Of a stretch of DNA of 64,000 bases, positions 1-64,000 are shown piece by piece. Position numbers and translations under genes: made by a program. Source of the stretch: Pseudomonas sp. PDM18 (lineage in GTDB: Bacteria; Pseudomonadota; Gammaproteobacteria; Pseudomonadales; Pseudomonadaceae); assembly GCF_014852585.1 (NCBI RefSeq), contig NZ_JACVBX010000016.1, positions 1-64,000 on the forward strand, in the 5' to 3' direction. Numbering within the stretch: position 1 is the stretch's first letter; every line of letters starts with the position of its first letter. Under the pieces are notes generated by a model. The model did no database searches and was not told the DNA's origin. It saw nothing but the letters and a program-made list of their open reading frames with translations.

Positions 1-187
1 TTCATTATCAGCAGGAGTTTGCTGATCGCTACCAAAAACTACGGGACAAGGGGCGGTGCCCGAAGGTCGTATTAGTGGCATGCATGCGCGTACTGATCGT
101 GCGGATCAACGCGATGGTGAGAGACGGCACCGGTTGGAGGACAGGTGCCGTGTGAAGACAGTTGCTCCTACAAAAGCTCGAGGACGA
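1..187. other. window edge, no gene assigned
   Basis: No convincing coding sequence is seen before the IclR gene. A short hairpin (ATCAGCA at 7-13 pairing with TGCTGAT at 20-26) is present, without an obvious T-tract. A fragment resembling a REP half (TTGCTCCTAC) lies near 165-175. The stretch may be the downstream flank of a gene outside the window. Confidence 0.4.
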
Positions 188-973
188 TCAGGCCCCGAGG
201 CTCTCGATATCCCGCGCCAGAATCTCCAGCTCATGCGCCAGCGACCCGCGCAGCGTTTCCTCGCTGAGCTGGAACGACGGCGCGCCGCAGGTCAGCGCCA
301 TCAGCCCGCCATCGGCCAGGCGCAGCGGGACGCCGGCCGCCCGCACGTTGCGGTCCCAGTCGCCGAGAGACAGGCAGAAGCCATGCTGGCGGAACTCCTC
401 GAAGGACGCTTCCAGCGAGGCACGCATGACCGACCAATCGCCTTCGTGGCGCTCCTGCAGGGCCGACAGCAGGTGCTCGCGCTCCTGCTCCGGGGTCGCA
501 GCAAGGTACGCGCGGCCGGCGGCTGTGGTCGCCAATGGCAGGCGCACGCCGGCGTCCATGCGCAGGGAAGTGGCTTCCGGCGGACGGCAGTTTTCCACGT
601 AGATCATCGACAGCCAGTCGCGGCAGGTCAGGCCTACCGTGGTGTTGGTGCGACGGGCAAAGGCATCCATGTACGGCTTGGCCAGTTGGCGGACGCGCAG
701 GTTGGAAACGTAGGCGTAACCCAGCGCCAGCACGCCGGAATCCAGCTGGTACTTCTCGTGCTGCTGCGAGTAGCAGAGGTAGCCGAGCTGGGTGAGGGTG
801 TAGGTCATGCGCGACACGGTCGCCTTGGGCAGGCCGGTGATCCGCGAGATTTCCTGGTTGCCGAGCACCACCGAGCCGTGGGTGAAGGCGCGCAGCACAT
901 CCAGTCCGCGGGCGAGCGCCTCGACGTACTTGCGGTCCTTGGGGTTGCTGCTGTCTTCGACGTCGTCGCTCAT
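188..973 (-). CDS. IclR family transcriptional regulator
   Basis: A 261-residue regulator of the IclR family. An N-terminal winged helix-turn-helix (about residues 15-75, including ISRITGLPKATVSRMTYTL) is followed by the IclR effector-binding domain, with typical segments such as LPLATTAAGRAYLA. The start at MSDDVED was chosen because it sits just before the conserved domain; the open frame extends further upstream but that part is low-complexity and unlike the family. It is transcribed divergently from the acyl-CoA ligase/3-hydroxyacyl-CoA dehydrogenase pair with a 210-bp shared regulatory region. It probably controls those genes in response to an aromatic or fatty acid-type metabolite; the effector is not deducible. 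Family assignment is firm, target inferred. Confidence 0.9.
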   Translation of the reverse strand: MSDDVEDSSNPKDRKYVEALARGLDVLRAFTHGSVVLGNQEISRITGLPKATVSRMTYTLTQLGYLCYSQQHEKYQLDSGVLALGYAYVSNLRVRQLAKPYMDAFARRTNTTVGLTCRDWLSMIYVENCRPPEATSLRMDAGVRLPLATTAAGRAYLAATPEQEREHLLSALQERHEGDWSVMRASLEASFEEFRQHGFCLSLGDWDRNVRAAGVPLRLADGGLMALTCGAPSFQLSEETLRGSLAHELEILARDIESLGA

Positions 974-1183
974 GGGGCCTCGGCGGGGGATTGCAGTTAC
1001 GGCGCCACGCGCGGCGCGGGCGAACGATAGCAGATCGCCCAGTCGCCACGCAGCGGTCCGCGTGTGCTCGTTGCGCCGGGCTAGCCTATCGCATACCATC
1101 GATTTCGACACGATGTTTCGCTGTGCAGAACAACAATTCGAATCCAGAGCCACTACAGGCTCGAAAAAGAAACGGAGAAGTCG

Positions 1184-2815
1184 ATGTCTGCTCAACCCTC
1201 CGGTCACGTGGCCCGCGAGCTCGCCCGTCACGCCTACCAGAACCTCCACGACTTGCTGCGCGATGCCTGTCTCGAATTCCCCCAGCGCCTGGCGTTCTCC
1301 TGCGGCGACAGCCATCTGAGCTTCGCCGAACTGGAGCGCCAGGCCGATGCCTTTGCCCGCTACCTGCGCCACCACGCCGGGCTGCAACCGGGCGACCGCC
1401 TGGCACTGATGCTGCCCAATTCCCTGCAGTACCCCATCGCCACGTTCGGCGCGCTGAAGGCTGGCGTGGTGCTGGTGAACACCAACCCGCAATACACCGC
1501 CAGCGAACTGCGCCACCAGCTGGCCGACTCCGGCGCCAGCGCCGTGCTGCTGCTCGACCGACTGCTGCCGCTATTGCGCGGCGTGCAGGCGCACAGCGAA
1601 GTGCGACAGGTGTTGCTGACGTCCATCGACGACATCGAGCGCCCGCAGTTCGACAGCGACGAGGCCGACTGCACGCGCTTCCAGCAGGCCCTGCGCCTGG
1701 GCGCCGAAGCGCCGCCAGTGGACACCGAGCCGGGCCTGGATCGCCTCGCGCTGCTGCAGTACACCGGCGGCACCACGGGCGTCTCCAAGGGCGCGATGCT
1801 CAGCCACCGCAGCCTGATTGCCAATGTCATCCAGACCCTGGAGCTGTTCCTGCGCCCCGGCCTGCTGGAGCCAGCCACCGACGTGCGCATCGCGCCGCTG
1901 CCGCTCTACCACATCATGGCCTTCGCCACGAACTGCCTGTCCTCGGTGGGCATGGGCCTGCACACGGTGTTCATCCGCGACGGCCGCAACCTCGACGAGA
2001 TCATTGGCGCGATGCACCGCTATCCCTTCACCCTGATGAGCGGGATCAACACCCTGTTCGTCGGCCTGATGAACCACCCGGATTTCCCCAGCATCGACTT
2101 CAGCCACCTGAAGTGGGTGACGTCCGGCGGCGCGCCGCTGAACCGCGAAGTCGGCCGGCGCTGGGAAGCGCTGACCGGCGCACCGGTGCGCGAAGGTTTC
2201 GGGCTCACCGAGGCCTCGCCGGTGGTCTCCACAGGCACGCTGCTGAGCCCGTACCGCGAGGGCTACGTCGGCCAGGCGCTGGTGGATACCGAGCTGCGCA
2301 CCGTGGACGAGGAGGGCAACGACACCGGCCCCGACCAGCCGGGCGAGCTGTGGCTGCGCGGCCCGCAGGTGATGCAGGGCTACTGGCAGCGCCCCGAAGA
2401 AAGCGCCCAGGTGCTGACTGCCCACGGCTGGCTGAAGACCGGCGACATCGCCGAGCTGGATGCCGACGGCATGCTGAAGATCGTCGACCGCAAGAAGGAC
2501 ATGATCCTGGTCTCCGGCTTCAACGTGTTCCCCAACGAAGTGGAAGACGCGGTGATGCGCCACCCCGGCGTGCGCGAGTGCGTGGCCATCGGTGTGCCGG
2601 ACGAACGCAAGGGCGAATCGGTGAAGCTGTTCGTCAGCCTCAAGGACGAGACGCTGGCACCGGCGCAGATCATCGCCCACTGCCGCGAGCACCTCACCGG
2701 CTACAAGGTGCCGAGCTTTGTCGAGGTGCTCGACGAGCTGCCCAAGACCAGCGTCGGCAAGCTGTTGCGCCGTCAGCTGCGCGAACTGGAACTGGCCAAA
2801 AGGACCACCGTGTGA
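1184..2815 (+). CDS. AMP-binding acyl-CoA ligase (medium/long-chain or aryl acid)
   Basis: A 543-residue member of the ANL adenylating superfamily that activates a carboxylic acid to its CoA thioester via an acyl-AMP. The P-loop-like motif YTGGTTGVSKGA lies near residues 190-200, the A5-type motif GFGLTEASP near 345, the hinge region DRKKDMILVSGFNVFPNEVE near 430, and the C-terminal catalytic lysine region PKTSVGKLLRRQLRE near 525. Length is normal for long-chain fatty acyl-CoA ligases. A GGAG-type ribosome site precedes the ATG. The stop overlaps the proposed GTG start of the next gene, so the two are probably translationally coupled. The substrate could be a fatty acid or an aryl-alkanoic acid; the sequence does not settle this. 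Confidence 0.9.
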   Translation: MSAQPSGHVARELARHAYQNLHDLLRDACLEFPQRLAFSCGDSHLSFAELERQADAFARYLRHHAGLQPGDRLALMLPNSLQYPIATFGALKAGVVLVNTNPQYTASELRHQLADSGASAVLLLDRLLPLLRGVQAHSEVRQVLLTSIDDIERPQFDSDEADCTRFQQALRLGAEAPPVDTEPGLDRLALLQYTGGTTGVSKGAMLSHRSLIANVIQTLELFLRPGLLEPATDVRIAPLPLYHIMAFATNCLSSVGMGLHTVFIRDGRNLDEIIGAMHRYPFTLMSGINTLFVGLMNHPDFPSIDFSHLKWVTSGGAPLNREVGRRWEALTGAPVREGFGLTEASPVVSTGTLLSPYREGYVGQALVDTELRTVDEEGNDTGPDQPGELWLRGPQVMQGYWQRPEESAQVLTAHGWLKTGDIAELDADGMLKIVDRKKDMILVSGFNVFPNEVEDAVMRHPGVRECVAIGVPDERKGESVKLFVSLKDETLAPAQIIAHCREHLTGYKVPSFVEVLDELPKTSVGKLLRRQLRELELAKRTTV

Positions 2816-4386
2816 GCACAACGTCTATGGTTGAAGCAGGTGTGCACGACGAGACCCGCAGCATGACCGAGTCCTTCCACCGTATCGGCGTGATCGGCGC
2901 CGGGGCCATGGGCCGCGGCATCGCCCAGCTGTTCGCCACGGCCGGCCTACCGGTGCGCCTGTACGATAGCAACCCGCAGACCGTGGAGCAGGCCCTGGCC
3001 TTCAACCGCGAGCTGCTGGAGCGCGCGGTGGCCAAAGGCAAGCTCGCCGCGGACGGCCTCGAAGCGACGATGCAGCGCCTGCTGCCTACCCACAGCCTCG
3101 ACGAGCTGGCCGACTGTGACCTGCTGATCGAGGCCATCATCGAGGACCTCGGCGCCAAACAGGCGCTGCTCGCCGAGCTGGAAAAACGCGTGGCGCCGGA
3201 TGCCGTGCTGGCGAGCAATACCTCGTCGCTCTCGGTCACCCACATCGCCGCGCGCTGCCAGCACCCGCAGCGGGTCGCCGGCTTCCACTTCTTCAACCCG
3301 GTGACGCTGATGCGCATCGTCGAGGTGGTGCGCGGCCAGCGCACCAGCGAGTCGGTGGTGCGCCGCCTGAGCCGGTTGGCGGAGCAGGCCGGGCACTACC
3401 CAGCAGTGTCGCCGGACAGCCCCGGCTTCATCGTCAATCACGCCGGCCGCGCCTTCAGCACCGAAGCCCTGCGCATCCTCGGCGAAGGCATCGCCAGCCC
3501 GGCGCAGATCGACCGCATCCTGCGCGACGGCGTGGGCTTTCGCATGGGGCCCTTCGAGCTGCTCGACCTGACCGGCCTGGACGTGTCCCACGCGGTGATG
3601 GAGTCGCTCTACCAGCAGTTCTACCAGGACCCGCGCTATACCCCGTCGCCGCTGGCCGCGCAGCGCGTCGCTGGCGGCTTGCTGGGGCGCAAGAGCGGCG
3701 AGGGCTTCTACCGCTACCGCGACGGCCAGGCCGTGCGCGAGCCAGAGGAACAGCACGAAACCGTGTTGCTCAATCGCCCGTACTGGCTCGACAGCCAGGA
3801 CCCGGAGCTGCGCCACCGTGTGGCGGCGATCCTTACCCTGGGCGGCGTGGTGCTGGAGACCGGCGAAGCACCGTCGTCCCGCGCCATCTGCCTGGTCACC
3901 CCGCTGGGCGTGGATGCCAGCACGCGCATCGACGCCCTCGGCCTGCCGCCGGAGCGCAGCCTGGCGCTGGAGACCTTCACCGAACTGGACCGCCGCCGCG
4001 TGCTGATGCGCCAGCCGGCGCTCGACCCCAAGCTCGAAACCCAGGCGCGCCAGGCGCTGGGCAGCGACGGCGTGCCGGTGGAAGTGATCAACGATTCGCC
4101 CGGCTTCATCAGCCAGCGGGTGGTCGCCGGCATCGTCAACCTCGGCGGCGAGATCGCCCAGCGCGGCATCGCCACACCGGTGACGCTGGACCGCGCGGTG
4201 CAACTGGCGCTGGGTTATCCCCTGGGCCCGCTGGCCTTCGGCGAACACTACGGCGCGGCGCGCATCCTCACCATCCTCCAGGGCCTGCAGGCCTGCTACG
4301 GCGAGGCTCGCTACCGGCCCAGCCCGTGGCTGCGCCGCCGCGTGCAGCTGGATTTGCCGCTGCATAGCCCGGATCGGGCGGAGTGA
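2812..4386 (+). CDS. 3-hydroxyacyl-CoA dehydrogenase (PaaH/FadB2-like)
   Basis: About 524 residues. It oxidises a 3-hydroxyacyl-CoA to the 3-oxoacyl-CoA with NAD. The Rossmann fingerprint GVIGAGAMGRGIAQ is near the N terminus, followed by the NAD-domain segment SNTSSLSVTHIA, the catalytic-region HFFNPVTLMRIVEVV and two copies of the C-terminal 3HCDH domain (SPGFIVNHAGRAF and SPGFISQRVVAGI). This duplicated arrangement is that of PaaH/PaaC-type enzymes. The GTG at 2812 overlaps the ligase stop and has AAGGA 5-6 bp upstream; ATG at 2827 or 2863 are alternatives, and the last gives the usual family length near 507. It forms an operon with the acyl-CoA ligase, suggesting beta-oxidation of a specific acid. 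Confidence 0.9.
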   Translation: MSTTSMVEAGVHDETRSMTESFHRIGVIGAGAMGRGIAQLFATAGLPVRLYDSNPQTVEQALAFNRELLERAVAKGKLAADGLEATMQRLLPTHSLDELADCDLLIEAIIEDLGAKQALLAELEKRVAPDAVLASNTSSLSVTHIAARCQHPQRVAGFHFFNPVTLMRIVEVVRGQRTSESVVRRLSRLAEQAGHYPAVSPDSPGFIVNHAGRAFSTEALRILGEGIASPAQIDRILRDGVGFRMGPFELLDLTGLDVSHAVMESLYQQFYQDPRYTPSPLAAQRVAGGLLGRKSGEGFYRYRDGQAVREPEEQHETVLLNRPYWLDSQDPELRHRVAAILTLGGVVLETGEAPSSRAICLVTPLGVDASTRIDALGLPPERSLALETFTELDRRRVLMRQPALDPKLETQARQALGSDGVPVEVINDSPGFISQRVVAGIVNLGGEIAQRGIATPVTLDRAVQLALGYPLGPLAFGEHYGAARILTILQGLQACYGEARYRPSPWLRRRVQLDLPLHSPDRAE

Positions 4387-4399
4387 CGTTCTTCAACCT

Positions 4400-4510
4400 G
4401 TAGGACGGGCGCCGGCGCTGGGCGATTCGCGAGCAATAACTAAGCGCTCCCTCGCTCCAAGAGGCCAGCGCGATGCAGCTTTTCGTAGGAGAGAGCTTGC
4501 TCGCGAACCC
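4400..4510. repeat. REP pair, one half a variant with an insertion
   Basis: The stretch between the dehydrogenase and the convergent lipoprotein gene holds two inverted REP-like halves. One is a standard-looking copy near 4484-4508. The other, at about 4424-4458, has the variant AGCAATAACTAAGCGCTCCC between the GCGAGCAA and CTCGCTCC parts. The pair may form a stem-loop between the converging transcripts. Confidence 0.75.
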
Positions 4511-4525
4511 ACCCCGGCGAAGTGC

Positions 4526-5617
4526 TCACCGGAAGCTGACGAACTCCCCAGCCTTCAACTTTTTCAGCGCCGCCTTGCGCTCCGCCGGCGGCAACGCCCC
4601 GAGCTTTTCCACCCGCGCGTAGAACGCCGGCCAGTTGCCACCGACCTGGGCGAACAGCGCGGCGAAGGCCGGCACCCACTGGTCGTAGAGGCCGAAGGGC
4701 AGCAGCTTGGCATTGTTCAGCGGGCCCTTGACCCAGGCGTCGAAGGGCGCCTTGCCGCCCCAGTCCTCATCGCGCATCCGCGCGTAGTCGCGGCGCAGGC
4801 GCTCGAACTCGGCCTGCTTGCCGGCGCGTTTCTCGGCGTCGCTGCGCGGGCTGGCGTAGAGGGTCTGCAGGCGCTCGCGGGTATCGAGCACCAGCTCGGT
4901 AAAACGCTTGCGTTGCTCGGCCAGTAACGGCGCTTCGTCCGGCAGACGGCGCGCCTCACGCCAGCGGCGACCGCCCTCGGCCTCGACGAAGGAGGCGTAG
5001 GACTCGTTGAACGTCGTATCGCCGGGCAGGTAGAACTTCTGGTGCGCCAGTTCGTGGAAGATCGTCTCGGCCAGGCGCTGGTCGCCCCAGCGCAACATGC
5101 CGCTGAGGATCGGGTCGTCGAACCAGCCGAGGGTCGAATAGGCCTCCACGCCGCCGACATAGACGTCCAGCCCCTGTTCCTTGAGGCGTTTGGCCTCCGC
5201 CTGCGCCCCCTGGTCGCCGTAGTAGCCGCGGTAAGCCACGCAGCCGGCGATGGGGAAGCAGTGGGTCAGCGGCTGCAGCGACAGCTCCGGCGTGGCGAAC
5301 ACGTTCCACACCACGTTGGGCCGGTGGATGTCGGCATACAGGCGGTAGCTCTGGTTGTCCGGCAGGCCCAGTTCGGCGCTGGCGAAGGCGCGGGCTTCCT
5401 GGGACAGCTCAAGACGCTGGCGCAAGGCGGGGTCGCGGGTCGGGTCGGCGACCACTTCGGCCACCGGTTCGCGGGCGGCGAGCAGGCGCAACTGGCCGTC
5501 CGCCAGCTGGCCGTAATACCCCACGGTGGAACAACCGCTCAGCGCCCAGATGGCCAGGCAGGGAACCCAGCGGCACAGGCGGCTGTCGAGTGTCGGGATA
5601 AGAAGGCGGAAGGGCAT
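4526..5617 (-). CDS. putative aminopeptidase lipoprotein (zinc metalloprotease, PF10023-like)
   Basis: A 363-residue protein. A basic N terminus is followed by a hydrophobic stretch and a lipobox (IWALSGC), so it is predicted to be a lipoprotein. The central HELAHQ motif, followed downstream by NESYASFVEAEGG, is the gluzincin-type zinc site of the family annotated as predicted aminopeptidase. Conserved glycine/tyrosine-rich segments such as VAYRGYYGDQGAQAEAKRL match that family as I know it. The true start could be internal, as the first residues before the signal peptide are long. It is a single gene between REP elements and the divergent lipoprotein gene. Peptidase activity is inferred from the motif; the substrate is unknown. 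Confidence 0.8.
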   Translation of the reverse strand: MPFRLLIPTLDSRLCRWVPCLAIWALSGCSTVGYYGQLADGQLRLLAAREPVAEVVADPTRDPALRQRLELSQEARAFASAELGLPDNQSYRLYADIHRPNVVWNVFATPELSLQPLTHCFPIAGCVAYRGYYGDQGAQAEAKRLKEQGLDVYVGGVEAYSTLGWFDDPILSGMLRWGDQRLAETIFHELAHQKFYLPGDTTFNESYASFVEAEGGRRWREARRLPDEAPLLAEQRKRFTELVLDTRERLQTLYASPRSDAEKRAGKQAEFERLRRDYARMRDEDWGGKAPFDAWVKGPLNNAKLLPFGLYDQWVPAFAALFAQVGGNWPAFYARVEKLGALPPAERKAALKKLKAGEFVSFR

Positions 5618-5682
5618 GCGCGGAACATAGCACAGGGCCTGGTCCGCCCGCTGCCGCCCCCATCGACCCAGGAGCCAACCCG

Positions 5683-6099
5683 ATGCGCGCCCTTCTCATT
5701 CCTGCCGGCCTGCTCGCCCTGAGCGGCTGTTCGCTGCTGATGCCCCAGCCCGATCCGAACCGTGCCTGGGTGGACCTGAACACCAACAGCCAGAGCGACC
5801 TGGCCGCCATCGAAGTGGACAGCAAGGAATGGTCGAGCACGCGGTACTTCGAGGTCGACCCCGGCTCTCACGAGCTGCGCGTGCGCTTCCAGTTCCAGGT
5901 CGAACCAGTGGACATCGGCCCGGTCGCCGAATCGCTGTGGCGCGATTGCGAAATGACGGTGCAGTACAAGGAATTCAGCGCAGGCCAGCGCTACCGCCTG
6001 GAGACCGGCAGCATCGGCTTCCGCCCCTGGGCCAAGCTTTACGACGCCCAGGGCGGCGAAATCGCCCGCGGCCGCGAACGGGGCTGCGCCAAGGCCTGA
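5683..6099 (+). CDS. small lipoprotein of unknown function
   Basis: A 138-residue protein with a short signal peptide and the lipobox LALSGC (Cys about 16). The mature part contains AWVDL, a central RYFEVDPGSHELRVRFQFQV strand region and FSAGQRYRLE near the C terminus. I recognise no named domain. The gene immediately downstream encodes a clear paralogue with the same three landmarks, so this is a tandem duplication. Probably an envelope lipoprotein; function not known. Confidence 0.85.
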   Translation: MRALLIPAGLLALSGCSLLMPQPDPNRAWVDLNTNSQSDLAAIEVDSKEWSSTRYFEVDPGSHELRVRFQFQVEPVDIGPVAESLWRDCEMTVQYKEFSAGQRYRLETGSIGFRPWAKLYDAQGGEIARGRERGCAKA

Positions 6100-6142
6100 G
6101 CGCGGTATGCTGTGGGATGAGCCCATCCCACGGTAAACCTCC

Positions 6143-6583
6143 ATGCGCCCGCGTCATCTCCCCGGCCTCCTTCCCTTGGGCATCGCCCTGCTCGCCGGCT
6201 GTGCCAGCCCGCTGCCGGCCCACGACCCACAGATGGCCTGGGTCGACCTCTACACCACGCCGGGCAAGACGCTGATGGCCGAGCGCCTGGACGGCCAGTC
6301 GGTGAACGACGGCCGCTACTACCAGGTGACGCCGGGCCGCCATGAGCTGCTGGTGCGCTTTCAGTACGAAGTCTCCAGCGGCGGCGGCATGGGCCAGATG
6401 ACCGACCCTTCGGAGCTGACCTGCCGGGTCAAGGTGACCTACGACGACTTCGCCGCCGGCCAGCGCTACCGGCTGGAGCTGCGCCCGCAACTGCGCAGCG
6501 CCCTGGCGCTGCTGACGGACGCCGACGGCAAGCTGGTGGCGAAGACGGATTTCCAGGGAGCGGTGCGCTGCGGGCCGTTCTGA
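6143..6583 (+). CDS. small lipoprotein of unknown function, paralogue of the preceding gene
   Basis: A 146-residue protein with signal peptide and lipobox LLAGC. The mature sequence has AWVDLYTTPG, YYQVTPGRHELLVRFQYEV and FAAGQRYRLELRPQ, matching the neighbour's AWVDL, YFEVDPGSHELRVRFQFQV and FSAGQRYRLE in order and spacing. A Gly-rich insert (SSGGGMG) distinguishes it. Two conserved cysteines in the mature parts (one before the VKVTYDDF segment, one near the C terminus) could form a disulfide in both paralogues. Same strand, 43 bp apart, probably co-transcribed. Function unknown. Confidence 0.85.
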   Translation: MRPRHLPGLLPLGIALLAGCASPLPAHDPQMAWVDLYTTPGKTLMAERLDGQSVNDGRYYQVTPGRHELLVRFQYEVSSGGGMGQMTDPSELTCRVKVTYDDFAAGQRYRLELRPQLRSALALLTDADGKLVAKTDFQGAVRCGPF

Positions 6584-6605
6584 CGGAAGACTTCCAGGCG
6601 CTGGG

Positions 6606-6675
6606 AGGGCGCATAACGCCTGGGGCGTTATCCGCCGAGCTGGCGGCTAACCCGTGCCGGGTTATGCGCCCTACG
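6606..6675. repeat. palindromic repeat of the GCATAAC/GGCGGATAAC family
   Basis: The outer arms AGGGCGCATAAC and GTTATGCGCCCT are complementary. The inner arms GTTATCCGCC and GGCGGCTAAC are nearly so. The element can fold into nested or tandem hairpins. Related copies are at 50654-50729 and, partially, at 45641-45689. Confidence 0.8.
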
Positions 6676-6727
6676 TTCTGGGACTCTAGGAGCGTGCAAG
6701 GCGTGCTCCTGCGGTCAGACTCCGCGC

Positions 6728-6973
6728 TCAGCTGTCGTTCTTCTGGTAGATGATCCGCCGCTGTCCGTTGTCGCAGGTGCCGACCACCATGTTCGAGTCC
6801 TTCACCTCGGACTTGTCCACGATCTCCAGGGTGTAGGAGGTCACCCCGGCGGCCTGGATCTTGGTCTCGATCTCGGCCTTGAGCTCCTCGCAGGGCTTCA
6901 CCGCCCCCCAGCTCGCGCCGCTCGCCAGCAGTACCGCCACGCCCATCGCCAGGGCCCACTTCTTCGTCGTCAT
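6728..6973 (-). CDS. DUF1161 family secreted protein
   Basis: An 81-residue protein with a signal peptide (TKKWALAMGVAVLLASGASWG). The small mature domain has the DUF1161 landmarks KPCEELKAEIETKI, SYTLEIVDK and VVGTCDNGQRRIIYQ. Two cysteines (in PCEEL and GTC) are conserved with the paralogue downstream on the same strand and may be disulfide-bonded in the periplasm. The ATG at 6973 was preferred over an adjacent GTG because GAGGG lies 6 bp upstream of it. Function of the family is unknown. Confidence 0.88.
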   Translation of the reverse strand: MTTKKWALAMGVAVLLASGASWGAVKPCEELKAEIETKIQAAGVTSYTLEIVDKSEVKDSNMVVGTCDNGQRRIIYQKNDS

Positions 6974-7055
6974 CACAGTCCCTCGTCATAGCCCCACGGC
7001 GGGGCACCCTATCCTAACGGTGGACCGCAACCGCCGGACAGAGTGCCCCGCAGGC

Positions 7056-7478
7056 TCATTCGAGGCTGGCGTCGAGGGTGATGCGCGCGGTGAGCACCCG
7101 CGAGACCGGACAGCCGGCCTTGGCCTTGTCGGCGATAGCCTGGAAGGTCTGCGCGTCGGTGCCCGGCACCTTCGCCTTCAACGTCAGGTGCACAGCGGTG
7201 ATGGTGAAGCCGTCGGTGAGCTTTTCCAGGCTGACCTCGGCCTTCGTATCGATACTCTCGGCGGTCAGGCCGGCCTCGCCGAGCATCATCGACAGCGCCA
7301 TGGAAAAGCAGCCAGCGTGAGCCGCACCGATCAGTTCTTCCGGGTTGGTCCCCGGCGCGTCCTCGAAGCGGGTGTTGAAGCCGTAAGGCTGGGACTTGAG
7401 CGCACCGCTCTCGGTGGAGATCGTGCCCTTGCCGTCCTTCAGACCGCCCTGCCAGTGGGCCGATGCCGATTTCTTCAT
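7056..7478 (-). CDS. osmC: OsmC family peroxiredoxin
   Basis: A 140-residue cytoplasmic thiol peroxidase of the OsmC/Ohr family, which reduces organic hydroperoxides. The two redox cysteines are in HAGCFSM (Cys57) and KAGCPVSRV (Cys123), and the TNPEELIGAAHA helix is the classic OsmC segment. The start at MKKSASAHW is the family start; the open frame extends upstream without family resemblance. A purine-rich site (GGAGG) precedes it. It is flanked by two DUF1161 genes on the same strand. OsmC-type rather than Ohr-type is favoured by the sequence around the first cysteine. Confidence 0.9.
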   Translation of the reverse strand: MKKSASAHWQGGLKDGKGTISTESGALKSQPYGFNTRFEDAPGTNPEELIGAAHAGCFSMALSMMLGEAGLTAESIDTKAEVSLEKLTDGFTITAVHLTLKAKVPGTDAQTFQAIADKAKAGCPVSRVLTARITLDASLE

Positions 7479-7557
7479 GTCGCGTCCTCCGCGTGGGTTG
7501 CAGTCAGGACTTTCGAGGCCGGCCCGCACCAGTGGGTTCAGCTTTTTGCAGACCATG

Positions 7558-7590
7558 AAAAAGGCCGGGCCCCTCGCGGAGCCCGGCCTC
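7558..7590 (-). terminator. rho-independent terminator after the distal DUF1161 gene
   Basis: AGGCCGGGC at 7562-7570 pairs perfectly with GCCCGGCCT at 7581-7589 around a 10-nt loop. On the minus strand the stem is followed by five T residues. It lies 18 bp beyond the stop of the DUF1161 gene at 7608-7829. Confidence 0.85.
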
Positions 7591-7607
7591 GTTTCACATC
7601 CAGGCGC

Positions 7608-7829
7608 TTACTTGGAGTAAACGATTTCCTTGGTGCCGCCTTCGCAGGTGCCGACGACTTGCTTGCCGCCCGAGCTGCCCTTGTCGACGACCTCCAGGCT
7701 GTACGAAGCAACGCCCTTGGCCTTGAGCTTCGCATCGATTTCCGACTTCAGCTCTTCGCACGGCTTGCCGGCGGCAAAGACGTTGCCAACCAGGGCGAAG
7801 ACCCCCACAGCGATCAGGAACTTCTTCAT
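7608..7829 (-). CDS. DUF1161 family secreted protein, second paralogue
   Basis: A 73-residue protein with a signal peptide (MKKFLIAVGVFALVGNVFA). The mature domain KPCEELKSEIDAKLKAKGVASYSLEVVDK, ending in VVGTCEGGTKEIVYSK, is clearly homologous to the product at 6728-6973 and keeps both cysteines. GAGGG lies upstream of the ATG. It is followed by a strong terminator, so it is likely a monocistronic unit. Periplasmic location is inferred; function unknown. Confidence 0.88.
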   Translation of the reverse strand: MKKFLIAVGVFALVGNVFAAGKPCEELKSEIDAKLKAKGVASYSLEVVDKGSSGGKQVVGTCEGGTKEIVYSK

Positions 7830-7963
7830 CGGTAACGCTCCCTCGTCTTTCACAGGAAAAGGCCCGAACGGGCCGGAAAAACCGGGCTACCCCGGTACGC
7901 ACGATCACGCACCCCACCAACATGGCAGCAATGCGTTACAAACAGGATCGAGCCGCGTGCGAG

Positions 7964-8179
7964 CTAGCTGTTGGCGATGCGGAAGCCGACCTTGATGGTC
8001 ACCTGGTAGTGCCCCACCGCGCCGTTCTCGATATGCCCGCGGGTGTCCACCACCTCGAACCACTCCAGAAAGTCGATGCTCTTGGCCGCTTCGGCCAGCG
8101 CGTTGTTGATCGCATCCTCGATGCTGGTGCGCGAGGAGCCGACCAGCTCGATCTTCTTGTAGGTGTGGTGATTCGACAT
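7964..8179 (-). CDS. dodecin (flavin-binding dodecamer)
   Basis: A 71-residue protein with the full dodecin sequence pattern: [26 protein letters not shown], then [31 protein letters not shown]. Dodecins assemble into hollow dodecamers that bind riboflavin or FMN/FAD dimers and are thought to buffer free flavin. The tryptophan in LEWFEV corresponds to the residue that stacks on the isoalloxazine ring. Length matches the family exactly. Single gene with its own upstream region. Confidence 0.93.
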
Positions 8180-8301
8180 CGCTTGCTCCCAGGTGCGCCG
8201 CACGGCGCGCGGTGAGTGAGTGTCCCAGTTGGACCCTAGTCGATGGGCAGAAGTGCAGCAAATTGCCGGTAGCGGCGAATTGCCGTCTTTTTCCGAAAAT
8301 G

Positions 8302-8320
8302 TATAATGCGAAGCATTCTT
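8302..8320 (+). promoter_or_regulatory. candidate Fur box upstream of the FecI-type sigma gene
   Basis: TATAATGCGAAGCATTCTT matches about 13 of 19 positions of the Fur consensus GATAATGATAATCATTATC. It overlaps a TATAAT-like -10 and lies just upstream of an iron-type ECF sigma gene, as expected for iron repression. Confidence 0.6.
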
Positions 8321-8336
8321 ATTTAATCTTCCAGGG

Positions 8337-8852
8337 ATGGTCCGCGTGGCCGGTTCACTCTCCAGCAAGCTGGGGTTCTTCTTCAGCGATCACCACCGCT
8401 GGCTGCTGCAGCACGTGCAGCGCTACCTGGATAACCGCGCCGATAGCGAGGACGCGGCCGCCGAGACGTTCTGCCAGATCCTCTCCGCCAGGGTCGATCC
8501 GCAGAGCATCGAACAGCCGCGCGCCTACCTCTCCACCATCGCCCGCCGATTGATCTACGACCGTCACCGGCGGCGACGCCTGGAACGCGCCTATCTGGAC
8601 TACCTGGCCCTCCAGCCCGAAGCCCTGGAGCCCTCGCCGGAAGACCGCGCCCTCCTGCTGGAAGCCCTGCTGCTGGTGGACCGCACCTTGGACGGCCTGC
8701 CGCAGGTGGTGCGCCGCGCCTTCCTGTTCAGCCAGCTCGACGGCCTGGGCTATGCCGAGATCGGTCGGCGCCTGGGCGTCAGCGAACGCACCGTGGGCCG
8801 CTACATGAAGCAGGCGCTGCGGCAGATCTACCTCAACGAGCTGGTGCCATGA
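8337..8852 (+). CDS. ECF sigma factor, FecI-like (iron starvation)
   Basis: A 171-residue ECF sigma factor. Region 2 is at about residues 20-85 ([14 protein letters not shown] and [20 protein letters not shown]) and region 4 at about 110-165 ([41 protein letters not shown]). These are features of FecI/FpvI-type factors. It should direct transcription of the receptor gene at 9906 when FecR relays ligand binding. The ATG at 8337 is nearly abutted by AGGG; the in-frame GTG at 8346 would give better spacing and is a realistic alternative start. Its stop overlaps the fecR start (ATGA). The Fur-like site upstream predicts iron repression. Confidence 0.92.
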
Positions 8853-9808
8853 GCGAAGTGCAGCTGGATACGGCCGCAGAACAGGCCATCGACTGGATGG
8901 TGCGGCTGCGCTCGGGCCACGCCGATGCGCGGCTGCAGCGCCAGCTGCAGGCCTGGCTGAACAGCGACCCGGCCCACGCCGATGCCTGGGCGCGCCTGCA
9001 GCGCGGCCTCGGGGCGCCCTATGACAACCTGCGGCGCATGCCCGGCGCGGCCGATCTGCTAATGCACCAACATGGCTCGCGGCGCCAGTTGCTGCGCGGC
9101 CTGGCCGGCCTCGGCGTGCTCGGCGTGCTCGGCGGCGGCCTGTGGCTGACCGCCAGCAGCACGCCGGTGCGCGACCTGCTCGCCGACCTGCGCACCGGCA
9201 CCGGCGAGCGGCGCAACTTCACCCTTGAAGACGGCAGCCGCCTGAGCCTGAATGCCGGCAGCTCGGTGGACCTCGCCTTCGACCCGCGCCAGCGCCTGAT
9301 CCTGCTGCGCCACGGCGAGCTGGTGATCCAGGTGGCCCCGGACGCGGAGCGCCCGCTGATCGTGCGCAGCGCCCAGGGCGAAGTGCGCGCGCTGGGCACG
9401 CGCTTCCTGGTCAGCCAGGAGCAGCACGCCACGCGCGTGGTGGTGCTGGAGCACAGCGTCCGCGCCAGCCTGGCCGGGCACAGCGAATCGCGCGAGCTTG
9501 GCGAAGGGGAGGCGGCGCTGCTGGCCGCGGACGGCATCCACCCGTTGCGCGAACAGTCCGCCCGCGCTGACTGGCTGAACGGCCGGCTGAGCGTCACCGA
9601 CGAGCCGCTGGAAGCGGTGATCGAGTCGCTGCGTCCCTACCTGCCGGGCTACGTCCGCGTCGAACCACGCGCCCGCACTCTCCGCGTGCAGGGTGTCTTC
9701 CCGCTGGACGAGCCTCACCGCGCACTGGCCGCGCTGGGCGAAACCCTGCCGCTGCAGGTGCGCCGCTTCGGTCCCTGGCTGACCCTGATCAGCCTGCGGG
9801 AGCCTTGA
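8849..9808 (+). CDS. FecR-family anti-sigma / sigma regulator
   Basis: A 319-residue inner-membrane regulator. The N-terminal cytoplasmic DUF4880-type domain has AEQAIDWMVRLRSGHADARLQRQLQAWLNSDP. A single transmembrane helix lies near residues 75-100 (LLRGLAGLGVLGVLGGGLWLTA). The FecR periplasmic domain follows (TGTGERRNFTLEDGSRLSLNAGSSV and VRALGTRFLV) with a C-terminal STN-like secretin/TonB short segment. It binds the sigma factor and senses the occupied receptor through the receptor's N-terminal signalling domain. It overlaps the sigma gene by 4 bp and precedes the receptor, the usual surface-signalling order. Confidence 0.92.
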   Translation: MSEVQLDTAAEQAIDWMVRLRSGHADARLQRQLQAWLNSDPAHADAWARLQRGLGAPYDNLRRMPGAADLLMHQHGSRRQLLRGLAGLGVLGVLGGGLWLTASSTPVRDLLADLRTGTGERRNFTLEDGSRLSLNAGSSVDLAFDPRQRLILLRHGELVIQVAPDAERPLIVRSAQGEVRALGTRFLVSQEQHATRVVVLEHSVRASLAGHSESRELGEGEAALLAADGIHPLREQSARADWLNGRLSVTDEPLEAVIESLRPYLPGYVRVEPRARTLRVQGVFPLDEPHRALAALGETLPLQVRRFGPWLTLISLREP

Positions 9809-9905
9809 TGTCTCTACGTGAGAAAAATATTTCGGCAGCGCCTGTCCGGATTTTCCACTTCATCGCACCTAGCTCCTGAATACGAATAATTCTCAGGAGA
9901 TTGAT

Positions 9906-12308
9906 GTGTCCTCACCCTGGCCCCGCGCCTTCGCCACCGCCTTCGTGCTGGTGGCCAACGCTCCCTCGTTGTTCGCCGCCGAACCCCCGTTGCTGCATTT
10001 CGAACTGCCCGCTGCGAGCCTCGCCACCACGCTGAACGCCATCGCCCGGCAGAGCGGCGAGGTGATCTCGCTGGACCCGTCGCTGGTACGCGACCAGCGC
10101 GCGCCCGCCGTGCAGGGCGACTTGAGCGTCGCGCAGGCGCTGGAACAGGCCCTGGCTGGCAGCAACCTGCGCCTGAAGGTCACTGCCAGCGGCGCCTACA
10201 GCGTCGAAGCCGCGCCGGTCGACGGCGCCGTGGAACTGGACAGCACCACCGTCACCGCTCAGGGCCTGGACGCCACCAGCGAGGGCAGCGGCTCCTACGC
10301 CGCGCGCGCCACCACCATCGGCAAGGGCGAACAGAAGCTCAAGGACATTCCCCAGTCGGTCAGCGTGATCACCCGCAAGCAGCTCGACGACCAGAACATC
10401 ACCGACCTGCGCGATGCGGTGAACCACAGCACCGGCCTGGTCGGCGCCACCGGCATCGGCCCGGGCATGGTGATCTCCTCGCGCGGCTTCCAGATCGACG
10501 ACTGGCAGTACGACGGCGTGCCGATCCCGCGCAACTTCTACGTGCTGGGCAACTGGGCGGACCAGGACCTGGTGTTCTTCGACCGCGTGGAAATCCTCCG
10601 TGGTGCCTCCGGCCTGCTGCAAGGCGCCGGCAGCCCCGGTGGTGCCATCAACCTGGTGCGCAAGCGCGGCCAGCACACGCCGGTCGCCACCTTCACCGGC
10701 AAGGCCGGTTCGTGGGATCACTACGGCCTGCAGGCCGATGTCGGCGGCCCGCTGAACGAGGCCGGCACGCTCCGCGGGCGGATGGTCGCCGACCAGAACG
10801 ACACTCACTCCTTCACCGACTATGTGTGGAGCAAGACCACCTCGCTGTATGGTGCGCTGGACTTCGACCTGAGCCCGGACACCACCGTCGGCATCGGCTT
10901 CAGCAACACCGACCTCAACTCCCGGCCGATGGTCCGCGGCCTGCCGCGCTACCCCGACGGCAGCGACATCGGTTTCTCGCGCTCGACCTATTCCGGCGCC
11001 ACCTGGAATCGCAACGACATCGAGCAGACCACCGTCTACGCCGACCTGACCCATCGCTTCGACGACAACTGGAGCTTCAAGGCCGCCGCCGTGCGCATGC
11101 GCGAGCACAACGACTCGACCCACCAGCGCATGCACGGGGAAGTGCAGCCCGATGGCAGCGGGCTGAACTTCGCCGACTGGCTGACCAACTTCGAGTCCAC
11201 CAAGATCGGCCTGGACATGTACCTCAACGGCCACTTCGAGGCCTTCTCCCTGGAGCAGGAGCTGGTCCTGGGCGGCAACTACTCCAAGTACACCTCGGAC
11301 GACTTCTATGCGCGGCGCTTCGTCCCCGGCGGCAACATCTTCGACATCGATCACCACCGCCCGAAACCGACCCTGGAAAACATCCTCGCCTCGCCTGGCG
11401 GCAACTCCACCAACGCCGCCTACGACGTGCGCCAGAAGGGCCTGTACAGCAGCTGGCGGGTGAAGCTGGCCGAGCCGCTGACGGCAGTGCTCGGTGGGCG
11501 GGTGAGCTGGTACGACTACGCCTACAAGCTGCCGGACGATGACTACCAGGACAGCATGACCGAGACCGGCGAGGTCACCCCCTACTTCGGCCTGATCTAC
11601 GAGCTGACGCCCGAATGGTCGGCCTACGCCAGCTACACCGACGTGTTCGAACCGCAGAGCGCCCGCGATGCGCAGCAGAAAATGCTCGAGCCGGTGATCG
11701 GCAGCAACTACGAAGTGGGCCTGAAGGGCGAGCTGCTCGACGGCCGGGTCAACACCTCGCTGGCGGTATTCCGCTACGACCAGAAGAACCGCGCCGTGAT
11801 CGACGAGGCCTCCGGCTACGCCTGCGACGGCTGGTACTGCTCGAACGCCTCGGGCAAGGTGCGCAGCCAGGGCATCGAAGCCGAGGTCAGCGGCCAAGTC
11901 GTGCGCGACCTGCAACTGTTCGCCGGCTACACCTACAACACCACCAAGTTCCTCGACGACCCGGAGAACAAGGGCCGCGTGTTCAGCCAGTGGACGCCCA
12001 AGCACATGCTGCGCATGTGGGCCGACTACCAACTGCCGGGCGAACTGAACCGCGTCAGCACCGGCCTCGGCTTCGTCACCCAGAGCCATACCGTGAGCTT
12101 CGACCGCGAGTTCGACGTGCCCGGCTTCACCGTCTGGAGCGCACGCCTGGGCTATCGCCTGAGCCAGGAAATCGATCTGGCGGTGAACGCCAACAACCTG
12201 TTCGACAAGCGCTACTACCTGCCCGGCTTCGCCGCCGCCGATGGCGCTAACAACTTCGGCGATCCGCGCAACCTGATGTTCAGCGTCAAATACACACCGG
12301 AGCTGTGA
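9906..12308 (+). CDS. TonB-dependent siderophore receptor with signalling (STN) domain
   Basis: An 800-residue outer-membrane transducer. A signal peptide ends near AAEPP. The STN domain is at about residues 33-100 (LATTLNAIARQSGEVISLDPSLV). A TonB-box-like region is near 120, the plug at about 145-260 (LKDIPQSVSVITRKQL, VEILRGASGLLQGAGSPGGAINLVRK) and a 22-strand-type barrel ends in MFSVKYTPEL. This is the FpvA/FoxA/FhuE siderophore-receptor type; which ferric siderophore it takes cannot be read from sequence. The GTG start has CAGGAGA upstream; an ATG two bases earlier is out of frame. It follows its own FecI/FecR pair and should be induced by its substrate. Confidence 0.92.
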   Translation: MSSPWPRAFATAFVLVANAPSLFAAEPPLLHFELPAASLATTLNAIARQSGEVISLDPSLVRDQRAPAVQGDLSVAQALEQALAGSNLRLKVTASGAYSVEAAPVDGAVELDSTTVTAQGLDATSEGSGSYAARATTIGKGEQKLKDIPQSVSVITRKQLDDQNITDLRDAVNHSTGLVGATGIGPGMVISSRGFQIDDWQYDGVPIPRNFYVLGNWADQDLVFFDRVEILRGASGLLQGAGSPGGAINLVRKRGQHTPVATFTGKAGSWDHYGLQADVGGPLNEAGTLRGRMVADQNDTHSFTDYVWSKTTSLYGALDFDLSPDTTVGIGFSNTDLNSRPMVRGLPRYPDGSDIGFSRSTYSGATWNRNDIEQTTVYADLTHRFDDNWSFKAAAVRMREHNDSTHQRMHGEVQPDGSGLNFADWLTNFESTKIGLDMYLNGHFEAFSLEQELVLGGNYSKYTSDDFYARRFVPGGNIFDIDHHRPKPTLENILASPGGNSTNAAYDVRQKGLYSSWRVKLAEPLTAVLGGRVSWYDYAYKLPDDDYQDSMTETGEVTPYFGLIYELTPEWSAYASYTDVFEPQSARDAQQKMLEPVIGSNYEVGLKGELLDGRVNTSLAVFRYDQKNRAVIDEASGYACDGWYCSNASGKVRSQGIEAEVSGQVVRDLQLFAGYTYNTTKFLDDPENKGRVFSQWTPKHMLRMWADYQLPGELNRVSTGLGFVTQSHTVSFDREFDVPGFTVWSARLGYRLSQEIDLAVNANNLFDKRYYLPGFAAADGANNFGDPRNLMFSVKYTPEL

Positions 12309-12309
12309 A

Positions 12310-13197
12310 TCAACCCAGTTCCTGGCGCAACCACTGCGCCAGGCGCTCGGCGCGCGGGTCGGCGCGGCGCTCGGGCACCCACAGCGCCAGGCGCGCCGTG
12401 GTTTCGACGAAGCCCCAGGGTGCGGCAAGACGGCTGGCGGCGAGGTCGTCGGCCACCAGTTGCTGCGGCGCGATGGCCACGCCAAGACCGGCCACGGCGG
12501 CCTCCAGCAGGTAGTAGAGGTGCTCGAAACCCTGCCCGAGCTTCAGCCGCGCCGGGTCGAGAGCGTGGCGCGCGGCCCATTCCGGCCAGGCCTGCGGGCG
12601 CGACACGGTGTGCAGCAGCGATTCGCCCAGCAGCGCCTCGGCGGGCGCCGCGCGCAGCTGCTCGAAGCGCGGGGAGCGCGGGCTGAGCACCGGGCCGATA
12701 CTTTCCACCGCCAACTCCAGCACGCGCATGTCCGCCGGCCACGGCGGCGCGGCGAAGCACAGGGTGGCGTCGAGGCCGCCACGGCGCGGATCGAGGTCGC
12801 CGTCGCTGGCGGAGAGTTGCAGGCGCAGGTCCGGCAGGTCGCGGTTCAGGCGATCCAGGCGCGGGATGAACCAGCGGGCAAGCAAGCTGCCGGGGCAACC
12901 GAGAACGAACGGCGCGTCGCCACCGGCCTGACGGCGCAGCTCGGTGCAGACGCTGCGCAGACGCTCGAAGGAATCGCTGGCCACCTCGCTCAGGCGAACG
13001 CCGGCATCGGTGAGTTTTACGCCGCGCCCTTCCTTGACGAACAGGGTCACGCCCAGCTCTTCCTCCAGCAGGCGAATCTGCCGGCTGATCGCCCCGTGGG
13101 TGACGCTCAGCTCATCAGCCGCTGCACTCACGCCGTGCAGGCGGGCAGCGGCTTCGAAGGCGCGCAGGGCGTTGAGCGGCGGAAGGTCTCGGCTCAT
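12310..13197 (-). CDS. trpI: TrpI, LysR-type activator of trpBA
   Basis: A 295-residue LysR-type regulator beginning [22 protein letters not shown], essentially the TrpI start I know from P. aeruginosa and of the same length. The N-terminal winged HTH covers about residues 5-65 ([27 protein letters not shown]) and the rest is the periplasmic-binding-like effector domain. In pseudomonads TrpI activates trpBA when indole-3-glycerol phosphate accumulates. The gene is divergent from trpB with a 156-bp shared control region, as in known species. A start two codons earlier (MTAMSRD) is possible. It ends 1 bp from the convergent receptor gene. Confidence 0.95.
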
Positions 13198-15365
<2,168 letters not shown>

Positions 15366-15390
15366 TCGCGGCGCCGCCAGATCGCTTTTC

Positions 15391-15415
15391 TGTAGGAGCG
15401 AGCTTGCTCCTACAA
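15391..15415. repeat. short REP palindrome after trpA
   Basis: GTAGGAGCGAGCTTGCTCCT with the following ACA forms a tight palindrome between the trpA stop and its terminator. Confidence 0.75.
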
Positions 15416-15431
15416 GGTCTGCACCAAGAAG

Positions 15432-15457
15432 AAAGCCCGGCGAATGCCGGGCTTTTT
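15432..15457. terminator. bidirectional terminator between trpA and the YdgA-type gene
   Basis: AAAGCCCGG (15432-15440) pairs perfectly with CCGGGCTTT (15447-15455) around CGAATG. A T-tract on the plus strand and an A-rich left flank let it serve both converging genes. Confidence 0.92.
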
Positions 15458-15472
15458 CGTTTCGGGCGCGGG

Positions 15473-16978
15473 TTATTCCACGCTTTCTTCCTGGGGCGCC
15501 TCTTCGCCTTCGGCGCCGCCGCCCAGGCCCAGGCCCTGCGCAGAGCCCATGGCGAAGGCCATGAATTCCGGCACGCTCATGTCCTTGCCGTTGAACTTCA
15601 CCTGGTCGTTGGCGTACGCCAGCGAGCTGGACAGCGCGTTGCCGTCGAGCACCGCCCACTGCGAGTTCAGGGCCATGCCGCTGAACAGGTCGGTCATGGC
15701 ATCGGACTGCTGCTTGAGCGCCACCGGGTCGACGCTGCCAGCCGCCTCGCCACCCAGCGAACCCTGCAGGGCGACGATGTCGCCGATCACTGCCTTGTCC
15801 ACCTTCAGGTCGGCCTTGAGCGCGGCCAGGATGCTGCGGGCCATCTCGTCAGGCGTGGCAGCCGCGGCGTCGGGCTTGCGCAGGTCGACCGACAGGGAAG
15901 CCTTGGCCACGCCATGGCTGGTCTGGAGCGACAGCTCGTCCAGCGACAGCACCGGCGAGCCCTCCAGCAGGGCCAGGCCGAGGCGCTTGAGTTCCTCTTC
16001 CTGTTGCGTGGTCAGCTCGGTGCTTTCCAGGCTGTCCAGCGCCATCTTGCTGTAGGTTTCTTTAAAGGTCTTGAGCACGCCTTCATCGAGGTTGCGCAGG
16101 CTCAGGTCGAGCTTTGCGCCGCCGATTTCCTGGCCTTGCACCACAACCTTGCCGATGCGGTAGGAGACGCTCTGGTCCAGGCCCTTGCCGCCCTGCTTGA
16201 GCACTTCCTCGACCACGGCTTCGCGCAGTTCGACTTCCGGCGCGCCCGGCGACTTGATGTTCAGGCTCTTGATGGTGGCGGAGCTGGGGCCGAGGGCGAA
16301 GCCGTTGGCGTTTTCCTTCTTGTCGCCCTGCAGGCCAAGGTCACGCAGCTGCACATGCGCCAGCTGGCCGGTGTTCTCGTCGGTGAAGTCCAGGTCGACC
16401 TCGGCAAGGTTGCCCACGGCGCTCACGTCCTTCTTGTTACCGGAGACACTGAACGCCAGCTTGATCGGCGACAGGCGCAGCTTGTCGCTATCCTTGGCGA
16501 ACTCCAGGGGCGCGGTTTCGACGTTGCCTTCCTGCTTCTGGTCGTAGTGGATGGTCAGGTCGCCGAACAGCGGCGCCTTGCCGCCGGCAGCGGTGAACAA
16601 CGGTGCGGTGAGCTCGTTCTGCTCGAGGGCGAAATGGCTCTGCGCCATGACCGGCGCCAGCTTGCCGGCCGCCAGGCGCGAGGCGGGGAAGGGGCCGTGT
16701 TCCAGCCGATCGGTGAATACCAGGGTCTGCGGCTGCTCGCCTTCTTTGCCGGTGAAGGTCAGGTTGTAGCGCGCGGTGCTGGAGAACAGGCCGCGCTGGA
16801 TGTCCACCAGGGTCAGGTAGGCGCCAAGACCAGGTGCTTCCTGTTTGAACAGTTCATTGGCTTCGGTGATACCGCGGTTCACCTCCTGCTCGACGCGGGT
16901 GCCGGTGTACCAGGCACCGGCAATGGCGGCGCCGACGACGGCAACGGGAATGGCGATGGCCAGGGCGGTCTTTTTCAT
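15473..16978 (-). CDS. YdgA family (DUF945) protein
   Basis: A 501-residue protein anchored by an N-terminal hydrophobic helix (TALAIAIPVAVVGAAIAGAWYTG), followed by the long beta-rich DUF945/YdgA region with GLFSSTARYNLTF and FGDLTIHYDQ. The acidic, Gly-rich C terminus (EGEEAPQEESVE) is probably disordered. The start at MKKTALAIAI was chosen because AAAGGA lies 6 bp upstream and it begins a proper signal anchor. The family is periplasm-facing, AsmA-like in flavour and of poorly known function. It converges on trpBA across a shared terminator. Confidence 0.85.
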   Translation of the reverse strand: MKKTALAIAIPVAVVGAAIAGAWYTGTRVEQEVNRGITEANELFKQEAPGLGAYLTLVDIQRGLFSSTARYNLTFTGKEGEQPQTLVFTDRLEHGPFPASRLAAGKLAPVMAQSHFALEQNELTAPLFTAAGGKAPLFGDLTIHYDQKQEGNVETAPLEFAKDSDKLRLSPIKLAFSVSGNKKDVSAVGNLAEVDLDFTDENTGQLAHVQLRDLGLQGDKKENANGFALGPSSATIKSLNIKSPGAPEVELREAVVEEVLKQGGKGLDQSVSYRIGKVVVQGQEIGGAKLDLSLRNLDEGVLKTFKETYSKMALDSLESTELTTQQEEELKRLGLALLEGSPVLSLDELSLQTSHGVAKASLSVDLRKPDAAAATPDEMARSILAALKADLKVDKAVIGDIVALQGSLGGEAAGSVDPVALKQQSDAMTDLFSGMALNSQWAVLDGNALSSSLAYANDQVKFNGKDMSVPEFMAFAMGSAQGLGLGGGAEGEEAPQEESVE

Positions 16979-17168
16979 GCTGAGTCCTTTCAGGTGCGGC
17001 CGAACGGGGGACATCCTGTCGACCGTTTATGGGAGTGGGCGGCGGGATGCTAGCAGGCGCACTGCCATCACTCCAGCACCGTTGGCGACCGACTTCACAG
17101 CGCCAGCATTGACCATCGGTGCATGGCTGTCAGGATAGAGCGCTCCGACTCTCCGGAAATAACCGCCC

Positions 17169-17555
17169 ATGGCCCTGCTGCACAGCCTCCATCACGTCGC
17201 CCTGATCTGCTCGGACTACCCGCGCTCCAAGCACTTCTACACCCAGGTGCTGGGCCTGAAGGTGGTTGCCGAGACCTACCGCACCGCCCGCGACTCCTGG
17301 AAGCTCGACCTGGAACTGGGCGATGCGCGGCTGGAGCTGTTTTCCTTCCCCGGCGCGCCGGCGCGGCCTTCCTATCCCGAGGCGCAGGGGCTGCGCCACC
17401 TGGCATTCGCCGTGGACGACCTGGAGAGCGCCGTGGCCCATCTGCAGAGCCATGGCGTGGCCTGCGAGCCGATCCGCGACGACGAACTGACCGGCAAGCG
17501 CTTCACCTTCTTCGCCGACCCGGATGAGCTGCCGCTGGAGCTTTACGAGCGCTGA
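17169..17555 (+). CDS. VOC/glyoxalase family protein (YaeR/GloA2-like)
   Basis: A 128-residue single-domain protein of the vicinal oxygen chelate fold. HHVALICSDYPRSKHFYTQVLGL, ARLELFSFPGAP, LRHLAFAVDDLESAVAHL and FADPDELPLELYE give the paired beta-alpha-beta modules. The metal ligands are the His in the first strand, Glu in LELFSF, His in LRHLAF and Glu in LELYE. This pattern is that of the YaeR/GloA2 group. The activity (lyase, isomerase or dioxygenase) is not fixed by the sequence; methylglyoxal detoxification is one possibility. Single gene. Confidence 0.85.
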   Translation: MALLHSLHHVALICSDYPRSKHFYTQVLGLKVVAETYRTARDSWKLDLELGDARLELFSFPGAPARPSYPEAQGLRHLAFAVDDLESAVAHLQSHGVACEPIRDDELTGKRFTFFADPDELPLELYER

Positions 17556-17580
17556 TGCCCGGCTTCAGGTGCCTGGGCAT

Positions 17581-17720
17581 GCCCTCACCCTAACCCTCTC
17601 CCAGGGGGAGAGGGGACTGTCCCGAGCGCTTTGAAAACTCGGTGCTCGCCGGCTGGTTCTGCTGTTCACAGGCACGCCGAACGGCCCCCTCTCCTGAGGG
17701 AGAGGGCTGGGGTGAGGGGA
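17581..17720. repeat. long inverted-repeat element (CCCTCACCCTAACCC family), copy 1
   Basis: The left arm begins CCCTCACCCTAACCCTCTCC, followed by AGGGGGAGAGGGG. The right arm holds CCTGAGGGAGAGGG and ends GGGCTGGGGTGAGGGG. Arms pair with each other and each arm also folds on itself; about 75 bp of less conserved sequence lies between. A second copy in the opposite orientation is at 29183-29300. Confidence 0.85.
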
Positions 17721-17753
17721 AATGCATAGCTCCGATGCCAAGCCAACGCCCCC

Positions 17754-17830
17754 GTAGGAGCGGGCCTTGTCCGCGAATCCCTCCGCGGGCATCGCCACAG
17801 GCCGTTCGCGCAGAAGCCCCGTTCCTACAA
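17754..17830. repeat. REP pair (BIME-like)
   Basis: GTAGGAGCGGGCCTTGTCCG and the inverted copy ending CCGTTCCTACA flank about 35 bp. Positioned just downstream of the araC-type gene's stop. Confidence 0.8.
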
Positions 17831-17843
17831 GAGCGGAACAACC

Positions 17844-18785
17844 TCAGGCCGGCACCGCCTCGCTGCCCAGCGCCCCGCGCAGGCTCGCCAGGTCGCGCAG
17901 CGGCGGCGCGCCGAACAGGCGGCTGTATTCGCGGCTGAACTGCGACGGGCTCTCGTAGCCGACGCGGTGCCCGGCCACCGCCACTTCCAACCCTTCGGAC
18001 AGCATCAACCGCCGTGCTTCCTGCAGGCGCAGCTGCTTCTGGTACTGCAGCGGACTCAGGGCGGTCACTTCCTTGAAGCGGTGGTGCAGCGTGGACACGC
18101 TGAGGTTCACCTCACGGGCCAGGTCCTCGATGCGCAGGGACTTGTCGTAGTTGCGGTTGAGCCACTCGATGGCGCGGGTGACGCGGTGGGTCTGGCTGTC
18201 GGTCATCGCCAGATCGTGCAGCAGGTGGCCCTGCGGGCCGCGCAGCAGGCGATAGAGGATTTCGCGGACGAACAGCGGCGCCAGCATCCCGATGTCGCGC
18301 GGAGTATCCAGCAGCCGCATCAGGCGCAGCAGGGCGTCGAGCACCGTGCAATCGAGGCGCTGCAGATAGATGCCGCGGCTGGCCGGGCGCGGCGCGGTGC
18401 CGGCAAGGCCGGCCTCGGCGATCAGCCGGGTCAGCTCACCGGGGTCGATGTCCAGGCGGATGGAGAGGTAGGGCCTCTCCGGCGAAGCCTCGATGACCTG
18501 GCCGGAAACCGGCAGCGTCACCGACACCACCAGCAGGTTGAGCTCGTCGTAGCGATAGACCTCGCTGCCCAGGCGCACTTCCTTGCAGCCCTGGGCGATC
18601 ACGCACAGGGCCGGGCGGTAGAGCGTCGGCATGCGGCCTTCGTTGGGGCAGTCGCCGCGGGCGACCAGCAGCGAATCGATGGCGGTTTCGAAGAGACCTT
18701 CACCCTGGCAGTGGCGCTGGATGATGTCGGCCAGCTCCTGGCGGCCGGCGGCGATGGGATCAAAGGCGGGAACGGACTGGGACAT
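17844..18785 (-). CDS. AraC family transcriptional regulator
   Basis: A 313-residue regulator with an N-terminal AraC_N (cupin-like) domain (about residues 25-175, including YRPALCVIAQGCKEVRLG and VVSVTLPVSGQV). The C-terminal double helix-turn-helix is at about 205-300 (IEDLAREVNLSVSTLHHRFKEVTALSPLQYQKQLRLQEARRLM and VAVAGHRVGYESPSQFSREYSRLFG). This architecture is common in pseudomonads for regulators of alcohol/aldehyde metabolism and stress genes. It is divergent from the ABM-domain gene, a plausible but unproven target. Confidence 0.92.
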   Translation of the reverse strand: MSQSVPAFDPIAAGRQELADIIQRHCQGEGLFETAIDSLLVARGDCPNEGRMPTLYRPALCVIAQGCKEVRLGSEVYRYDELNLLVVSVTLPVSGQVIEASPERPYLSIRLDIDPGELTRLIAEAGLAGTAPRPASRGIYLQRLDCTVLDALLRLMRLLDTPRDIGMLAPLFVREILYRLLRGPQGHLLHDLAMTDSQTHRVTRAIEWLNRNYDKSLRIEDLAREVNLSVSTLHHRFKEVTALSPLQYQKQLRLQEARRLMLSEGLEVAVAGHRVGYESPSQFSREYSRLFGAPPLRDLASLRGALGSEAVPA

Positions 18786-19108
18786 TCACAGGACCTCCAG
18801 TGGCGGCGCACGAAGCTTACGCCTACGGCGCATGCGCGCGTGTGACAGTAAGGCAGCCGCTGGAGGATCAGGCAAGCAATCGGCAGGAATGGACAAGCCA
18901 CCCCCGCCTTCGGGTCGCGCACCGTGGCGGTGCGAAAGGCGGAAATGGGCGGGAAACACGCGGTTTTAGACTTCCGCGAAGACTCCGCAGGATCAGGCAA
19001 GAAGGCGACAGCATCCGGATAACGCCCGGCCCTGGCCGCGCCGTAAGCTTCCTGTCAGTCGTCCGAGGAGCCACCTCGGGCTTCTTCCTGTAATGCGGAG
19101 GACAGGAC
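18786..19108. other. 323-bp divergent intergenic region
   Basis: Lies between the araC-type gene and the ABM-domain gene. No credible coding sequence is seen. GGAGGACAGGAC just before 19109 supplies the downstream ribosome site. The rest presumably holds two promoters and an AraC operator, none of which I can pinpoint. Confidence 0.5.
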
Positions 19109-19426
19109 ATGCACTGGCAAACACCCATCGAACACGAACTGCAGATCCACCCCCGGCTCGGGCACGAGGCGGAGCTGGGCGCCCTGATCGATAACCTGGT
19201 CGACGGCGCACGCCGCGCGCCGGGATGCCTGCGCTGCCAGCTGGTGGCCCGTGAGAACGGCCAGCCGTGGCTGCTGCAGGGCAGCTGGAAGGACGAGGAG
19301 GCGCTGCTGGACTACTTTGCCACGCCCTCGTTGCAGCTGCTCGGCGAAGTGCTTTTATGCCACTGCCGAAGCCTGAGCGGCGGCATAGTGGAAACCCTCG
19401 ATCAGGCCACCGGAAAGGTGGCCTGA
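19109..19426 (+). CDS. small ABM-domain (antibiotic biosynthesis monooxygenase-like) protein
   Basis: A 105-residue protein with the dimeric alpha/beta-barrel pattern: a first strand in ELQIHPRLGHEAELGALIDNLVDGARRAPGCLRCQLV, then WLLQGSWKDEEALLDYFATPSLQLLGEVL. These ferredoxin-like proteins act as small oxygenases, isomerases or heme/quinone-related factors. The segment QGSWKDEEALLDYF resembles the conserved W-x-(S/D)-x-x-A-hydrophobic motif. A GGAGGA site precedes the ATG. It is divergent from the AraC regulator, which may control it. The fold is a moderate-confidence call; the function is unknown. Confidence 0.72.
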   Translation: MHWQTPIEHELQIHPRLGHEAELGALIDNLVDGARRAPGCLRCQLVARENGQPWLLQGSWKDEEALLDYFATPSLQLLGEVLLCHCRSLSGGIVETLDQATGKVA

Positions 19427-19469
19427 GTCTTTTCAGGTAGAGAGCTTTTGAGGCCTGAACCTTCAGCCC

Positions 19470-21854
19470 TCAGTATTCCAGGCTCCAGCCCAGGGTGAAG
19501 GTACGGCCGCGACCCTGGTAGTCGTATAGGTAGGCCGGCCCGTAGGTCGGCGAATAGAACAGCGCGGCACGCTGGCCCCAGACGGTGCTGTACTGCTTGT
19601 CCAGCAGGTTCTGGATACCGGCACTGAAGGTGCCGAAGCCGGTCTTCTGCTCGCCCATCAGGTCGAAGGTGGTGTAGCCGTCGATCTCATGGTCCGCGTC
19701 GTCCTTCAGGTTGAACGCATGCTGGGCCTGCAGGCGAGCGCTGCGCTCGCCATCGCCCCAGCCGACGAACGCGGTGGACTTGGACAGCGACGCATAGCGC
19801 GCATCGCGCTTGATCCAGTCACCGTCGGCGTCTTCCTCTTCCGAGCGCACCAGGTGCAGCGTGGTGCCGCCCTGCCAGCCATTCTCGAAGTAGCGGGTGA
19901 CCGCGCCCTCGAAGCCAAAATCGCGGCTCTTCTGGTCTTCCACGTCGATGGTCAGGGTCGCCGCATCGGTGGTGATGATCTTGTCCGACCAGATGTAGTA
20001 GACCGCCGCCTGCGCCTGCCACTGCATGTCGCTGTAGCGCCAGCCGGTCTCGACCTGGCGGCTCTTGATGCCGGCCAGCGGGTTGTCATCCACCGACAGG
20101 CCGGCCTTGCCGTAGTACTTGGCCGGGTCGGGCAGGTCGAAGCCTTCGCTGTAGTTGGTCCAGACCTGGTGGCCGTTCCTGAAGTCGTAGATCGCGCCGA
20201 GGTTGAACAGATTGACCTGGTAGTCGTTGCTGCCGCCGGGAACGCCTTTGAAGTCGTCCACTTCGACGTCCATCTTCTGGTGACGGGCGCCGCCGGAAAG
20301 GGTCAGGTTATCGGTGGCCTTCCAGTCCAGCTGGCCGTAGACCGACAGGCCATCGACGATGTAGCTGGGGTAGCGCGGCGCGCTGCTGGCGGTTTCCAGG
20401 TCCAGGCCGCCGCTCTCGGAGGACAGGCGCTGGTCGAAGACCTTCTGCTCGGCGTTGAAGCGCTCGTGGTCGAAGTCCACGCCGTAGGTGAACTTCAGCG
20501 CATCCCACTGCTTGCTGAACAGGCCCTTGAGGCCGCTGACCTCGAAGTTCTGCTGCGAGCCGGCGAAGTACACGCCCTTGGAACCGGTGGGCTTGCCGGT
20601 GTTGTAGTAGGGGAAGGGATAGAAGTTGTCGTCTTCCTTGCGGTAGTACGCCTGCAGGTAGAAGTCCTGCTCCAGCAGGTTGCTGTGGTGGTAGTTGGCG
20701 TTGAGCAGCACGCGCCGCGAGCGCGGCTCCAGGTCGGTGTCCAGGCCGCTGCGGATTTCGGCGTCTTCCAGGTTCGACGGGCCCTGGTACTTCAGGTTGG
20801 GAAAGTAGATGCCGGTGCTGCCGTCGTTGCCCGAATCGTAGTACTGCGCCAGCAGGTCAAGGCTCTGTTCGTCGGTGAACTGCGCGGTGAGGTTGCCCAT
20901 CACGTCGACGGTGCGGTTGTACTGCAGATCGGTCTGGGTGTTGTCGATGAAGATCTGGTTGCCGCCGCCGTCATAGAACGCTTCGTTCTTCTCCGCCGAC
21001 ACGCCCACACGGCCGACCACACGGTCGTTGCCGCCGCTGATGGACTGTGCGGCGCGAGTCGAGAGGTCATCGCTGTTGTTGAAGCCGCTAGTGGCGCCCA
21101 ACTGCGTCTCGAAGCGCGCATCGCCAGCCGCGCCCTTCTTGGTGATGATGTTGATGATGCCGCCGGTGGCGCCGCCGCCGTAGATGGCGCTGGCGCCCGA
21201 GAGCACTTCGATGCGCTCGACGTTGAACGGCGAGATGCTGTCGAACTGGCGCGACAGGCCGCGCGAGCTGTTCTGGCTGACGCCGTCGATCATCACCAGC
21301 ACGTTGCGCCCGCGCATGTTCTGGCCGTAGTTGGTGCGGCCTTCGGGCGCCAGGTCGAGGCCGGGGACCAGCTTGCCCACGGCTTCCTTGAGGCTGACGC
21401 CGGTATCCAGCTGTTCGCGCAGCTGGGTCTGGTCGACGACCCAGACGGTGCCGGGGATCGAGCTGATGTCCGTGGGCGTGCGCGCCGCCACGCTGATCTG
21501 CATCGGCGCCAGACTCAGGGCGGCGGAGTCATCCTTCTCACGCTTGAGCAGCACGGTGCGCTCGTCGGTGAAGCGCCAGCTCACGCCGCTGCCGGAGAGC
21601 AGCTGGTTGAGCGCCTCCTCGGTGCTGTAGGTGCCGTCCAGCCCTTCACTCTGCAGGCCCTGGATGTCCTCGGAATTGAACAGCAGGTGCAGCCCGGCCT
21701 GGTCGGCGAACTGGGTCAGCGCGCTGTCCAAGCTGCGCGGGGCGATGTGCAGCTCGACGCTGGCGCTGCCGGCGGCATGGACGATGGGCGCGGCGGCGCC
21801 GAGCAGGGAAGCGAGGAGGATCGCGCGGTGCAGCGGGGAAGGACGGTAATGCAT
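19470..21854 (-). CDS. IutA/ChtA-type TonB-dependent siderophore receptor with STN domain
   Basis: A 794-residue outer-membrane receptor. A signal peptide ends near VHAAG. The STN domain covers about residues 32-105 (LDSALTQFADQAGLHLLFNSEDIQGL). The plug contains MRGRNVLVMIDGVSQNSSR and QFDSISPFNVERIEVLSGASAIYGGG, then TGGIINIITKKG; this is the signature of the IutA/ChtA group, which takes up aerobactin-like dihydroxamate siderophores. The barrel ends in TFTLGWSLEY with a terminal aromatic, as expected. Unlike E. coli IutA it has the N-terminal signalling domain, consistent with the FecR and sigma genes directly upstream on the same strand. The exact siderophore is inferred from group membership only. 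Confidence 0.9.
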   Translation of the reverse strand: MHYRPSPLHRAILLASLLGAAAPIVHAAGSASVELHIAPRSLDSALTQFADQAGLHLLFNSEDIQGLQSEGLDGTYSTEEALNQLLSGSGVSWRFTDERTVLLKREKDDSAALSLAPMQISVAARTPTDISSIPGTVWVVDQTQLREQLDTGVSLKEAVGKLVPGLDLAPEGRTNYGQNMRGRNVLVMIDGVSQNSSRGLSRQFDSISPFNVERIEVLSGASAIYGGGATGGIINIITKKGAAGDARFETQLGATSGFNNSDDLSTRAAQSISGGNDRVVGRVGVSAEKNEAFYDGGGNQIFIDNTQTDLQYNRTVDVMGNLTAQFTDEQSLDLLAQYYDSGNDGSTGIYFPNLKYQGPSNLEDAEIRSGLDTDLEPRSRRVLLNANYHHSNLLEQDFYLQAYYRKEDDNFYPFPYYNTGKPTGSKGVYFAGSQQNFEVSGLKGLFSKQWDALKFTYGVDFDHERFNAEQKVFDQRLSSESGGLDLETASSAPRYPSYIVDGLSVYGQLDWKATDNLTLSGGARHQKMDVEVDDFKGVPGGSNDYQVNLFNLGAIYDFRNGHQVWTNYSEGFDLPDPAKYYGKAGLSVDDNPLAGIKSRQVETGWRYSDMQWQAQAAVYYIWSDKIITTDAATLTIDVEDQKSRDFGFEGAVTRYFENGWQGGTTLHLVRSEEEDADGDWIKRDARYASLSKSTAFVGWGDGERSARLQAQHAFNLKDDADHEIDGYTTFDLMGEQKTGFGTFSAGIQNLLDKQYSTVWGQRAALFYSPTYGPAYLYDYQGRGRTFTLGWSLEY

Positions 21855-21954
21855 GCGGGTGAAATCCGTTCTTGTGTGGGCAGGGTCGCGTATTGAGAAT
21901 TTTTCGCGTTCCTGCCTACGACGAAACGGCCAGGCAAACCTTGCAGTGCTAAAT

Positions 21955-21973
21955 GCAAAAAATTTTCATTTTC
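21955..21973 (-). promoter_or_regulatory. candidate Fur box upstream of the IutA-type receptor
   Basis: GCAAAAAATTTTCATTTTC matches about 12 of 19 positions of the Fur consensus and lies about 100 bp upstream of the receptor start. The region is unusually AT-rich for this genome. Weak on its own. Confidence 0.4.
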
Positions 21974-22005
21974 TTGTTTGCAAGCCCCACTGCGGGACTC
22001 CTCCT

Positions 22006-22053
22006 GTAGGAGCGAGCTTGCTCGCGAATAGCCCACCACCAGCGCTCCTACAG
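22006..22053. repeat. REP pair
   Basis: GTAGGAGCGAGCTTGCTCGC at 22006 and the partial inverted copy AGCGCTCCTACAG near 22041-22053, in the receptor-fecR gap. Confidence 0.8.
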
Positions 22054-22078
22054 GGTGCGGCTGAATTTTCCGGCGCAC

Positions 22079-22116
22079 CGTAGGATGGCGTGGAGCGAAG
22101 CGATACCCATCCTACG
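22079..22116. repeat. 10-bp perfect inverted repeat downstream of fecR
   Basis: CGTAGGATGG (22079-22088) pairs with CCATCCTACG (22107-22116) around GCGAAGCGATA-type spacer sequence. It lies 6 bp past the fecR stop. It may attenuate read-through or stabilise the mRNA 3' end; there is no T-tract. Confidence 0.75.
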
Positions 22117-22121
22117 AAGAG

Positions 22122-23063
22122 CTATCCAGCCTTGGGCGCGGGGCGGATCAGCACCAGCCAGGGCAGATGGGTAACGGTCACCGGCTGCAGGCGCTCCAGG
22201 GTATTGAGCAGGGCGCCGGGGTCCTGCAGGTCGAACACGCCGCTGACCTTGTGCTGGCGCAGTGCGCTGTCGGTCAGCACGATGCGGCCGGGGACGTAGC
22301 GTTCCAATTCGTCGAGCACTTCGCCCAGCGGGCGCTGGTTGAAGATCAGCTTGCCGCGCTGCCAGGCGCTGGCGCTGGACAGGTCCAACGGCTGGGCCGG
22401 CTCCGGAGCAGCGCTGTCGCGGTAGCTCAGGCGCTCACCGGCGGCCAAGCGCACCGGCGCACTGCCGGCGCTATTCACCTGCACCACGCCCTCGGTCACG
22501 TCGACACGCACCTGCGGCCCACGGCTGTCCACATCGAAGCGCGTGCCCACGGCGCGTACTTCGCCGCCCTTGGCCTCGACAATGAAGGGTCGTGCCGCAT
22601 CCTTGGCCACTTCGAACAACGCCTCGCCGCCATGCAGGCGCAGGCGCCGCTGCTGCGGGCTGAAGTCCACGGACAGCGCGCTGTCGCTGTTCAGCCAAAC
22701 ACGGCTGCCGTCGGCCAGCTCGAGCATCCGCCGCTCGCCGGTGCGGGTGGCATAGTCGGCATACAGCCCGGCCAACGGCTCGGGCAGGGCGATAGTCACC
22801 GCAATGGCGGCAACGCACGCCGCAGCCGCCAGCGCCAGCAGACGACGGGGACGACGCGCTCGTTGGCGATAACGCTGAGCACTGCGGGTTTCCGGCAATG
22901 CGCCCCACAGCGCTTCGGCCTCGCGGGCCGCAAGTTCGTGCTCCGCGCTCTGCCCGCGCCAGCGCAGGAAGTCCATGCGCTCGGCCGAACCGGCGCTGCC
23001 CGAGTGCAATTGCACCAGGCGCTCGATGGCTTCGTCGGCGAGAGACAGTTCCAGGCGGCTCAC
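22122..23063 (-). CDS. FecR-family anti-sigma / sigma regulator
   Basis: A 313-residue inner-membrane regulator. The N-terminal DUF4880 region includes EAIERLVQLHSGSAGSAERMDFLRWRGQSAEHELAAREAEALWGAL. One transmembrane helix lies near residues 73-93 (LLALAAAACVAAIAVTIALP). The FecR domain has YATRTGERRMLELADGSRVWLNSDSALSV and VRAVGTRFDV, and a C-terminal STN-like domain contains LGEVLDELERYVPGRIVLTDSAL. It overlaps the upstream sigma gene by 4 bp and precedes the IutA-type receptor, forming a second surface-signalling set. Confidence 0.92.
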   Translation of the reverse strand: MSRLELSLADEAIERLVQLHSGSAGSAERMDFLRWRGQSAEHELAAREAEALWGALPETRSAQRYRQRARRPRRLLALAAAACVAAIAVTIALPEPLAGLYADYATRTGERRMLELADGSRVWLNSDSALSVDFSPQQRRLRLHGGEALFEVAKDAARPFIVEAKGGEVRAVGTRFDVDSRGPQVRVDVTEGVVQVNSAGSAPVRLAAGERLSYRDSAAPEPAQPLDLSSASAWQRGKLIFNQRPLGEVLDELERYVPGRIVLTDSALRQHKVSGVFDLQDPGALLNTLERLQPVTVTHLPWLVLIRPAPKAG

Positions 23064-23581
23064 GGCGTGCCCTCCTGGCGCTGCGCCCAGTCGCGGCAGT
23101 GGCGCATGGCCTGGACGATGTACTTGCCCACCATGCTCTCGGACACGCCCAGGCGCTGGGCGATCTGCGCGTGGGTGAGGCCATCGACGCGGTTCATCAG
23201 CAACGCCTCGCGGGCGTTCGCCGGCAACTGGTCGAGGGCGGCGTCCAGATGCTCCAGCGCCTCATGGGCGAGCAGGCGGTGCTCCAAACCGGAGGCGGGA
23301 TCGCTCAGGTCGTTGGCGGCAGCTTCATCGACATGCAGCTCGGCCAGCCGGCCCTCGCGGCGCAGGTTGTCGATGGCGATGTTGCCGGCCACGCGGAACA
23401 GGTAGGCACGCGGGTCTTGCACCTCGGCTTCGGCGGGGTGGTCGGCCAGGCGCAGCCAGGTGTCCTGGGCAACGTCGGCGGCACGCTGGTTGTCCCCCAG
23501 CCTGCGGGCGAGGAAGCGCATCAGGTCCGCGTAGTGCGCCTGGAAGCTCTGCAGCAGGGAGGAAGAAGCGAAGCGCCGCAT
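23060..23581 (-). CDS. ECF sigma factor, FecI-like
   Basis: A 173-residue sigma factor. Region 2 includes FQAHYADLMRFLARRLGDNQRAADVAQDTWLRLAD and PRAYLFRVAGNIAIDNLRRE. Region 4 includes LDQLPANAREALLMNRVDGLTHAQIAQRLGVSESMVGKYIVQAMRHC, the FecI/PupI pattern. It should activate the IutA-type receptor gene. The start at MRRFASSS is the usual family start; the frame is open further upstream across the Fur-like site, which argues against a longer protein. It overlaps fecR by 4 bp. Confidence 0.92.
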   Translation of the reverse strand: MRRFASSSLLQSFQAHYADLMRFLARRLGDNQRAADVAQDTWLRLADHPAEAEVQDPRAYLFRVAGNIAIDNLRREGRLAELHVDEAAANDLSDPASGLEHRLLAHEALEHLDAALDQLPANAREALLMNRVDGLTHAQIAQRLGVSESMVGKYIVQAMRHCRDWAQRQEGTP

Positions 23582-23656
23582 GATGGCCGAAATACCCTGG
23601 AAAACCGGCCAACGTCTGTCAGACCGATACGAAGGGTGGGCAGCATACACCGAATC

Positions 23657-23675
23657 GAGAATTATTATCGAATGC
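23657..23675 (-). promoter_or_regulatory. candidate Fur box upstream of the second FecI-type sigma gene
   Basis: Read on the minus strand, GCATTCGATAATAATTCTC matches about 12 of 19 positions of the Fur consensus, including an intact GATAAT core. It lies about 75-95 bp upstream of the sigma gene start. Confidence 0.6.
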
Positions 23676-23684
23676 AAAAAAGTG

Positions 23685-24017
23685 TCAGCTCGTGAACTGC
23701 GAAAGGTCCAGCGGTCGCACTTCTCCCAGCCACATGGCGTAGTCGCGGTGATCGCGCAGATCATTGCCGGTGTTGGGGTGGACCAGGATCACCAGGCCGT
23801 CGCGGTTCAGCGCCAGCCACGGCACCAGGGTGGCGAAGGTGGCGTTGTCGAAGGCCAGCTGGCAGCTCCAGTCGGGGTGCGGGCCGACCGGCCGCTCGTG
23901 TACGCGGCCCATCTTCGCACCGAAGCGGCGCGCCGCCTCCTCGCATAACGCGCGGGCGCGCTCGATGCTGCCAGCGTCGAAATAGACGTGGGCGTGGAAG
24001 TCCTGAATCTCGCTCAT
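23685..24017 (-). CDS. DOPA 4,5-dioxygenase family protein
   Basis: A 110-residue protein of the DOPA-dioxygenase-like family. The N-terminal metal-binding motif FHAHVYFD, a central RVHERPVGPHPDWSCQLAF, and the C-terminal LVHPNTGNDLRDHRDYAMWLG all match the family; the conserved histidines are in FHAHVYF, VGPHPDW and LVHPNTG. The family includes fungal and plant extradiol enzymes, but bacterial members next to LysR genes are mostly uncharacterised. Its start overlaps the stop of the LysR gene by 4 bp, so the two are co-transcribed. The physiological substrate is unknown. Confidence 0.88.
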   Translation of the reverse strand: MSEIQDFHAHVYFDAGSIERARALCEEAARRFGAKMGRVHERPVGPHPDWSCQLAFDNATFATLVPWLALNRDGLVILVHPNTGNDLRDHRDYAMWLGEVRPLDLSQFTS

Positions 24018-24910
24018 CGGTCCTGCTCCAGTTCCGCCTGCAGCCAGTCGACGAATCGCTGCACCAGGCGCATCCGCCGTTTGCGCTCGGGCAACACGGC
24101 GTAATAGCCGAAGCGCGACTCCAGCGATCCGGCAAGGGGCCGGCACAGTAACCCCTGCTCCAGCAGTTCGTCGACCAGATGCCGCCAGCCGATGGCCACG
24201 CCCTGCCCGGCAATGGCCGCCTGCACCAGCAGGGTGTAGTTGTCGAAGCGCAGCCCGGCCGGCGCCGGCGCGCCGTCGATGCCCAGCGCGCGGTACACAC
24301 CGCCCCAGTCGAACCAGCGGCTGGAGGCTTCGGGCTTGAGGTGCAGCAGCGGCAGGTCGGTGAGCGCCTGGGGCGACAGCGGCACCTCGCGCCCTTCCAG
24401 CAGGCGCGGGCTGCACACCGGGAAGACTTCCTCGCTGAACAGGCGCAGCGCCTCGCCGTGCTTGAAGCGCCCGTCGCCGAAGGCGATGGCCACGTCGATG
24501 TCGCTGCGCAGGGCAATCGGGCTGCGGTCGCTGCTGATCAGGCCGACGTCCAGCTCCGGATGGGCCTGGCGGAAGCGCGGCAGGCGCGGCATCAGCCAGT
24601 AGGCAGCGAAGGCGAAGTCGGTGGCGACCTGCAGGACCTCGTGGGGATGTTTCGCGGTGACCGCAGCGATACCGGCGTCGATGCTCTCCAAACCGGCCTG
24701 AACGTGCTGCTGCAGCACCTGTCCACTCTCGGTGAGGACGATGCCCCGGTGGATGCGGTCGAACAGGCGCACGGCGAGGAGCTTTTCCAGACGCTTGATC
24801 TGCTGGCTGACCGCCGGCTGGGTGGTGCCCAGTTCGCCGGCAGCGGCGGTGAAGCTGAGCAGGCGCGAGGCGGATTCGAACACGCGCAGAAGTTCCAGCG
24901 GCACGCTCAT
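24014..24910 (-). CDS. LysR family regulator, probable regulator of the betC unit
   Basis: A 298-residue LysR-type regulator beginning MSVPLELLRVFESASRLLSFTAAAGELGTTQPAVSQQIKRLEKLLAVRLFDR (HTH about residues 3-62), followed by the two-lobe effector domain (VATDFAFAAYWLMPRLPRF, DIDVAIAFGDGRF). It is of the GcvA/BetC-regulator type. It is divergent from betC with a 129-bp shared region, which suggests it controls choline-O-sulfate utilisation. A start seven codons upstream (MREQAM...) is possible. Regulator family certain; target inferred. Confidence 0.9.
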   Translation of the reverse strand: MSVPLELLRVFESASRLLSFTAAAGELGTTQPAVSQQIKRLEKLLAVRLFDRIHRGIVLTESGQVLQQHVQAGLESIDAGIAAVTAKHPHEVLQVATDFAFAAYWLMPRLPRFRQAHPELDVGLISSDRSPIALRSDIDVAIAFGDGRFKHGEALRLFSEEVFPVCSPRLLEGREVPLSPQALTDLPLLHLKPEASSRWFDWGGVYRALGIDGAPAPAGLRFDNYTLLVQAAIAGQGVAIGWRHLVDELLEQGLLCRPLAGSLESRFGYYAVLPERKRRMRLVQRFVDWLQAELEQDR

Positions 24911-25039
24911 GGCTTGCTCTCGCATAAGCAAACGTTATCCGAAGCATGCCGCGCCATGCGCTTTACCCCCTATCCATCAGCCAACAGACTCATACCGCAC
25001 AGCATCCCATAACAGCGCCAACAGGATAAGCCCAACGCC

Positions 25040-26557
25040 ATGAAGCGCCAGCGCCCGAACATCCTCTTCATCATGGCCGACCAGATGGCCGCGCCGCTCC
25101 TGCCTTTCCACAACGAAAACTCGCCGATCAAGCTGCCCAACCTCTCGCGCCTGGCCAGCGAGGGCGTGGTGTTCGACTCGGCCTACTGCAACAGCCCGCT
25201 CTGCGCACCTTCGCGCTTCACCCTGGTGAGCGGCCAGCTGCCGACGAAGATCGGCGCCTGGGACAACGCCGCCGACTTTGCCGCCGACGTGCCCACCTAC
25301 GCGCACTACCTGCGGCGCCTGGGCTACCGCACCGCGCTGTCGGGCAAGATGCACTTCTGCGGCCCGGACCAGCTGCACGGCTACGAGGAGCGCCTGACCA
25401 GCGATATCTACCCCGCCGACTACGGCTGGGCGGTGAACTGGGACGAGCCGGACGTGCGCCCGAGCTGGTACCACAACATGTCATCAGTGCTGCAGGCCGG
25501 CCCATGCGTGCGCACCAACCAGCTCGACTTCGACGAGGAGGTGGTGTTCAAGGCGCGCCAGTACCTCTACGACCACGTGCGCGAGCACCCCGAGCAGCCG
25601 TTCTGCCTCACCGTGTCCATGACCCACCCGCACGACCCCTACACCATCGGGCGCGAGTACTGGGACCTGTACCGCGACGAGGACATCCCGCTGCCCTCGG
25701 TGAAGATCGCCCAGGCCGAGCAGGACCCGCACTCCCAGCGCCTGCTCAAGGTGATCGACCTGTGGGGCCAGGAGATGCCCGAAGAGAAGGTGCGCGCCGC
25801 CCGCCGCGCCTACTTCGGCGCGTGCAGCTATGTGGATGCGCAGATCGGCGCGCTGCTGCGCACCCTGGAGGATTGCGGCCTGAGCGAAGACACCCTGATC
25901 GTGTTCTCCGGCGACCACGGCGACATGCTTGGCGAGCGCGGCCTCTGGTACAAGATGCACTGGTTCGAGATGGCCGCCCGTGTGCCGCTGCTGGTGCACG
26001 CGCCCAAGCGTTTCGCCCCGCATCGGGTCAGCCAGTCGGTGTCCACTGTCGACCTGCTGCCGACGCTCGTTGAACTGGCTGGCGGGCAGGTCGAGCCCGG
26101 CGTCGATCTCGACGGCCGCTCACTGCTGCCGCACTTGCAAGGCGCCGGCGGGCATGACGAAGTGATCGGCGAATACACCGCCGAAGGCACCGTCAGCCCG
26201 CTGATGATGATCCGTCGCGGCGACTTCAAGTTCATCTACTCCGAGCAGGACCCGTGCCTGCTGTTCGACGTCGCCAACGATCCGCGCGAGCTGCAAAACC
26301 TCATGGATTCGCCGGCCCACGCGAACCTGGTACGCGACCTGCTGGGCGAAGCCCGCGCGCGTTGGGATGTGCCAGCCATCACCCGGCAGGTACTGGCCAG
26401 CCAACGCCGCCGCCGACTGGTGGCCGACGCACTGACCCAGGGCACGCTGAAAAGCTGGGATCACCAGCCCATGGTCGACGCCAGCCAGCAGTACATGCGC
26501 AACCATATCGACCTCGACGATCTGGAGCGCCGCGCCCGCTATCCGCAACCGAAATAA
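25040..26557 (+). CDS. betC: choline-sulfatase
   Basis: A 505-residue cytoplasmic alkaline-phosphatase-fold sulfatase that hydrolyses choline-O-sulfate to choline and sulfate, providing a betaine precursor, carbon, nitrogen and sulfur. The N-terminal metal-binding aspartate is in NILFIMADQM. The catalytic cysteine destined to become formylglycine is in PLCAPSR (Cys55), matching C-x-P-S-R. The second metal site is FSGDHGDMLGERGLWYK. The BetC-specific C-terminal extension (about 390-505) is present. No formylglycine-generating enzyme is encoded in this window. It leads an operon with a choline-type binding protein and a SulP permease. Confidence 0.95.
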   Translation: MKRQRPNILFIMADQMAAPLLPFHNENSPIKLPNLSRLASEGVVFDSAYCNSPLCAPSRFTLVSGQLPTKIGAWDNAADFAADVPTYAHYLRRLGYRTALSGKMHFCGPDQLHGYEERLTSDIYPADYGWAVNWDEPDVRPSWYHNMSSVLQAGPCVRTNQLDFDEEVVFKARQYLYDHVREHPEQPFCLTVSMTHPHDPYTIGREYWDLYRDEDIPLPSVKIAQAEQDPHSQRLLKVIDLWGQEMPEEKVRAARRAYFGACSYVDAQIGALLRTLEDCGLSEDTLIVFSGDHGDMLGERGLWYKMHWFEMAARVPLLVHAPKRFAPHRVSQSVSTVDLLPTLVELAGGQVEPGVDLDGRSLLPHLQGAGGHDEVIGEYTAEGTVSPLMMIRRGDFKFIYSEQDPCLLFDVANDPRELQNLMDSPAHANLVRDLLGEARARWDVPAITRQVLASQRRRRLVADALTQGTLKSWDHQPMVDASQQYMRNHIDLDDLERRARYPQPK

Positions 26558-26587
26558 CAACCACAACACGCCGAAGGGGAAGGGAGC

Positions 26588-27526
26588 ATGACCAAGCGCA
26601 CCGTACGACAAGCATCCGCACTATTGCTGGCCAGCGCACTGGCGCTGGTCGGCCCACTGGCCCGGGCCGAAGATGAAGCCTGCAGTACGGTGAAGCTGGC
26701 CGATCCGGGCTGGACCGACATCGCCGTCACCAACGGCATCGCCGCTTTCCTCCTCGAAGGCCTGGGCTACAAGGTGAAGATCGACACCCTGTCGGTGCCC
26801 ATCACCTACGGCGGCCTGCGCGACGGCCAGGTCGACGCCTTCCTCGGCAACTGGATGCCCGCGCAGCAGGGCTTTCATGACCAGTTCATCGCCAGCAAAC
26901 AGGTCACCCAACTGGCGAAGAATCTGCAGGGCACCGAGTTCACCCTCGCCGTGCCCACCTACGTGTGGAACTCCGGGGTGAAGACCTTCGACGACCTGGA
27001 CAAGCACGCCGACCAGTTCAACCGGAAGGTCTACGGCATCGGTTCCGGCGCGCCGGCCAACCAGTCGATCCAGAAGATGATCACGGGCAACGAGTTTGGT
27101 CTGGGCGACTGGAAGCTGGTGGAGTCCAGCGAGCAGGCGATGCTCGCCGAGGTCGGCCGCGCGGTGAAGCGCGAGCGCTGGGTGGTATTCCTCGGCTGGA
27201 CACCGCACCCCATGAACGTGAAATACGACATGAAGTACCTCACCGGCGGCGAGAAGTACTTCGGCAGCACCGGCAGCGTGTTCACCGTGACCCGCAACGG
27301 CTACACCGAGCAGTGCCCGAACAGCGGCAAGCTGCTGGCCAACCTGTCCTTCGACCTGAAGATGGAGAACGCCATCATGGCCGACGTGCTGGAGAAGAAC
27401 GTGAAGAACCCCGACGCGGTGAAGGCCTGGATCAAGGCCAACCCGCAGAGCCTCGACACCTGGCTGCAAGGCGTTAAGACCCGCGACGGCGGCGACGCGC
27501 TGGCTGCCGTGAAGGCCAAGCTGTAG
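26588..27526 (+). CDS. choline/quaternary amine ABC transporter substrate-binding protein
   Basis: A 312-residue periplasmic binding protein of the OpuAC/ChoX type. The signal peptide ends near LARAEDE. TVKLADPGWTDIAVTNGIAAFLLEGLGYKV is the standard start, and NWMPAQQ, VVFLGWTPHPMN and GSTGSVFTVTRNGY supply the aromatic residues typical of the quaternary-ammonium cage. It would capture choline or choline-O-sulfate. No permease or ATPase gene is adjacent, so it must use a core transporter encoded elsewhere, as known for CbcX/BetX/CaiX in P. aeruginosa. It is 30 bp downstream of betC and 7 bp upstream of the SulP gene. Confidence 0.9.
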   Translation: MTKRTVRQASALLLASALALVGPLARAEDEACSTVKLADPGWTDIAVTNGIAAFLLEGLGYKVKIDTLSVPITYGGLRDGQVDAFLGNWMPAQQGFHDQFIASKQVTQLAKNLQGTEFTLAVPTYVWNSGVKTFDDLDKHADQFNRKVYGIGSGAPANQSIQKMITGNEFGLGDWKLVESSEQAMLAEVGRAVKRERWVVFLGWTPHPMNVKYDMKYLTGGEKYFGSTGSVFTVTRNGYTEQCPNSGKLLANLSFDLKMENAIMADVLEKNVKNPDAVKAWIKANPQSLDTWLQGVKTRDGGDALAAVKAKL

Positions 27527-27533
27527 GCCGTCG

Positions 27534-29093
27534 ATGGAGCGCCTGATCCGCCTGCTGCCGTTCCTCGCCTGGCTGCCCCAGGTCAGCGGGCGCGACTTGC
27601 GCCGTGACCTGGGCGTCGGCCTCTCCGGCGCGGTGCTCGCGCTGCCGCAGTCGATGGCCTACGCGCTGATCGCCGGGTTGCCGGCGGAGTACGGGCTCTA
27701 CGCGGCGATGCTGCCGGTGCTGATCGCCTGCCTGTGGGGCTCGTCGAAGCACATGGTCGGCGGGCCGACGGCGGCGATCTCGGTGGTGCTGTTCACTGCC
27801 ATCGCCCCGCTGGCGCCGCCGGGCAGCGCGCAGTTCATCCAGTACGCGCTGCTGCTGACCTTCCTCGCCGGCTTGTTCCAGTGGCTGCTGGGCATGCTGC
27901 GCTTCGGCGTGCTGGTGAACTTCGTCTCGCATTCGGTGCTGCTCGGCTTCACCTGCGGCGCCGCGCTGGTGATCGTGATCGGCCAGTTGCCTTACCTTCT
28001 CGGCATCGCCGCAGAAGGCCAGGGCACGGCGCTGACCAGCGCCGCCGCGCTCTGGTGGAAGCTGCCGCAATTCCACTGGCCGTCATTGCTGGTGGGGCTG
28101 TTCAGCCTGGCGCTGAGCCTGATCGTCAAACGCCTGTGGCGGCGCGGGCCGGCATTGCTGGTCGGCCTGTTCGGCGCCAGCGCCCTGGTCTGGGCGATGC
28201 CGGCGACCTTTGCCGAGGTCGCCAGGGTGGCCGCCTTCCGTAGCGCGTTACCGCCGTTCAGCGCGCTGTCGTTCGACCTGACTGCCATCGCCCAGTTGCT
28301 CCCCGCCGCCGTCGCCTGCGGCATGCTCGGGCTGGTCACCAGCCTGTCCATCGCGCGCGCCCTGGCCGCACGCTCGCACCAGCCGCTGGACGCCAACCAG
28401 GAAGTGCGCGCCCAGGGGCTGTCCAACCTGATCGGGCCATGGCTGTCGGGCACGCTGTCTGCCGGCTCCTTTACCCGCTCCGGGTTGAACCAGGATGCCG
28501 GCGCGCGTACGCCGCTGGCCGGGGTTTTCTCGGCAATGTGGGTCGCGTTGCTGGCAGTGGCCGGCGCAGGGTTGATTACTCATATCCCGCTGCCGGCCAT
28601 GGCTGCCGGCATCCTGCTGATCTGCTGGAACCTGATCGACCGCCCGGCCCTGCGCGCGCTGTGGAAAGGCAGCCGAGCGGAGTCCCTGGTAATGCTGCTG
28701 ACCCTCGCCGCCACCTTGCTGCTGCCGCTGCAGAACGCCATCTACGCCGGCGTGCTGGCCTCGCTGTTCTTCTACCTCAAGCGCACCTCGCAACCGCGCG
28801 TGCAGCAGTGGGAAAAGGAGGACGAGGAAGTGCTGCGTATCGAGGGCTCGATCTTCTTCGGTGCCTGCGACTACCTGCAGAAGCTGATGCAGCACAGCCG
28901 CGGCGAACGCCTGGTGCTGGACGCCCACCACGTGAACTTCATCGATTTTGCCGGCGCGCAGATGCTTCAGCAGGAAGCCCGCCGCCTCGCCAGCGAAGGC
29001 CGCAGCCTGGTACTGCGCAATGCGCGGCCACGGGTGCGCGCGGAGCTGGAAAGACAGATGGGGAAGGGCGGGGTGTTGCTGGTCGAGGAGTAG
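27534..29093 (+). CDS. SulP family sulfate permease
   Basis: A 519-residue inner-membrane transporter with roughly 10-12 hydrophobic segments. The SulP motif region DLGVGLSGAVLALPQSMAYALIAGLPAEYGLYAAMLP is near the N terminus and a C-terminal STAS domain spans about 425-515 (VLDAHHVNFIDFAGAQMLQQEARRL). SulP proteins move sulfate or bicarbonate with H+ or Na+. Here, co-transcribed with choline sulfatase and a choline-type binding protein, it is probably a sulfate carrier matched to sulfate liberated from, or replaced by, choline-O-sulfate. Direction and substrate are not settled by sequence. Confidence 0.9.
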   Translation: MERLIRLLPFLAWLPQVSGRDLRRDLGVGLSGAVLALPQSMAYALIAGLPAEYGLYAAMLPVLIACLWGSSKHMVGGPTAAISVVLFTAIAPLAPPGSAQFIQYALLLTFLAGLFQWLLGMLRFGVLVNFVSHSVLLGFTCGAALVIVIGQLPYLLGIAAEGQGTALTSAAALWWKLPQFHWPSLLVGLFSLALSLIVKRLWRRGPALLVGLFGASALVWAMPATFAEVARVAAFRSALPPFSALSFDLTAIAQLLPAAVACGMLGLVTSLSIARALAARSHQPLDANQEVRAQGLSNLIGPWLSGTLSAGSFTRSGLNQDAGARTPLAGVFSAMWVALLAVAGAGLITHIPLPAMAAGILLICWNLIDRPALRALWKGSRAESLVMLLTLAATLLLPLQNAIYAGVLASLFFYLKRTSQPRVQQWEKEDEEVLRIEGSIFFGACDYLQKLMQHSRGERLVLDAHHVNFIDFAGAQMLQQEARRLASEGRSLVLRNARPRVRAELERQMGKGGVLLVEE

Positions 29094-29182
29094 GTGTGCG
29101 CTTTTGCTTCGCACCTTTGGGGTTGGGGTGCCCCGTTACAGGAGCGACCGTCCTTCACCGGATGATTCCGTGCTGGCGCTGT

Positions 29183-29300
29183 CCCCCTCACCCCAGCCCT
29201 CTCCCTCAGGGAGAGGGAGCAAATCGTGCCGGCTGACGCTGTGGTTTCATCCGGCACCGAACGGTCCCCTCTCCCCCTGGGAGAGGGTTAGGGTGAGGGC
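29183..29300. repeat. long inverted-repeat element (CCCTCACCCTAACCC family), copy 2
   Basis: An inverted copy of the element at 17581-17720. One end reads CCCCTCACCCCAGCCCTCTC, the other GGGAGAGGGTTAGGGTGAGGG. The arms are nearly identical to copy 1 and the centre has diverged. It occupies most of the gap between the SulP gene and convergent aroE, where it may act as a transcriptional buffer. Confidence 0.85.
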
Positions 29301-29337
29301 CGATCCGAGCGCAGGAGTAACCCAGGGGGAGCCCCGA

Positions 29338-30159
29338 TCAGCCCTTGAGCTGACGGCGCAACTCCTCCAGCACCGGCGCCGAATCCGGGCGCACGCCACG
29401 CCACAGCAGGAAGGCTTCCGCCGCCTGCTCGACCAGCATGCCCAGTCCGTCGATGCAGCGAGCCGCGCCGTGTTCGGCGGCCCAGCGGTTGAAGGCGGTG
29501 ACGTCCTTGCCGTACATCATGTCGTAGCAGACGGTGTGCCCCGGCTGGATCAGCGCCGGATCGATGGGCGGCAACTCGCCGGCCAGGGAGGCCGAAGTGC
29601 CGTTGACGATCAGGTCGAACGGCTCGGCGCGCAGATCGAAACCACCGCCGCTCACCGCGCCCAGATCGTTGAACTCCTGCGCCAGCTGCTCGGCCTTCGA
29701 GGCCGTGCGGTTGGCGATGACGATGCACGCCGGCTGCTGGCCGAGGAAGGGTTCGAGGATTCCACGCACTGCACCACCGGCGCCCAGCACCAGGATGCGT
29801 GCACCGCGCAGGACGACGCCGTGGTTCACCGTGAGGTCGCGGGTCAGCCCGGCGCCGTCGGTGTTGTCGCCCAGCAGGCCACCGCCGTCAAGCTTCTTCA
29901 GGGTGTTCACCGCACCGGCCCGGCGCGCGCGCTCGCTCAGCTCGGTGGCCAGGCGGTAGGCGTCTTCCTTGAACGGCACGGTGACGTTGCCACCCAGGCC
30001 CTGCGCGAAGAACTCGCAGGCATTCCCGGCGAAGTCGTCCAGCGGCGCCAAGCGCGCGTCATAGCTCAGCGCCTGGCCGGTCTGCTCGGCGAACAGACGG
30101 TGAATCTGCGGCGACTTGCTGTGGCCGATGGGGTTGCCGAAGACGCAGTAGCGGTCCAT
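29338..30159 (-). CDS. aroE: shikimate dehydrogenase
   Basis: A 273-residue enzyme that reduces 3-dehydroshikimate to shikimate with NADPH. Shikimate-binding [12 protein letters not shown] is at the N terminus and the catalytic lysine is in [11 protein letters not shown]. The NADPH-binding [14 protein letters not shown] and NRTASKA motifs are central, and [22 protein letters not shown] is the typical C terminus. Length is standard. It lies upstream of the inverted-repeat element and downstream of hemF on the same strand, separated by a REP pair. Confidence 0.97.
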
Positions 30160-30227
30160 TCAGAATCCTGAGACAAAAATGGTGGAAAGGCTCGGGATTG
30201 CCGGTTTTCTACCAGCATACCCACCCT

Positions 30228-30272
30228 GTAGGAGCGGGCCATGCCCGCGATCGCGCCCATGGGGCGCTCCTA
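30228..30272. repeat. REP pair between hemF and aroE
   Basis: GTAGGAGCGGGCCATGCCCG at 30228 and the inverted GGGGCGCTCCTACAG at the right end can form a long stem between the two co-oriented genes. Confidence 0.8.
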
Positions 30273-30292
30273 CAGGTTCGCGAGAGTTCGAC

Positions 30293-32367
<2,075 letters not shown>

Positions 32368-32380
32368 TGGGGTGAAGGGC

Positions 32381-32443
32381 GTTCGCGAGCAAGCTCGCTC
32401 CTACAGACCAGCTCTTCGTAGGAGCGAGCTTGCTCGCGAACCG
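32381..32443. repeat. REP pair between qor and tsaC
   Basis: GTTCGCGAGCAAGCTCGCTC (with CTACAG following) and the inverted GTAGGAGCGAGCTTGCTCGC flank an 11-bp spacer between two convergent genes. Confidence 0.88.
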
Positions 32444-32464
32444 AATGTCACCGCGTTATCACGC

Positions 32465-33022
32465 TTACGACGGGCGTACTGTCTCGCCGGTACGCAGATC
32501 GCGGATCAGGCTCGGATTACGGCGCCCGCCCAGGGCGCCACCGAGCACGCCATCCAGCTCGCCACGGAAATACTGCTCTACACGCAGGCGGCTGCGCGCA
32601 GCGGGCCGGCCGGCAGGGTTGGCGGAGGTAGAAATCAGCGGGCCGGTGAAGCGGCACAGTTCGCGCACCAACGGGTGGTCGGTGACACGCAGCGCCACAG
32701 TATCGTGCTCGCCGGTCACCCACTCGGGCAGGCGTCCCTGGTGCGGCACCAGCCAGGTGTTCGGGCCGGGCCAGCTGCTGGCGAGCGTGTCCTGCCAGGC
32801 TTCGGGCAGATCTTCGAGGAGGAAGTCGAACTGGCGGATATCGCCGGCCACCACGATCATGCCCTTTTCCACCGGGCGTGCCTTGATCGCCAGCAGTCGG
32901 TACACGGCGTCGGCGCTCCACGGGTCGCAGCCCAGGCCCCAGACGGCTTCGGTCGGGTAAGCGATCACTCCGCCGTCGCGCACGACCTTTGCCATGCGCT
33001 GGGTTCGCCAGTTGCTGTACAT
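32465..33022 (-). CDS. tsaC: threonylcarbamoyl-AMP synthase
   Basis: A 185-residue YrdC/Sua5-family enzyme that makes threonylcarbamoyl-AMP from threonine, bicarbonate and ATP for the t6A37 tRNA modification. The YrdC motif [22 protein letters not shown] is near the N terminus and the Lys-x-Arg motif occurs in [34 protein letters not shown] is the conserved C-terminal part. It lacks the Sua5 C-terminal domain and is of short TsaC length. It follows dprA by 41 bp on the same strand, as in other gammaproteobacteria. Confidence 0.95.
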
Positions 33023-33063
33023 CGTGAATTCCTCGGTTCTGCGATGCGCGGCAGTTTACGTGC

Positions 33064-34164
33064 TCAGCGGGCACGATGCACCCAGACGCCCGCCTCGCAG
33101 GCCACTCGCCCGTCCAGCTCCAGTTCGGTGAGTTCCGCCAGCAACTGCGGCAGCTCCAGGCCACTGCGCAACGCCAGTTGCTCACTGCTTTGCGGCGCGG
33201 CGCGCAGCAGATCGACCAGCGGGTGAGGCGGCAACACTGGCGCGACATCTACCGCAGGCGCGCCGTGCGTCCATCCCTGCAGGCCTTCGAGGATGTGCTC
33301 GACCGTCTCCACCAGCATCGCGCCCTGGCGGATCAGTTCGTGGCAGCCGCGCGCACCGGGGTGGTGGATCGAACCGGGAATCGCGTAGACCTCGCGACCC
33401 TGCTCGGCGGCCAGCCGCGCCGTGATCAGCGACCCGCTCGACGGGCTGGCTTCCACCACCAGAGTGCCCAGTGACAGGCCGCTGATGATCCGGTTGCGCC
33501 GTGGGAAATTCGATGCCTGAGGCGCGCAGTTCAGCGGCAATTCCGAGATCACCGCGCCGCCGTGCTCGACGATGCGTTTCGCCAGTCCGAGGTGGCGACG
33601 CGGGTAGAGATGCTCCAGGCCGGTGCCCAGTACGGCAACGGTCTTACCGCCGGCCTCCAGCGCCCCCTCATGGGCCGCGCCGTCGATGCCCAGCGCCAGC
33701 CCGCTGGTGATCACGAAGCCACCGCCGGCTAGGCTGCGGGCGAAGGCCCGTGCGGTATCCAACCCCGGCTTGCTGGCCCGGCGGCTACCGACCATCGCCA
33801 ATTGCGGCCGCTCCAGCAGGCACGGATCGCCGGCCAGGAACAGCAGTGGCGGCGCATCATTCAGCTCAGCGAGCAGAGCGGGGTAATAGGGGGCGTCCCA
33901 CGTGACCAGATGATGCTCGGGCGCCTCCAGCCAATGCAGCGCCTGAGCTGCCTGTTCGCGGATGGAAGCATCGCGACGCGGCTCCGCGCAGACGGCTGGC
34001 AACCCCAGGGAGCGCCAGGCGGCCGCCGGCGCGCTCAAGGCGGCGGACGCCGAGCCAAAGGCCTCCAGCAGCCGGCGAAAGCGCCTGGGGCCCAGCTCGG
34101 GCAGGGCATGCAGGCGCAGCCGCGCCTCGAGTTCGGACGGGGAAAGAGTCGGGTCATGGGGCAT
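33064..34164 (-). CDS. dprA: DNA-processing protein DprA (Smf)
   Basis: A 366-residue protein that loads RecA onto incoming single-stranded DNA during natural transformation. The N-terminal SAM-like region is followed by the extended Rossmann/LOG domain (AMVGSRRASKPGLDTARAFARSLAGGGFVITSGLALGIDGAAHEGALEAGGKTVAVLGTGL, NFPRRNRIISGLSLGTLVVEA). A C-terminal winged-helix DML1-like domain is at about 300-360 (LLRAAPQSSEQLALRSGLELPQLLAELTELELDGRV). Length is typical. It lies upstream of tsaC and downstream of the LysM gene's terminator. Confidence 0.96.
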   Translation of the reverse strand: MPHDPTLSPSELEARLRLHALPELGPRRFRRLLEAFGSASAALSAPAAAWRSLGLPAVCAEPRRDASIREQAAQALHWLEAPEHHLVTWDAPYYPALLAELNDAPPLLFLAGDPCLLERPQLAMVGSRRASKPGLDTARAFARSLAGGGFVITSGLALGIDGAAHEGALEAGGKTVAVLGTGLEHLYPRRHLGLAKRIVEHGGAVISELPLNCAPQASNFPRRNRIISGLSLGTLVVEASPSSGSLITARLAAEQGREVYAIPGSIHHPGARGCHELIRQGAMLVETVEHILEGLQGWTHGAPAVDVAPVLPPHPLVDLLRAAPQSSEQLALRSGLELPQLLAELTELELDGRVACEAGVWVHRAR

Positions 34165-34251
34165 GGCGCAGTCCTTGCCGTGGGGAAGTCGTCCGGACTA
34201 TGCCGCGCAGGCAGACGCCCCCGCTGTCGGACCCTTCCGGATCGCGCCCAC

Positions 34252-34277
34252 AAAAAACCCCGCCGGAGCGGGGTTTT
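34252..34277. terminator. bidirectional-type terminator after the LysM gene
   Basis: CCCCGC-CGGA-GCGGGG with AAAA on the left and TTTT on the right. It ends the minus-strand LysM gene and probably limits read-through into dprA. Confidence 0.92.
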
Positions 34278-34295
34278 CTTCGACTCACGCGTCGA

Positions 34296-35321
34296 TCAGG
34301 GGTTGAGCACGCGGTCGTTGACCTCCAGCGAACGGGTGGCGGTCAGCACCAGACCGTAGCTCAGGCGGTTATAGGTGCGGAAGATCATCACCAGGCCCGA
34401 GCGCTCGTCCGGGATCTTCACCATCTCGTCGGTGACACGGTCGCGCACGGTTTCGCCCAGCTTGTAGATCGCCAGTACATTGCCTTCGGCCAAACCATCG
34501 CGGGAGCCCTTGTCGATGGTCACAACGTCATACTTGCCGATCTGGGTCACGCCGCGCGGCACGTCGATGATGGTGCCCTTGATCGGGGTGGACGGCTCGC
34601 TGGGCATGAAGGTCGAAGTGATCGCGCGTTCCTCGGTCGGGAACAGGCGGTCGCCAGGGCGGACTTCCTGGGTGGTGCGGGTCAAGCGCAGGGTAGCGAT
34701 ATCGCCTTCCTTCGCCGTGACGTTGGCACTGCCGACATCCGTGGCATCAATACCCAGCAGTTCATTGGTCTCCGGGTCGGTATAGACCTTGGCCTGCCGG
34801 AAGACGCCGTAGTTGCTCTCCTCCGACAGCGAGCTGCCACGGGCGTAGGCACGGTCGCCAGCGCCGGTGATCACACTTTCCTCGTCACCCGCAACCACAT
34901 GGGGGGCGCTGGAAAACTCGGTGTCGCTGTCGACGATGCGGTTGGACAGCAGGAAGGCGTTGATCTTCTCCAGTGGGATGGTCGGGATCGCCTCGGCGAC
35001 GGGGCTGCTGCGCACTCGCGGCGACAGCTTGATGGTCCCGCGCGACTCCCCGCGGTTGAGCGTCAGGCGCGGCTGGCCGTCAACGTACGTGAGACTCAGC
35101 ACATCACCTGGATAGATCAGGTGCGGGTTCTGAATCTGCGGATTCACCTGCCAGATTTCCGGCCACTTCCACGGCTTGCTGAGGAATTTGCCGGAGATGT
35201 CCCAGAGGGTGTCGCCCTTCACTACGGTATAGCGATCCGGATGGCCTTCCTTGAGCTGCACGGCAGCCTGCGCCACCCCGCCTGCGGCGAGCAGCAGCAG
35301 GGCGAGTAGTGTTTTCCTCAT
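34296..35321 (-). CDS. LysM peptidoglycan-binding protein, TsaP-like
   Basis: A 341-residue secreted protein. The signal peptide is RKTLLALLLLAAGGVAQA. An N-terminal LysM domain at about residues 32-85 (HPDRYTVVKGDTLWDISGKFLSKPWKWPEIWQVNPQIQNPHLIYPGDVLSL) should bind peptidoglycan. The large C-terminal domain contains VRPGDRLFP and GNVLAIYKLG. This is the orthologue position and architecture of P. aeruginosa PA0020, reported as TsaP, the type IV pilus secretin-associated protein. The MRKTLL start was chosen over an upstream ATG because it begins the signal peptide. A role at the PilQ secretin is inference from orthology. Confidence 0.88.
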   Translation of the reverse strand: MRKTLLALLLLAAGGVAQAAVQLKEGHPDRYTVVKGDTLWDISGKFLSKPWKWPEIWQVNPQIQNPHLIYPGDVLSLTYVDGQPRLTLNRGESRGTIKLSPRVRSSPVAEAIPTIPLEKINAFLLSNRIVDSDTEFSSAPHVVAGDEESVITGAGDRAYARGSSLSEESNYGVFRQAKVYTDPETNELLGIDATDVGSANVTAKEGDIATLRLTRTTQEVRPGDRLFPTEERAITSTFMPSEPSTPIKGTIIDVPRGVTQIGKYDVVTIDKGSRDGLAEGNVLAIYKLGETVRDRVTDEMVKIPDERSGLVMIFRTYNRLSYGLVLTATRSLEVNDRVLNP

Positions 35322-35458
35322 GCGGTGAATCCCTTTATTATGTGTACACATGAAACGCCTGGAAGCCGCCCCTACCGCGCTTTCCAGCGTTTTTCGATGC
35401 TGCTCAGCATATTAGCAGCCGATTTTGACTTTATTCCACAAGTGCATCACAAACGTAT

Positions 35459-35965
35459 ATGGCCATTCTGAACATTCTCGAATTCCCCGATCCGCGCCTG
35501 CGGACCATCGCCAAGCCGGTCACGGTCTTCGATGACGCCCTGCGCACGCTGATCGACGACATGTTCGAGACCATGTACGAGGCGCCGGGCATCGGTCTTG
35601 CGGCAACGCAGATCAACGTGCACAAGCGCGTCGTGGTGATGGACTTGTCCGAGGACAAGTCCGAACCCCGGGTCTACATCAACCCGGAGTTCGAATTCCT
35701 CACCGAGGAAATGGACCAGTACCAGGAAGGCTGCCTGTCGGTGCCGGGCTTCTACGAAAATGTAGACCGTCCGCAGAAAGTGCGGATCAAGGCCCAGGAC
35801 CGCGACGGCAACCCCTTCGAGGAAGTTGCCGAGGGCCTGCTCGCAGTGTGCATCCAGCACGAGTGCGACCACCTCAACGGCAAGCTGTTCGTCGACTACC
35901 TGTCCAACCTCAAGCGCGACCGCATCCGCAAGAAGCTGGAAAAGCAGCACCGGCAACAGGCGTGA
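35459..35965 (+). CDS. def: peptide deformylase
   Basis: A 168-residue metal enzyme that removes the formyl group from nascent N-termini. All three signature motifs are intact: [16 protein letters not shown] and HECDHLNG, which supply the catalytic glutamine, the metal-binding cysteine and two histidines plus the catalytic glutamate. The start at [15 protein letters not shown] matches the family. I see no good Shine-Dalgarno sequence before it (CACAAACGTAT), so translation may rely on an unstructured AT-rich leader. It is followed by fmt, separated by a strong hairpin. Confidence 0.98.
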
Positions 35966-35976
35966 CCCCATCCCCC

Positions 35977-36008
35977 AAAGGCTTGCCCCGGCAAGCCTTT
36001 TGTTTTTT
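35977..36008 (+). terminator. strong hairpin with T-tract between def and fmt
   Basis: AAAGGCTTGCC (35977-35987) pairs perfectly with GGCAAGCCTTT (35990-36000), followed by TGTTTTTT. It has all the features of an intrinsic terminator but sits between two genes expected to be co-expressed. Confidence 0.9.
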
Positions 36009-36019
36009 GTGAGCCCCCA

Positions 36020-36964
36020 ATGAGCCAAGCACTGCGCATCGTCTTCGCCGGCACCCCGGAATTCGCCGCCGAACACCTCAAGGCCCTGCTCGATACTCCT
36101 CACGAGATCGTCGCCGCCTACACCCAGCCGGACCGCCCGGCCGGCCGAGGCCAGAAGCTGATGCCCAGCCCGGTCAAGCAGCTCGCCCTGGAGAACGGCC
36201 TGTCGGTGCTGCAGCCGCCGACCCTGCGCGACCCCGCCGCCCAGGCCGAGCTGGCCGCGCTCAAGCCGGACCTGATGGTGGTGGTAGCCTACGGGCTGAT
36301 CCTGCCGCAGGCGGTGCTGGATATTCCGCGCCTGGGCTGCATCAACAGCCATGCCTCGCTGCTGCCGCGCTGGCGCGGCGCCGCGCCGATCCAGCGCGCG
36401 GTGGAAGCTGGCGACGCGCAGAGCGGCGTCACCGTGATGCAGATGGAAGCAGGGCTGGACACCGGGCCGATGCTGCTCAAGGTCGCCACGCCGATTTCCG
36501 CCGATGACACCGGCGGCAGCCTGCATGACCGTCTCGCCGAGCTCGGCCCGAAAGCCGTGGTCGGGGCCATCGCCGGCCTCGCCGCCGGCACGCTCAAGGG
36601 CGAGGTGCAGGACGACGCGCTGGCCACCTACGCACACAAGCTGAACAAGGAAGAGGCGCGCATCGACTGGTCGCGCCCGGCCGACGAACTGGAGCGCCGC
36701 ATCCGCGCCTTCACGCCCTGGCCGGTCTGCCACACCACCCTCGGCGAAGCCGCGCTGAAAGTGCTTGGCGCCAAACCGGCAGAAGGCAAGGGCGAGCCAG
36801 GCAAGATTCTCGACGCCAGCCGCGACGGCCTTCTGGTCGCCTGCGGTGAAGGCGCGCTGCTGCTGACCCGCCTGCAACTGCCCGGCGGCAAGCCGCTGGC
36901 CTTCGCCGACCTGTTCAACAGCCGCCGCGAGCAGTTCGCGCCAGGACAGGTGCTGGGCGCATGA
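36020..36964 (+). CDS. fmt: methionyl-tRNA formyltransferase
   Basis: A 314-residue enzyme that formylates Met-tRNAi using 10-formyltetrahydrofolate. The N-terminal catalytic domain begins [19 protein letters not shown]. The folate/catalytic motif contains [38 protein letters not shown] with the Asn-His pair, and the tRNA-binding OB-like C-terminal domain begins near residue 205. Its stop overlaps the rsmB start (ATGA). Its function follows directly on that of def upstream. Confidence 0.98.
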
Positions 36965-38271
36965 GTACCAATCCCCGTCTGGCGGCCGCCCGCGCGCTGG
37001 CCGCCGTGCTCGCCGGTCGCGCCTCGCTGGGCAGCTCGCTACCAACCCAGCTGGAAAACGTCGAGCCGCGCGACCGTGGCCTGGTGCAGGAGCTGGCCTT
37101 CGGCGCCGCCCGCTGGCAGCCGCGCCTGTCCACTCTGGCCGCGCGGCTGCTGCAGAAGCCATTCAAGGCCGGCGACCGTGACGTCGAAGCCCTGCTGCTG
37201 GTCGGCCTGTACCAACTGCTTTACACCCGTATTCCGCCGCACGCAGCCATCGGCGAAACCGTCGGCTGCGCGGACAAGCTGAAGAAGCCCTGGGCCAAGG
37301 GCCTGCTCAATGCCGTGCTGCGCCGCGCCCAGCGCGAGAGCGAAATCCTGCTGGCAGAAGTCGACAAGGACCCGGCCGCGCGCCTGGCGCACCCGCGCTG
37401 GCTGCAGAAGGCACTGAAGAAGTCCTGGCCGGAACAGTTCGAAGCAATCTGCGCCGCCAACAACGCGCACCCGCCAATGACCCTGCGGGTGAACCGCCGC
37501 CATGGCAGCCGCGATGCCTATCTGGAAGAGCTGAACCGCATCGGCTTCGAAGCAACCGCCTGCGAGTTCGGCCGCGACGGCATCAATCTTTTGCAGCCGT
37601 GCGATGTGCACGAACTGCCGGGCTTCGCCGAAGGCCGCGTCAGCGTGCAGGACGAGGCCGCGCAACTGGCTGCCGACTTGTTGGAGCTGGCGCCGAACCA
37701 GCGTGTGCTGGACGCCTGTTGCGCCCCCGGCGGCAAGACCTGCCACCTGATGGAAGCGGAGCCGGCGCTGGCCGGCGTGGTTGCCGTGGACCTGGAAGAG
37801 AGCCGCCTGGTGCGCGTACGCGAGAACCTCGCCCGCCTGCAGCTTTCGGCCGAACTGTTCGCCGCCGACGCCCGTGACACCGCCAAGTGGTGGGATGGCA
37901 AGGCCTTCCAGCGCATCCTGCTGGACGCACCGTGCTCCGCCACCGGGGTGATCCGCCGTCATCCGGACATCAAGCTGACCCGCACCGCCGAGGACATCGA
38001 GGCGCTGGCCCAGCTGCAGGGCGAACTGCTCGACGCGTTGTGGGCGACCCTAGAAGTCGGCGGCGTGCTGGTCTATGCGACCTGCTCGGTAATGCCGCAG
38101 GAGAACAGCGACCAGATCGCTGCGTTCCTCGGTCGCACCCCAGGTGCCCGCGAACTGGACCTGCCCGGACCGTGGGGCCTCAAGCAGCCCCATGGCCGCC
38201 AGCTGTTCCCCCAGGAAGCAGGGCATGACGGCTTCTACTATGCCAAGCTCATCAAGATTTCGGCGAAGTAA
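36961..38271 (+). CDS. rsmB: 16S rRNA (cytosine967-C5)-methyltransferase
   Basis: A 436-residue RsmB/Sun-type rRNA methyltransferase. The N-terminal NusB-like RNA-binding domain (about residues 5-135: [36 protein letters not shown]) is followed by the SAM-dependent Rossmann domain. The latter has [17 protein letters not shown], a catalytic cysteine in [17 protein letters not shown] and a second in [12 protein letters not shown]. It is translationally coupled to fmt and precedes trkA, as in many gammaproteobacteria. Confidence 0.97.
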
Positions 38272-38316
38272 CAGGCGCCGACTCCCTACGGATCGAAACG
38301 GAAAGCACGCCGCTCC

Positions 38317-39690
38317 ATGAAGATCATCATCCTCGGTGCCGGCCAGGTCGGCGGCACTCTGGCCGAGCACCTCGCCAGCGAAGCCAATGACATCACCGTC
38401 GTCGATACCGACGGCGAGCGTCTGCGCGACCTCAACGACCGCCTGGACATCCGCACCGTCCACGGCAAGGCCTCGTTCCCCACCGTGCTGCGCCAGGCAG
38501 GTGCCGACGACGCCGACATGCTGGTGGCGGTGACCAACAGCGACGAGGTGAACATGGTGGCCTGCCAGGTCGCCTACACCCTGTTCAACACCCCTACCCG
38601 CATCGCCCGCGTGCGCGAGGCGGCGTACCTGACCCGCGCCGGGCTGTTCGACAACGAGGCGATCCCGGTCGACGTGCTGATCAGCCCCGAGCAGGTGGTG
38701 ACCAACTACATCAAGCGCCTGGTGGAATACCCCGGCGCCCTGCAGGTAATCGACTTCGCCGAGGGCAAGGCCCAGCTTGTGGGCATCCGCGCCTACTACG
38801 GCGGCCCGCTGGTGGGCCAGGAGCTGCGCCAACTGCGCGAGCACATGCCCAACGCCGATACCCGCGTGGCGGCGATCTACCGGCGCAACCGGCCGATCAT
38901 TCCTCAGGGCGACACGGTGATCGAGGCCGACGACGAGGTCTTCTTCATTGCCGCCAAGGCCCACATCCGTGCCGTTATGGGCGAGATGCGCCGGCTCGAG
39001 GACAGCTACAAGCGGATCATCATCGCCGGCGGCGGCAACATCGGCGAGCGCCTGGCCGAGGCCATCGAGAGCCGCTACCAGGTGAAGATCATCGAGATGA
39101 ACCCGGCGCGCTGCCGGCACCTCTCCGACAGCCTGGACAGCTCCATCGTCCTGCAGGGTAGCGCCTCGGACCGCGACCTGCTGCTGGAAGAGAACATCGG
39201 CGATACCGACCTGTTCCTTGCCCTGACCAACGACGACGAGGCGAACATCATGTCCTCGCTGCTGGCCAAGCGCCTGGGCGCGCGCAAGGTGATGACGCTG
39301 ATCAACAACCCCGCCTACGTCGACCTGGTGCAGGGCGGCGAGATCGACATCGCCATCAGCCCGCAGTTGGCCACCATCGGCACCCTGCTGACCCACGTGC
39401 GTCGCGGCGACATCGAGAGCGTGCATTCCCTGCGCCGCGGCGCCGCCGAAGCCATCGAGGTGGTCGCCCACGGCGACGCCAAGTCGAGCAAGGTGATCGG
39501 CCGCAAGATCAACGAAGTCCAACTGCCGCCCGGCACCACCATCGGCGCGGTGATCCGCGACGACGACGTGCTGATCGCCCACGGCGAGACGAAGATCGAG
39601 TCCGGCGACCACGTGATCCTCTTCGTGGTGGACAAGAAGCGCATCCGCGATGTCGAGCGGCTGTTCCAGGCCGGCCTGACCTTCTTCTGA
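38317..39690 (+). CDS. trkA: Trk potassium uptake regulatory subunit TrkA
   Basis: A 457-residue cytoplasmic NAD(H)-binding protein that gates the Trk K+ channel. It consists of two tandem RCK repeats. Each has a Rossmann motif ([19 protein letters not shown] at the N terminus, [18 protein letters not shown] near residue 230) followed by an RCK_C domain. It lies 45 bp after rsmB and upstream of the gene for its membrane partner TrkH, from which it is separated by a terminator. Confidence 0.97.
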
Positions 39691-39695
39691 TTCTT

Positions 39696-39728
39696 CCGGG
39701 TCGCTGCAAAGCGGCCCGGCGGTTTTTT
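39696..39728 (+). terminator. rho-independent terminator after trkA
   Basis: CCGGGTCGCT (39696-39705) pairs with AGCGGCCCGG (39710-39719) with one G-T wobble, followed by a six-T tract. It separates trkA from trkH. Confidence 0.9.
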
Positions 39729-39816
39729 CCGCCCTTCATTTCAGACAGCTCCTACTGCACTTCGGAGTGTGTCTTGGCACCCTGCGCGACCTGTTCCTGC
39801 CTGTATCACCACAGTC

Positions 39817-41268
39817 ATGCGCTACGCCTCCATCGCCCGCATCCTTGGCGTGCTGCTGATGCTGTTCAGCACCACGCACCTGCCGCCGCTGCTGATCGAC
39901 CTGTACTACATCGAGTCGACCTGGCGCGCATTTACCCTGTCGTTCCTGGTTACCCTGCTGACCGGTCTGGCCATCTGGTGGCCGTTCCGCCAGCACAAGG
40001 ACGACCTGCGCATCCGCGACGGCTACCTGGTGACAGCGCTGTTCTGGATCGTCCTGGGCTCCTTCGGCGCCCTGCCGTTCGCCTTGTCGAGCGCGCCGCA
40101 CATGGGCGTGGTCGATTCGCTGTTCGAGTCCTTCTCCGGCCTTAGCACCACGGGCGCCACCGTGCTCACCGAGCTCGATGCGCTGCCCCACGCGATCCTC
40201 TACTACCGCCAGCAGCTGCAATGGCTGGGCGGGATGGGCATCGTGGTGCTGGCGGTGGCGGTGATGCCGATGCTGGGCATCGGCGGCATGCAGCTGTACC
40301 GCGCGGAAATGCCCGGCCCGCTGAAGGAGCACAAGCTCTCGCCGCGCATCGCCGATACCGCCAAGACCCTGTGGTTCCTCTACTGCGGCCTGACCCTGGC
40401 CTGCGCGCTGGCCTACTGGGCGGCGGGGATGAGCCTGTTCGACGCGATCGGCCACAGCTTCTCGACCATCGCCATCGGCGGCTTTTCCACCCACGACGCC
40501 AGCATCGGCTACTTCGACAGCCCGCTGATCGAGCTGATCTGCATGACCTTCCTGGTGATTTCCGGGATCAACTTCAGCCTGCACTTCCTCGCCTGGCGCC
40601 GACGCAGCCTGCGTCACTACCTGAAGGACACCGAGTGTCGGGCCTACCTCGGCATCCTGCTGGTACTGTTCCTGATCAGCGCGACAACGCTGGTGCTCAA
40701 GCATCACTACGACACGCCGCTGCAATCGATCCGCTACGCAGCGTTCATGGTGGTCTCGGTGGCGACCACCACCGGCTTCGGCCTCGCGGACTTCAGCACC
40801 TGGCCAACCTTGCTGCCCTACCTGCTGCTCTACAGCACCTTCATCGGTGCCTGTGCCGGTTCCACCGGCGGCGGCATGAAGGTGATGCGCATGCTGCTGG
40901 TCTATCGCCAGGGCATGCGCGAGTTCCTGCGCCTGCTGCATCCCAACGGGGTATTCCTGGTGAAGCTCGGGAGGCGCACCGTGCCCGATCGCGTGGTGGA
41001 ATCGGTGTGGGCATTCTTCTCGATCTACCTGCTCACCTTCGTCAGTCTCATGCTGGTGCTGCTGGCGCTGGGCGTGGATCAGCTCACCGCGTTCTCGACC
41101 CTCGCATCCTGCCTGAACAATCTTGGCCCGGCGCTGGGCGAGGCCGCAGTGCATTACGGCAGCCTGCCGGCCAGCGCCAAGCTGGTGCTGAGCCTCGCGA
41201 TGGTGCTGGGCCGACTGGAGGTGTTCTCCCTGCTGATCCTGCTGACGCCCGCCTTCTGGCGCACTTGA
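39817..41268 (+). CDS. trkH: Trk-type potassium transporter TrkH
   Basis: A 483-residue integral membrane protein with the four M1-P-M2 repeats of the TrkH/KtrB family, transporting K+ with TrkA. Pore-loop segments include ESFSGLSTTGATVLT, HSFSTIAIGGFSTHDAS, VSVATTTGFGLADF and a degenerate fourth loop in LASCLNNLGPALG. The start at MRYASIARILG gives the usual length of 483; the frame is open slightly further upstream. It follows trkA but beyond a terminator, so it may have its own promoter in the 126-bp gap. Confidence 0.95.
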   Translation: MRYASIARILGVLLMLFSTTHLPPLLIDLYYIESTWRAFTLSFLVTLLTGLAIWWPFRQHKDDLRIRDGYLVTALFWIVLGSFGALPFALSSAPHMGVVDSLFESFSGLSTTGATVLTELDALPHAILYYRQQLQWLGGMGIVVLAVAVMPMLGIGGMQLYRAEMPGPLKEHKLSPRIADTAKTLWFLYCGLTLACALAYWAAGMSLFDAIGHSFSTIAIGGFSTHDASIGYFDSPLIELICMTFLVISGINFSLHFLAWRRRSLRHYLKDTECRAYLGILLVLFLISATTLVLKHHYDTPLQSIRYAAFMVVSVATTTGFGLADFSTWPTLLPYLLLYSTFIGACAGSTGGGMKVMRMLLVYRQGMREFLRLLHPNGVFLVKLGRRTVPDRVVESVWAFFSIYLLTFVSLMLVLLALGVDQLTAFSTLASCLNNLGPALGEAAVHYGSLPASAKLVLSLAMVLGRLEVFSLLILLTPAFWRT

Positions 41269-41305
41269 ATGAGGCACAATGGCGGCCTGCTGACGGAGGC
41301 TCGCC

Positions 41306-41623
41306 ATGATCGACTCGCTGGAAAAGATGCTCGCCAAGGGCGTGGACAACTCGCTGCTGCGCTTCGGCCTGGGCAAGGGCTACCTGGACGCCGGCGACGC
41401 CGCCAGGGCCGCAGAGCACCTGCGCCGCTGCGTGGCGCAGGACCCGAAGTACTCCGCCGCCTGGAAGCTGCTGGGCAAGGCGCTGCAGGCTCAGGGCGAC
41501 CTGGACGGCGCCCGTACCGCCTGGACCGATGGCCTGGCCGCCGCCCTGGCCCACGGCGACAAGCAGGCAGAGAAAGAGATGACGGTATTCCTGCGCAAGT
41601 TGGACAAGGCAAAGGGCGCGTAA
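41306..41623 (+). CDS. small tetratricopeptide-repeat protein
   Basis: A 105-residue protein made almost entirely of TPR-like helices. LLRFGLGKGYLDAGDAARAAEHLRRCVAQDPKYSAAWKLLGKALQAQGDLDGARTAWTDGLAAALAHGD has the W/L-G-Y-A-P spacing of two to three repeats. No signal peptide. It probably serves as a protein-interaction adaptor in the cytoplasm. It corresponds in position to a conserved hypothetical gene after trkA in P. aeruginosa. Partner unknown. Confidence 0.88.
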   Translation: MIDSLEKMLAKGVDNSLLRFGLGKGYLDAGDAARAAEHLRRCVAQDPKYSAAWKLLGKALQAQGDLDGARTAWTDGLAAALAHGDKQAEKEMTVFLRKLDKAKGA

Positions 41624-41660
41624 GCGCCCTTTTTGAATCGCGCTCGGGGACGGAAGGCCC

Positions 41661-41740
41661 TGTAGGAGCGCGCTTGCTCGCGAACCGCCTGGCACCGGAG
41701 CCGCGGGGAAATCCGTTCGCGAGCAAGCTCGCTCCTACAA
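41661..41740. repeat. REP pair at the left edge of the ectoine cluster
   Basis: GTAGGAGCGCGCTTGCTCGC and the inverted GTTCGCGAGCAAGCTCGCTC with ACA following, about 30 bp apart, between the TPR gene and doeD (convergent). Confidence 0.88.
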
Positions 41741-41756
41741 GAAAACGGTCCGTACG

Positions 41757-43136
41757 TTAGAGAACCTCGCTGGCCACCGCATCCACCGCCGCCTTGGCGA
41801 TGCCGACGATCTCGTCCGCCTCGGCGCGGGTCAGCACCAGCGGCGGGGCGAAGCCGAGGATGTCGCCGTGGGGCATGGCGCGGGCGATCATGCCGCGCTC
41901 CAGGCAAGCCGCCGAGACCTTCGGGCCGACCTTCAGGGACGGGTCGAAAGGCCTGCGCGCCTCGCGGTCAGCCATGAATTCCAGTGCCGCCAGCATGCCG
42001 TCGCCGCGCACCTCGCCCACCAGCGGGTGGCCCTCGAAGGTCTGGCGCAGTTGCTGGTTGAGGTAGCCTCCGACTTGCGCCGCATTGGCGGTGATGTTTT
42101 CCCGTTCGAGGATGTCCAGGTTGGCCAGCGCCGCTGCCGCGCAGATGGGGTGGCCGGAGTAGGTCCAGCCGTGTCCCATGGCGCCTTCGCGGCTGGACGC
42201 GCTGTCAATCACATCCCACACCTTCTCGCCGACTATCACTGCCGACAGCGGCGCGTAGGCGCTGGTCAGGCCCTTGGCGGTGGTGATCAGGTCCGGGCGC
42301 ATGCCGTAGCGCTGGCTGCCCATCTTGTCGCCGACGCGGCCGAAAGCGCAGACCACCTCGTCGGCTATGAGCAGCACGTCGTATTTCGCCAGCACCGCCT
42401 GGATCGCCTCCCAGTAGCCCTTGGGCGGGACGATGATGCCGCCGGTGCCCATCACCGGTTCGCCGATGAAGGCCGCGACCGTGTCCGGCCCTTCGGCGAG
42501 GATCAGGTTCTCCAGTTCCTGGGCGCAGTGACGCACGAAACTGGCTTCGTCCATGCCGGCCGGGGCCTTGTAGAAGTGCGGGCAGAGGGTGTGCTTGACG
42601 CCCTCCACCGGCAGGTCGAAGTGCTGGTGGAAGCTCGCAAGGCCCGTGAGGCTGCCGGTGACGATGCCCGAGCCGTGGTAGCCGCGCTGCCGCGAGATGA
42701 ACTTTTTCTTCTGCGGCCGGCCCAGCACGTTGTTGTAGTAGCGCACCAGCTTGACCTGGGTTTCGTTGGCGTCGGAGCCGGAGAGGCCGTAGTAGACCTT
42801 CTTCATGCCCGCCGGCGCCCAGTCGCGGATGATCCGCGCGGACAGCTCGATGATCGCCTCGGAGGAGTGGCCCACATAGGTGTGGTAGTAGGCCAGCTGC
42901 GTGGCCTGCGCATGGATCGCGTCGGCGACCTCAGTGCGGCCGTAGCCGATGTTCACGCAGTACAGGCCGGCGAAGGCATCGAGCAGCTCGCGGCCCTGGT
43001 GATCGCGGATGCGCACGCCGGAAGCGCCGGTGATGATGCGCCCCGGCAGCGCGCCGCTGGCGTGGTCATGGGCGTGGGTCGACGGGTGCATGAAGTGTGC
43101 GCGGTCTTCCTCGAACAGCTTGGCGTAGTCGGTCAT
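41757..43136 (-). CDS. doeD: class III aminotransferase, probable L-2,4-diaminobutyrate transaminase (ectoine catabolism)
   Basis: A 459-residue PLP-dependent class III aminotransferase. The PLP lysine is in LITTAKGLTSAY (Lys288), with the upstream Asp in LLIADEVVCAFGR and the phosphate/ring region SGSDANETQVKLVRYY. In ectoine degradation DoeD converts L-2,4-diaminobutyrate to aspartate semialdehyde. The assignment rests on the cluster, since related SpuC/omega-amino acid transaminases look similar. The start at MTDYAKLF has GGGAGA upstream; the longer frame overlaps doeC. It is 16 bp downstream of doeC on the same strand. Class certain; substrate inferred from neighbours. Confidence 0.85.
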   Translation of the reverse strand: MTDYAKLFEEDRAHFMHPSTHAHDHASGALPGRIITGASGVRIRDHQGRELLDAFAGLYCVNIGYGRTEVADAIHAQATQLAYYHTYVGHSSEAIIELSARIIRDWAPAGMKKVYYGLSGSDANETQVKLVRYYNNVLGRPQKKKFISRQRGYHGSGIVTGSLTGLASFHQHFDLPVEGVKHTLCPHFYKAPAGMDEASFVRHCAQELENLILAEGPDTVAAFIGEPVMGTGGIIVPPKGYWEAIQAVLAKYDVLLIADEVVCAFGRVGDKMGSQRYGMRPDLITTAKGLTSAYAPLSAVIVGEKVWDVIDSASSREGAMGHGWTYSGHPICAAAALANLDILERENITANAAQVGGYLNQQLRQTFEGHPLVGEVRGDGMLAALEFMADREARRPFDPSLKVGPKVSAACLERGMIARAMPHGDILGFAPPLVLTRAEADEIVGIAKAAVDAVASEVL

Positions 43137-43152
43137 GGCGGTGGTCTCCCGG

Positions 43153-44610
43153 TCAGATGGCGCCGTGGTGCAGGGCGAAGTACTTGGTTTCGACGAAGGG
43201 CTCGAAGCCCTCGCTGCCGCCTTCGCGGCCAAGGCCCGAAGCCTTCATGCCGCCGAAGGGAATGGGGTGGCCGGTGAACCTGGCGCCGTTGACCGCCACC
43301 ATGGCGAACTCCAGGCGCCGCATCAGCGGCCAGATGTGATCCAGGCGTTGCCCACAAAGGTAGGCGGCCAGGCCGTACTCGGTGTCGTTGGCCTGCCGGA
43401 CGGCTTCGTCCAGGTCGTCGTACGCGCTGACGCCGGCGATGGGGGCGAAGTTTTCCTCGCGCCAGATGCGCATCTGCGGCGTGACATCGGCCAGCACGGT
43501 CGGCTGATGAAACCAGCCGCCCAGCGCATGCGGTTCGCCGCCGGCGAGCAGGCGCGCCCCCTGGGCGATGGCGTCCTGCACGCGCTCGCAGGTGACGTCG
43601 AAGGCGCCCTGGTGCATCAGCGGGCCGATCTGGCTGCGCGAGTCGCTGGCCGGACCGACGCGCAGTTCGCGCACGGCACGGGCGAAGCGCTGCAGGAAGG
43701 GTTCGTAGAGGTCGCGGGCGACCAGGATGCGGTTGGCCGCGCAGCAGTCCTGCCCGGAGGTCTGGAACTTGGCGTCGATGGCGAACTGCACCGCCTGCTC
43801 CAGATCGGCGTCGGCCAGCACGATGAAGGGCGCGTTGCCGCCCAGTTCCAGGGCGACTTTCTTCACGTCCTGGGCGGCAGCCTGCAGGACCAATTTGCCC
43901 ACGCGGGTCGAGCCGGTGAAGCTCACGGCGCGTACGCGGCCATCGCCGACCAGGGTTTCCATGGCCATCTGCGGCTCGCCCAGCACCACGTTGAACACGC
44001 CGGCGGGGAAGCCGGCTTCTTCCGCCAGTTGCGCCAGGGCGAAGGCGGAGTAGGGCGTCTCGTGGGCCGGCTTGACCACCACGGTGCAACCCGCGGCCAG
44101 GGCGGCAGCTGCCTTGCGGGTGATCATCGCCGAGGGGAAATTCCACGGCGTCAGCAGGGCGGCGACGCCGACCGGCTCGACCACCGTGCCCAGGTGTGCG
44201 TTGGGGATGTGGCTGGGAATGTTGCGGCCGTTCAACCGCCGCGCTTCCTCGGCGAACCAGGGGATGAAGCTGGCGGCGTAGTCGATCTCGCCAAGGGCTT
44301 CGGCCAGCGGCTTGCCCTGTTCCAGGCTGAGAATCTGCGCGAGGTCTTCGCGATGCTGGCGAATCAGCTCGGCCCAGCGGCGCAGCAGCTCGCCGCGTTC
44401 GTCCAGCGTGCGGGCTCGCCAGGCGGGGAAGGCGGCAGCGGCGGCGTCCACCGCGGCGACGATCTGCTCGCGGTCGAGCAGCGGCACATGGCCGATGGCT
44501 TCGCGGGTGGCGGGGTTGTCGACGGCGATGCTGGTGCCGCTCGCGCTGTGCAGCCAGTGGCCATTCACATAGCAGAGCGACTTGAACAGCAGGGGATGTG
44601 CGAAGGACAT
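43153..44610 (-). CDS. doeC: aldehyde dehydrogenase, probable aspartate-semialdehyde dehydrogenase (ectoine catabolism)
   Basis: A 485-residue NAD(P)-dependent aldehyde dehydrogenase close to succinate-semialdehyde dehydrogenases. The catalytic cysteine is in TSGQDCCAANR (Cys289) and the general base in KVALELGGNAPF (Glu255). The cofactor region TPWNFPSAMITRKAAAALAAGCTVVVKPA and FTGSTRVGKL are standard. With doeD directly downstream it should oxidise L-aspartate semialdehyde to aspartate, the last step of ectoine breakdown. By itself the sequence would be annotated GabD-like; the doe assignment is contextual. Confidence 0.85.
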   Translation of the reverse strand: MSFAHPLLFKSLCYVNGHWLHSASGTSIAVDNPATREAIGHVPLLDREQIVAAVDAAAAAFPAWRARTLDERGELLRRWAELIRQHREDLAQILSLEQGKPLAEALGEIDYAASFIPWFAEEARRLNGRNIPSHIPNAHLGTVVEPVGVAALLTPWNFPSAMITRKAAAALAAGCTVVVKPAHETPYSAFALAQLAEEAGFPAGVFNVVLGEPQMAMETLVGDGRVRAVSFTGSTRVGKLVLQAAAQDVKKVALELGGNAPFIVLADADLEQAVQFAIDAKFQTSGQDCCAANRILVARDLYEPFLQRFARAVRELRVGPASDSRSQIGPLMHQGAFDVTCERVQDAIAQGARLLAGGEPHALGGWFHQPTVLADVTPQMRIWREENFAPIAGVSAYDDLDEAVRQANDTEYGLAAYLCGQRLDHIWPLMRRLEFAMVAVNGARFTGHPIPFGGMKASGLGREGGSEGFEPFVETKYFALHHGAI

Positions 44611-44744
44611 GGCGGCGGCTCCCGGACGGTTGGCATGGAGACCATGTTAGGGGCCGGAGGCGCGCGGTTTTTTCCTAAGCGGGGGATGGCGGCGGCAAAT
44701 CTTTTCGCAGTTCTGCCGCCGCTGTTGGGCTTTTTCGGGTGGCG
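44611..44744. promoter_or_regulatory. doeC upstream region with a small dyad
   Basis: This 134-bp gap between doeC and yhhQ (same strand) holds the perfect dyad CATGG-AGA-CCATG at 44634-44646, about 24 bp upstream of the doeC start. It could be a regulator site (Lrp- or MocR-type) or chance; only the dyad itself is seen. Confidence 0.3.
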
Positions 44745-45392
44745 TCAGGCCGTGGCGGCGCGACGCAGGTTACGGGTGATGGCGCTGAGCAGCATGCCGT
44801 AGAGCGGCACGAAGAGCATCAGCATGACCGCCAGCTTCACGCCGTAGTCGACCCAGGCGATCTCCACCCAGTGCTCGGCCATGAAGGCGTTGTCGCTGTG
44901 CCAGAAAGCGATGGAGAAGAAGGTGAAGGTGTCCAGCAGGTTGCCGAACAGGGTCGAGACCACCGGGGCGATCCACCACTGGCGCATGCGCCGCAAGCGG
45001 TCGAAGACCTGGATATCGAGGATCTGGCCGAACACGTAGGCCAGGAAGCTGGCCAGGGAAATCCGCGCCACGAAGGTGTTGAATTCGCCCAGGGAGGCGA
45101 GCCCTCTGAAGGCGCCTTCCTGGAAGATCACCGAGATCACGTAGGACGCCAGCAGCGCCGGAATCATCACCCGCGCGATGACCAGCCGCGCCGGGCGCTT
45201 GCCGAGCAGGCGGACGGTGAGGTCAGTGGCCAGGAAGATGAACGGGAAGCTGAACGCGCCCCAGGTGGTGTGCCAGCCAAAGAGGGTCATTGGCAGCTGC
45301 ACCAGGTAGTTGCTGGCGATGATGATCAGGATGTGGAACGCGACCAGGCCGGCGAGTGCGCCGCGCCTTGCCGCCGGAAGGGATGCCGACAT
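44745..45392 (-). CDS. yhhQ: YhhQ-type queuosine precursor transporter
   Basis: A 215-residue integral membrane protein of the VUT/YhhQ family with six hydrophobic segments. It imports 7-cyano-7-deazaguanine or 7-aminomethyl-7-deazaguanine for queuosine tRNA modification. The family pattern FHILIIIASNYLVQLPMTLFGWHTTWGAFSFPFIFLATDLTVRLLGK and FGNLLDTFTFFSIAFW is clear. The start at MSASLPAARRG has AAGG upstream. It lies inside the ectoine gene set but has no evident link to it. It may simply mark the pre-insertion neighbourhood. Confidence 0.9.
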   Translation of the reverse strand: MSASLPAARRGALAGLVAFHILIIIASNYLVQLPMTLFGWHTTWGAFSFPFIFLATDLTVRLLGKRPARLVIARVMIPALLASYVISVIFQEGAFRGLASLGEFNTFVARISLASFLAYVFGQILDIQVFDRLRRMRQWWIAPVVSTLFGNLLDTFTFFSIAFWHSDNAFMAEHWVEIAWVDYGVKLAVMLMLFVPLYGMLLSAITRNLRRAATA

Positions 45393-45528
45393 GCTTTGGG
45401 CCTTTTTCGTCGATGGGGTGAGGGAACCCATGCCCGGCACCATGCCGAGCGGCGCGCATTGTATACGATCCGGACCTGGAAGTCAGGATTTGTTGGGCAA
45501 ATTTTGTTCAACCGCCGACGGGCGTTCA

Positions 45529-45622
45529 TGTAGGAGCGAGCTTGCTCGCGAACCCGCGCGGCACCGACGCCGCCGGGAAATCTGTTCGCGAGCAAGGACT
45601 GGGCGTCCCCCTCGGTCCTACG
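45529..45622. repeat. REP pair, right half a variant with an insertion
   Basis: GTAGGAGCGAGCTTGCTCGC on the left. The right half carries GTTCGCGAGCAAGGACTGGG then CGTCCCCCTCGGTCCTAC, i.e. an extra GC-rich block inside the REP. Located between doeX and yhhQ. Confidence 0.8.
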
Positions 45623-45640
45623 AAGAGCCGCATGAGTTTC

Positions 45641-45689
45641 CGCCGGATAGATAACGGCGGATAACCTGTTCCAGGTTATTCGCTCTACG
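45641..45689. repeat. partial copy of the GGCGGATAAC palindromic repeat
   Basis: CGCCGGATAGATAACGGCGG followed by ATAACCTGTTCCAGGTTAT, related to the fuller copies at 6606-6675 and 50654-50729. It lies partly over the last codons of doeX. Confidence 0.65.
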
Positions 45690-46173
45690 AAAGGCTCTGC
45701 TCCTGCGCCTCGGCGGGAATCGCTGCATCCAGTGTCTTGATCACCTTGGTGACGATGTAGGTGAAGTAGCGCTCGATGCCGACGTCCTCCAGCAGCAGTT
45801 GGTCGATGAAGCGCTGGTAGTGGTCGATGTCGCGCGCCTGGATCATCGCGATGTAGTCCACGCCGCCGCCGGTGGCGTAGCAGAAGCCCACCTCCGGCGC
45901 CTGCTGCAGGCGCTGCTCGAAGCGCTTCATGTCCTGCGCGGTATGCCGCGCCAGGGTGATTTCCACCAGCACCTGCTGCTGCTTGAACAACGCCGGCCAG
46001 TCGATCTGCGCGCGGTAGCCTTTGATCAGCCCGGCCTCCTCCAGCTTGCGCACACGCTCCCAGGCCGGACTGACCGAGAGGTTGATCGCCTCGGCCAGGC
46101 TCGACTTGGTGATGCGCCCGTCGCCGGCGAGGATGCGCAGGATCTTCAGGTCATAGCGGTCGAGCTTGATCAT
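45685..46173 (-). CDS. doeX: Lrp/AsnC family regulator of the ectoine cluster
   Basis: A 162-residue Lrp/AsnC regulator. The N-terminal HTH is MIKLDRYDLKILRILAGDGRITKSSLAEAINLSVSPAWERVRKLEEAGLIKGY and the C-terminal RAM domain contains VLVEITLARHTAQDMKRFEQRL and VDYIAMIQARDIDHYQRFIDQLL. Ectoine catabolic clusters in Halomonas and Ruegeria encode exactly such a protein (DoeX/AsnC) beside the doe/eut genes. It lies 17 bp downstream of doeB on the same strand. Family certain; the ligand (an ectoine intermediate) is inferred. Confidence 0.88.
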   Translation of the reverse strand: MIKLDRYDLKILRILAGDGRITKSSLAEAINLSVSPAWERVRKLEEAGLIKGYRAQIDWPALFKQQQVLVEITLARHTAQDMKRFEQRLQQAPEVGFCYATGGGVDYIAMIQARDIDHYQRFIDQLLLEDVGIERYFTYIVTKVIKTLDAAIPAEAQEQSLS

Positions 46174-46190
46174 GGCTGCCTCCGGCACAG

Positions 46191-47207
46191 TTAGCCGAGC
46201 ACCTCGGCGACCACCGCGAGGGTGTCGCCGCTCTGCACCAGGCCGGGAAAATGCCGCGCGGCGAGGATGCCGCTGCGCTTGGCGCGGTACTCCACCGGCG
46301 CGGCGCCGGTGCGCAACACATCGTGCACCCGCGCCAGCACCTCGCCGCGTTCGACGCGTTCGCCCAGGTCACGGCACATCTCCAGCAGGCCGCCGTGCTC
46401 ACTGGCGACGAAGCAATCGCCATCGGGCATGTCGAGCATCACCGACTTCGCCGGTTCGACTTCGCCGCGCAGGATGCCGGCCTGCACCAGTACATTGCGC
46501 ACGCCACGCCGGGCGATGGCCACGGTGCGCGCGCTGCTGCTGCCGCCGCCACCCAGTTCAGTGGTGACGAACAGCTTGCCTTGCTCCTCGGCGGCGCTGT
46601 CGTACATGCCCACCGCATCCAGCTCCAGCATGCGCATGGAATAGGGCGCGGCGAAGGCGCGCATCAGCGCCTCGCTGGCCTGCTGCTGGGCCTTGTCCGG
46701 CAGCACGTGGCAGGCGGCGAAGGGCAGGAAGTCGAGGGTGCGGCCGCCGGAATGGATATCCAGCACCACGTCCGCCAGCGGCAGCAGGTTGCGCTGGAAG
46801 TAGTCGGCGATCTTCTGCGTCACCGTGCCGTCCGGGCGACCGGGGAAGCTGCGGTTGAGGTTGCCGGCGTCGATCGGCGAGGTGCGCTTGCCGGCGAGGA
46901 ACGCCGGGGTGTTCATGAACGGCACGATGATCACCCGGCCGCGTACGTCCTCGGCGCGCAGTTCCTGGGCCAGGCGGCTGAGCGCCACCGGGCCTTCGTA
47001 TTCGTCGCCATGGTTGCCGCCGGTGAGCAGCGCGGTGGGGCCGTCGCCGTTCTTCACCACGCAGATCGGGATCATCACCGCACCCCAGGCTGAATCGTCC
47101 CGCGAGTAGGGCAGCTTGAGGTGGCCGTGCTGCACGCCGTCGCGCCGGAAGTCGACGCTGGCAGCGATGGGGTTCTCGCGCAGCGGCTTGTCGAGTGCAT
47201 GGGTCAT
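46191..47207 (-). CDS. doeB: N-acetyl-L-2,4-diaminobutyrate deacetylase (DoeB/EutE)
   Basis: A 338-residue zinc hydrolase of the succinylglutamate desuccinylase/aspartoacylase family. In ectoine degradation it deacetylates N-alpha-acetyl-L-2,4-diaminobutyrate to diaminobutyrate. Zinc ligands are in TGGNHGDEYEG (His66, Glu69) and VVLDIHSGG (His). NLNRSFPG and TTELGGGGSSSARTV are family motifs. The gene is 4 bp downstream of doeA and is flanked by doeX and eutC/eutB, which fixes the pathway. Regiospecificity (alpha rather than gamma isomer) follows from the known enzyme. Confidence 0.93.
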   Translation of the reverse strand: MTHALDKPLRENPIAASVDFRRDGVQHGHLKLPYSRDDSAWGAVMIPICVVKNGDGPTALLTGGNHGDEYEGPVALSRLAQELRAEDVRGRVIIVPFMNTPAFLAGKRTSPIDAGNLNRSFPGRPDGTVTQKIADYFQRNLLPLADVVLDIHSGGRTLDFLPFAACHVLPDKAQQQASEALMRAFAAPYSMRMLELDAVGMYDSAAEEQGKLFVTTELGGGGSSSARTVAIARRGVRNVLVQAGILRGEVEPAKSVMLDMPDGDCFVASEHGGLLEMCRDLGERVERGEVLARVHDVLRTGAAPVEYRAKRSGILAARHFPGLVQSGDTLAVVAEVLG

Positions 47208-47211
47208 CGCC

Positions 47212-48402
47212 TCACTCCTTCACGAACAGCTGGCGCGGGTAGTCGCAGAAGGTTTCCACGCCGCGCTCGGTGATGAGGATGCTTTCGGTGATTTCCAGGC
47301 CCCAGTCGTCCATCCACAGGCCGGGCATGAAGTGGAAGGTCATGCCCGCTTCGAGCACGCTGTTGTCGCTCGGGCGCAGGCTCATGGTGCGCTCGCCCCA
47401 GTCCGGCGGGTAGCTGATACCGATGGGGTAGCCGCAGCGGCTGTCCTTGTGGATGCCGAACTTCTCCAGCACGCCGAAGAAGGCGCGGGCGATGTCCCCG
47501 GTGGTGTTGCCGGGTTTGGCGGCATCCAGTCCGGCGGCGATGCCTTCGACCACGGCCTTCTCCGCGTCGAGGAAATGCTGGGGCGGCTTGCCCAGGAACA
47601 CCGTGCGCGACAGCGGGCAGTGGTAGCGCTTGTAGCAGCCGGCAATCTCGAAGAAGGTGCCGGCGCCGCGTTCGAAGGGCGTGTCGTCCCAGGTCAGGTG
47701 CGGCGCGCTGGCGTCGGCGCCGGTGGGCAGCAGCGGGACGATGGCCGGGTAGTCGCCGCCGTGGCCGTCCACGCCGAGGATGCCGGCGCTATAGATGTCC
47801 GCCACCAGTTCATTCTTGCGCATGCCCGGCTCGATGCACTCGACGATGTACGCGTGCATCCGTTCGACGATGCGCGCGGCAACGCGCATGTACTCGATCT
47901 CGCGCAGCGATTTCACCGCGCGCTGCCAGTTCACCAGGGCCGTGGCGTCGACGAATTTCGCGCTCGGCAGGTTGGCCTGCAGCGAGCGGAAGGCGGCGGC
48001 GCTGAAGTAGTAGTTGTCCATCTCCACGCCGATGGCCCGGTCGGACCAACCGCGCGCGGCGATGACCTCGCGGGACAGGTAGTCCATCGGATGGCGCTCG
48101 CTGGACTGCACGTAATGGTCGGGGTAGCCGACGATGTTGTCCGCCTGCATGAACACCGTGCGCCGCGCGCCGTTGGCGTCCTGGCCGCGACCGAACCAGA
48201 CCGGCTCGCCCTCCAGCGCCAGCAGCACGCACTGGTGTACGTAGAAGGACCAGCCGTCGTAGCCGGTGAGCCAGGCCATGTTCGACGGATCGGTGACCAG
48301 CAGCAGCTCGATGCCGCGCTGTTGCATGCTGGCGCGGACTTTGGCGATCCGCTGGGCGTATTCCTCCCGGCTGAAGGGGAGGTTGACGACGATTTCGGAC
48401 AT
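47212..48402 (-). CDS. doeA: ectoine hydrolase (DoeA/EutD)
   Basis: A 396-residue M24 pita-bread-fold enzyme that opens the ectoine ring to N-acetyl-2,4-diaminobutyrate. The N-terminal creatinase-like domain (IELLLVTDPSNMAWLTGYDGWSFYVHQ) precedes the M24 domain with IAGCYKRYHCPLSRTVFLG, GYPIGISYPPDWGE and GMTFHFMPGLWM. The start at MSEIVVNLPFSREEYAQRI is the known family start and has AGAGAGGA upstream. It follows eutC with a REP-containing gap of 158 bp and precedes doeB by 4 bp. Confidence 0.94.
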   Translation of the reverse strand: MSEIVVNLPFSREEYAQRIAKVRASMQQRGIELLLVTDPSNMAWLTGYDGWSFYVHQCVLLALEGEPVWFGRGQDANGARRTVFMQADNIVGYPDHYVQSSERHPMDYLSREVIAARGWSDRAIGVEMDNYYFSAAAFRSLQANLPSAKFVDATALVNWQRAVKSLREIEYMRVAARIVERMHAYIVECIEPGMRKNELVADIYSAGILGVDGHGGDYPAIVPLLPTGADASAPHLTWDDTPFERGAGTFFEIAGCYKRYHCPLSRTVFLGKPPQHFLDAEKAVVEGIAAGLDAAKPGNTTGDIARAFFGVLEKFGIHKDSRCGYPIGISYPPDWGERTMSLRPSDNSVLEAGMTFHFMPGLWMDDWGLEITESILITERGVETFCDYPRQLFVKE

Positions 48403-48438
48403 GCGGAAATCCTCTCTCGGTTTTTGTTTTTTGCTTTT

Positions 48439-48531
48439 GTAGGAGCGAGCTTGCTCGCGAACCCGCCCAGCGCTGGCGCCACCGGAAAATCTGTTCGCGA
48501 GCAAGGGCTAGGCGCCCCCTCGCTCCTACAG
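48439..48531. repeat. REP pair, right half a variant with an insertion
   Basis: GTAGGAGCGAGCTTGCTCGC at 48439 and, inverted, GTTCGCGAGCAAGGGCTAGG then CGCCCCCTCGCTCCTACAG. The extra block GGGCTAGGCGCCCCC splits the REP arm. It sits between eutC and doeA inside the operon. Confidence 0.88.
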
Positions 48532-48560
48532 GTTTTCCTGCATGAATCGGAGCCGAGTGG

Positions 48561-49553
48561 TCAGCTGTGGAATTGGAATCCTTTCCCCATCCGCTGCGCC
48601 CGCTGGAAAGCCAGTCCGGCAATGGCGGTGTCCTGCGCGCCGGTGCCGGTGAGGTCGCAAAGGGTGACGTCTTCGGCACGGCGGCGGCCTGCGCGCTGCC
48701 CGGCGATGACCTGGCCCAGCTCGGCGAAATCGGCGTCCGGCCGCACGCAGCCAGCCTCCAGCGCATGGTGCAGCTCACCCAACACACAGGTCTGGCTGAG
48801 GCGGTCGGCGACATAGCAGTCCACCGCCGCCAGGGCGTCGGCGGCGATCTCGTTCTTGTGCTCGGCATCCGAGCCCATGGCGGTGATGTGCAGGCCGGGG
48901 CGCAGGTGTTTTTTCTGGATCAGCGGCTCGCGACTGGGCGTGCTGGTGATGGCGATATCGGCGCCTTCCAGCGCTTCGTCGATGCTGGCGCAGGCGCTGA
49001 CCTCAATGCCCAGGCTGGTGCTCAGCTCCTGCGCGCAGTGCCGCGCCTTGTCGATGTCCCGCGCCCAGACGCTGGCACCCTCGATGGGCCGCACCAGGCA
49101 CAGCGCCTTGAGCTGCAGCCGCGCCTGTTCGCCGGCGCCGATCAGCGCGACCTGGCGCGACTCCTCGCGGGCCAGCCACTTGGCTGCCACCGCGCCGGCG
49201 CACGCGGTGCGCACGGCGGTGAGGTAGCCGTTGTCCAGCAACAGCGCGTCGAGCAGGCCGGTGCGCGAGGAGAGCAGCATCATCATGCCGTTGAGACTGG
49301 GCAGGCCGAGCTTGGGGTTGTCGAAGAAACCAGGACTGACCTTGATGGCGAAGCGCGACAGGCCGGGCAGGTAGGCGGTCTTCACGTCGACTTCGCCGTT
49401 GTGCTCGGGCACGTCCAGGCGAAGGATCGGCGGCATTGCCACCGGCGCCGTGGCGAGCAGGCGGAAGGCCTGTTCGACAGCGTCGAGGCTCTCCCGGTCT
49501 ATCGCCACGCAGGCGCGCAAGTCGGCTTCGCTGAGCAGGGTGACGTCAGCCAT
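48561..49553 (-). CDS. eutC: EutC, ornithine cyclodeaminase-like hydroxyectoine catabolism protein
   Basis: A 330-residue member of the ornithine cyclodeaminase/mu-crystallin family. The Rossmann motif QVALIGAGEQARLQLKAL is central and the N-terminal part includes YLPGLSRFAIKVSPGFFDN. In ectoine clusters such a protein, EutC, acts with EutA and EutB to convert 5-hydroxyectoine towards ectoine. The start overlaps the eutB stop by 8 bp. The family also contains alanine and lysine dehydrogenases/cyclodeaminases, so the eutC name depends on context. Confidence 0.88.
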   Translation of the reverse strand: MADVTLLSEADLRACVAIDRESLDAVEQAFRLLATAPVAMPPILRLDVPEHNGEVDVKTAYLPGLSRFAIKVSPGFFDNPKLGLPSLNGMMMLLSSRTGLLDALLLDNGYLTAVRTACAGAVAAKWLAREESRQVALIGAGEQARLQLKALCLVRPIEGASVWARDIDKARHCAQELSTSLGIEVSACASIDEALEGADIAITSTPSREPLIQKKHLRPGLHITAMGSDAEHKNEIAADALAAVDCYVADRLSQTCVLGELHHALEAGCVRPDADFAELGQVIAGQRAGRRRAEDVTLCDLTGTGAQDTAIAGLAFQRAQRMGKGFQFHS

Positions 49554-50520
49554 GGGCGGATTCCTCGAGGATCTGCTGGTGTTGTTCGATGGCGATGTTG
49601 CGGCCGCTGACGATCACCACCACCGGGCCGACCGGGGTGATCAGGCCGTCCAGCAGGGCGGCGATGCCGACGGCGGCGGCGCCTTCCACCACCTGCCGTT
49701 CCTCGCGGTAGGCGTGGCGGATGCCGGCGGCGATGGAGAGCTCGTCGAGCAGGTGCAACTGGTCGCAGTAGTCGCGGACAAGGGCGAAGGTGTAGCGGTT
49801 GTCCAGGCCGATGCCGCCGCCGAGGGAGTCGGCCAGGGTCGGCAGTTCCTCCACTTCCACCGGGCGTCCGGCGGCGAGGCTGGCGGCCATGGCGGCGCCA
49901 CGGCGCATGCTGATGCCGTGGACGCGGATAGTCGGGTCGACGTGCTTGAGCGCCAGCGCCACGCCGCCGAACAGCCCGCCACCGGAGAGCGGCACCAGCA
50001 CCTGGCGCACGTCCGGCAGCTGTTCGAGGATTTCCAGACCGAGGGTGCCCTGGCCGGCGATGATTTGCGGGTGGTCGAAGGGCGGCAGCAGCGTCGCGCC
50101 CTGCTCGCGGGCAATCCGCTCGGCTTCGGCCTGGGCGTCGTCCTGGCTGTGGCCGACGATGCGCACCTCGGCGCCCAGCTCGCGGATCGCCTGGACCTTG
50201 TTCGCCGGCACCAATTGGGACAGACAGATGGTGGCGTGCACGCCAAGCACCCGCGCGGCATGGGCCAGCGCCCGGCCGTGGTTGCCGGTGGAGGCGGCGA
50301 CGACGCCCCTGGCCTTCTGCTCGTCATCGAGCTGGGCAATCGCATTGCTCGCGCCGCGCAGCTTGAAGCTGCCGGTGATCTGCTGCGATTCGAGCTTTAG
50401 GTACACCGGCGCGCCGAGCAGGCGCGACAGGCTGGGCGAATGCTCCAGCGGCGTCTGCCGCACCAGGCCCTGGATGCGCTGGCGTGCTCGGTACAGCTCG
50501 ACGGGGGAAATCGGCTCCAT
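49546..50520 (-). CDS. eutB: EutB, threonine dehydratase-like hydroxyectoine catabolism protein
   Basis: A 324-residue fold-II PLP enzyme. The PLP lysine is in QQITGSFKLRGA (Lys53), ASTGNHGRALAHAARVLG is the substrate loop and VPLSGGGLFGGVALA the phosphate loop. There is no ACT domain, so it is the catabolic or biosynthetic-like short form. In ectoine clusters this is EutB, proposed to remove water from 5-hydroxyectoine. It is the first gene of the minus-strand unit eutB-eutC-doeA-doeB-doeX and has a CTAG-centred dyad about 60 bp upstream. Confidence 0.88.
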   Translation of the reverse strand: MEPISPVELYRARQRIQGLVRQTPLEHSPSLSRLLGAPVYLKLESQQITGSFKLRGASNAIAQLDDEQKARGVVAASTGNHGRALAHAARVLGVHATICLSQLVPANKVQAIRELGAEVRIVGHSQDDAQAEAERIAREQGATLLPPFDHPQIIAGQGTLGLEILEQLPDVRQVLVPLSGGGLFGGVALALKHVDPTIRVHGISMRRGAAMAASLAAGRPVEVEELPTLADSLGGGIGLDNRYTFALVRDYCDQLHLLDELSIAAGIRHAYREERQVVEGAAAVGIAALLDGLITPVGPVVVIVSGRNIAIEQHQQILEESAHG

Positions 50521-50580
50521 CTCGGCCTCCGGGGGAATGCAGTGGGGCCGAGTGTAGGGGCGAGAAATTGTCGCGATGAA

Positions 50581-50597
50581 TGTACTAGGACGATGTA
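50581..50597 (-). promoter_or_regulatory. candidate EnuR operator upstream of eutB
   Basis: On the minus strand the sequence ATCGTCCTAGTACATT matches 13 of 16 positions of ATTGTCCTAGTGCAAT found upstream of enuR. It lies about 60 bp upstream of the eutB start. Assignment to EnuR is inference. Confidence 0.45.
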
Positions 50598-50617
50598 GTT
50601 CGCGGAGGTGATTTTTC

Positions 50618-50642
50618 GTAGGAGCGAGCTTGCTCCTGCAGG
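50618..50642. repeat. single REP half upstream of eutB
   Basis: GTAGGAGCGAGCTTGCTCCT followed by GCAG; lies between the eutB promoter region and the following GCATAAC repeat. Confidence 0.75.
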
Positions 50643-50653
50643 GCTGCAGGCGG

Positions 50654-50729
50654 TAGGGCGCATAACCTGGAACAGGTTATCCGCCGCGCTCGTCACGGCG
50701 GATAACGCTGGCGCGTTATGCGCCCTACG
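50654..50729. repeat. palindromic repeat of the GCATAAC/GGCGGATAAC family
   Basis: Outer arms TAGGGCGCATAAC and GTTATGCGCCCTA, inner arms GTTATCCGCC and GGCGGATAAC. It is the most symmetric of the three copies in the window and ends about 28 bp from the enuR stop. Confidence 0.85.
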
Positions 50730-50756
50730 GCCACAAGTGCGGGCCCGGCGTAGGGC

Positions 50757-52151
50757 TTAGAAATCGTGGATCTTCGGGTACTGCCCGAAAAGTTCGCGCA
50801 TGTCTTCCAGGGCGCTGGCCATACGTTCGTCGCTGCATTCGGCGCCCATGCACAGCCGCACCGCGCGCGGCCGGGGCGTGCCGCGCACCATGAACGGATC
50901 GGGCGGCGTCACGGCAATGTGTCGATGACGCAGCTCGCGCACCAGGCTGTCCAGTTCCCAGTGTTCGGGGATGCCGATCCAGGCACTCAGCGAATGCGGA
51001 TCGCAACCGCGCAGGTGGTCGCCGAGGTATTCGCGCACCAGCCCCTGGCGCTTCTCCAGCACACGGCGCTGCAGGCCGATCAACGCGGCGGCGTTGCCGT
51101 TGTGGATCCAGCGTGCCGCCACTTCCGCCAGCAGCGGCGTGCCCATCCAGCTGTTCACCCGCAGGATGCTCTCGGTACGCAGCGCCAGCCGTCGCGGCAT
51201 GGCCAGGTAGCCGATGCGCAGGCCGGTAAGCACGCTCTTGGTGAAGCTGGTGCAGTAGAACGACAGGTCCGGTAGGTAATGGCTGAGCGGCGGCGGGCGG
51301 CGCTCGCCGAGCAGCGGGCCGTAGACGTCGTCCTCGATCACATACACGCCATAGCGCTGGGCGATAGCGGCGATCTCGCGGCGGCGCGTATCGGGCATCA
51401 GGCAGGAGGTCGGATTGTTCAGGTTGGGCGTGCACACCAGCGCGGTGATGCGCTCGTTGGCGCAGAGGTCCTCGAAATGCTCGGGATCGATGCCTTCCTT
51501 GTCGATCTCCACGCCCTTGAGGGTGAAGCCGAGCACCTGGGAATTGCCGATCACACCGTGGTCGGTGAGCTGCTCGCAGAGCACCACGTCGTCCGGCCCG
51601 GCGAGAGAGGCGAGGGCAAGGAAGATGCCGTGGGCCGCGCCGTTGGTGATCAGCACGTCGTCGCGCTCGCGCTTGAGGCCCAGTTGCGCCAGCCATTTCA
51701 CCCCGGCGTCGCGGTGCGTATCGAAGCCGGCGACCGGGCGGCAGGCCCGCATCCACGGCTGGTCGGTTTCCTGCGCCAGCTCACGGCAGCTGTCCTGCCA
51801 CAGGCGGTCGTGCTCGCGGGTGTGGACGATGCTGGCGATGGAGAAATCCACCAGCGCGCGCTCGGGGTGGTCGACCATGTAGTGGGCCATGCCCTCGGTC
51901 ATCCGCCGCGTGACGAAGCTGCCGCGGCCGACCTCGCATCGCACCAGGCCCTGGCGCTCCAGTTCCTTGTAGGCGTTGGTCACGGTTTGCACGCTGATGC
52001 CCAGGCCATCCGCGACGTGGCGCTGCGGCGGCAGGCGCTGCCCGTCGCTCAGGCGACCTTGCTCGATGTCGCCGGCAATGGCCTGCACCAGGGTCTTGTA
52101 CTTGGATTCGCCGACCCGCAGGTCGGCCAGGGCGCGACGCCAGGCTTCCAT
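50757..52151 (-). CDS. enuR: MocR/GntR-type regulator of ectoine catabolism
   Basis: A 464-residue MocR-type protein. The N-terminal GntR winged helix (about residues 15-80: KYKTLVQAIAGDIEQGRLSDGQRLPPQRHVADGLGISVQTVTNAYKELERQGLV) is fused to a fold-I aminotransferase-like domain. The PLP-binding lysine is in TSFTKSVLTGLRIGY (Lys305). EnuR of Ruegeria binds alpha-acetyl-diaminobutyrate or diaminobutyrate through its PLP and is released from DNA to induce uptake and catabolic genes. Here it is divergent from ehuBCDA and upstream of the eut/doe genes. A CTAG-centred palindrome lies 57 bp upstream of its own start. Confidence 0.92.
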   Translation of the reverse strand: MEAWRRALADLRVGESKYKTLVQAIAGDIEQGRLSDGQRLPPQRHVADGLGISVQTVTNAYKELERQGLVRCEVGRGSFVTRRMTEGMAHYMVDHPERALVDFSIASIVHTREHDRLWQDSCRELAQETDQPWMRACRPVAGFDTHRDAGVKWLAQLGLKRERDDVLITNGAAHGIFLALASLAGPDDVVLCEQLTDHGVIGNSQVLGFTLKGVEIDKEGIDPEHFEDLCANERITALVCTPNLNNPTSCLMPDTRRREIAAIAQRYGVYVIEDDVYGPLLGERRPPPLSHYLPDLSFYCTSFTKSVLTGLRIGYLAMPRRLALRTESILRVNSWMGTPLLAEVAARWIHNGNAAALIGLQRRVLEKRQGLVREYLGDHLRGCDPHSLSAWIGIPEHWELDSLVRELRHRHIAVTPPDPFMVRGTPRPRAVRLCMGAECSDERMASALEDMRELFGQYPKIHDF

Positions 52152-52582
52152 CTTCAGCGCTCCGTCTGGTCAGGGGGCCAGAGTGACGGACGCGCACACC
52201 GGCGGCAATTGTCCTAGTGCAATGTCGACCGTTCCGCCCCTTTTGTATGCTCGGGCGCAGGACATATAGCCGCGCACCTGTCAGTACATCGGGCAGCACA
52301 TCGGGCCGCATTGTCAGGCCCGCGCAGAAAAAACCCTCGGCTGCGTTCGTCGCGACGGTGGCTTTTTCCCGCCGCGGGGTTGTCGATCAGGAACAGCCGC
52401 AAGGTCCCCCGGCTTAGTCTGGCGTCGAGCTTGTCGCCGTCGCCATCGACAGCGGCGCAAGAACTTCGGAAGGCCCCACCCAGGGCCCGACCTACAAGAA
52501 CAACAGTCGTACGACATTGCTACCTGCCATCCATCGCCGCGCGCCAACCGCGTTCGGCAAGAGAAGATCAGGAGATCCGAAG
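52152..52582. other. 431-bp enuR-ehuB divergent control region
   Basis: No gene is seen. It contains the dyad ATTGTCCTAGTGCAAT at 52208-52223, further ATTGTC-type half-sites (for example near 52310), and the ehuB ribosome site GGAGAT just before 52583. It probably holds promoters for both enuR and the ehu operon, with a leader of up to about 350 bp for ehuB. Confidence 0.6.
52208..52223. promoter_or_regulatory. candidate EnuR operator in the enuR-ehuB region
   Basis: ATTG-TC-CTAG-TG-CAAT is a perfect dyad apart from the two central-flanking dinucleotides. It lies 57 bp upstream of enuR. A related site lies at the same distance upstream of eutB. Confidence 0.5.
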
Positions 52583-53437
52583 ATGAGTACCGCCCCTGTT
52601 TTCCTGCGCCGCCTGAGTCTTGCCTGCACCCTGCTGGCCTGCGCTGTAGCCAGCGCCGGCAGCTACGCCGAAACCACCCTGGAACGCATCAAGAGCACCG
52701 GCACCGTGCGCATCGGCTACGCCAACGAAGCGCCGTTCGCCTACACCGAGACCTCCGGCAAGGTCACCGGTGAATCCCCGGAAATCGCCACGCAGATCTT
52801 CACGAAAATGGGTGTGAAGAAGATCGAACCGGTGCTGACCGAATGGGGCGCGCTGATCCCCGGCCTGCGTGCCGGGCGTTTCGACGTCATCGCCGCCGGC
52901 ATGTACATCACCCCGCCGCGCTGCCAGCAGGTGATCTTCACCGACCCGCACTACCAGATTCCCGATTCGCTGCTGGTGAAGAAGGGCAACCCGAAGAACC
53001 TGCACAGCTACGCCGACGTGAAGAACAACCCGGACGTGAAGCTGGCGATCATGTCCGGCACCGCCGAGCTGGGTTACGCCCGCGCGGAAGGTGTGGCGGA
53101 AGAGCAGATCGTCCAGGTGCCCGACACCACCGCGCAGCTGCAGGCCGTGCGCGCCGGCCGCGCCGACGCCAGCGTCGGCACCGCGCTGACCATGAAGGGC
53201 CTCGCGGCGAAAGGCGGCGACTCGGTGGAAGCCATCACCGACTTCAAGGACGACCCGTCGCACATCGGTTACGGCGCCCTTGCCTTCCGCCCGGATGACA
53301 AGGACCTGCGCGATGCCGTCAACGCCCAGCTCAAGCAGTGGCTGGGCGGCGCCGAGCACCTGGCGACGGTCAAGCCGTTCGGCTTCGACAAGTCCAACGT
53401 CACCGACAAGACCGCCGCCGAACTCTGCAAACAGTGA
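52583..53437 (+). CDS. ehuB: ectoine/hydroxyectoine ABC transporter substrate-binding protein
   Basis: A 284-residue periplasmic binding protein of the SBP_bac_3 (polar amino acid) family. The signal peptide ends near GSYAET. TVRIGYANEAPFAYTE, EWGALIPGLRAGRFDVIAAGMYITPPRC and the C-terminal LATVKPFGFDKSNVTDKTAAELC match the EhuB pattern I know. Phe and Tyr residues in the APFAYTE and MYITPPRC stretches would form the ligand cage. It is the first gene of ehuBCDA, divergent from enuR. Confidence 0.92.
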   Translation: MSTAPVFLRRLSLACTLLACAVASAGSYAETTLERIKSTGTVRIGYANEAPFAYTETSGKVTGESPEIATQIFTKMGVKKIEPVLTEWGALIPGLRAGRFDVIAAGMYITPPRCQQVIFTDPHYQIPDSLLVKKGNPKNLHSYADVKNNPDVKLAIMSGTAELGYARAEGVAEEQIVQVPDTTAQLQAVRAGRADASVGTALTMKGLAAKGGDSVEAITDFKDDPSHIGYGALAFRPDDKDLRDAVNAQLKQWLGGAEHLATVKPFGFDKSNVTDKTAAELCKQ

Positions 53438-53514
53438 CCGTGCGGGGCGCGTCGCTGGCATAGGGCGCGCCTGCCCGGCCGTTTGGTCGAACCTGTCGCA
53501 ACGGGATACGTACC

Positions 53515-54171
53515 ATGGGTGAATTGCTTCCTCTGCTGCTGGAGGGCGCCTGGATCACCGTCCAGGTGACCGTCTTCGGCTCCCTGCTGGCGGTCGCCGC
53601 CGCCATCATCGCCGCACTCGGCCGGCTCTCGCCGTGGCCGGCGGTGCGCTGGGTGTCCATCGCCTACATCGAGCTGTTCCGCGGCACCTCGTTGCTGGTG
53701 CAGCTGTTCTGGCTGTACTTCGTACTGCCGCTGCCGCCGTTTAACCTGGAAATGAGCGCCTACAGCGTGGCGATCATCGGCCTGGGACTGCACATCGGCG
53801 CCTACGGCGCGGAAGTGATGCGCGGCGCCATCGGCTCGGTGCCCAAGGGGCAGTACGAAGCCTCGCTGGCGCTGAACATGACGCCCTTCACGCGCTTTCG
53901 CCGGATCATCCTGCCGCAGGCCCTGCTCTGCGCTATCCCGCCGGGCACCAACCTGCTGATCGAGCTGCTGAAGAACACCTCACTGGTGTCGCTGATCACC
54001 CTCTCGGACCTGACCTTCCGCGCCCGCCAGCTGGACCAGGCGACCTTCGAGACCATGAAGATCTTCCTGCTCACCCTGGTGCTGTACTTCGTAATGGCCC
54101 AGGTCATCGTCTTCCTCATGCGCCGCCTCGAACGCTGGCTGGGGCACGGCCGAATCCGCGGAGGCCTGTAA
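53515..54171 (+). CDS. ehuC: ectoine/hydroxyectoine ABC transporter permease EhuC
   Basis: A 218-residue HisMQ-type inner-membrane permease with about five transmembrane segments. It has the N-terminal EGAWITVQVTVFGSLLAVAAAIIAALGRLS and the EAA loop EASLALNMTPFTRFRRIILPQA for contact with the ATPase. It overlaps ehuD by one base (TAATG). With EhuD it forms the membrane channel. A 77-bp gap after ehuB may hold a processing site that lets the binding protein be made in excess. Confidence 0.93.
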   Translation: MGELLPLLLEGAWITVQVTVFGSLLAVAAAIIAALGRLSPWPAVRWVSIAYIELFRGTSLLVQLFWLYFVLPLPPFNLEMSAYSVAIIGLGLHIGAYGAEVMRGAIGSVPKGQYEASLALNMTPFTRFRRIILPQALLCAIPPGTNLLIELLKNTSLVSLITLSDLTFRARQLDQATFETMKIFLLTLVLYFVMAQVIVFLMRRLERWLGHGRIRGGL

Positions 54172-54827
54172 TGAAATTCTTCGACTGGGACTTCGCCTGG
54201 CAGATTCTCCCGCAGCTGCTGCACGCCTCGCTGCGGACCATCGCCATCACCCTGGTGGGCTTCGCCCTGGCCGTGGTGTTCGGCCTGCTCTTCGCCATCG
54301 CCCGGCGCAGCCGGCACATCTGGCTGTCGTGGCCGGCGGCCTGGCTGATCGAATTCATCCGCAGCACGCCCTTGCTGATCCAGGTGTACTTCCTGTTCTA
54401 CGTGCTGCCGACCTACGGGCTGAGCATGACCGCCCTGGTGGCCGGCACCCTCGGCATCGCCCTGCACTACGCCTGTTATACCGCCGAGGTGTACCGCGCC
54501 GGCCTGGAAGCGGTGCCGCGCGGGCAGTGGGAGGCGGTCACCGCGCTGAACTTCTCGCCGTTCAAGGCCTACCGCGAAGTGATCCTGCCCCAGGCGATCC
54601 GCCCGGTGCTGCCGGCGCTGGGCAACTACCTGATCGCCATGTTCAAGGACACCCCGGTGCTCTCGGCGATCACCGTGGTGGAAATCATGCAGCAGGCGAA
54701 GAACATCGGCTCCGACAGCTTCCGCTACCTGGAACCGATCACCCTGGTCGGGGTGTTCTTCCTGCTGATCTCCATCGGCCTGGCGGGCGTCGTGCGCCAG
54801 GTGGAAAAACGCACGGCGCTGCCATGA
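54171..54827 (+). CDS. ehuD: ectoine/hydroxyectoine ABC transporter permease EhuD
   Basis: A 218-residue HisMQ-type permease and partner of EhuC. HASLRTITLVGFALAVVFGLLFAIARRS is a transmembrane segment near the N terminus; residues 69-75 area (EFIRSTPLLIQVYFLFYVLP) and the EAA loop EAVTALNFSPFKAYREVILPQAIRPVLPALGN are typical. It overlaps ehuC by 1 bp at its start and the alternative ehuA start by 4 bp at its end, so the three are tightly coupled. Confidence 0.92.
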   Translation: MKFFDWDFAWQILPQLLHASLRTIAITLVGFALAVVFGLLFAIARRSRHIWLSWPAAWLIEFIRSTPLLIQVYFLFYVLPTYGLSMTALVAGTLGIALHYACYTAEVYRAGLEAVPRGQWEAVTALNFSPFKAYREVILPQAIRPVLPALGNYLIAMFKDTPVLSAITVVEIMQQAKNIGSDSFRYLEPITLVGVFFLLISIGLAGVVRQVEKRTALP

Positions 54828-54850
54828 CCGACTCTTCTGGAGGTACTCCG

Positions 54851-55696
54851 ATGTCCGTTCACTCCCTTCAAGCCGCCCCTCGCGCTTCGAGCCAGGATGC
54901 CCCGGCCGCACGCGCCGAGACGGCCCAGCCGATGGTCAGCTTCCGCAACGTGTGCAAGAGCTATGGCAGCTTCAGCGTGCTCAAGGACCTCAATCTGGAG
55001 GTGAAGGCCCACGAGAAGGTCGCCATCATCGGCCCCAGCGGCTCGGGCAAATCCACCCTGCTGCGCGCGCTGATGACCCTGGAGACCATCGACAGCGGCC
55101 TGATCGAAGTCGATGGCGAACCCCTGACCCACCTCAAGCGCAACGCGGCGCTGGTACGCGCGCCGGAAAGTCACGTACGCAAAGTGCGCAGCAAGATCGG
55201 CATGGTGTTCCAGAGCTTCAACCTGTTCCCACACATGAGCGCGCTGCGCAACGTGATGGAAGCGCCGGTACAGGTGCTCGGCATGCGCCGTGACGAGGCC
55301 CGCGAGCGGGCGGTGGAGCTACTGGAGATGGTCGGCCTGGGCAACAAGCTCGACCACTACCCGTCGCAGCTTTCCGGCGGCCAGCAGCAGCGCGTGGCGA
55401 TTGCCCGTGCGCTGGCGATGCGGCCCAAGGTGATGCTGTTCGACGAGGTGACGTCGGCGCTGGACCCGGAGCTGTGCGGCGAGGTGCTCAACGTGGTGCG
55501 CAAGCTCGGTGCCGAGCACAACCTGACCATGCTCATGGTCACCCACCAGATGGGCTTCGCCCGCGAGTTCGCCGACCGCGTGTGCTTCTTCCACCAGGGC
55601 AGCATCCTGGAGCAGGGCAGCCCGCAGCAGTTCTTCGGCCACCCGCAGCATGAGCGGACGCGGGCCTTCCTGAGTGCTGTGAACGAGGCGAATTGA
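54851..55696 (+). CDS. ehuA: ectoine/hydroxyectoine ABC transporter ATP-binding protein EhuA
   Basis: A 281-residue ABC ATPase. Walker A is IIGPSGSGKSTLL (about residues 60-72), the signature is LSGGQQQRVAIARAL and Walker B is VMLFDEVTSALDPE, followed by the H-loop VTHQMGFA. It energises the EhuBCD importer. ATG 54851 was chosen because a near-perfect GGAGGT lies 6 bp upstream; an in-frame ATG at 54824 overlapping ehuD is possible. The 30-residue N-terminal extension before FRNVCKSYG is Ala-rich and longer than usual. Confidence 0.94.
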   Translation: MSVHSLQAAPRASSQDAPAARAETAQPMVSFRNVCKSYGSFSVLKDLNLEVKAHEKVAIIGPSGSGKSTLLRALMTLETIDSGLIEVDGEPLTHLKRNAALVRAPESHVRKVRSKIGMVFQSFNLFPHMSALRNVMEAPVQVLGMRRDEARERAVELLEMVGLGNKLDHYPSQLSGGQQQRVAIARALAMRPKVMLFDEVTSALDPELCGEVLNVVRKLGAEHNLTMLMVTHQMGFAREFADRVCFFHQGSILEQGSPQQFFGHPQHERTRAFLSAVNEAN

Positions 55697-55710
55697 TCGG
55701 CTGGGGCTCT

Positions 55711-55797
55711 TCGTAGGACCGAGGGGGGCGCCTAGCCCTTGCTCGCGAACAAACTCCGCTGCGGGGCTCGGGTTCGCGAGCAAGCTCGCTCCTACAG
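55711..55797. repeat. REP pair, left half a variant with an insertion
   Basis: Left half GTAGGACCGAGGGGGGCGCC then TAGCCCTTGCTCGCGAAC, i.e. the same inserted block as at 48439-48531 in inverse orientation. Right half GTTCGCGAGCAAGCTCGCTC. It marks the right edge of the ectoine cluster, as another REP pair marks the left. Confidence 0.88.
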
Positions 55798-55823
55798 AAA
55801 AGCAGTTCGCAGTGCAGCGGAGA

Positions 55824-56090
55824 TCAGGCGTTGCCGACGAAGCGGAAGCCCGCGCCCTCGGCGTCGGTGCGCATCACCTCCATCTCCAGGATCGGCGCAT
55901 CGAAGGGCATGTCCTGCACCTGGCCGGTCACGCGGGTGCCGGCCGGCAGCGCGGCGAGCACTTCATGACGAACGTAGACGCCGCCGTCGGACAGATCACG
56001 GGTATGGCCGAACACATCACCGAAGCTGGCATGGCTGATCTTGATCCGGCACTTCATCGGGGTACGCGGGTACTGCCTTTGGTTCGACAT
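55824..56090 (-). CDS. PilZ domain protein
   Basis: An 88-residue single-domain PilZ protein. The c-di-GMP-binding motifs are intact: R-x-x-x-R in NQRQYPRTP and D-x-S-x-x-G in RDLSDGGVYVRHE. It is the positional counterpart of P. aeruginosa PA0012. It should act as a small c-di-GMP receptor or adaptor; the output partner is not encoded next to it. The start at MSNQRQ was preferred over an ATG three codons upstream because it is the family-like start. Confidence 0.92.
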   Translation of the reverse strand: MSNQRQYPRTPMKCRIKISHASFGDVFGHTRDLSDGGVYVRHEVLAALPAGTRVTGQVQDMPFDAPILEMEVMRTDAEGAGFRFVGNA

Positions 56091-56147
56091 GAATGGCATC
56101 CGTCCTGAATGTCAGCGCACTAATGGGCCTGAAACCTATGGGTCAGG

Positions 56148-57461
56148 TCAAGCCAGCAATTGCGCGAGCAGCCAGAGATTGGCGGCGCTGATGACGCAGA
56201 ACAAGCCCCAGGCCAGCACTCGGGTGAGCAGGGAGTTGGCGAACTCGCCCATCAGCGCGCGATCGCTGGTGAAGCGGATCAGCGGCCAGAGCGCGAACGG
56301 CAATTGCAGGCTGAGCACCACCTGGCTGAACACCAGCAACTTGCCCACCGCCTTGTCGCCCAGCATCACCACGCCGATCAGCGCCGGGATCAGCGCCAGG
56401 GCGCGGGTAATCAGGCGGCGCTGCCAGCAGGGGATCTTCATCTGCAGGAAGCCGTCCATGATCACCTGCCCGGCGATGGTGCCGGTGAAGGTGGAACTCT
56501 GCCCGGAGGCGAGCAGGGCGACGCCGAAGAGGATCGCCGCAAGGCCGGTGCCCACCAGCGGTTCGAGCAGGCGGTAGGCGTCCTGGATTTCGGTCACGCC
56601 GGTGTGGCCGGTCTCGTGGAAGGCCGCGGCGGCGAGGATCAGGATCGCCGCGTTGACCAGCAGCGCGAGGCTCAGCGAGACCACGGTGTCGATGCGCGTC
56701 AGGCGGATCGCCGCGGCCTTGCCATTGGTTCCGCTGACCTGCCGCGTCTGCACGATGGAGGAGTGCAGGTAGAGGTTGTGTGGCATCACCGTGGCGCCGA
56801 GGATGCCGATCGCCAGGTACAGCGGCTCGCGCTGGGTCACCGCGTCCCAGCTGGGCAGGAAGCCGGCGGCGACGTCGGGCCAGTAGGGCTTGATGAGGAT
56901 CAGCTCGACCAGGTAGCAGCCACTGATGGTGACGATCAGCCCCAGCATGATCGCTTCCAGGTGGCGGAAGCGCTGGCCCTTGAGGCCGAGCACGATGAGC
57001 GTGTCGAAGGCGGTGAGGATCACCCCGGTGACCAGGTCGACGCCCAGCAGCAGGTGGAAGGCCAGGGCGCAGCCGAGCACTTCGGCGAGGTCCGTGGCGA
57101 CGATCGACAACTCCGCCAGCAGCCATTGCAGACGTGCCGTGCCGAGGCTGTAGCGGCTGCGTGAGAGCTGCGCCAGGTCCTGGCCGGTGACGATGCCCAG
57201 GCGCATCGCCAGGCATTGCAAGACCATCCCCGCAAGACTGGAAAGCAGCACCACGAACAGCAACTGGTAGCCGAAGCCCGAGCCGGCTTCGATGGCAGTG
57301 GCCCAGTTGCCCGGGTCCATGTAGCCGATGGAGACCAGCAGGCCTGGACCGGCGAACTGCAGGATGCGCTTCCACAACGGCGCGCCGGCCGCGACCTGGA
57401 TGCTGCCTTTGACTTCCGAGGGACAGAACGGCGCGGTGGCGGTGGTCGGCAGGCCGAGCAT
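56148..57461 (-). CDS. mntH: Nramp-type Mn2+/Fe2+ transporter
   Basis: A 437-residue inner-membrane divalent metal:H+ symporter. The metal-binding motifs are in TM1 (MDPGNWATAIEAGS) and TM6 (ATVMPHNLYLHSS). The consensus transport motif region VLLASGQSSTFTGTIAGQVIMDGFL is intact, and about 11 hydrophobic helices fit LeuT-fold Nramp proteins. Manganese is the usual substrate of bacterial members. Monocistronic; no MntR- or Fur-like site was recognised in the 98-bp upstream gap. Confidence 0.95.
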   Translation of the reverse strand: MLGLPTTATAPFCPSEVKGSIQVAAGAPLWKRILQFAGPGLLVSIGYMDPGNWATAIEAGSGFGYQLLFVVLLSSLAGMVLQCLAMRLGIVTGQDLAQLSRSRYSLGTARLQWLLAELSIVATDLAEVLGCALAFHLLLGVDLVTGVILTAFDTLIVLGLKGQRFRHLEAIMLGLIVTISGCYLVELILIKPYWPDVAAGFLPSWDAVTQREPLYLAIGILGATVMPHNLYLHSSIVQTRQVSGTNGKAAAIRLTRIDTVVSLSLALLVNAAILILAAAAFHETGHTGVTEIQDAYRLLEPLVGTGLAAILFGVALLASGQSSTFTGTIAGQVIMDGFLQMKIPCWQRRLITRALALIPALIGVVMLGDKAVGKLLVFSQVVLSLQLPFALWPLIRFTSDRALMGEFANSLLTRVLAWGLFCVISAANLWLLAQLLA

Positions 57462-57559
57462 GGGCGGAGATTCCGGGAGCGAGGGACGTTCAGCCTGACG
57501 CCCTGGGCATCAACAATCCAGGGGCGCCGTGCCTATCGGGTCGATTGAGCGGGGCGTGT

Positions 57560-58447
57560 TCAGTACCAGCGAGCCTCGCCTTCGGGGCGCTTCTTGAAGC
57601 GCTTCATGGTCCACATGTACTGGCTCGGATAGGCGCGCACGTACTTGGCCAGCTCGCGGCTGAGCGCGGCCACCGACACTTCCATGTCCTTGTCGTACAT
57701 GTCCGCCGGGGCGGCTTCGAGGATTACCTTGTAGCCGCTGCCATCGGGCAGGCGCACGGCGTGGAAGAACACCCCGCGGGCCTTGCCGCGCGCGAGCAGC
57801 GACGGCACGAACTTGCTGGTCAGCGCGGTGGTGCCCAGGTAGGGCACGAACAGGCCCGAGCCCAGATCCGGTTCCGGGTCACAGGGGATGCCGACGCAGC
57901 CACCGTTCTTCACTTCCCTGATCACGCTCTTGATGCCTTCAGGAGTCGAAGGCGCGACACGGTTGCCCAGCTGCACGCGCTGCTTCTTCAGCAGGTCATC
58001 CACCGCCTTGAGCTTGGGCGGGCGGTAGAAAATGATCGGCTTGGCGTAGGAGCAGTAGAAGTGGTTAAGCACTTCCCAGTTACCCAGGTGGCTGGTGATG
58101 CCGACCAGGCCGTCGCCGGAGGCCAGCGCTTCTTCCAGCACTTCCATGCCTTCGACTTCGCGGATGTACTGCAGCGATTTCTGCGGCGACCACATCCAGG
58201 CGCAGGCGCTCTCGGTCAGCGTGCGGCCGATGTCCATCAGGCTCTGGCCGACGAGCTTCTCCAACTCGACCTCGGACAGCTCGGGGAAGCAGTGCGACAG
58301 GTTGATCCGCACGATCTCGCGGGACCGATTGGGCAGCTTCCACATCAGCCAGCCGATACCAGCGCCCAATGCGCCCACCGCGCGCCACGGCAGCATGGCG
58401 AACAACCGCAGGAAGCCCACCACCAGTGCGCCCTTGAATTTCTCCAC
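57560..58447 (-). CDS. LpxL/HtrB-type lipid A secondary acyltransferase
   Basis: A 295-residue inner-membrane acyltransferase that adds a secondary acyl chain (laurate-type in Pseudomonas) to lipid A. The N-terminal hydrophobic anchor is at about 5-30 and the catalytic H-x4-D/E motif is in ITSHLGNWEVLNHF. GGCVGIPCDPEPDLGSGLFVPYLGTTAL is the conserved downstream region. The start is the GTG with AAGGAG 6 bp upstream, giving (M)EKFKGALVVGFLRLF, which matches the P. aeruginosa PA0011 protein in length. It is divergent from the VIT/vWA gene. Confidence 0.93.
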   Translation of the reverse strand: MEKFKGALVVGFLRLFAMLPWRAVGALGAGIGWLMWKLPNRSREIVRINLSHCFPELSEVELEKLVGQSLMDIGRTLTESACAWMWSPQKSLQYIREVEGMEVLEEALASGDGLVGITSHLGNWEVLNHFYCSYAKPIIFYRPPKLKAVDDLLKKQRVQLGNRVAPSTPEGIKSVIREVKNGGCVGIPCDPEPDLGSGLFVPYLGTTALTSKFVPSLLARGKARGVFFHAVRLPDGSGYKVILEAAPADMYDKDMEVSVAALSRELAKYVRAYPSQYMWTMKRFKKRPEGEARWY

Positions 58448-58604
58448 GGAAAACTCCTTCAAGCAGATGGCGGCCATTGTAGCCGCTCGCGCCGGCAAAT
58501 CGGGCGCCATCGCGGCTCCACACAATCTCCACCCGGCGAACACAGTGCGCCCACGGCGCGCGCGCAACCTGCGGCCATTCGATCCACTGGCCCGGAGAAC
58601 CGCG

Positions 58605-60581
58605 ATGCGTACCCCCACCTTCCTTGCACGGCTGTGCGGCCTGCTGTTGGCGCTGAGCGCCAGCCTGGCGGCGCTGGCTGCTGATGACAGCAGTTCGAGT
58701 CCCTACTTCTTCGTCGAGAACGCCGATCCGGCCGTCGATGCCCTGCCGCTCAAGGCAACCCGCGTGGATGCCCGCGTGCTGGGCAACATCGCCGAGGTGA
58801 CGGTGACCCAGGAATACCGCAACCAGGGCAAGACGCCGCTGGAAGCGCGCTACGTGTTTCCCGCCTCGACCCGCGCCGCCGTCCACGGCATGACCGTGCA
58901 CCTGGGTGATCGGGTGATCCAGGCGCAGATCCGCGAGAAGCAGAAGGCCAAGGTCGAGTACCAGCAGGCCAAGCAGGACGGCAAGACCGCCGCGCTGCTG
59001 GAGCAGGAGCGCGAGAACGTGTTCCAGATGAACGTCGCCAACATCCTCCCCGGCGACGTGGTGCAGGTGGAACTGCGCTACAGCGAGCTGCTGGTGCCCA
59101 CCGACGGGCGCTTCCAGTTCGTCTTCCCCACCGTGGTCGGGCCGCGCTACAACGGTCGCGGTGAGTCCGGTAGCGGCAAGCAGCAGTGGATTGAATCACC
59201 GTACCTGCCAGCCGGGCAGCCTTCGGCCACCACGTTTGATCTACAAGTCGAACTGCTGGCGCCGCTGCAGATCGGCGAGATTACCTCGCCCTCCCATCGC
59301 CTGACGATCCAGCGTAACGGCCAGCACGCCACCGCTCGGGTAATGGCTGACGATGCCACCGCCAGCAACCGCGACTTCATCCTCGACTACCAGCTCGGCG
59401 GCGAGTCCGTGCAGAGCGGCCTGCTGCTCTCGCGCGGCGAGCAGGAGAACTTCTTCCTCGCCATGGTTGCCCCGCCGCGCGCGCCGGACGCCCGGCTCAT
59501 CGTGCCGCGCGATTATGTCTTCGTGGTCGACGTCTCCGGGTCCATGAACGGTTTCCCGCTGGACACCACGAAGACCCTGCTGCGCGACCTGATCGGCCGC
59601 CTGCGCCCTAGCGACACCTTCAACCTGCTGCTATTCGCCGGCGACAACCGCAAGCTGGCGGAGCGTTCGCTCCCCGCCACGCCGGATAACATCCGCCAGG
59701 CCATCGAGCTGCTGGACAGCCAGGTCGGCGCCGGCGGCACCGAGCTGATGCCGGCCCTGCGCGAGGCGCTGGCGATGCCCACCGATCCGGAACGTTCGCG
59801 CAGTTTCGTGGTGGTCACCGACGGCTACGTCACCGTCGAGAGCAGCGCCTACAAGCTGGTGCGCGAGAACCTGAGCAAGGCCAATCTGTTCGCCTTCGGC
59901 ATCGGCAGCGCGGTGAACCGCAGCCTGATCGAAGGCCTGGCGCGGGCGGGGCAGGGCGAGCCCTTCGTGGTGACCGATGATGAGCAGGCGAGCAAGGCGG
60001 CGCAGCGCTTCCGCAAGATGATCGACAGTCCGCTGCTCAAGGGCATCCAGGCCCGCTTCGAGGGACTCGACGTCTACGACGTGGAGCCGTTGCAATTGCC
60101 CGACCTGTTCGCCAATCGCCCGCTGGTGCTGTTCGGCAAGTGGAAGGGCGAGCCGCGCGGGGAGCTGCGTCTCGACGCCCACGCCGCCGACGGTCCATTT
60201 CAAGTGCGGCTGCCAATCAGCGCTGGCAACCTCACCGACAGCGGCGGTGCGCTCGCCCACCTGTGGGCGCGCCAACGCCTTGCCAGCCTGATGGATCAGG
60301 AGGCGCTCGACGGCGGCTACGAGTTCAGCTCGCGGATCCTCGACCTCGGCCTGAAATACCAGCTGCTCACGCCCTACACCTCGTTCATCGCCGTTGACCA
60401 GCAGGTGCGCAACCCCGACCCGCAGGCGAGCAAGACGGTGGATCAACCGCTGCCGATGCCCCAGGGCGTGAGCAATAACGCCATCGGCAGTACGGTACCG
60501 GGAACGCCGGAGCCAGGCGTCTGGGCCATGTTGCTGCTGGCGGCACTCGGCGGCTGGTGGTGGCGGAGGAAGGCGGCATGA
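58605..60581 (+). CDS. secreted VIT/vWA protein with PEP-CTERM-like sorting tail (exosortase target)
   Basis: A 658-residue exported protein. A signal peptide (about 1-26) is followed by a VIT domain (about 31-160: VENADPAVDALPLKATRVDARVLGNIAEVTVTQEYRN). A vWA domain spans about 300-470 with a complete MIDAS: DVSGS (Asp309, Ser311, Ser313), Thr379 and Asp406. The last 25 residues are a tripartite sorting signal: Pro-Glu-Pro at 635-637, a hydrophobic helix (VWAMLLLAALGGWWW) and a basic end (RRKAA). The exosortase gene starts inside its stop codon, so it is almost certainly that enzyme's substrate. The domain pair resembles LPXTG sortase targets of marine proteobacteria. A surface adhesive or protective role is plausible but not shown. 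Confidence 0.9.
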   Translation: MRTPTFLARLCGLLLALSASLAALAADDSSSSPYFFVENADPAVDALPLKATRVDARVLGNIAEVTVTQEYRNQGKTPLEARYVFPASTRAAVHGMTVHLGDRVIQAQIREKQKAKVEYQQAKQDGKTAALLEQERENVFQMNVANILPGDVVQVELRYSELLVPTDGRFQFVFPTVVGPRYNGRGESGSGKQQWIESPYLPAGQPSATTFDLQVELLAPLQIGEITSPSHRLTIQRNGQHATARVMADDATASNRDFILDYQLGGESVQSGLLLSRGEQENFFLAMVAPPRAPDARLIVPRDYVFVVDVSGSMNGFPLDTTKTLLRDLIGRLRPSDTFNLLLFAGDNRKLAERSLPATPDNIRQAIELLDSQVGAGGTELMPALREALAMPTDPERSRSFVVVTDGYVTVESSAYKLVRENLSKANLFAFGIGSAVNRSLIEGLARAGQGEPFVVTDDEQASKAAQRFRKMIDSPLLKGIQARFEGLDVYDVEPLQLPDLFANRPLVLFGKWKGEPRGELRLDAHAADGPFQVRLPISAGNLTDSGGALAHLWARQRLASLMDQEALDGGYEFSSRILDLGLKYQLLTPYTSFIAVDQQVRNPDPQASKTVDQPLPMPQGVSNNAIGSTVPGTPEPGVWAMLLLAALGGWWWRRKAA

Positions 60582-61918
60582 TCCGCCGCCTGCCTGGCTG
60601 GAGCTGGCTGCTGTTCGCCGCGCTGGCGGCCTGGCCGAGCTGGCTGTGGGCGGCGCGGCGGCTCGGTGATGGTTCGGATGATCCGCTGGGGATCATCGCG
60701 CTGGCGGCCCTCGGGCTGCTGCTCTGGCGCGACCGCTCCAGCCTGCGCGCCCAGCCGCGTCTGCGCTGGCTGGGCGTGGCAGCGCTGCTGCTGATCGTCG
60801 GGGCGCTTTTCCAGTCGATCCTGCCGCCGCTGCTGCGCGGGTTGCTCTCGGTGCTGGCGTTGCTGCTGGTGATCCTCAGCTTGCGCGCCCCCGGCCAGCC
60901 CTGGCTGGCTTGGCTGGGGCTGGGCGTGCTGTCGCTGCCGCTGCTGTCTTCGCTGCAGTTCTTCGTCGGTTATCCACTGCGTGTGGTCACTGCCGAGGTC
61001 AGCGCATGGCTGCTGCGCCTGGGCAGCTGGACGGTGGAACGGCAGGGCAGTTCGCTGCTGGTGGATGGCCAGTGGGTGATGGTCGATGCGCCCTGCTCGG
61101 GTATCCAGATGGCCTGGGTCGGCTACTTCACCGCCTGCTCGCTGGCAGCCTGGCAGCGCCTGCCGGATCGTTCGTTGCTGCGTCGCCTGCCGCTGGTGGG
61201 GCTGCTGGTGCTGGGCGGCAATATCCTGCGCAACACGCTGCTGGTGTGGGGCGAGAGCGGGGCGAGCGGGTTTCCCGGCTGGGCCCATGAGGCGATCGGG
61301 CTCCTGGTGTTCGTCGGAGTCTGCGGGATGATTTTCCGGGTGATCGGGCGGCGTGCATTTGTACCGCCGCCGGCGGTGGAAGCTACCGGGCCTGGCACTT
61401 CTGCGCGTTTCGCCGGCAGCCTGCTTGGTGCTCTGCTGCTGGCGATGCTCTGGCCTTTCCTGTCGCCGGCTACCACCGCGTCAGAGGCCGCTCGCGTCGC
61501 CCATGAATGGCCGGTGCAATTCGAAGGTCGTGCCTTGCGCCCGCTGGCGCTTTCGCCGGTGGAGCAGCGCTTCGCCGCGGACTTTCCCGGCCAGCTCGGC
61601 CGTTTTACCGATGGCCAGCGCAGCATCGTACTGCGCCAGGTGCTGCGGCCGACTCGCAAGCTGCATCCGGCGGAGGATTGCTTCCGCGCACTGGGCTATC
61701 GCATCGAGCAGACGCAGCTTCGGCAACGGGTTGGCGCGCAAGGCCTGCAACGCTGCTTCGTGGTGACCAGCGAGGGCCTGCGGCTGCAAGTCTGCGATTA
61801 CATCGAGGACGCCGCCGGCCAGTCCTTCTCCGATACCTCGGCCTGGTACTGGTCGGCACTGTCCGGCCAATCCGCCGGGCCCTGGCAGGCCGTCACAGTG
61901 GCCAACCCGCTGCTTTAG
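60578..61918 (+). CDS. xrtQ: exosortase (XrtQ-like) with fused C-terminal domain
   Basis: A 446-residue protein. Residues 1-260 form the multi-spanning exosortase domain with the transpeptidase-like triad: Cys173 in DAPCSGIQMAW, Arg218 in NILRNTLLVWG and His237 in GWAHEAIGLLVF. After one more hydrophobic segment (about 278-296), a soluble domain of about 150 residues (HEWPVQFEGRALRPLAL, RKLHPAEDCFRALGYRIEQ) recalls the EpsI/DUF3485 partner of other exosortases. It should cleave and transfer the PEP-CTERM tail of the protein encoded just upstream, with which it overlaps by 4 bp. The XrtQ subgroup name is from memory of the family; exosortase itself is clear. It converges on tag with overlapping stop codons. 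Confidence 0.88.
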   Translation: MIRRLPGWSWLLFAALAAWPSWLWAARRLGDGSDDPLGIIALAALGLLLWRDRSSLRAQPRLRWLGVAALLLIVGALFQSILPPLLRGLLSVLALLLVILSLRAPGQPWLAWLGLGVLSLPLLSSLQFFVGYPLRVVTAEVSAWLLRLGSWTVERQGSSLLVDGQWVMVDAPCSGIQMAWVGYFTACSLAAWQRLPDRSLLRRLPLVGLLVLGGNILRNTLLVWGESGASGFPGWAHEAIGLLVFVGVCGMIFRVIGRRAFVPPPAVEATGPGTSARFAGSLLGALLLAMLWPFLSPATTASEAARVAHEWPVQFEGRALRPLALSPVEQRFAADFPGQLGRFTDGQRSIVLRQVLRPTRKLHPAEDCFRALGYRIEQTQLRQRVGAQGLQRCFVVTSEGLRLQVCDYIEDAAGQSFSDTSAWYWSALSGQSAGPWQAVTVANPLL

Positions 61919-62469
61919 GCGCGAGTCAGCTGGGCGTAGCGGTCGCAGTCGACGGTGTGGTCCATCACCATACCGGTGGCCTGCATGAAGGCGTAGCAGA
62001 TGGTCGGGCCGACGAAGTTGAAGCCCGCCTTGCGCAACGCCTTGCTCATGGCCTCGGCCTCGGGCGTCACCGCCGGCACGTCGCCCCGTCCACTGAAATG
62101 ATTGACCTTGGGCTGGCCGCCAACGAAGGACCAGAGGAATGCCACCGGGTCCTCCAGCTTCAGCCAGGCCTGGGCGTTCTGCCGCGCAGCCCTGAGTTTG
62201 GCGAAGTTGCGGATGATGCCGGGATCCTGCATGCGCTCCTCGATTTCCTCGTCCGTCATGCGGGCCAGGCGCTCGGGATCGAAGCCGAACAGCACCTCGC
62301 GGTAACGCTCGCGCTTCCTCAGCACGGTGATCCACGACAGCCCGGCCTGGGCGCCTTCGAGGATGATCATCTCGAACAGCTTGCGGGCATCGCGCTGGGG
62401 CACGCCCCACTCGGCATCGTGGTAGGCGATATACAGCGGATCGTCGTTACACCAGAAGCAACGGGGCAT
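61915..62469 (-). CDS. tag: DNA-3-methyladenine glycosylase I
   Basis: A 184-residue base-excision repair enzyme that removes 3-methyladenine from alkylated DNA. The N-terminal zinc/structure motif PRCFWCNDDPLYIAYHDAEWG, the LFEMIILEGAQAGLSWITVLRKRERYRE helix-hairpin-helix region and the C-terminal VGPTICYAFMQATGMVMDHTVDC with zinc-binding His/Cys are intact. The start at MPRCFWC is the family start. The LexA box upstream predicts SOS control, unusual for tag. Its stop overlaps the exosortase stop on the other strand. Confidence 0.96.
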   Translation of the reverse strand: MPRCFWCNDDPLYIAYHDAEWGVPQRDARKLFEMIILEGAQAGLSWITVLRKRERYREVLFGFDPERLARMTDEEIEERMQDPGIIRNFAKLRAARQNAQAWLKLEDPVAFLWSFVGGQPKVNHFSGRGDVPAVTPEAEAMSKALRKAGFNFVGPTICYAFMQATGMVMDHTVDCDRYAQLTRA

Positions 62470-62515
62470 GGCAGTCAGCCTGCGAAACGGGAAGGTTCTG
62501 ACTATATACAAATAG

Positions 62516-62531
62516 CTGTACAAAAATACAG
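62516..62531 (-). promoter_or_regulatory. LexA (SOS) box upstream of tag
   Basis: CTGTACAAAAATACAG has the perfect CTGT-N8-ACAG form and agrees with CTGTATAAATATACAG at 14 of 16 positions. It is centred about 54 bp upstream of the tag ATG and overlaps the expected promoter region, which includes TATATAGT. Confidence 0.75.
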
Positions 62532-62595
62532 TTATCGATACGGTTTTTTGCCCCTTCGAGGGCCTACGAACGGTCGCTCAAAAAACGCTGAGAAG

Positions 62596-62624
62596 CCCAA
62601 GCTGCAAGCATCTTGGGGTATACT
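62596..62624 (+). promoter_or_regulatory. possible sigma70 promoter of glyQ
   Basis: The -10-like TATACT (62619-62624) has a G-rich extension (TTGGGG) and lies 38 bp upstream of the glyQ start. The -35 is poor. Confidence 0.4.
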
Positions 62625-62662
62625 GCCGGGTTTTAGTCGCATATCCAGCACAGGTGAAATTC

Positions 62663-63610
62663 GTGAGCCAGACTACGCCCGCCGTGCCCACCTTCCAGGA
62701 CCTGATCCTCGCCCTGCAAAAATACTGGGCCGATCAGGGCTGTGTGGTGCTGCAGCCCTACGACATGGAAGTAGGCGCAGGCACCTTCCACACCGCCACC
62801 TTCCTCCGCGCCGTGGGCCCGGAAACCTGGAACGCGGCGTACGTGCAACCGAGCCGCCGTCCTACCGACGGCCGCTACGGCGAGAACCCCAACCGCCTGC
62901 AGCACTACTACCAGTTCCAGGTGGTCTTGAAGCCCAACCCGGAAAACTTCCAGGAGCTCTACCTGGGCTCGCTGCAAGCCATCGGCATCGACCCGCTGGT
63001 CCACGACATCCGTTTCGTCGAGGACAACTGGGAATCGCCGACCCTCGGCGCCTGGGGCCTGGGCTGGGAAATCTGGCTGAACGGCATGGAAGTCACCCAG
63101 TTCACCTACTTCCAGCAGGTCGGCGGCATCGAGTGCTACCCGGTCACCGGTGAGATCACCTACGGTCTGGAACGCCTGGCCATGTACATCCAGGGCGTCG
63201 ACTCGGTGTACGACCTGGTGTGGGCCGACGGCCCGTTCGGCAAGGTTACCTACGGCGACGTGTTCCACCAGAATGAAGTGGAGCAATCGACCTACAACTT
63301 CGAACACGCCAACGTCGAGAAGCTGTTCGAGTTGTTCGACTTCTACGAAAGCGAAGCCAACCGCCTGATCGAACTGCAGCTGCCGCTGCCGACCTACGAG
63401 ATGGTCCTCAAGGCCTCGCACACCTTCAACCTGCTGGACGCCCGCCGCGCCATCTCGGTGACCGAGCGTCAGCGCTACATCCTGCGCGTGCGCACCCTGG
63501 CCCGCGCCGTGGCGCAGAGCTACCTGCAGGCCCGCGCCCGCCTCGGCTTCCCGATGGCCACCCCCGCATTGCGTGACGAAGTACTGGCCAAGCTGAAGGA
63601 GGCCGAATAA
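62663..63610 (+). CDS. glyQ: glycine--tRNA ligase alpha subunit
   Basis: A 315-residue class II aminoacyl-tRNA synthetase catalytic subunit of the alpha2-beta2 glycyl-tRNA synthetase. [34 protein letters not shown] and [29 protein letters not shown] are invariant in the family. The GTG start giving (M)[12 protein letters not shown] was chosen because it matches the known Pseudomonas start and has AGGTG 6 bp upstream; another GTG lies three codons earlier. Its TAA overlaps the glyS ATG by one base. Confidence 0.97.
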
Positions 63611-64000
63611 TGAGCGCGAAGGATTTCCTCGTCGAACTGGGCACCGAAGAGCTGCCACCCAAGGCGCTGAAAAGCCTCGGTGAAGCCTTCCTGGCCGGCA
63701 TCGAGAAGGGCCTCAAGGCCGCCGGCCTGACCTACGCCGCCGCGCGCTGCTATGCCGCGCCGCGCCGCCTGGCCGTGCAGATCGACCAGCTCGCCGTGCA
63801 GCAGCCGGATCGCACCGTGAACCTCGACGGCCCGCCGCTGCAGGCTGCCTTCGACGCCAGCGGCAACCCGACCCAGGCTGCCCTGGGCTTCGCCAAGAAG
63901 TGCGGCGTGGACCTGGAGCAGATCGACAAGAGCGGCCCGAAGCTCAAGTTCAGCCAGACCATCACCGGCCAGCCGGCCGTGGGCCTGCTACCGGGTATCG
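63610..64000 (+). CDS. glyS: glycine--tRNA ligase beta subunit, N-terminal part (runs off the window)
   Basis: The first 130 residues of GlyS, beginning [31 protein letters not shown], the standard start. [11 protein letters not shown] and LNLDGPPL-like ([12 protein letters not shown]) segments are typical. The beta subunit binds and positions tRNA-Gly. The gene is truncated by the window end, not broken. It overlaps glyQ by one base. Confidence 0.97.

Follow-up and report, generated by a model that had tools for sequence, protein, structure and literature searches.

Results and discussion

The 64 kb stretch of DNA analysed here (the window) carries an exosortase gene that overlaps the gene of its VIT/vWA substrate, and we consider it likely that the two form a self-contained, dedicated exosortase system, controlled by CreBC and using an acceptor supplied by the host cell.

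The substrate and its enzyme

The two genes overlap by four bases (ATGA, 60578-60581; Table 1). In the translated substrate, residues 6-24 form a hydrophobic N-terminal stretch, and Pro-Glu-Pro at residues 635-637 is followed by a hydrophobic helix and a terminal RRKAA, as a preliminary description of this DNA had read it. The protein scored 17.2 bits against TIGR02595 (PEP-CTERM; cut-off 16), and PF07589 gave 24.9 bits in the genome search (cut-off 20.7) but 19.0 on the whole protein; with motif, helix and basic end on a secreted protein and a model cut-off passed, we assign it to the PEP-CTERM proteins. The segment T634-P-E-P637 is invariant in 23/23 aligned homologues (all alignments of 23 homologues left out G359), and TPEP is likewise present in 79/79 named loci with upstream DNA. 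The vWA domain carries DVSGS at residue 309, and D309, S311, S313, T379 and D406, which we take to be the MIDAS residues, are invariant across the 23 homologues, so that the MIDAS is intact, as had been claimed, and compatible with metal-dependent adhesion by the substrate.

Exosortase superfamily members are polytopic membrane proteins with a Cys, Arg, His triad. Cys173, Arg218 and His237 of the enzyme are invariant in 23/23 aligned homologues, PF09721 was matched with 85.9 bits (cut-off 25.7), and its model shows helices. Residues 2-256 matched NF012182 with 376.3 bits (cut-off 270), and the enzyme is already named in NCBIfam as exosortase Q (XrtQ); translation and family models thus confirm both the overlap and the triad given in the preliminary description, and the invariance of the triad and the TPEP segment exceeds what chance would give. 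That description did not include the C-terminal domain of the enzyme. An hhalign comparison of this domain with the C-terminal ends of three further exosortases, presumably of the EpsI type, gave a probability of 0.1%, with H, C, G and YW motifs aligned in order.

Table 1. Features of the exosortase Q locus in window coordinates
Feature	Position	Strand	Description
Left flank, lysophospholipid acyltransferase (hdtS type)	57560..58447	-	NF004190, 590 bits; core gene of the insertion site
Predicted CreB box	58517..58532	+	Direct repeat TCCAC-N6-TCCAC; wider match to creD-trained motif 58509-58546
VIT/vWA substrate gene	58605..60581	+	ATG 58605, stop 60581; 658 aa; secreted, PEP-CTERM tail
Substrate signal peptide	58605..58682	+	Residues 1-26, by eye and hydropathy
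Substrate VIT domain	58749..59081	+	Residues 49-159; PF08487, 125 bits
Substrate vWA domain	59517..59990	+	Residues 305-462; PF13768, 61 bits
Substrate C-terminal sorting tail, TPEP-helix-RRKAA	60504..60578	+	Residues 634-658; PF07589, TPEP conservation
Exosortase Q gene	60578..61918	+	ATG 60578, stop 61918 (translation); 446 aa; core residues 1-256 with Cys173, Arg218, His237; NF012182
Exosortase Q C-terminal domain	61496..61915	+	Residues 307-446; invariant W311, H363, C368, C393, C406, WYW 423-425
Right flank, tag, DNA-3-methyladenine glycosylase I	61915..62523	-	TIGR00624, 281 bits

One enzyme, one substrate

The preliminary description had proposed that the enzyme is dedicated to one VIT/vWA protein, and had named a genome-wide PEP-CTERM count as a check. 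The claim stands: the own genome (6.4 Mb) holds one exosortase and one PEP-CTERM match over cut-off. Three weaker own-genome matches were unconvincing: two of them are separated from the stop by 156 and 323 residues, and the third, at 10.9 bits against a cut-off of 20.7, corresponds to the final helix of a protein that has two EamA permease domains. Among 398 genomes sampled from the family, 23 bear XrtQ, each with exactly one exosortase, and no exosortase was found in 14 XrtQ-free genomes of the genus. The adjacent VIT/vWA gene is the sole PEP-CTERM match over cut-off in 21/23 carriers, namely 11/11 in the genus and 10/12 elsewhere in the family; the remaining two have a TPEP tail there, but no PEP-CTERM match reaching cut-off. 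A full-length VIT/vWA protein is encoded in 11/11 XrtQ-bearing versus 0/14 XrtQ-free genus genomes, three of the latter having a PEP-CTERM match barely at cut-off (20.7 with neighbours), 27 residues before the stop. Moreover, we fetched 80 named exosortase Q loci, and in all 79 that contain upstream DNA a VIT/vWA gene with a TPEP tail lies directly upstream of the exosortase. One target per genome and adjacent genes make this a dedicated system as the term is used in PMC3237569.

Site and distribution

The pair occurs in 11/25 genus genomes, and both genes come or go together. It sits between two core genes, tag and the acyltransferase gene, whose name we take to be hdtS, in all 11 carriers, and hdtS and tag are adjacent in all 14 genomes without it. 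Two changes are enough to explain the distribution on an hdtS+tag tree, and the pair was probably lost in one carrier lineage. This presence/absence polymorphism and the CreBC link treated below are additions to the preliminary description. In one genome (G359) the substrate frame is broken and the exosortase is split over two frames. No exopolysaccharide genes were found among hdtS, tag and seven further ORFs at 53.5-64 kb, in agreement with what had been stated before, and six ORFs at 46.2-53.4 kb are ectoine-use genes; the stretches farther out, down to 41.7 kb in one direction and up to contig position 79 kb in the other, were covered only by a visual reading of their longest ORFs.

A predicted CreB box upstream of the pair

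The CreB tag is given as TTCACN6TTCAC in published text (PMC4689548), one base per half-site apart from the Pseudomonas TCCAC, and the TCCAC repeat is read here as a CreB box because it is common to creD promoters. A motif trained only on Pseudomonas creD promoters (29 training sites, 22-46 bits) ranked position 58520, just upstream of the substrate gene, best of 127,948 window positions. This site scores 11.6 bits, below the training sites, and the runner-up inside an Nramp gene has 9.9 bits, so that the argument at the window site is one of rank, not strength. TYCACN6TYCAC occurs once in the 64 kb, with 0.19 expected and at least one occurrence in 15 of 100 shuffles. Across 22 further Pseudomonas loci the upstream site ranks 1 in 20 and 2 in two (L139, L146); elsewhere, the Pseudomonas motif places it only 18th in G707 (L111) and 17th in L175.

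Outside Pseudomonas, the exact TTCACN6TTCAC lies upstream of the substrate in 58/61 loci, with no further copies in 770,567 bases; the exact tag is thus characteristic of loci outside the genus and a variant box of those inside it. No TYCACN6TYCAC was found at 14 empty sites in genomes without the pair, and no tag in the distant relatives G556 and G697. In 48/62 loci creB/creC or creD are also present. In 36 loci creD and the substrate gene point away from each other, and the tag there might serve only creD, but the exact tag is kept in 11/12 loci with only creB/creC and in 11/13 without a cre gene in the fetched flanks. The own creB, creC and creD are contiguous and lie elsewhere in the genome. 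These patterns mark the pair as an apparent target of CreB. As creD is reported to be repressed by CreBC in S. maltophilia (PMC4689548), the pair could be either activated or repressed by CreB. The literature searched contained no CreBC-exosortase link, and the CreB link of the pair looks like the new element of this analysis.

Proposed mechanism and alternatives

In the mechanism that we propose, Sec would export the VIT/vWA protein, whose TPEP-helix-basic tail would keep it in the inner membrane; there exosortase Q, acting through Cys173 together with Arg218 and His237 and helped by its C-terminal domain, may cut it. The freed C terminus would then be transferred to an acceptor present in any host cell, the best candidate being a membrane-lipid amine, since the two genes are found as a unit with no exopolysaccharide genes. 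CreB, presumably binding the box immediately in front of the substrate gene, would place the pair within the CreBC envelope-response regulon.

The enzyme may instead be a protease only, with the VIT/vWA protein released to the periplasm or medium and none of it anchored. This would suit the window site, where no acceptor-making gene was found beside the pair, and exosortase chemistry past the Cys/Arg/His triad is unreadable from sequence; however, published work connects the related archaeosortase A with the attachment of its substrates to lipid (PMC7157517) and describes the tripartite tail as being of a type that sortase systems employ (PMC3237569), and we regard release without anchoring as somewhat unlikely. 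That XrtQ serves extra substrates, with tails missed by PEP-CTERM models, appears very unlikely: the own-genome EamA-type permease does end in TPEPSALLG...RKR, but adjacency is conserved, the pair is present or absent together, and no second own-genome match passes the cut-off. We give almost no credence to a decayed or non-functional relic, for which the broken frames of G359 and the probable lineage loss might speak, as triad, MIDAS and tail are intact in every aligned homologue.

OmpR-family regulators share direct repeats spaced about like the CreB box, and the box might thus belong to a neighbour or to another such regulator, in line with the divergent creD in many loci and with a window site weaker than creD sites. 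We consider this improbable, because the motif was trained on creD promoters only, the tag persists in loci with only creB/creC or without flanking cre genes, and the repeat is missing from the empty sites.

To our knowledge, exosortase chemistry is largely open, partly since one enzyme usually has many substrates. A system of two genes and a single substrate, which some strains have at one site and otherwise similar strains naturally lack, allows a clean genetic and proteomic test in a family that was discovered computationally (PMC3237569). The CreB box would add a candidate inducing condition and place the system in a physiological context, that of cells reacting to disturbed cell-wall synthesis, and the CreBC regulon would gain a candidate surface effector; in P. 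aeruginosa PBP4 mutants, creD is described as the notable transcriptome gene, with the further mechanism uncertain (PMC2654508). We offer only tentatively, short of favouring it, the wider idea that the pair is an unrecognised envelope-stress effector arm of CreBC in beta- and gammaproteobacteria and the smallest portable exosortase system, handing its substrate to a housekeeping acceptor (e.g. a phospholipid amine) and not to exopolysaccharide.

Comparison with known systems

The NF012182 model spans the core only, and its name and short description mention neither the C-terminal domain nor the fixed VIT/vWA partner nor the CreB link; the five papers found to contain the string 'XrtQ' deal with engineering. 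The XrtN system (TIGR04476/TIGR04477, the latter entered in NCBIfam as 'XrtN system VIT domain-containing protein') likewise combines an exosortase family with a VIT-domain substrate, but the enzyme here reaches 56.7 bits against the XrtN model (cut-off 200). G556 and G697 are intermediate between the two systems, with an XrtQ-like core of 139-147 bits, below cut-off, a VIT protein of 793-828 aa scoring 105-118 bits with TIGR04477 (cut-off 250), a gene of its own for the C-terminal domain, and a response regulator and kinase in divergent orientation.

With XrtA/EpsH exosortase/PEP-CTERM systems the pair has exosortase core, triad and PEP tail in common. The exosortase/PEP-CTERM system has been described as exopolysaccharide-associated (PMC1569441), and where a species has one PEP-CTERM protein there are frequently at least twenty (PMC3237569); unlike these systems, the pair has one substrate and no exopolysaccharide genes nearby. 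It shares the creD promoter motif with the CreBC-CreD regulon, and is not among the members named in the available text of PMC4689548 and PMC2654508.

The proteobacterial dedicated sortase system (TIGR03784 sortase, TIGR03788 target) has homologous cargo, one target per enzyme and adjacent genes, but its enzyme is unrelated and its tail LPXTG-type. The substrate here is not a TIGR03788 marine sortase target (429.4 bits versus 551.65), and has a PEP tail instead of LPXTG. G697 has both kinds, a TIGR03788 target (833 bits) accompanied by a sortase of class GN (190.5 bits against a cut-off of 158) and the XrtQ-like system. The analogy with LPXTG-sortase VIT/vWA proteins drawn in the preliminary description is right but already published: VIT/vWA homologues carry GlyGly-CTERM, LPXTG with a dedicated sortase, or PEP-CTERM (PMC3237569), and such differing sorting systems on VIT/vWA proteins have been in print since 2011.

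The exosortase and its partner

Translation reproduced the coordinates of the two ORFs in the preliminary description together with their ATGA overlap, and the Cys173, Arg218 and His237 that it had assigned to the exosortase were seen in the translated enzyme, which carries the NCBIfam name exosortase Q. The PEP tail and VIT/vWA architecture described for the substrate were likewise seen with domain models and translation.

Features of the window and of related loci
Feature	Position	Remarks
Substrate ORF	58605 (ATG) to 60581 (stop)	658 aa
Substrate, N terminus		hydrophobic
Substrate, VIT domain	residues 49-159
Substrate, vWA domain	residues 305-462
Substrate, C terminus		TPEP-helix-RRKAA tail
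Exosortase Q ORF	60578 (ATG) to 61918 (stop)	446 aa; 376 bits, cut-off 270
Best creD-motif site	58520	11.6 bits; 85 bases before substrate start
TYCACN6TYCAC	58517-58532	only copy in the window
Ectoine/hydroxyectoine use cluster	46191-53437	DoeB, DoeA, EutC, EutB, EhuR (MocR-like regulator), EhuB (binding protein); all above NCBIfam cut-offs
Autotransporter-type ORF, locus L163	7390-8391	144 bits to NF051851, cut-off 1700
VIT protein, locus L113	3226-5712	N-terminal membrane region (by eye), PEP tail
VIT protein, locus L112	9438-11819	N-terminal membrane region (by eye), PEP tail

In alignments of 23 pairs (the window, 21 other family genomes and G707, a carrier from another family; G359 was left out), the Cys/Arg/His triad is invariant in all exosortases, as are TPEP and the MIDAS residues D309, S311, S313, T379 and D406 in all partners. 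The locus of G359 (L146, from a three-contig assembly) has a broken substrate frame and an exosortase spread over two frames, which may reflect decay, assembly error or, for the exosortase, a natural split. A public-genome scan was evaluated for the best 80 of 128 confirmed exosortase Q loci (18 in Pseudomonas; the other 62 mainly in Variovorax and its relatives), and wherever upstream DNA is present (79/79) exosortase Q directly follows a VIT/vWA gene whose product ends in a TPEP tail; these loci come partly from the sampled genomes, so the two sets are not additive.

The proposal that the enzyme is dedicated to one VIT/vWA protein held in its own genome (6,425,165 bases, 65 contigs), where a single exosortase exceeds the Pfam cut-off and a single PEP-CTERM protein exceeds its own. 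Three weak PEP-CTERM matches there were judged unconvincing. Two lie at a distance of 156 and 323 residues from the stop, and the third (10.9 bits) is the final helix of a 298-aa frame that carries two EamA permease domains. Exosortase Q was found in 11 of 25 genomes of the genus, each with exactly one PEP-CTERM protein over cut-off, adjoining the exosortase, and with a full-length VIT/vWA match (E 2.6e-123 or better). The 14 genus genomes free of exosortase Q contain no exosortase and no full-length VIT/vWA match; 11 give vWA-region matches only (E 5.9e-14 or worse) and three nothing. Three of these 14 have a PEP-CTERM match just at the cut-off (19.9 bits, 20.7 with neighbours), but it lies 27 residues before the stop.

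Exactly one exosortase is present in each of the 23 carriers among 398 sampled family genomes (genus included), and for 10 of the 12 outside the genus the partner is the sole PEP-CTERM protein over cut-off; in G231 and G389 the partner bears the TPEP tail, yet no PEP-CTERM match reaches the cut-off. A class-wide sample of 369 genomes gave four exosortase Q matches including our genome, two of them above cut-off. The two weak VPxPA-type tails in G707 were not counted as counter-examples because a second, stronger exosortase match lies about 33 kb from them.

Distribution and neighbourhood of the pair

With the window as the eleventh case, all 11 genus carriers have the pair between hdtS (lysophospholipid acyltransferase) and tag (DNA-3-methyladenine glycosylase I), and these two genes are adjacent in all 14 genomes lacking it. 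On the hdtS and tag tree, pair presence needs two changes (2-3 over bootstraps), and G009, without the pair, is nested beside a carrier with support of 98/97. The natural reading of this tree would be one gain and one loss, the loss in G009; separate gains may apply where the tree is open. In the 12 other family carriers and G707 the pair occupies other sites, and neither hdtS nor tag was present within the 14-19 kb examined.

The window site adjoins glyQ and glyS, with gyrB, recF, dnaN and dnaA also near (read by eye). No exopolysaccharide genes were found in the part of the surroundings tested with models, in agreement with the preliminary description. ABC transporter genes follow the ectoine cluster. 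Just downstream of exosortase Q, an autotransporter-type ORF was noticed in several Pseudomonas, at L163 and 13 other fetched loci (some duplicates); it is possibly an outer-membrane partner or a chance neighbour.

A predicted CreB box upstream of the substrate gene

CreB is the regulator of the envelope-stress system CreBC. Once activated, it is reported to require the repeat TTCACN6TTCAC upstream of creD for binding (PMC4689548). Among the 62 non-Pseudomonas loci of the best 80 of 128, fetched flanks of up to 6 kb per side contain creD in 36, creB and creC in 10, creC in two and none of them in 14, while no cre gene was found in such flanks of the 18 Pseudomonas loci. Identities were confirmed by NCBIfam for examples: creB (298-319 bits, cut-off 273) and creC (465-484 bits, cut-off 356) at five loci (L178, L179, L216, L234 and L111 of G707), and creD at one (L183, 476 bits, cut-off 275).

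With substrate starts extrapolated from the alignment and L205 dropped as it has no upstream DNA, the exact repeat lies no more than about 300 bases before that start in 58 of 61 of these non-Pseudomonas loci (36/36 with creD, 11/12 with creB/creC, 11/13 with neither), L175, L180 and L188 lacking it. The upstream DNA (20,130 bases) contains 66 copies and the remaining 770,567 bases none. The spacer is variable, giving 21 different 16-mers, two of which account for 39 of the 66 copies. Two of 29 permuted-word controls scored (55 and 23 loci), each being the repeat itself read in a shifted register; the other 27 gave zero.

A creD match is present in 25/25 genus genomes and 12/12 other family carriers, and absent from G707 and from G556, a distant relative with a sub-threshold XrtQ-like core. 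Pseudomonas carries creBCD away from the pair; in our genome the three genes are contiguous on another contig. A 27-base motif was trained on 29 Pseudomonas creD promoters (38 matches, 30 as loci, one incomplete and dropped). Across 127,948 positions of the window its top hit is the site upstream of the substrate gene, followed by one within an Nramp gene (9.9 bits) and one at 58509 (9.9 bits), which is the upstream site again in a different register. The training sites themselves reach 22-46 bits, so the match in the window is a weaker version of the creD motif.

In 20 of the 22 other family carriers (28,000-36,002 positions each) the upstream site is the top match, and in the remaining two (L139, L146) it is the second best; its scores are 5-29 bits. 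It ranks first in 12 of 14 further exosortase Q loci, 17th in L175 and 18th in L111 of G707, which carries the exact TTCAC tag despite this rank. Control genes in G697, another distant relative, ranked 77 (sortase-type VIT/vWA gene) and 119 (other VIT/vWA gene). For the single TYCACN6TYCAC in the window, 0.19 copies are expected and at least one arose in 15/100 shuffles; none was found at the 14 empty hdtS-tag sites or in the distantly related loci of G556 and G697. L171 (Pseudomonas mangrovi) has four tandem TCCAC half-sites with 11-bp spacing at about -99 to -61 of the substrate gene, which would make it well suited to CreB binding studies.

Implications and comparison with known systems

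Loss or inhibition of PBP4 in P. aeruginosa is reported to activate CreBC and raise creD (PMC2654508), and creD of S. maltophilia is reported to be repressed by CreBC (PMC4689548). We propose that the predicted CreB box would set the pair in response to disturbed cell-wall synthesis, in either direction. The freed substrate would then be passed to an acceptor common to every cell, which would be easiest to reconcile with a two-gene unit found in many hosts and sites. Chemically, the nearest worked example for exosortase Q is archaeosortase A, which has been proposed to transfer its substrates to a lipid amine (PMC7157517).

Two sorting systems, each dedicated to a VIT protein, occur together in G697 (L112, L114). 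One is a VIT/vWA target (TIGR03788, 833 bits) with an adjacent class GN sortase; the second comprises an exosortase, a VIT protein ending in a PEP tail, a C-terminal domain encoded by its own gene, and a two-component pair. The VIT proteins of L113 and L112 are intermediate between the XrtN substrate family and the exosortase Q partners, and their exosortases (core 139-147 bits versus a cut-off of 270) possibly represent an unnamed family.

In open-licence literature, XrtQ was found by name only in engineering work, no paper joining CreB and exosortase was found, and no paper was found that names CreBC together with PEP-CTERM, or either of them with the VIT domain or inter-alpha-trypsin. The exosortase Q family is already named in NCBIfam, and VIT/vWA proteins with differing sorting tails, one of them PEP-CTERM, were shown in 2011 (PMC3237569), the only paper found to combine three of the themes exosortase, dedicated system, von Willebrand and Variovorax. 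New here are the one-to-one count of enzyme and substrate over many genomes, the presence or absence of the pair as a unit, the fused or split helper domain of the exosortase and, as a prediction, the CreB box upstream of the pair.
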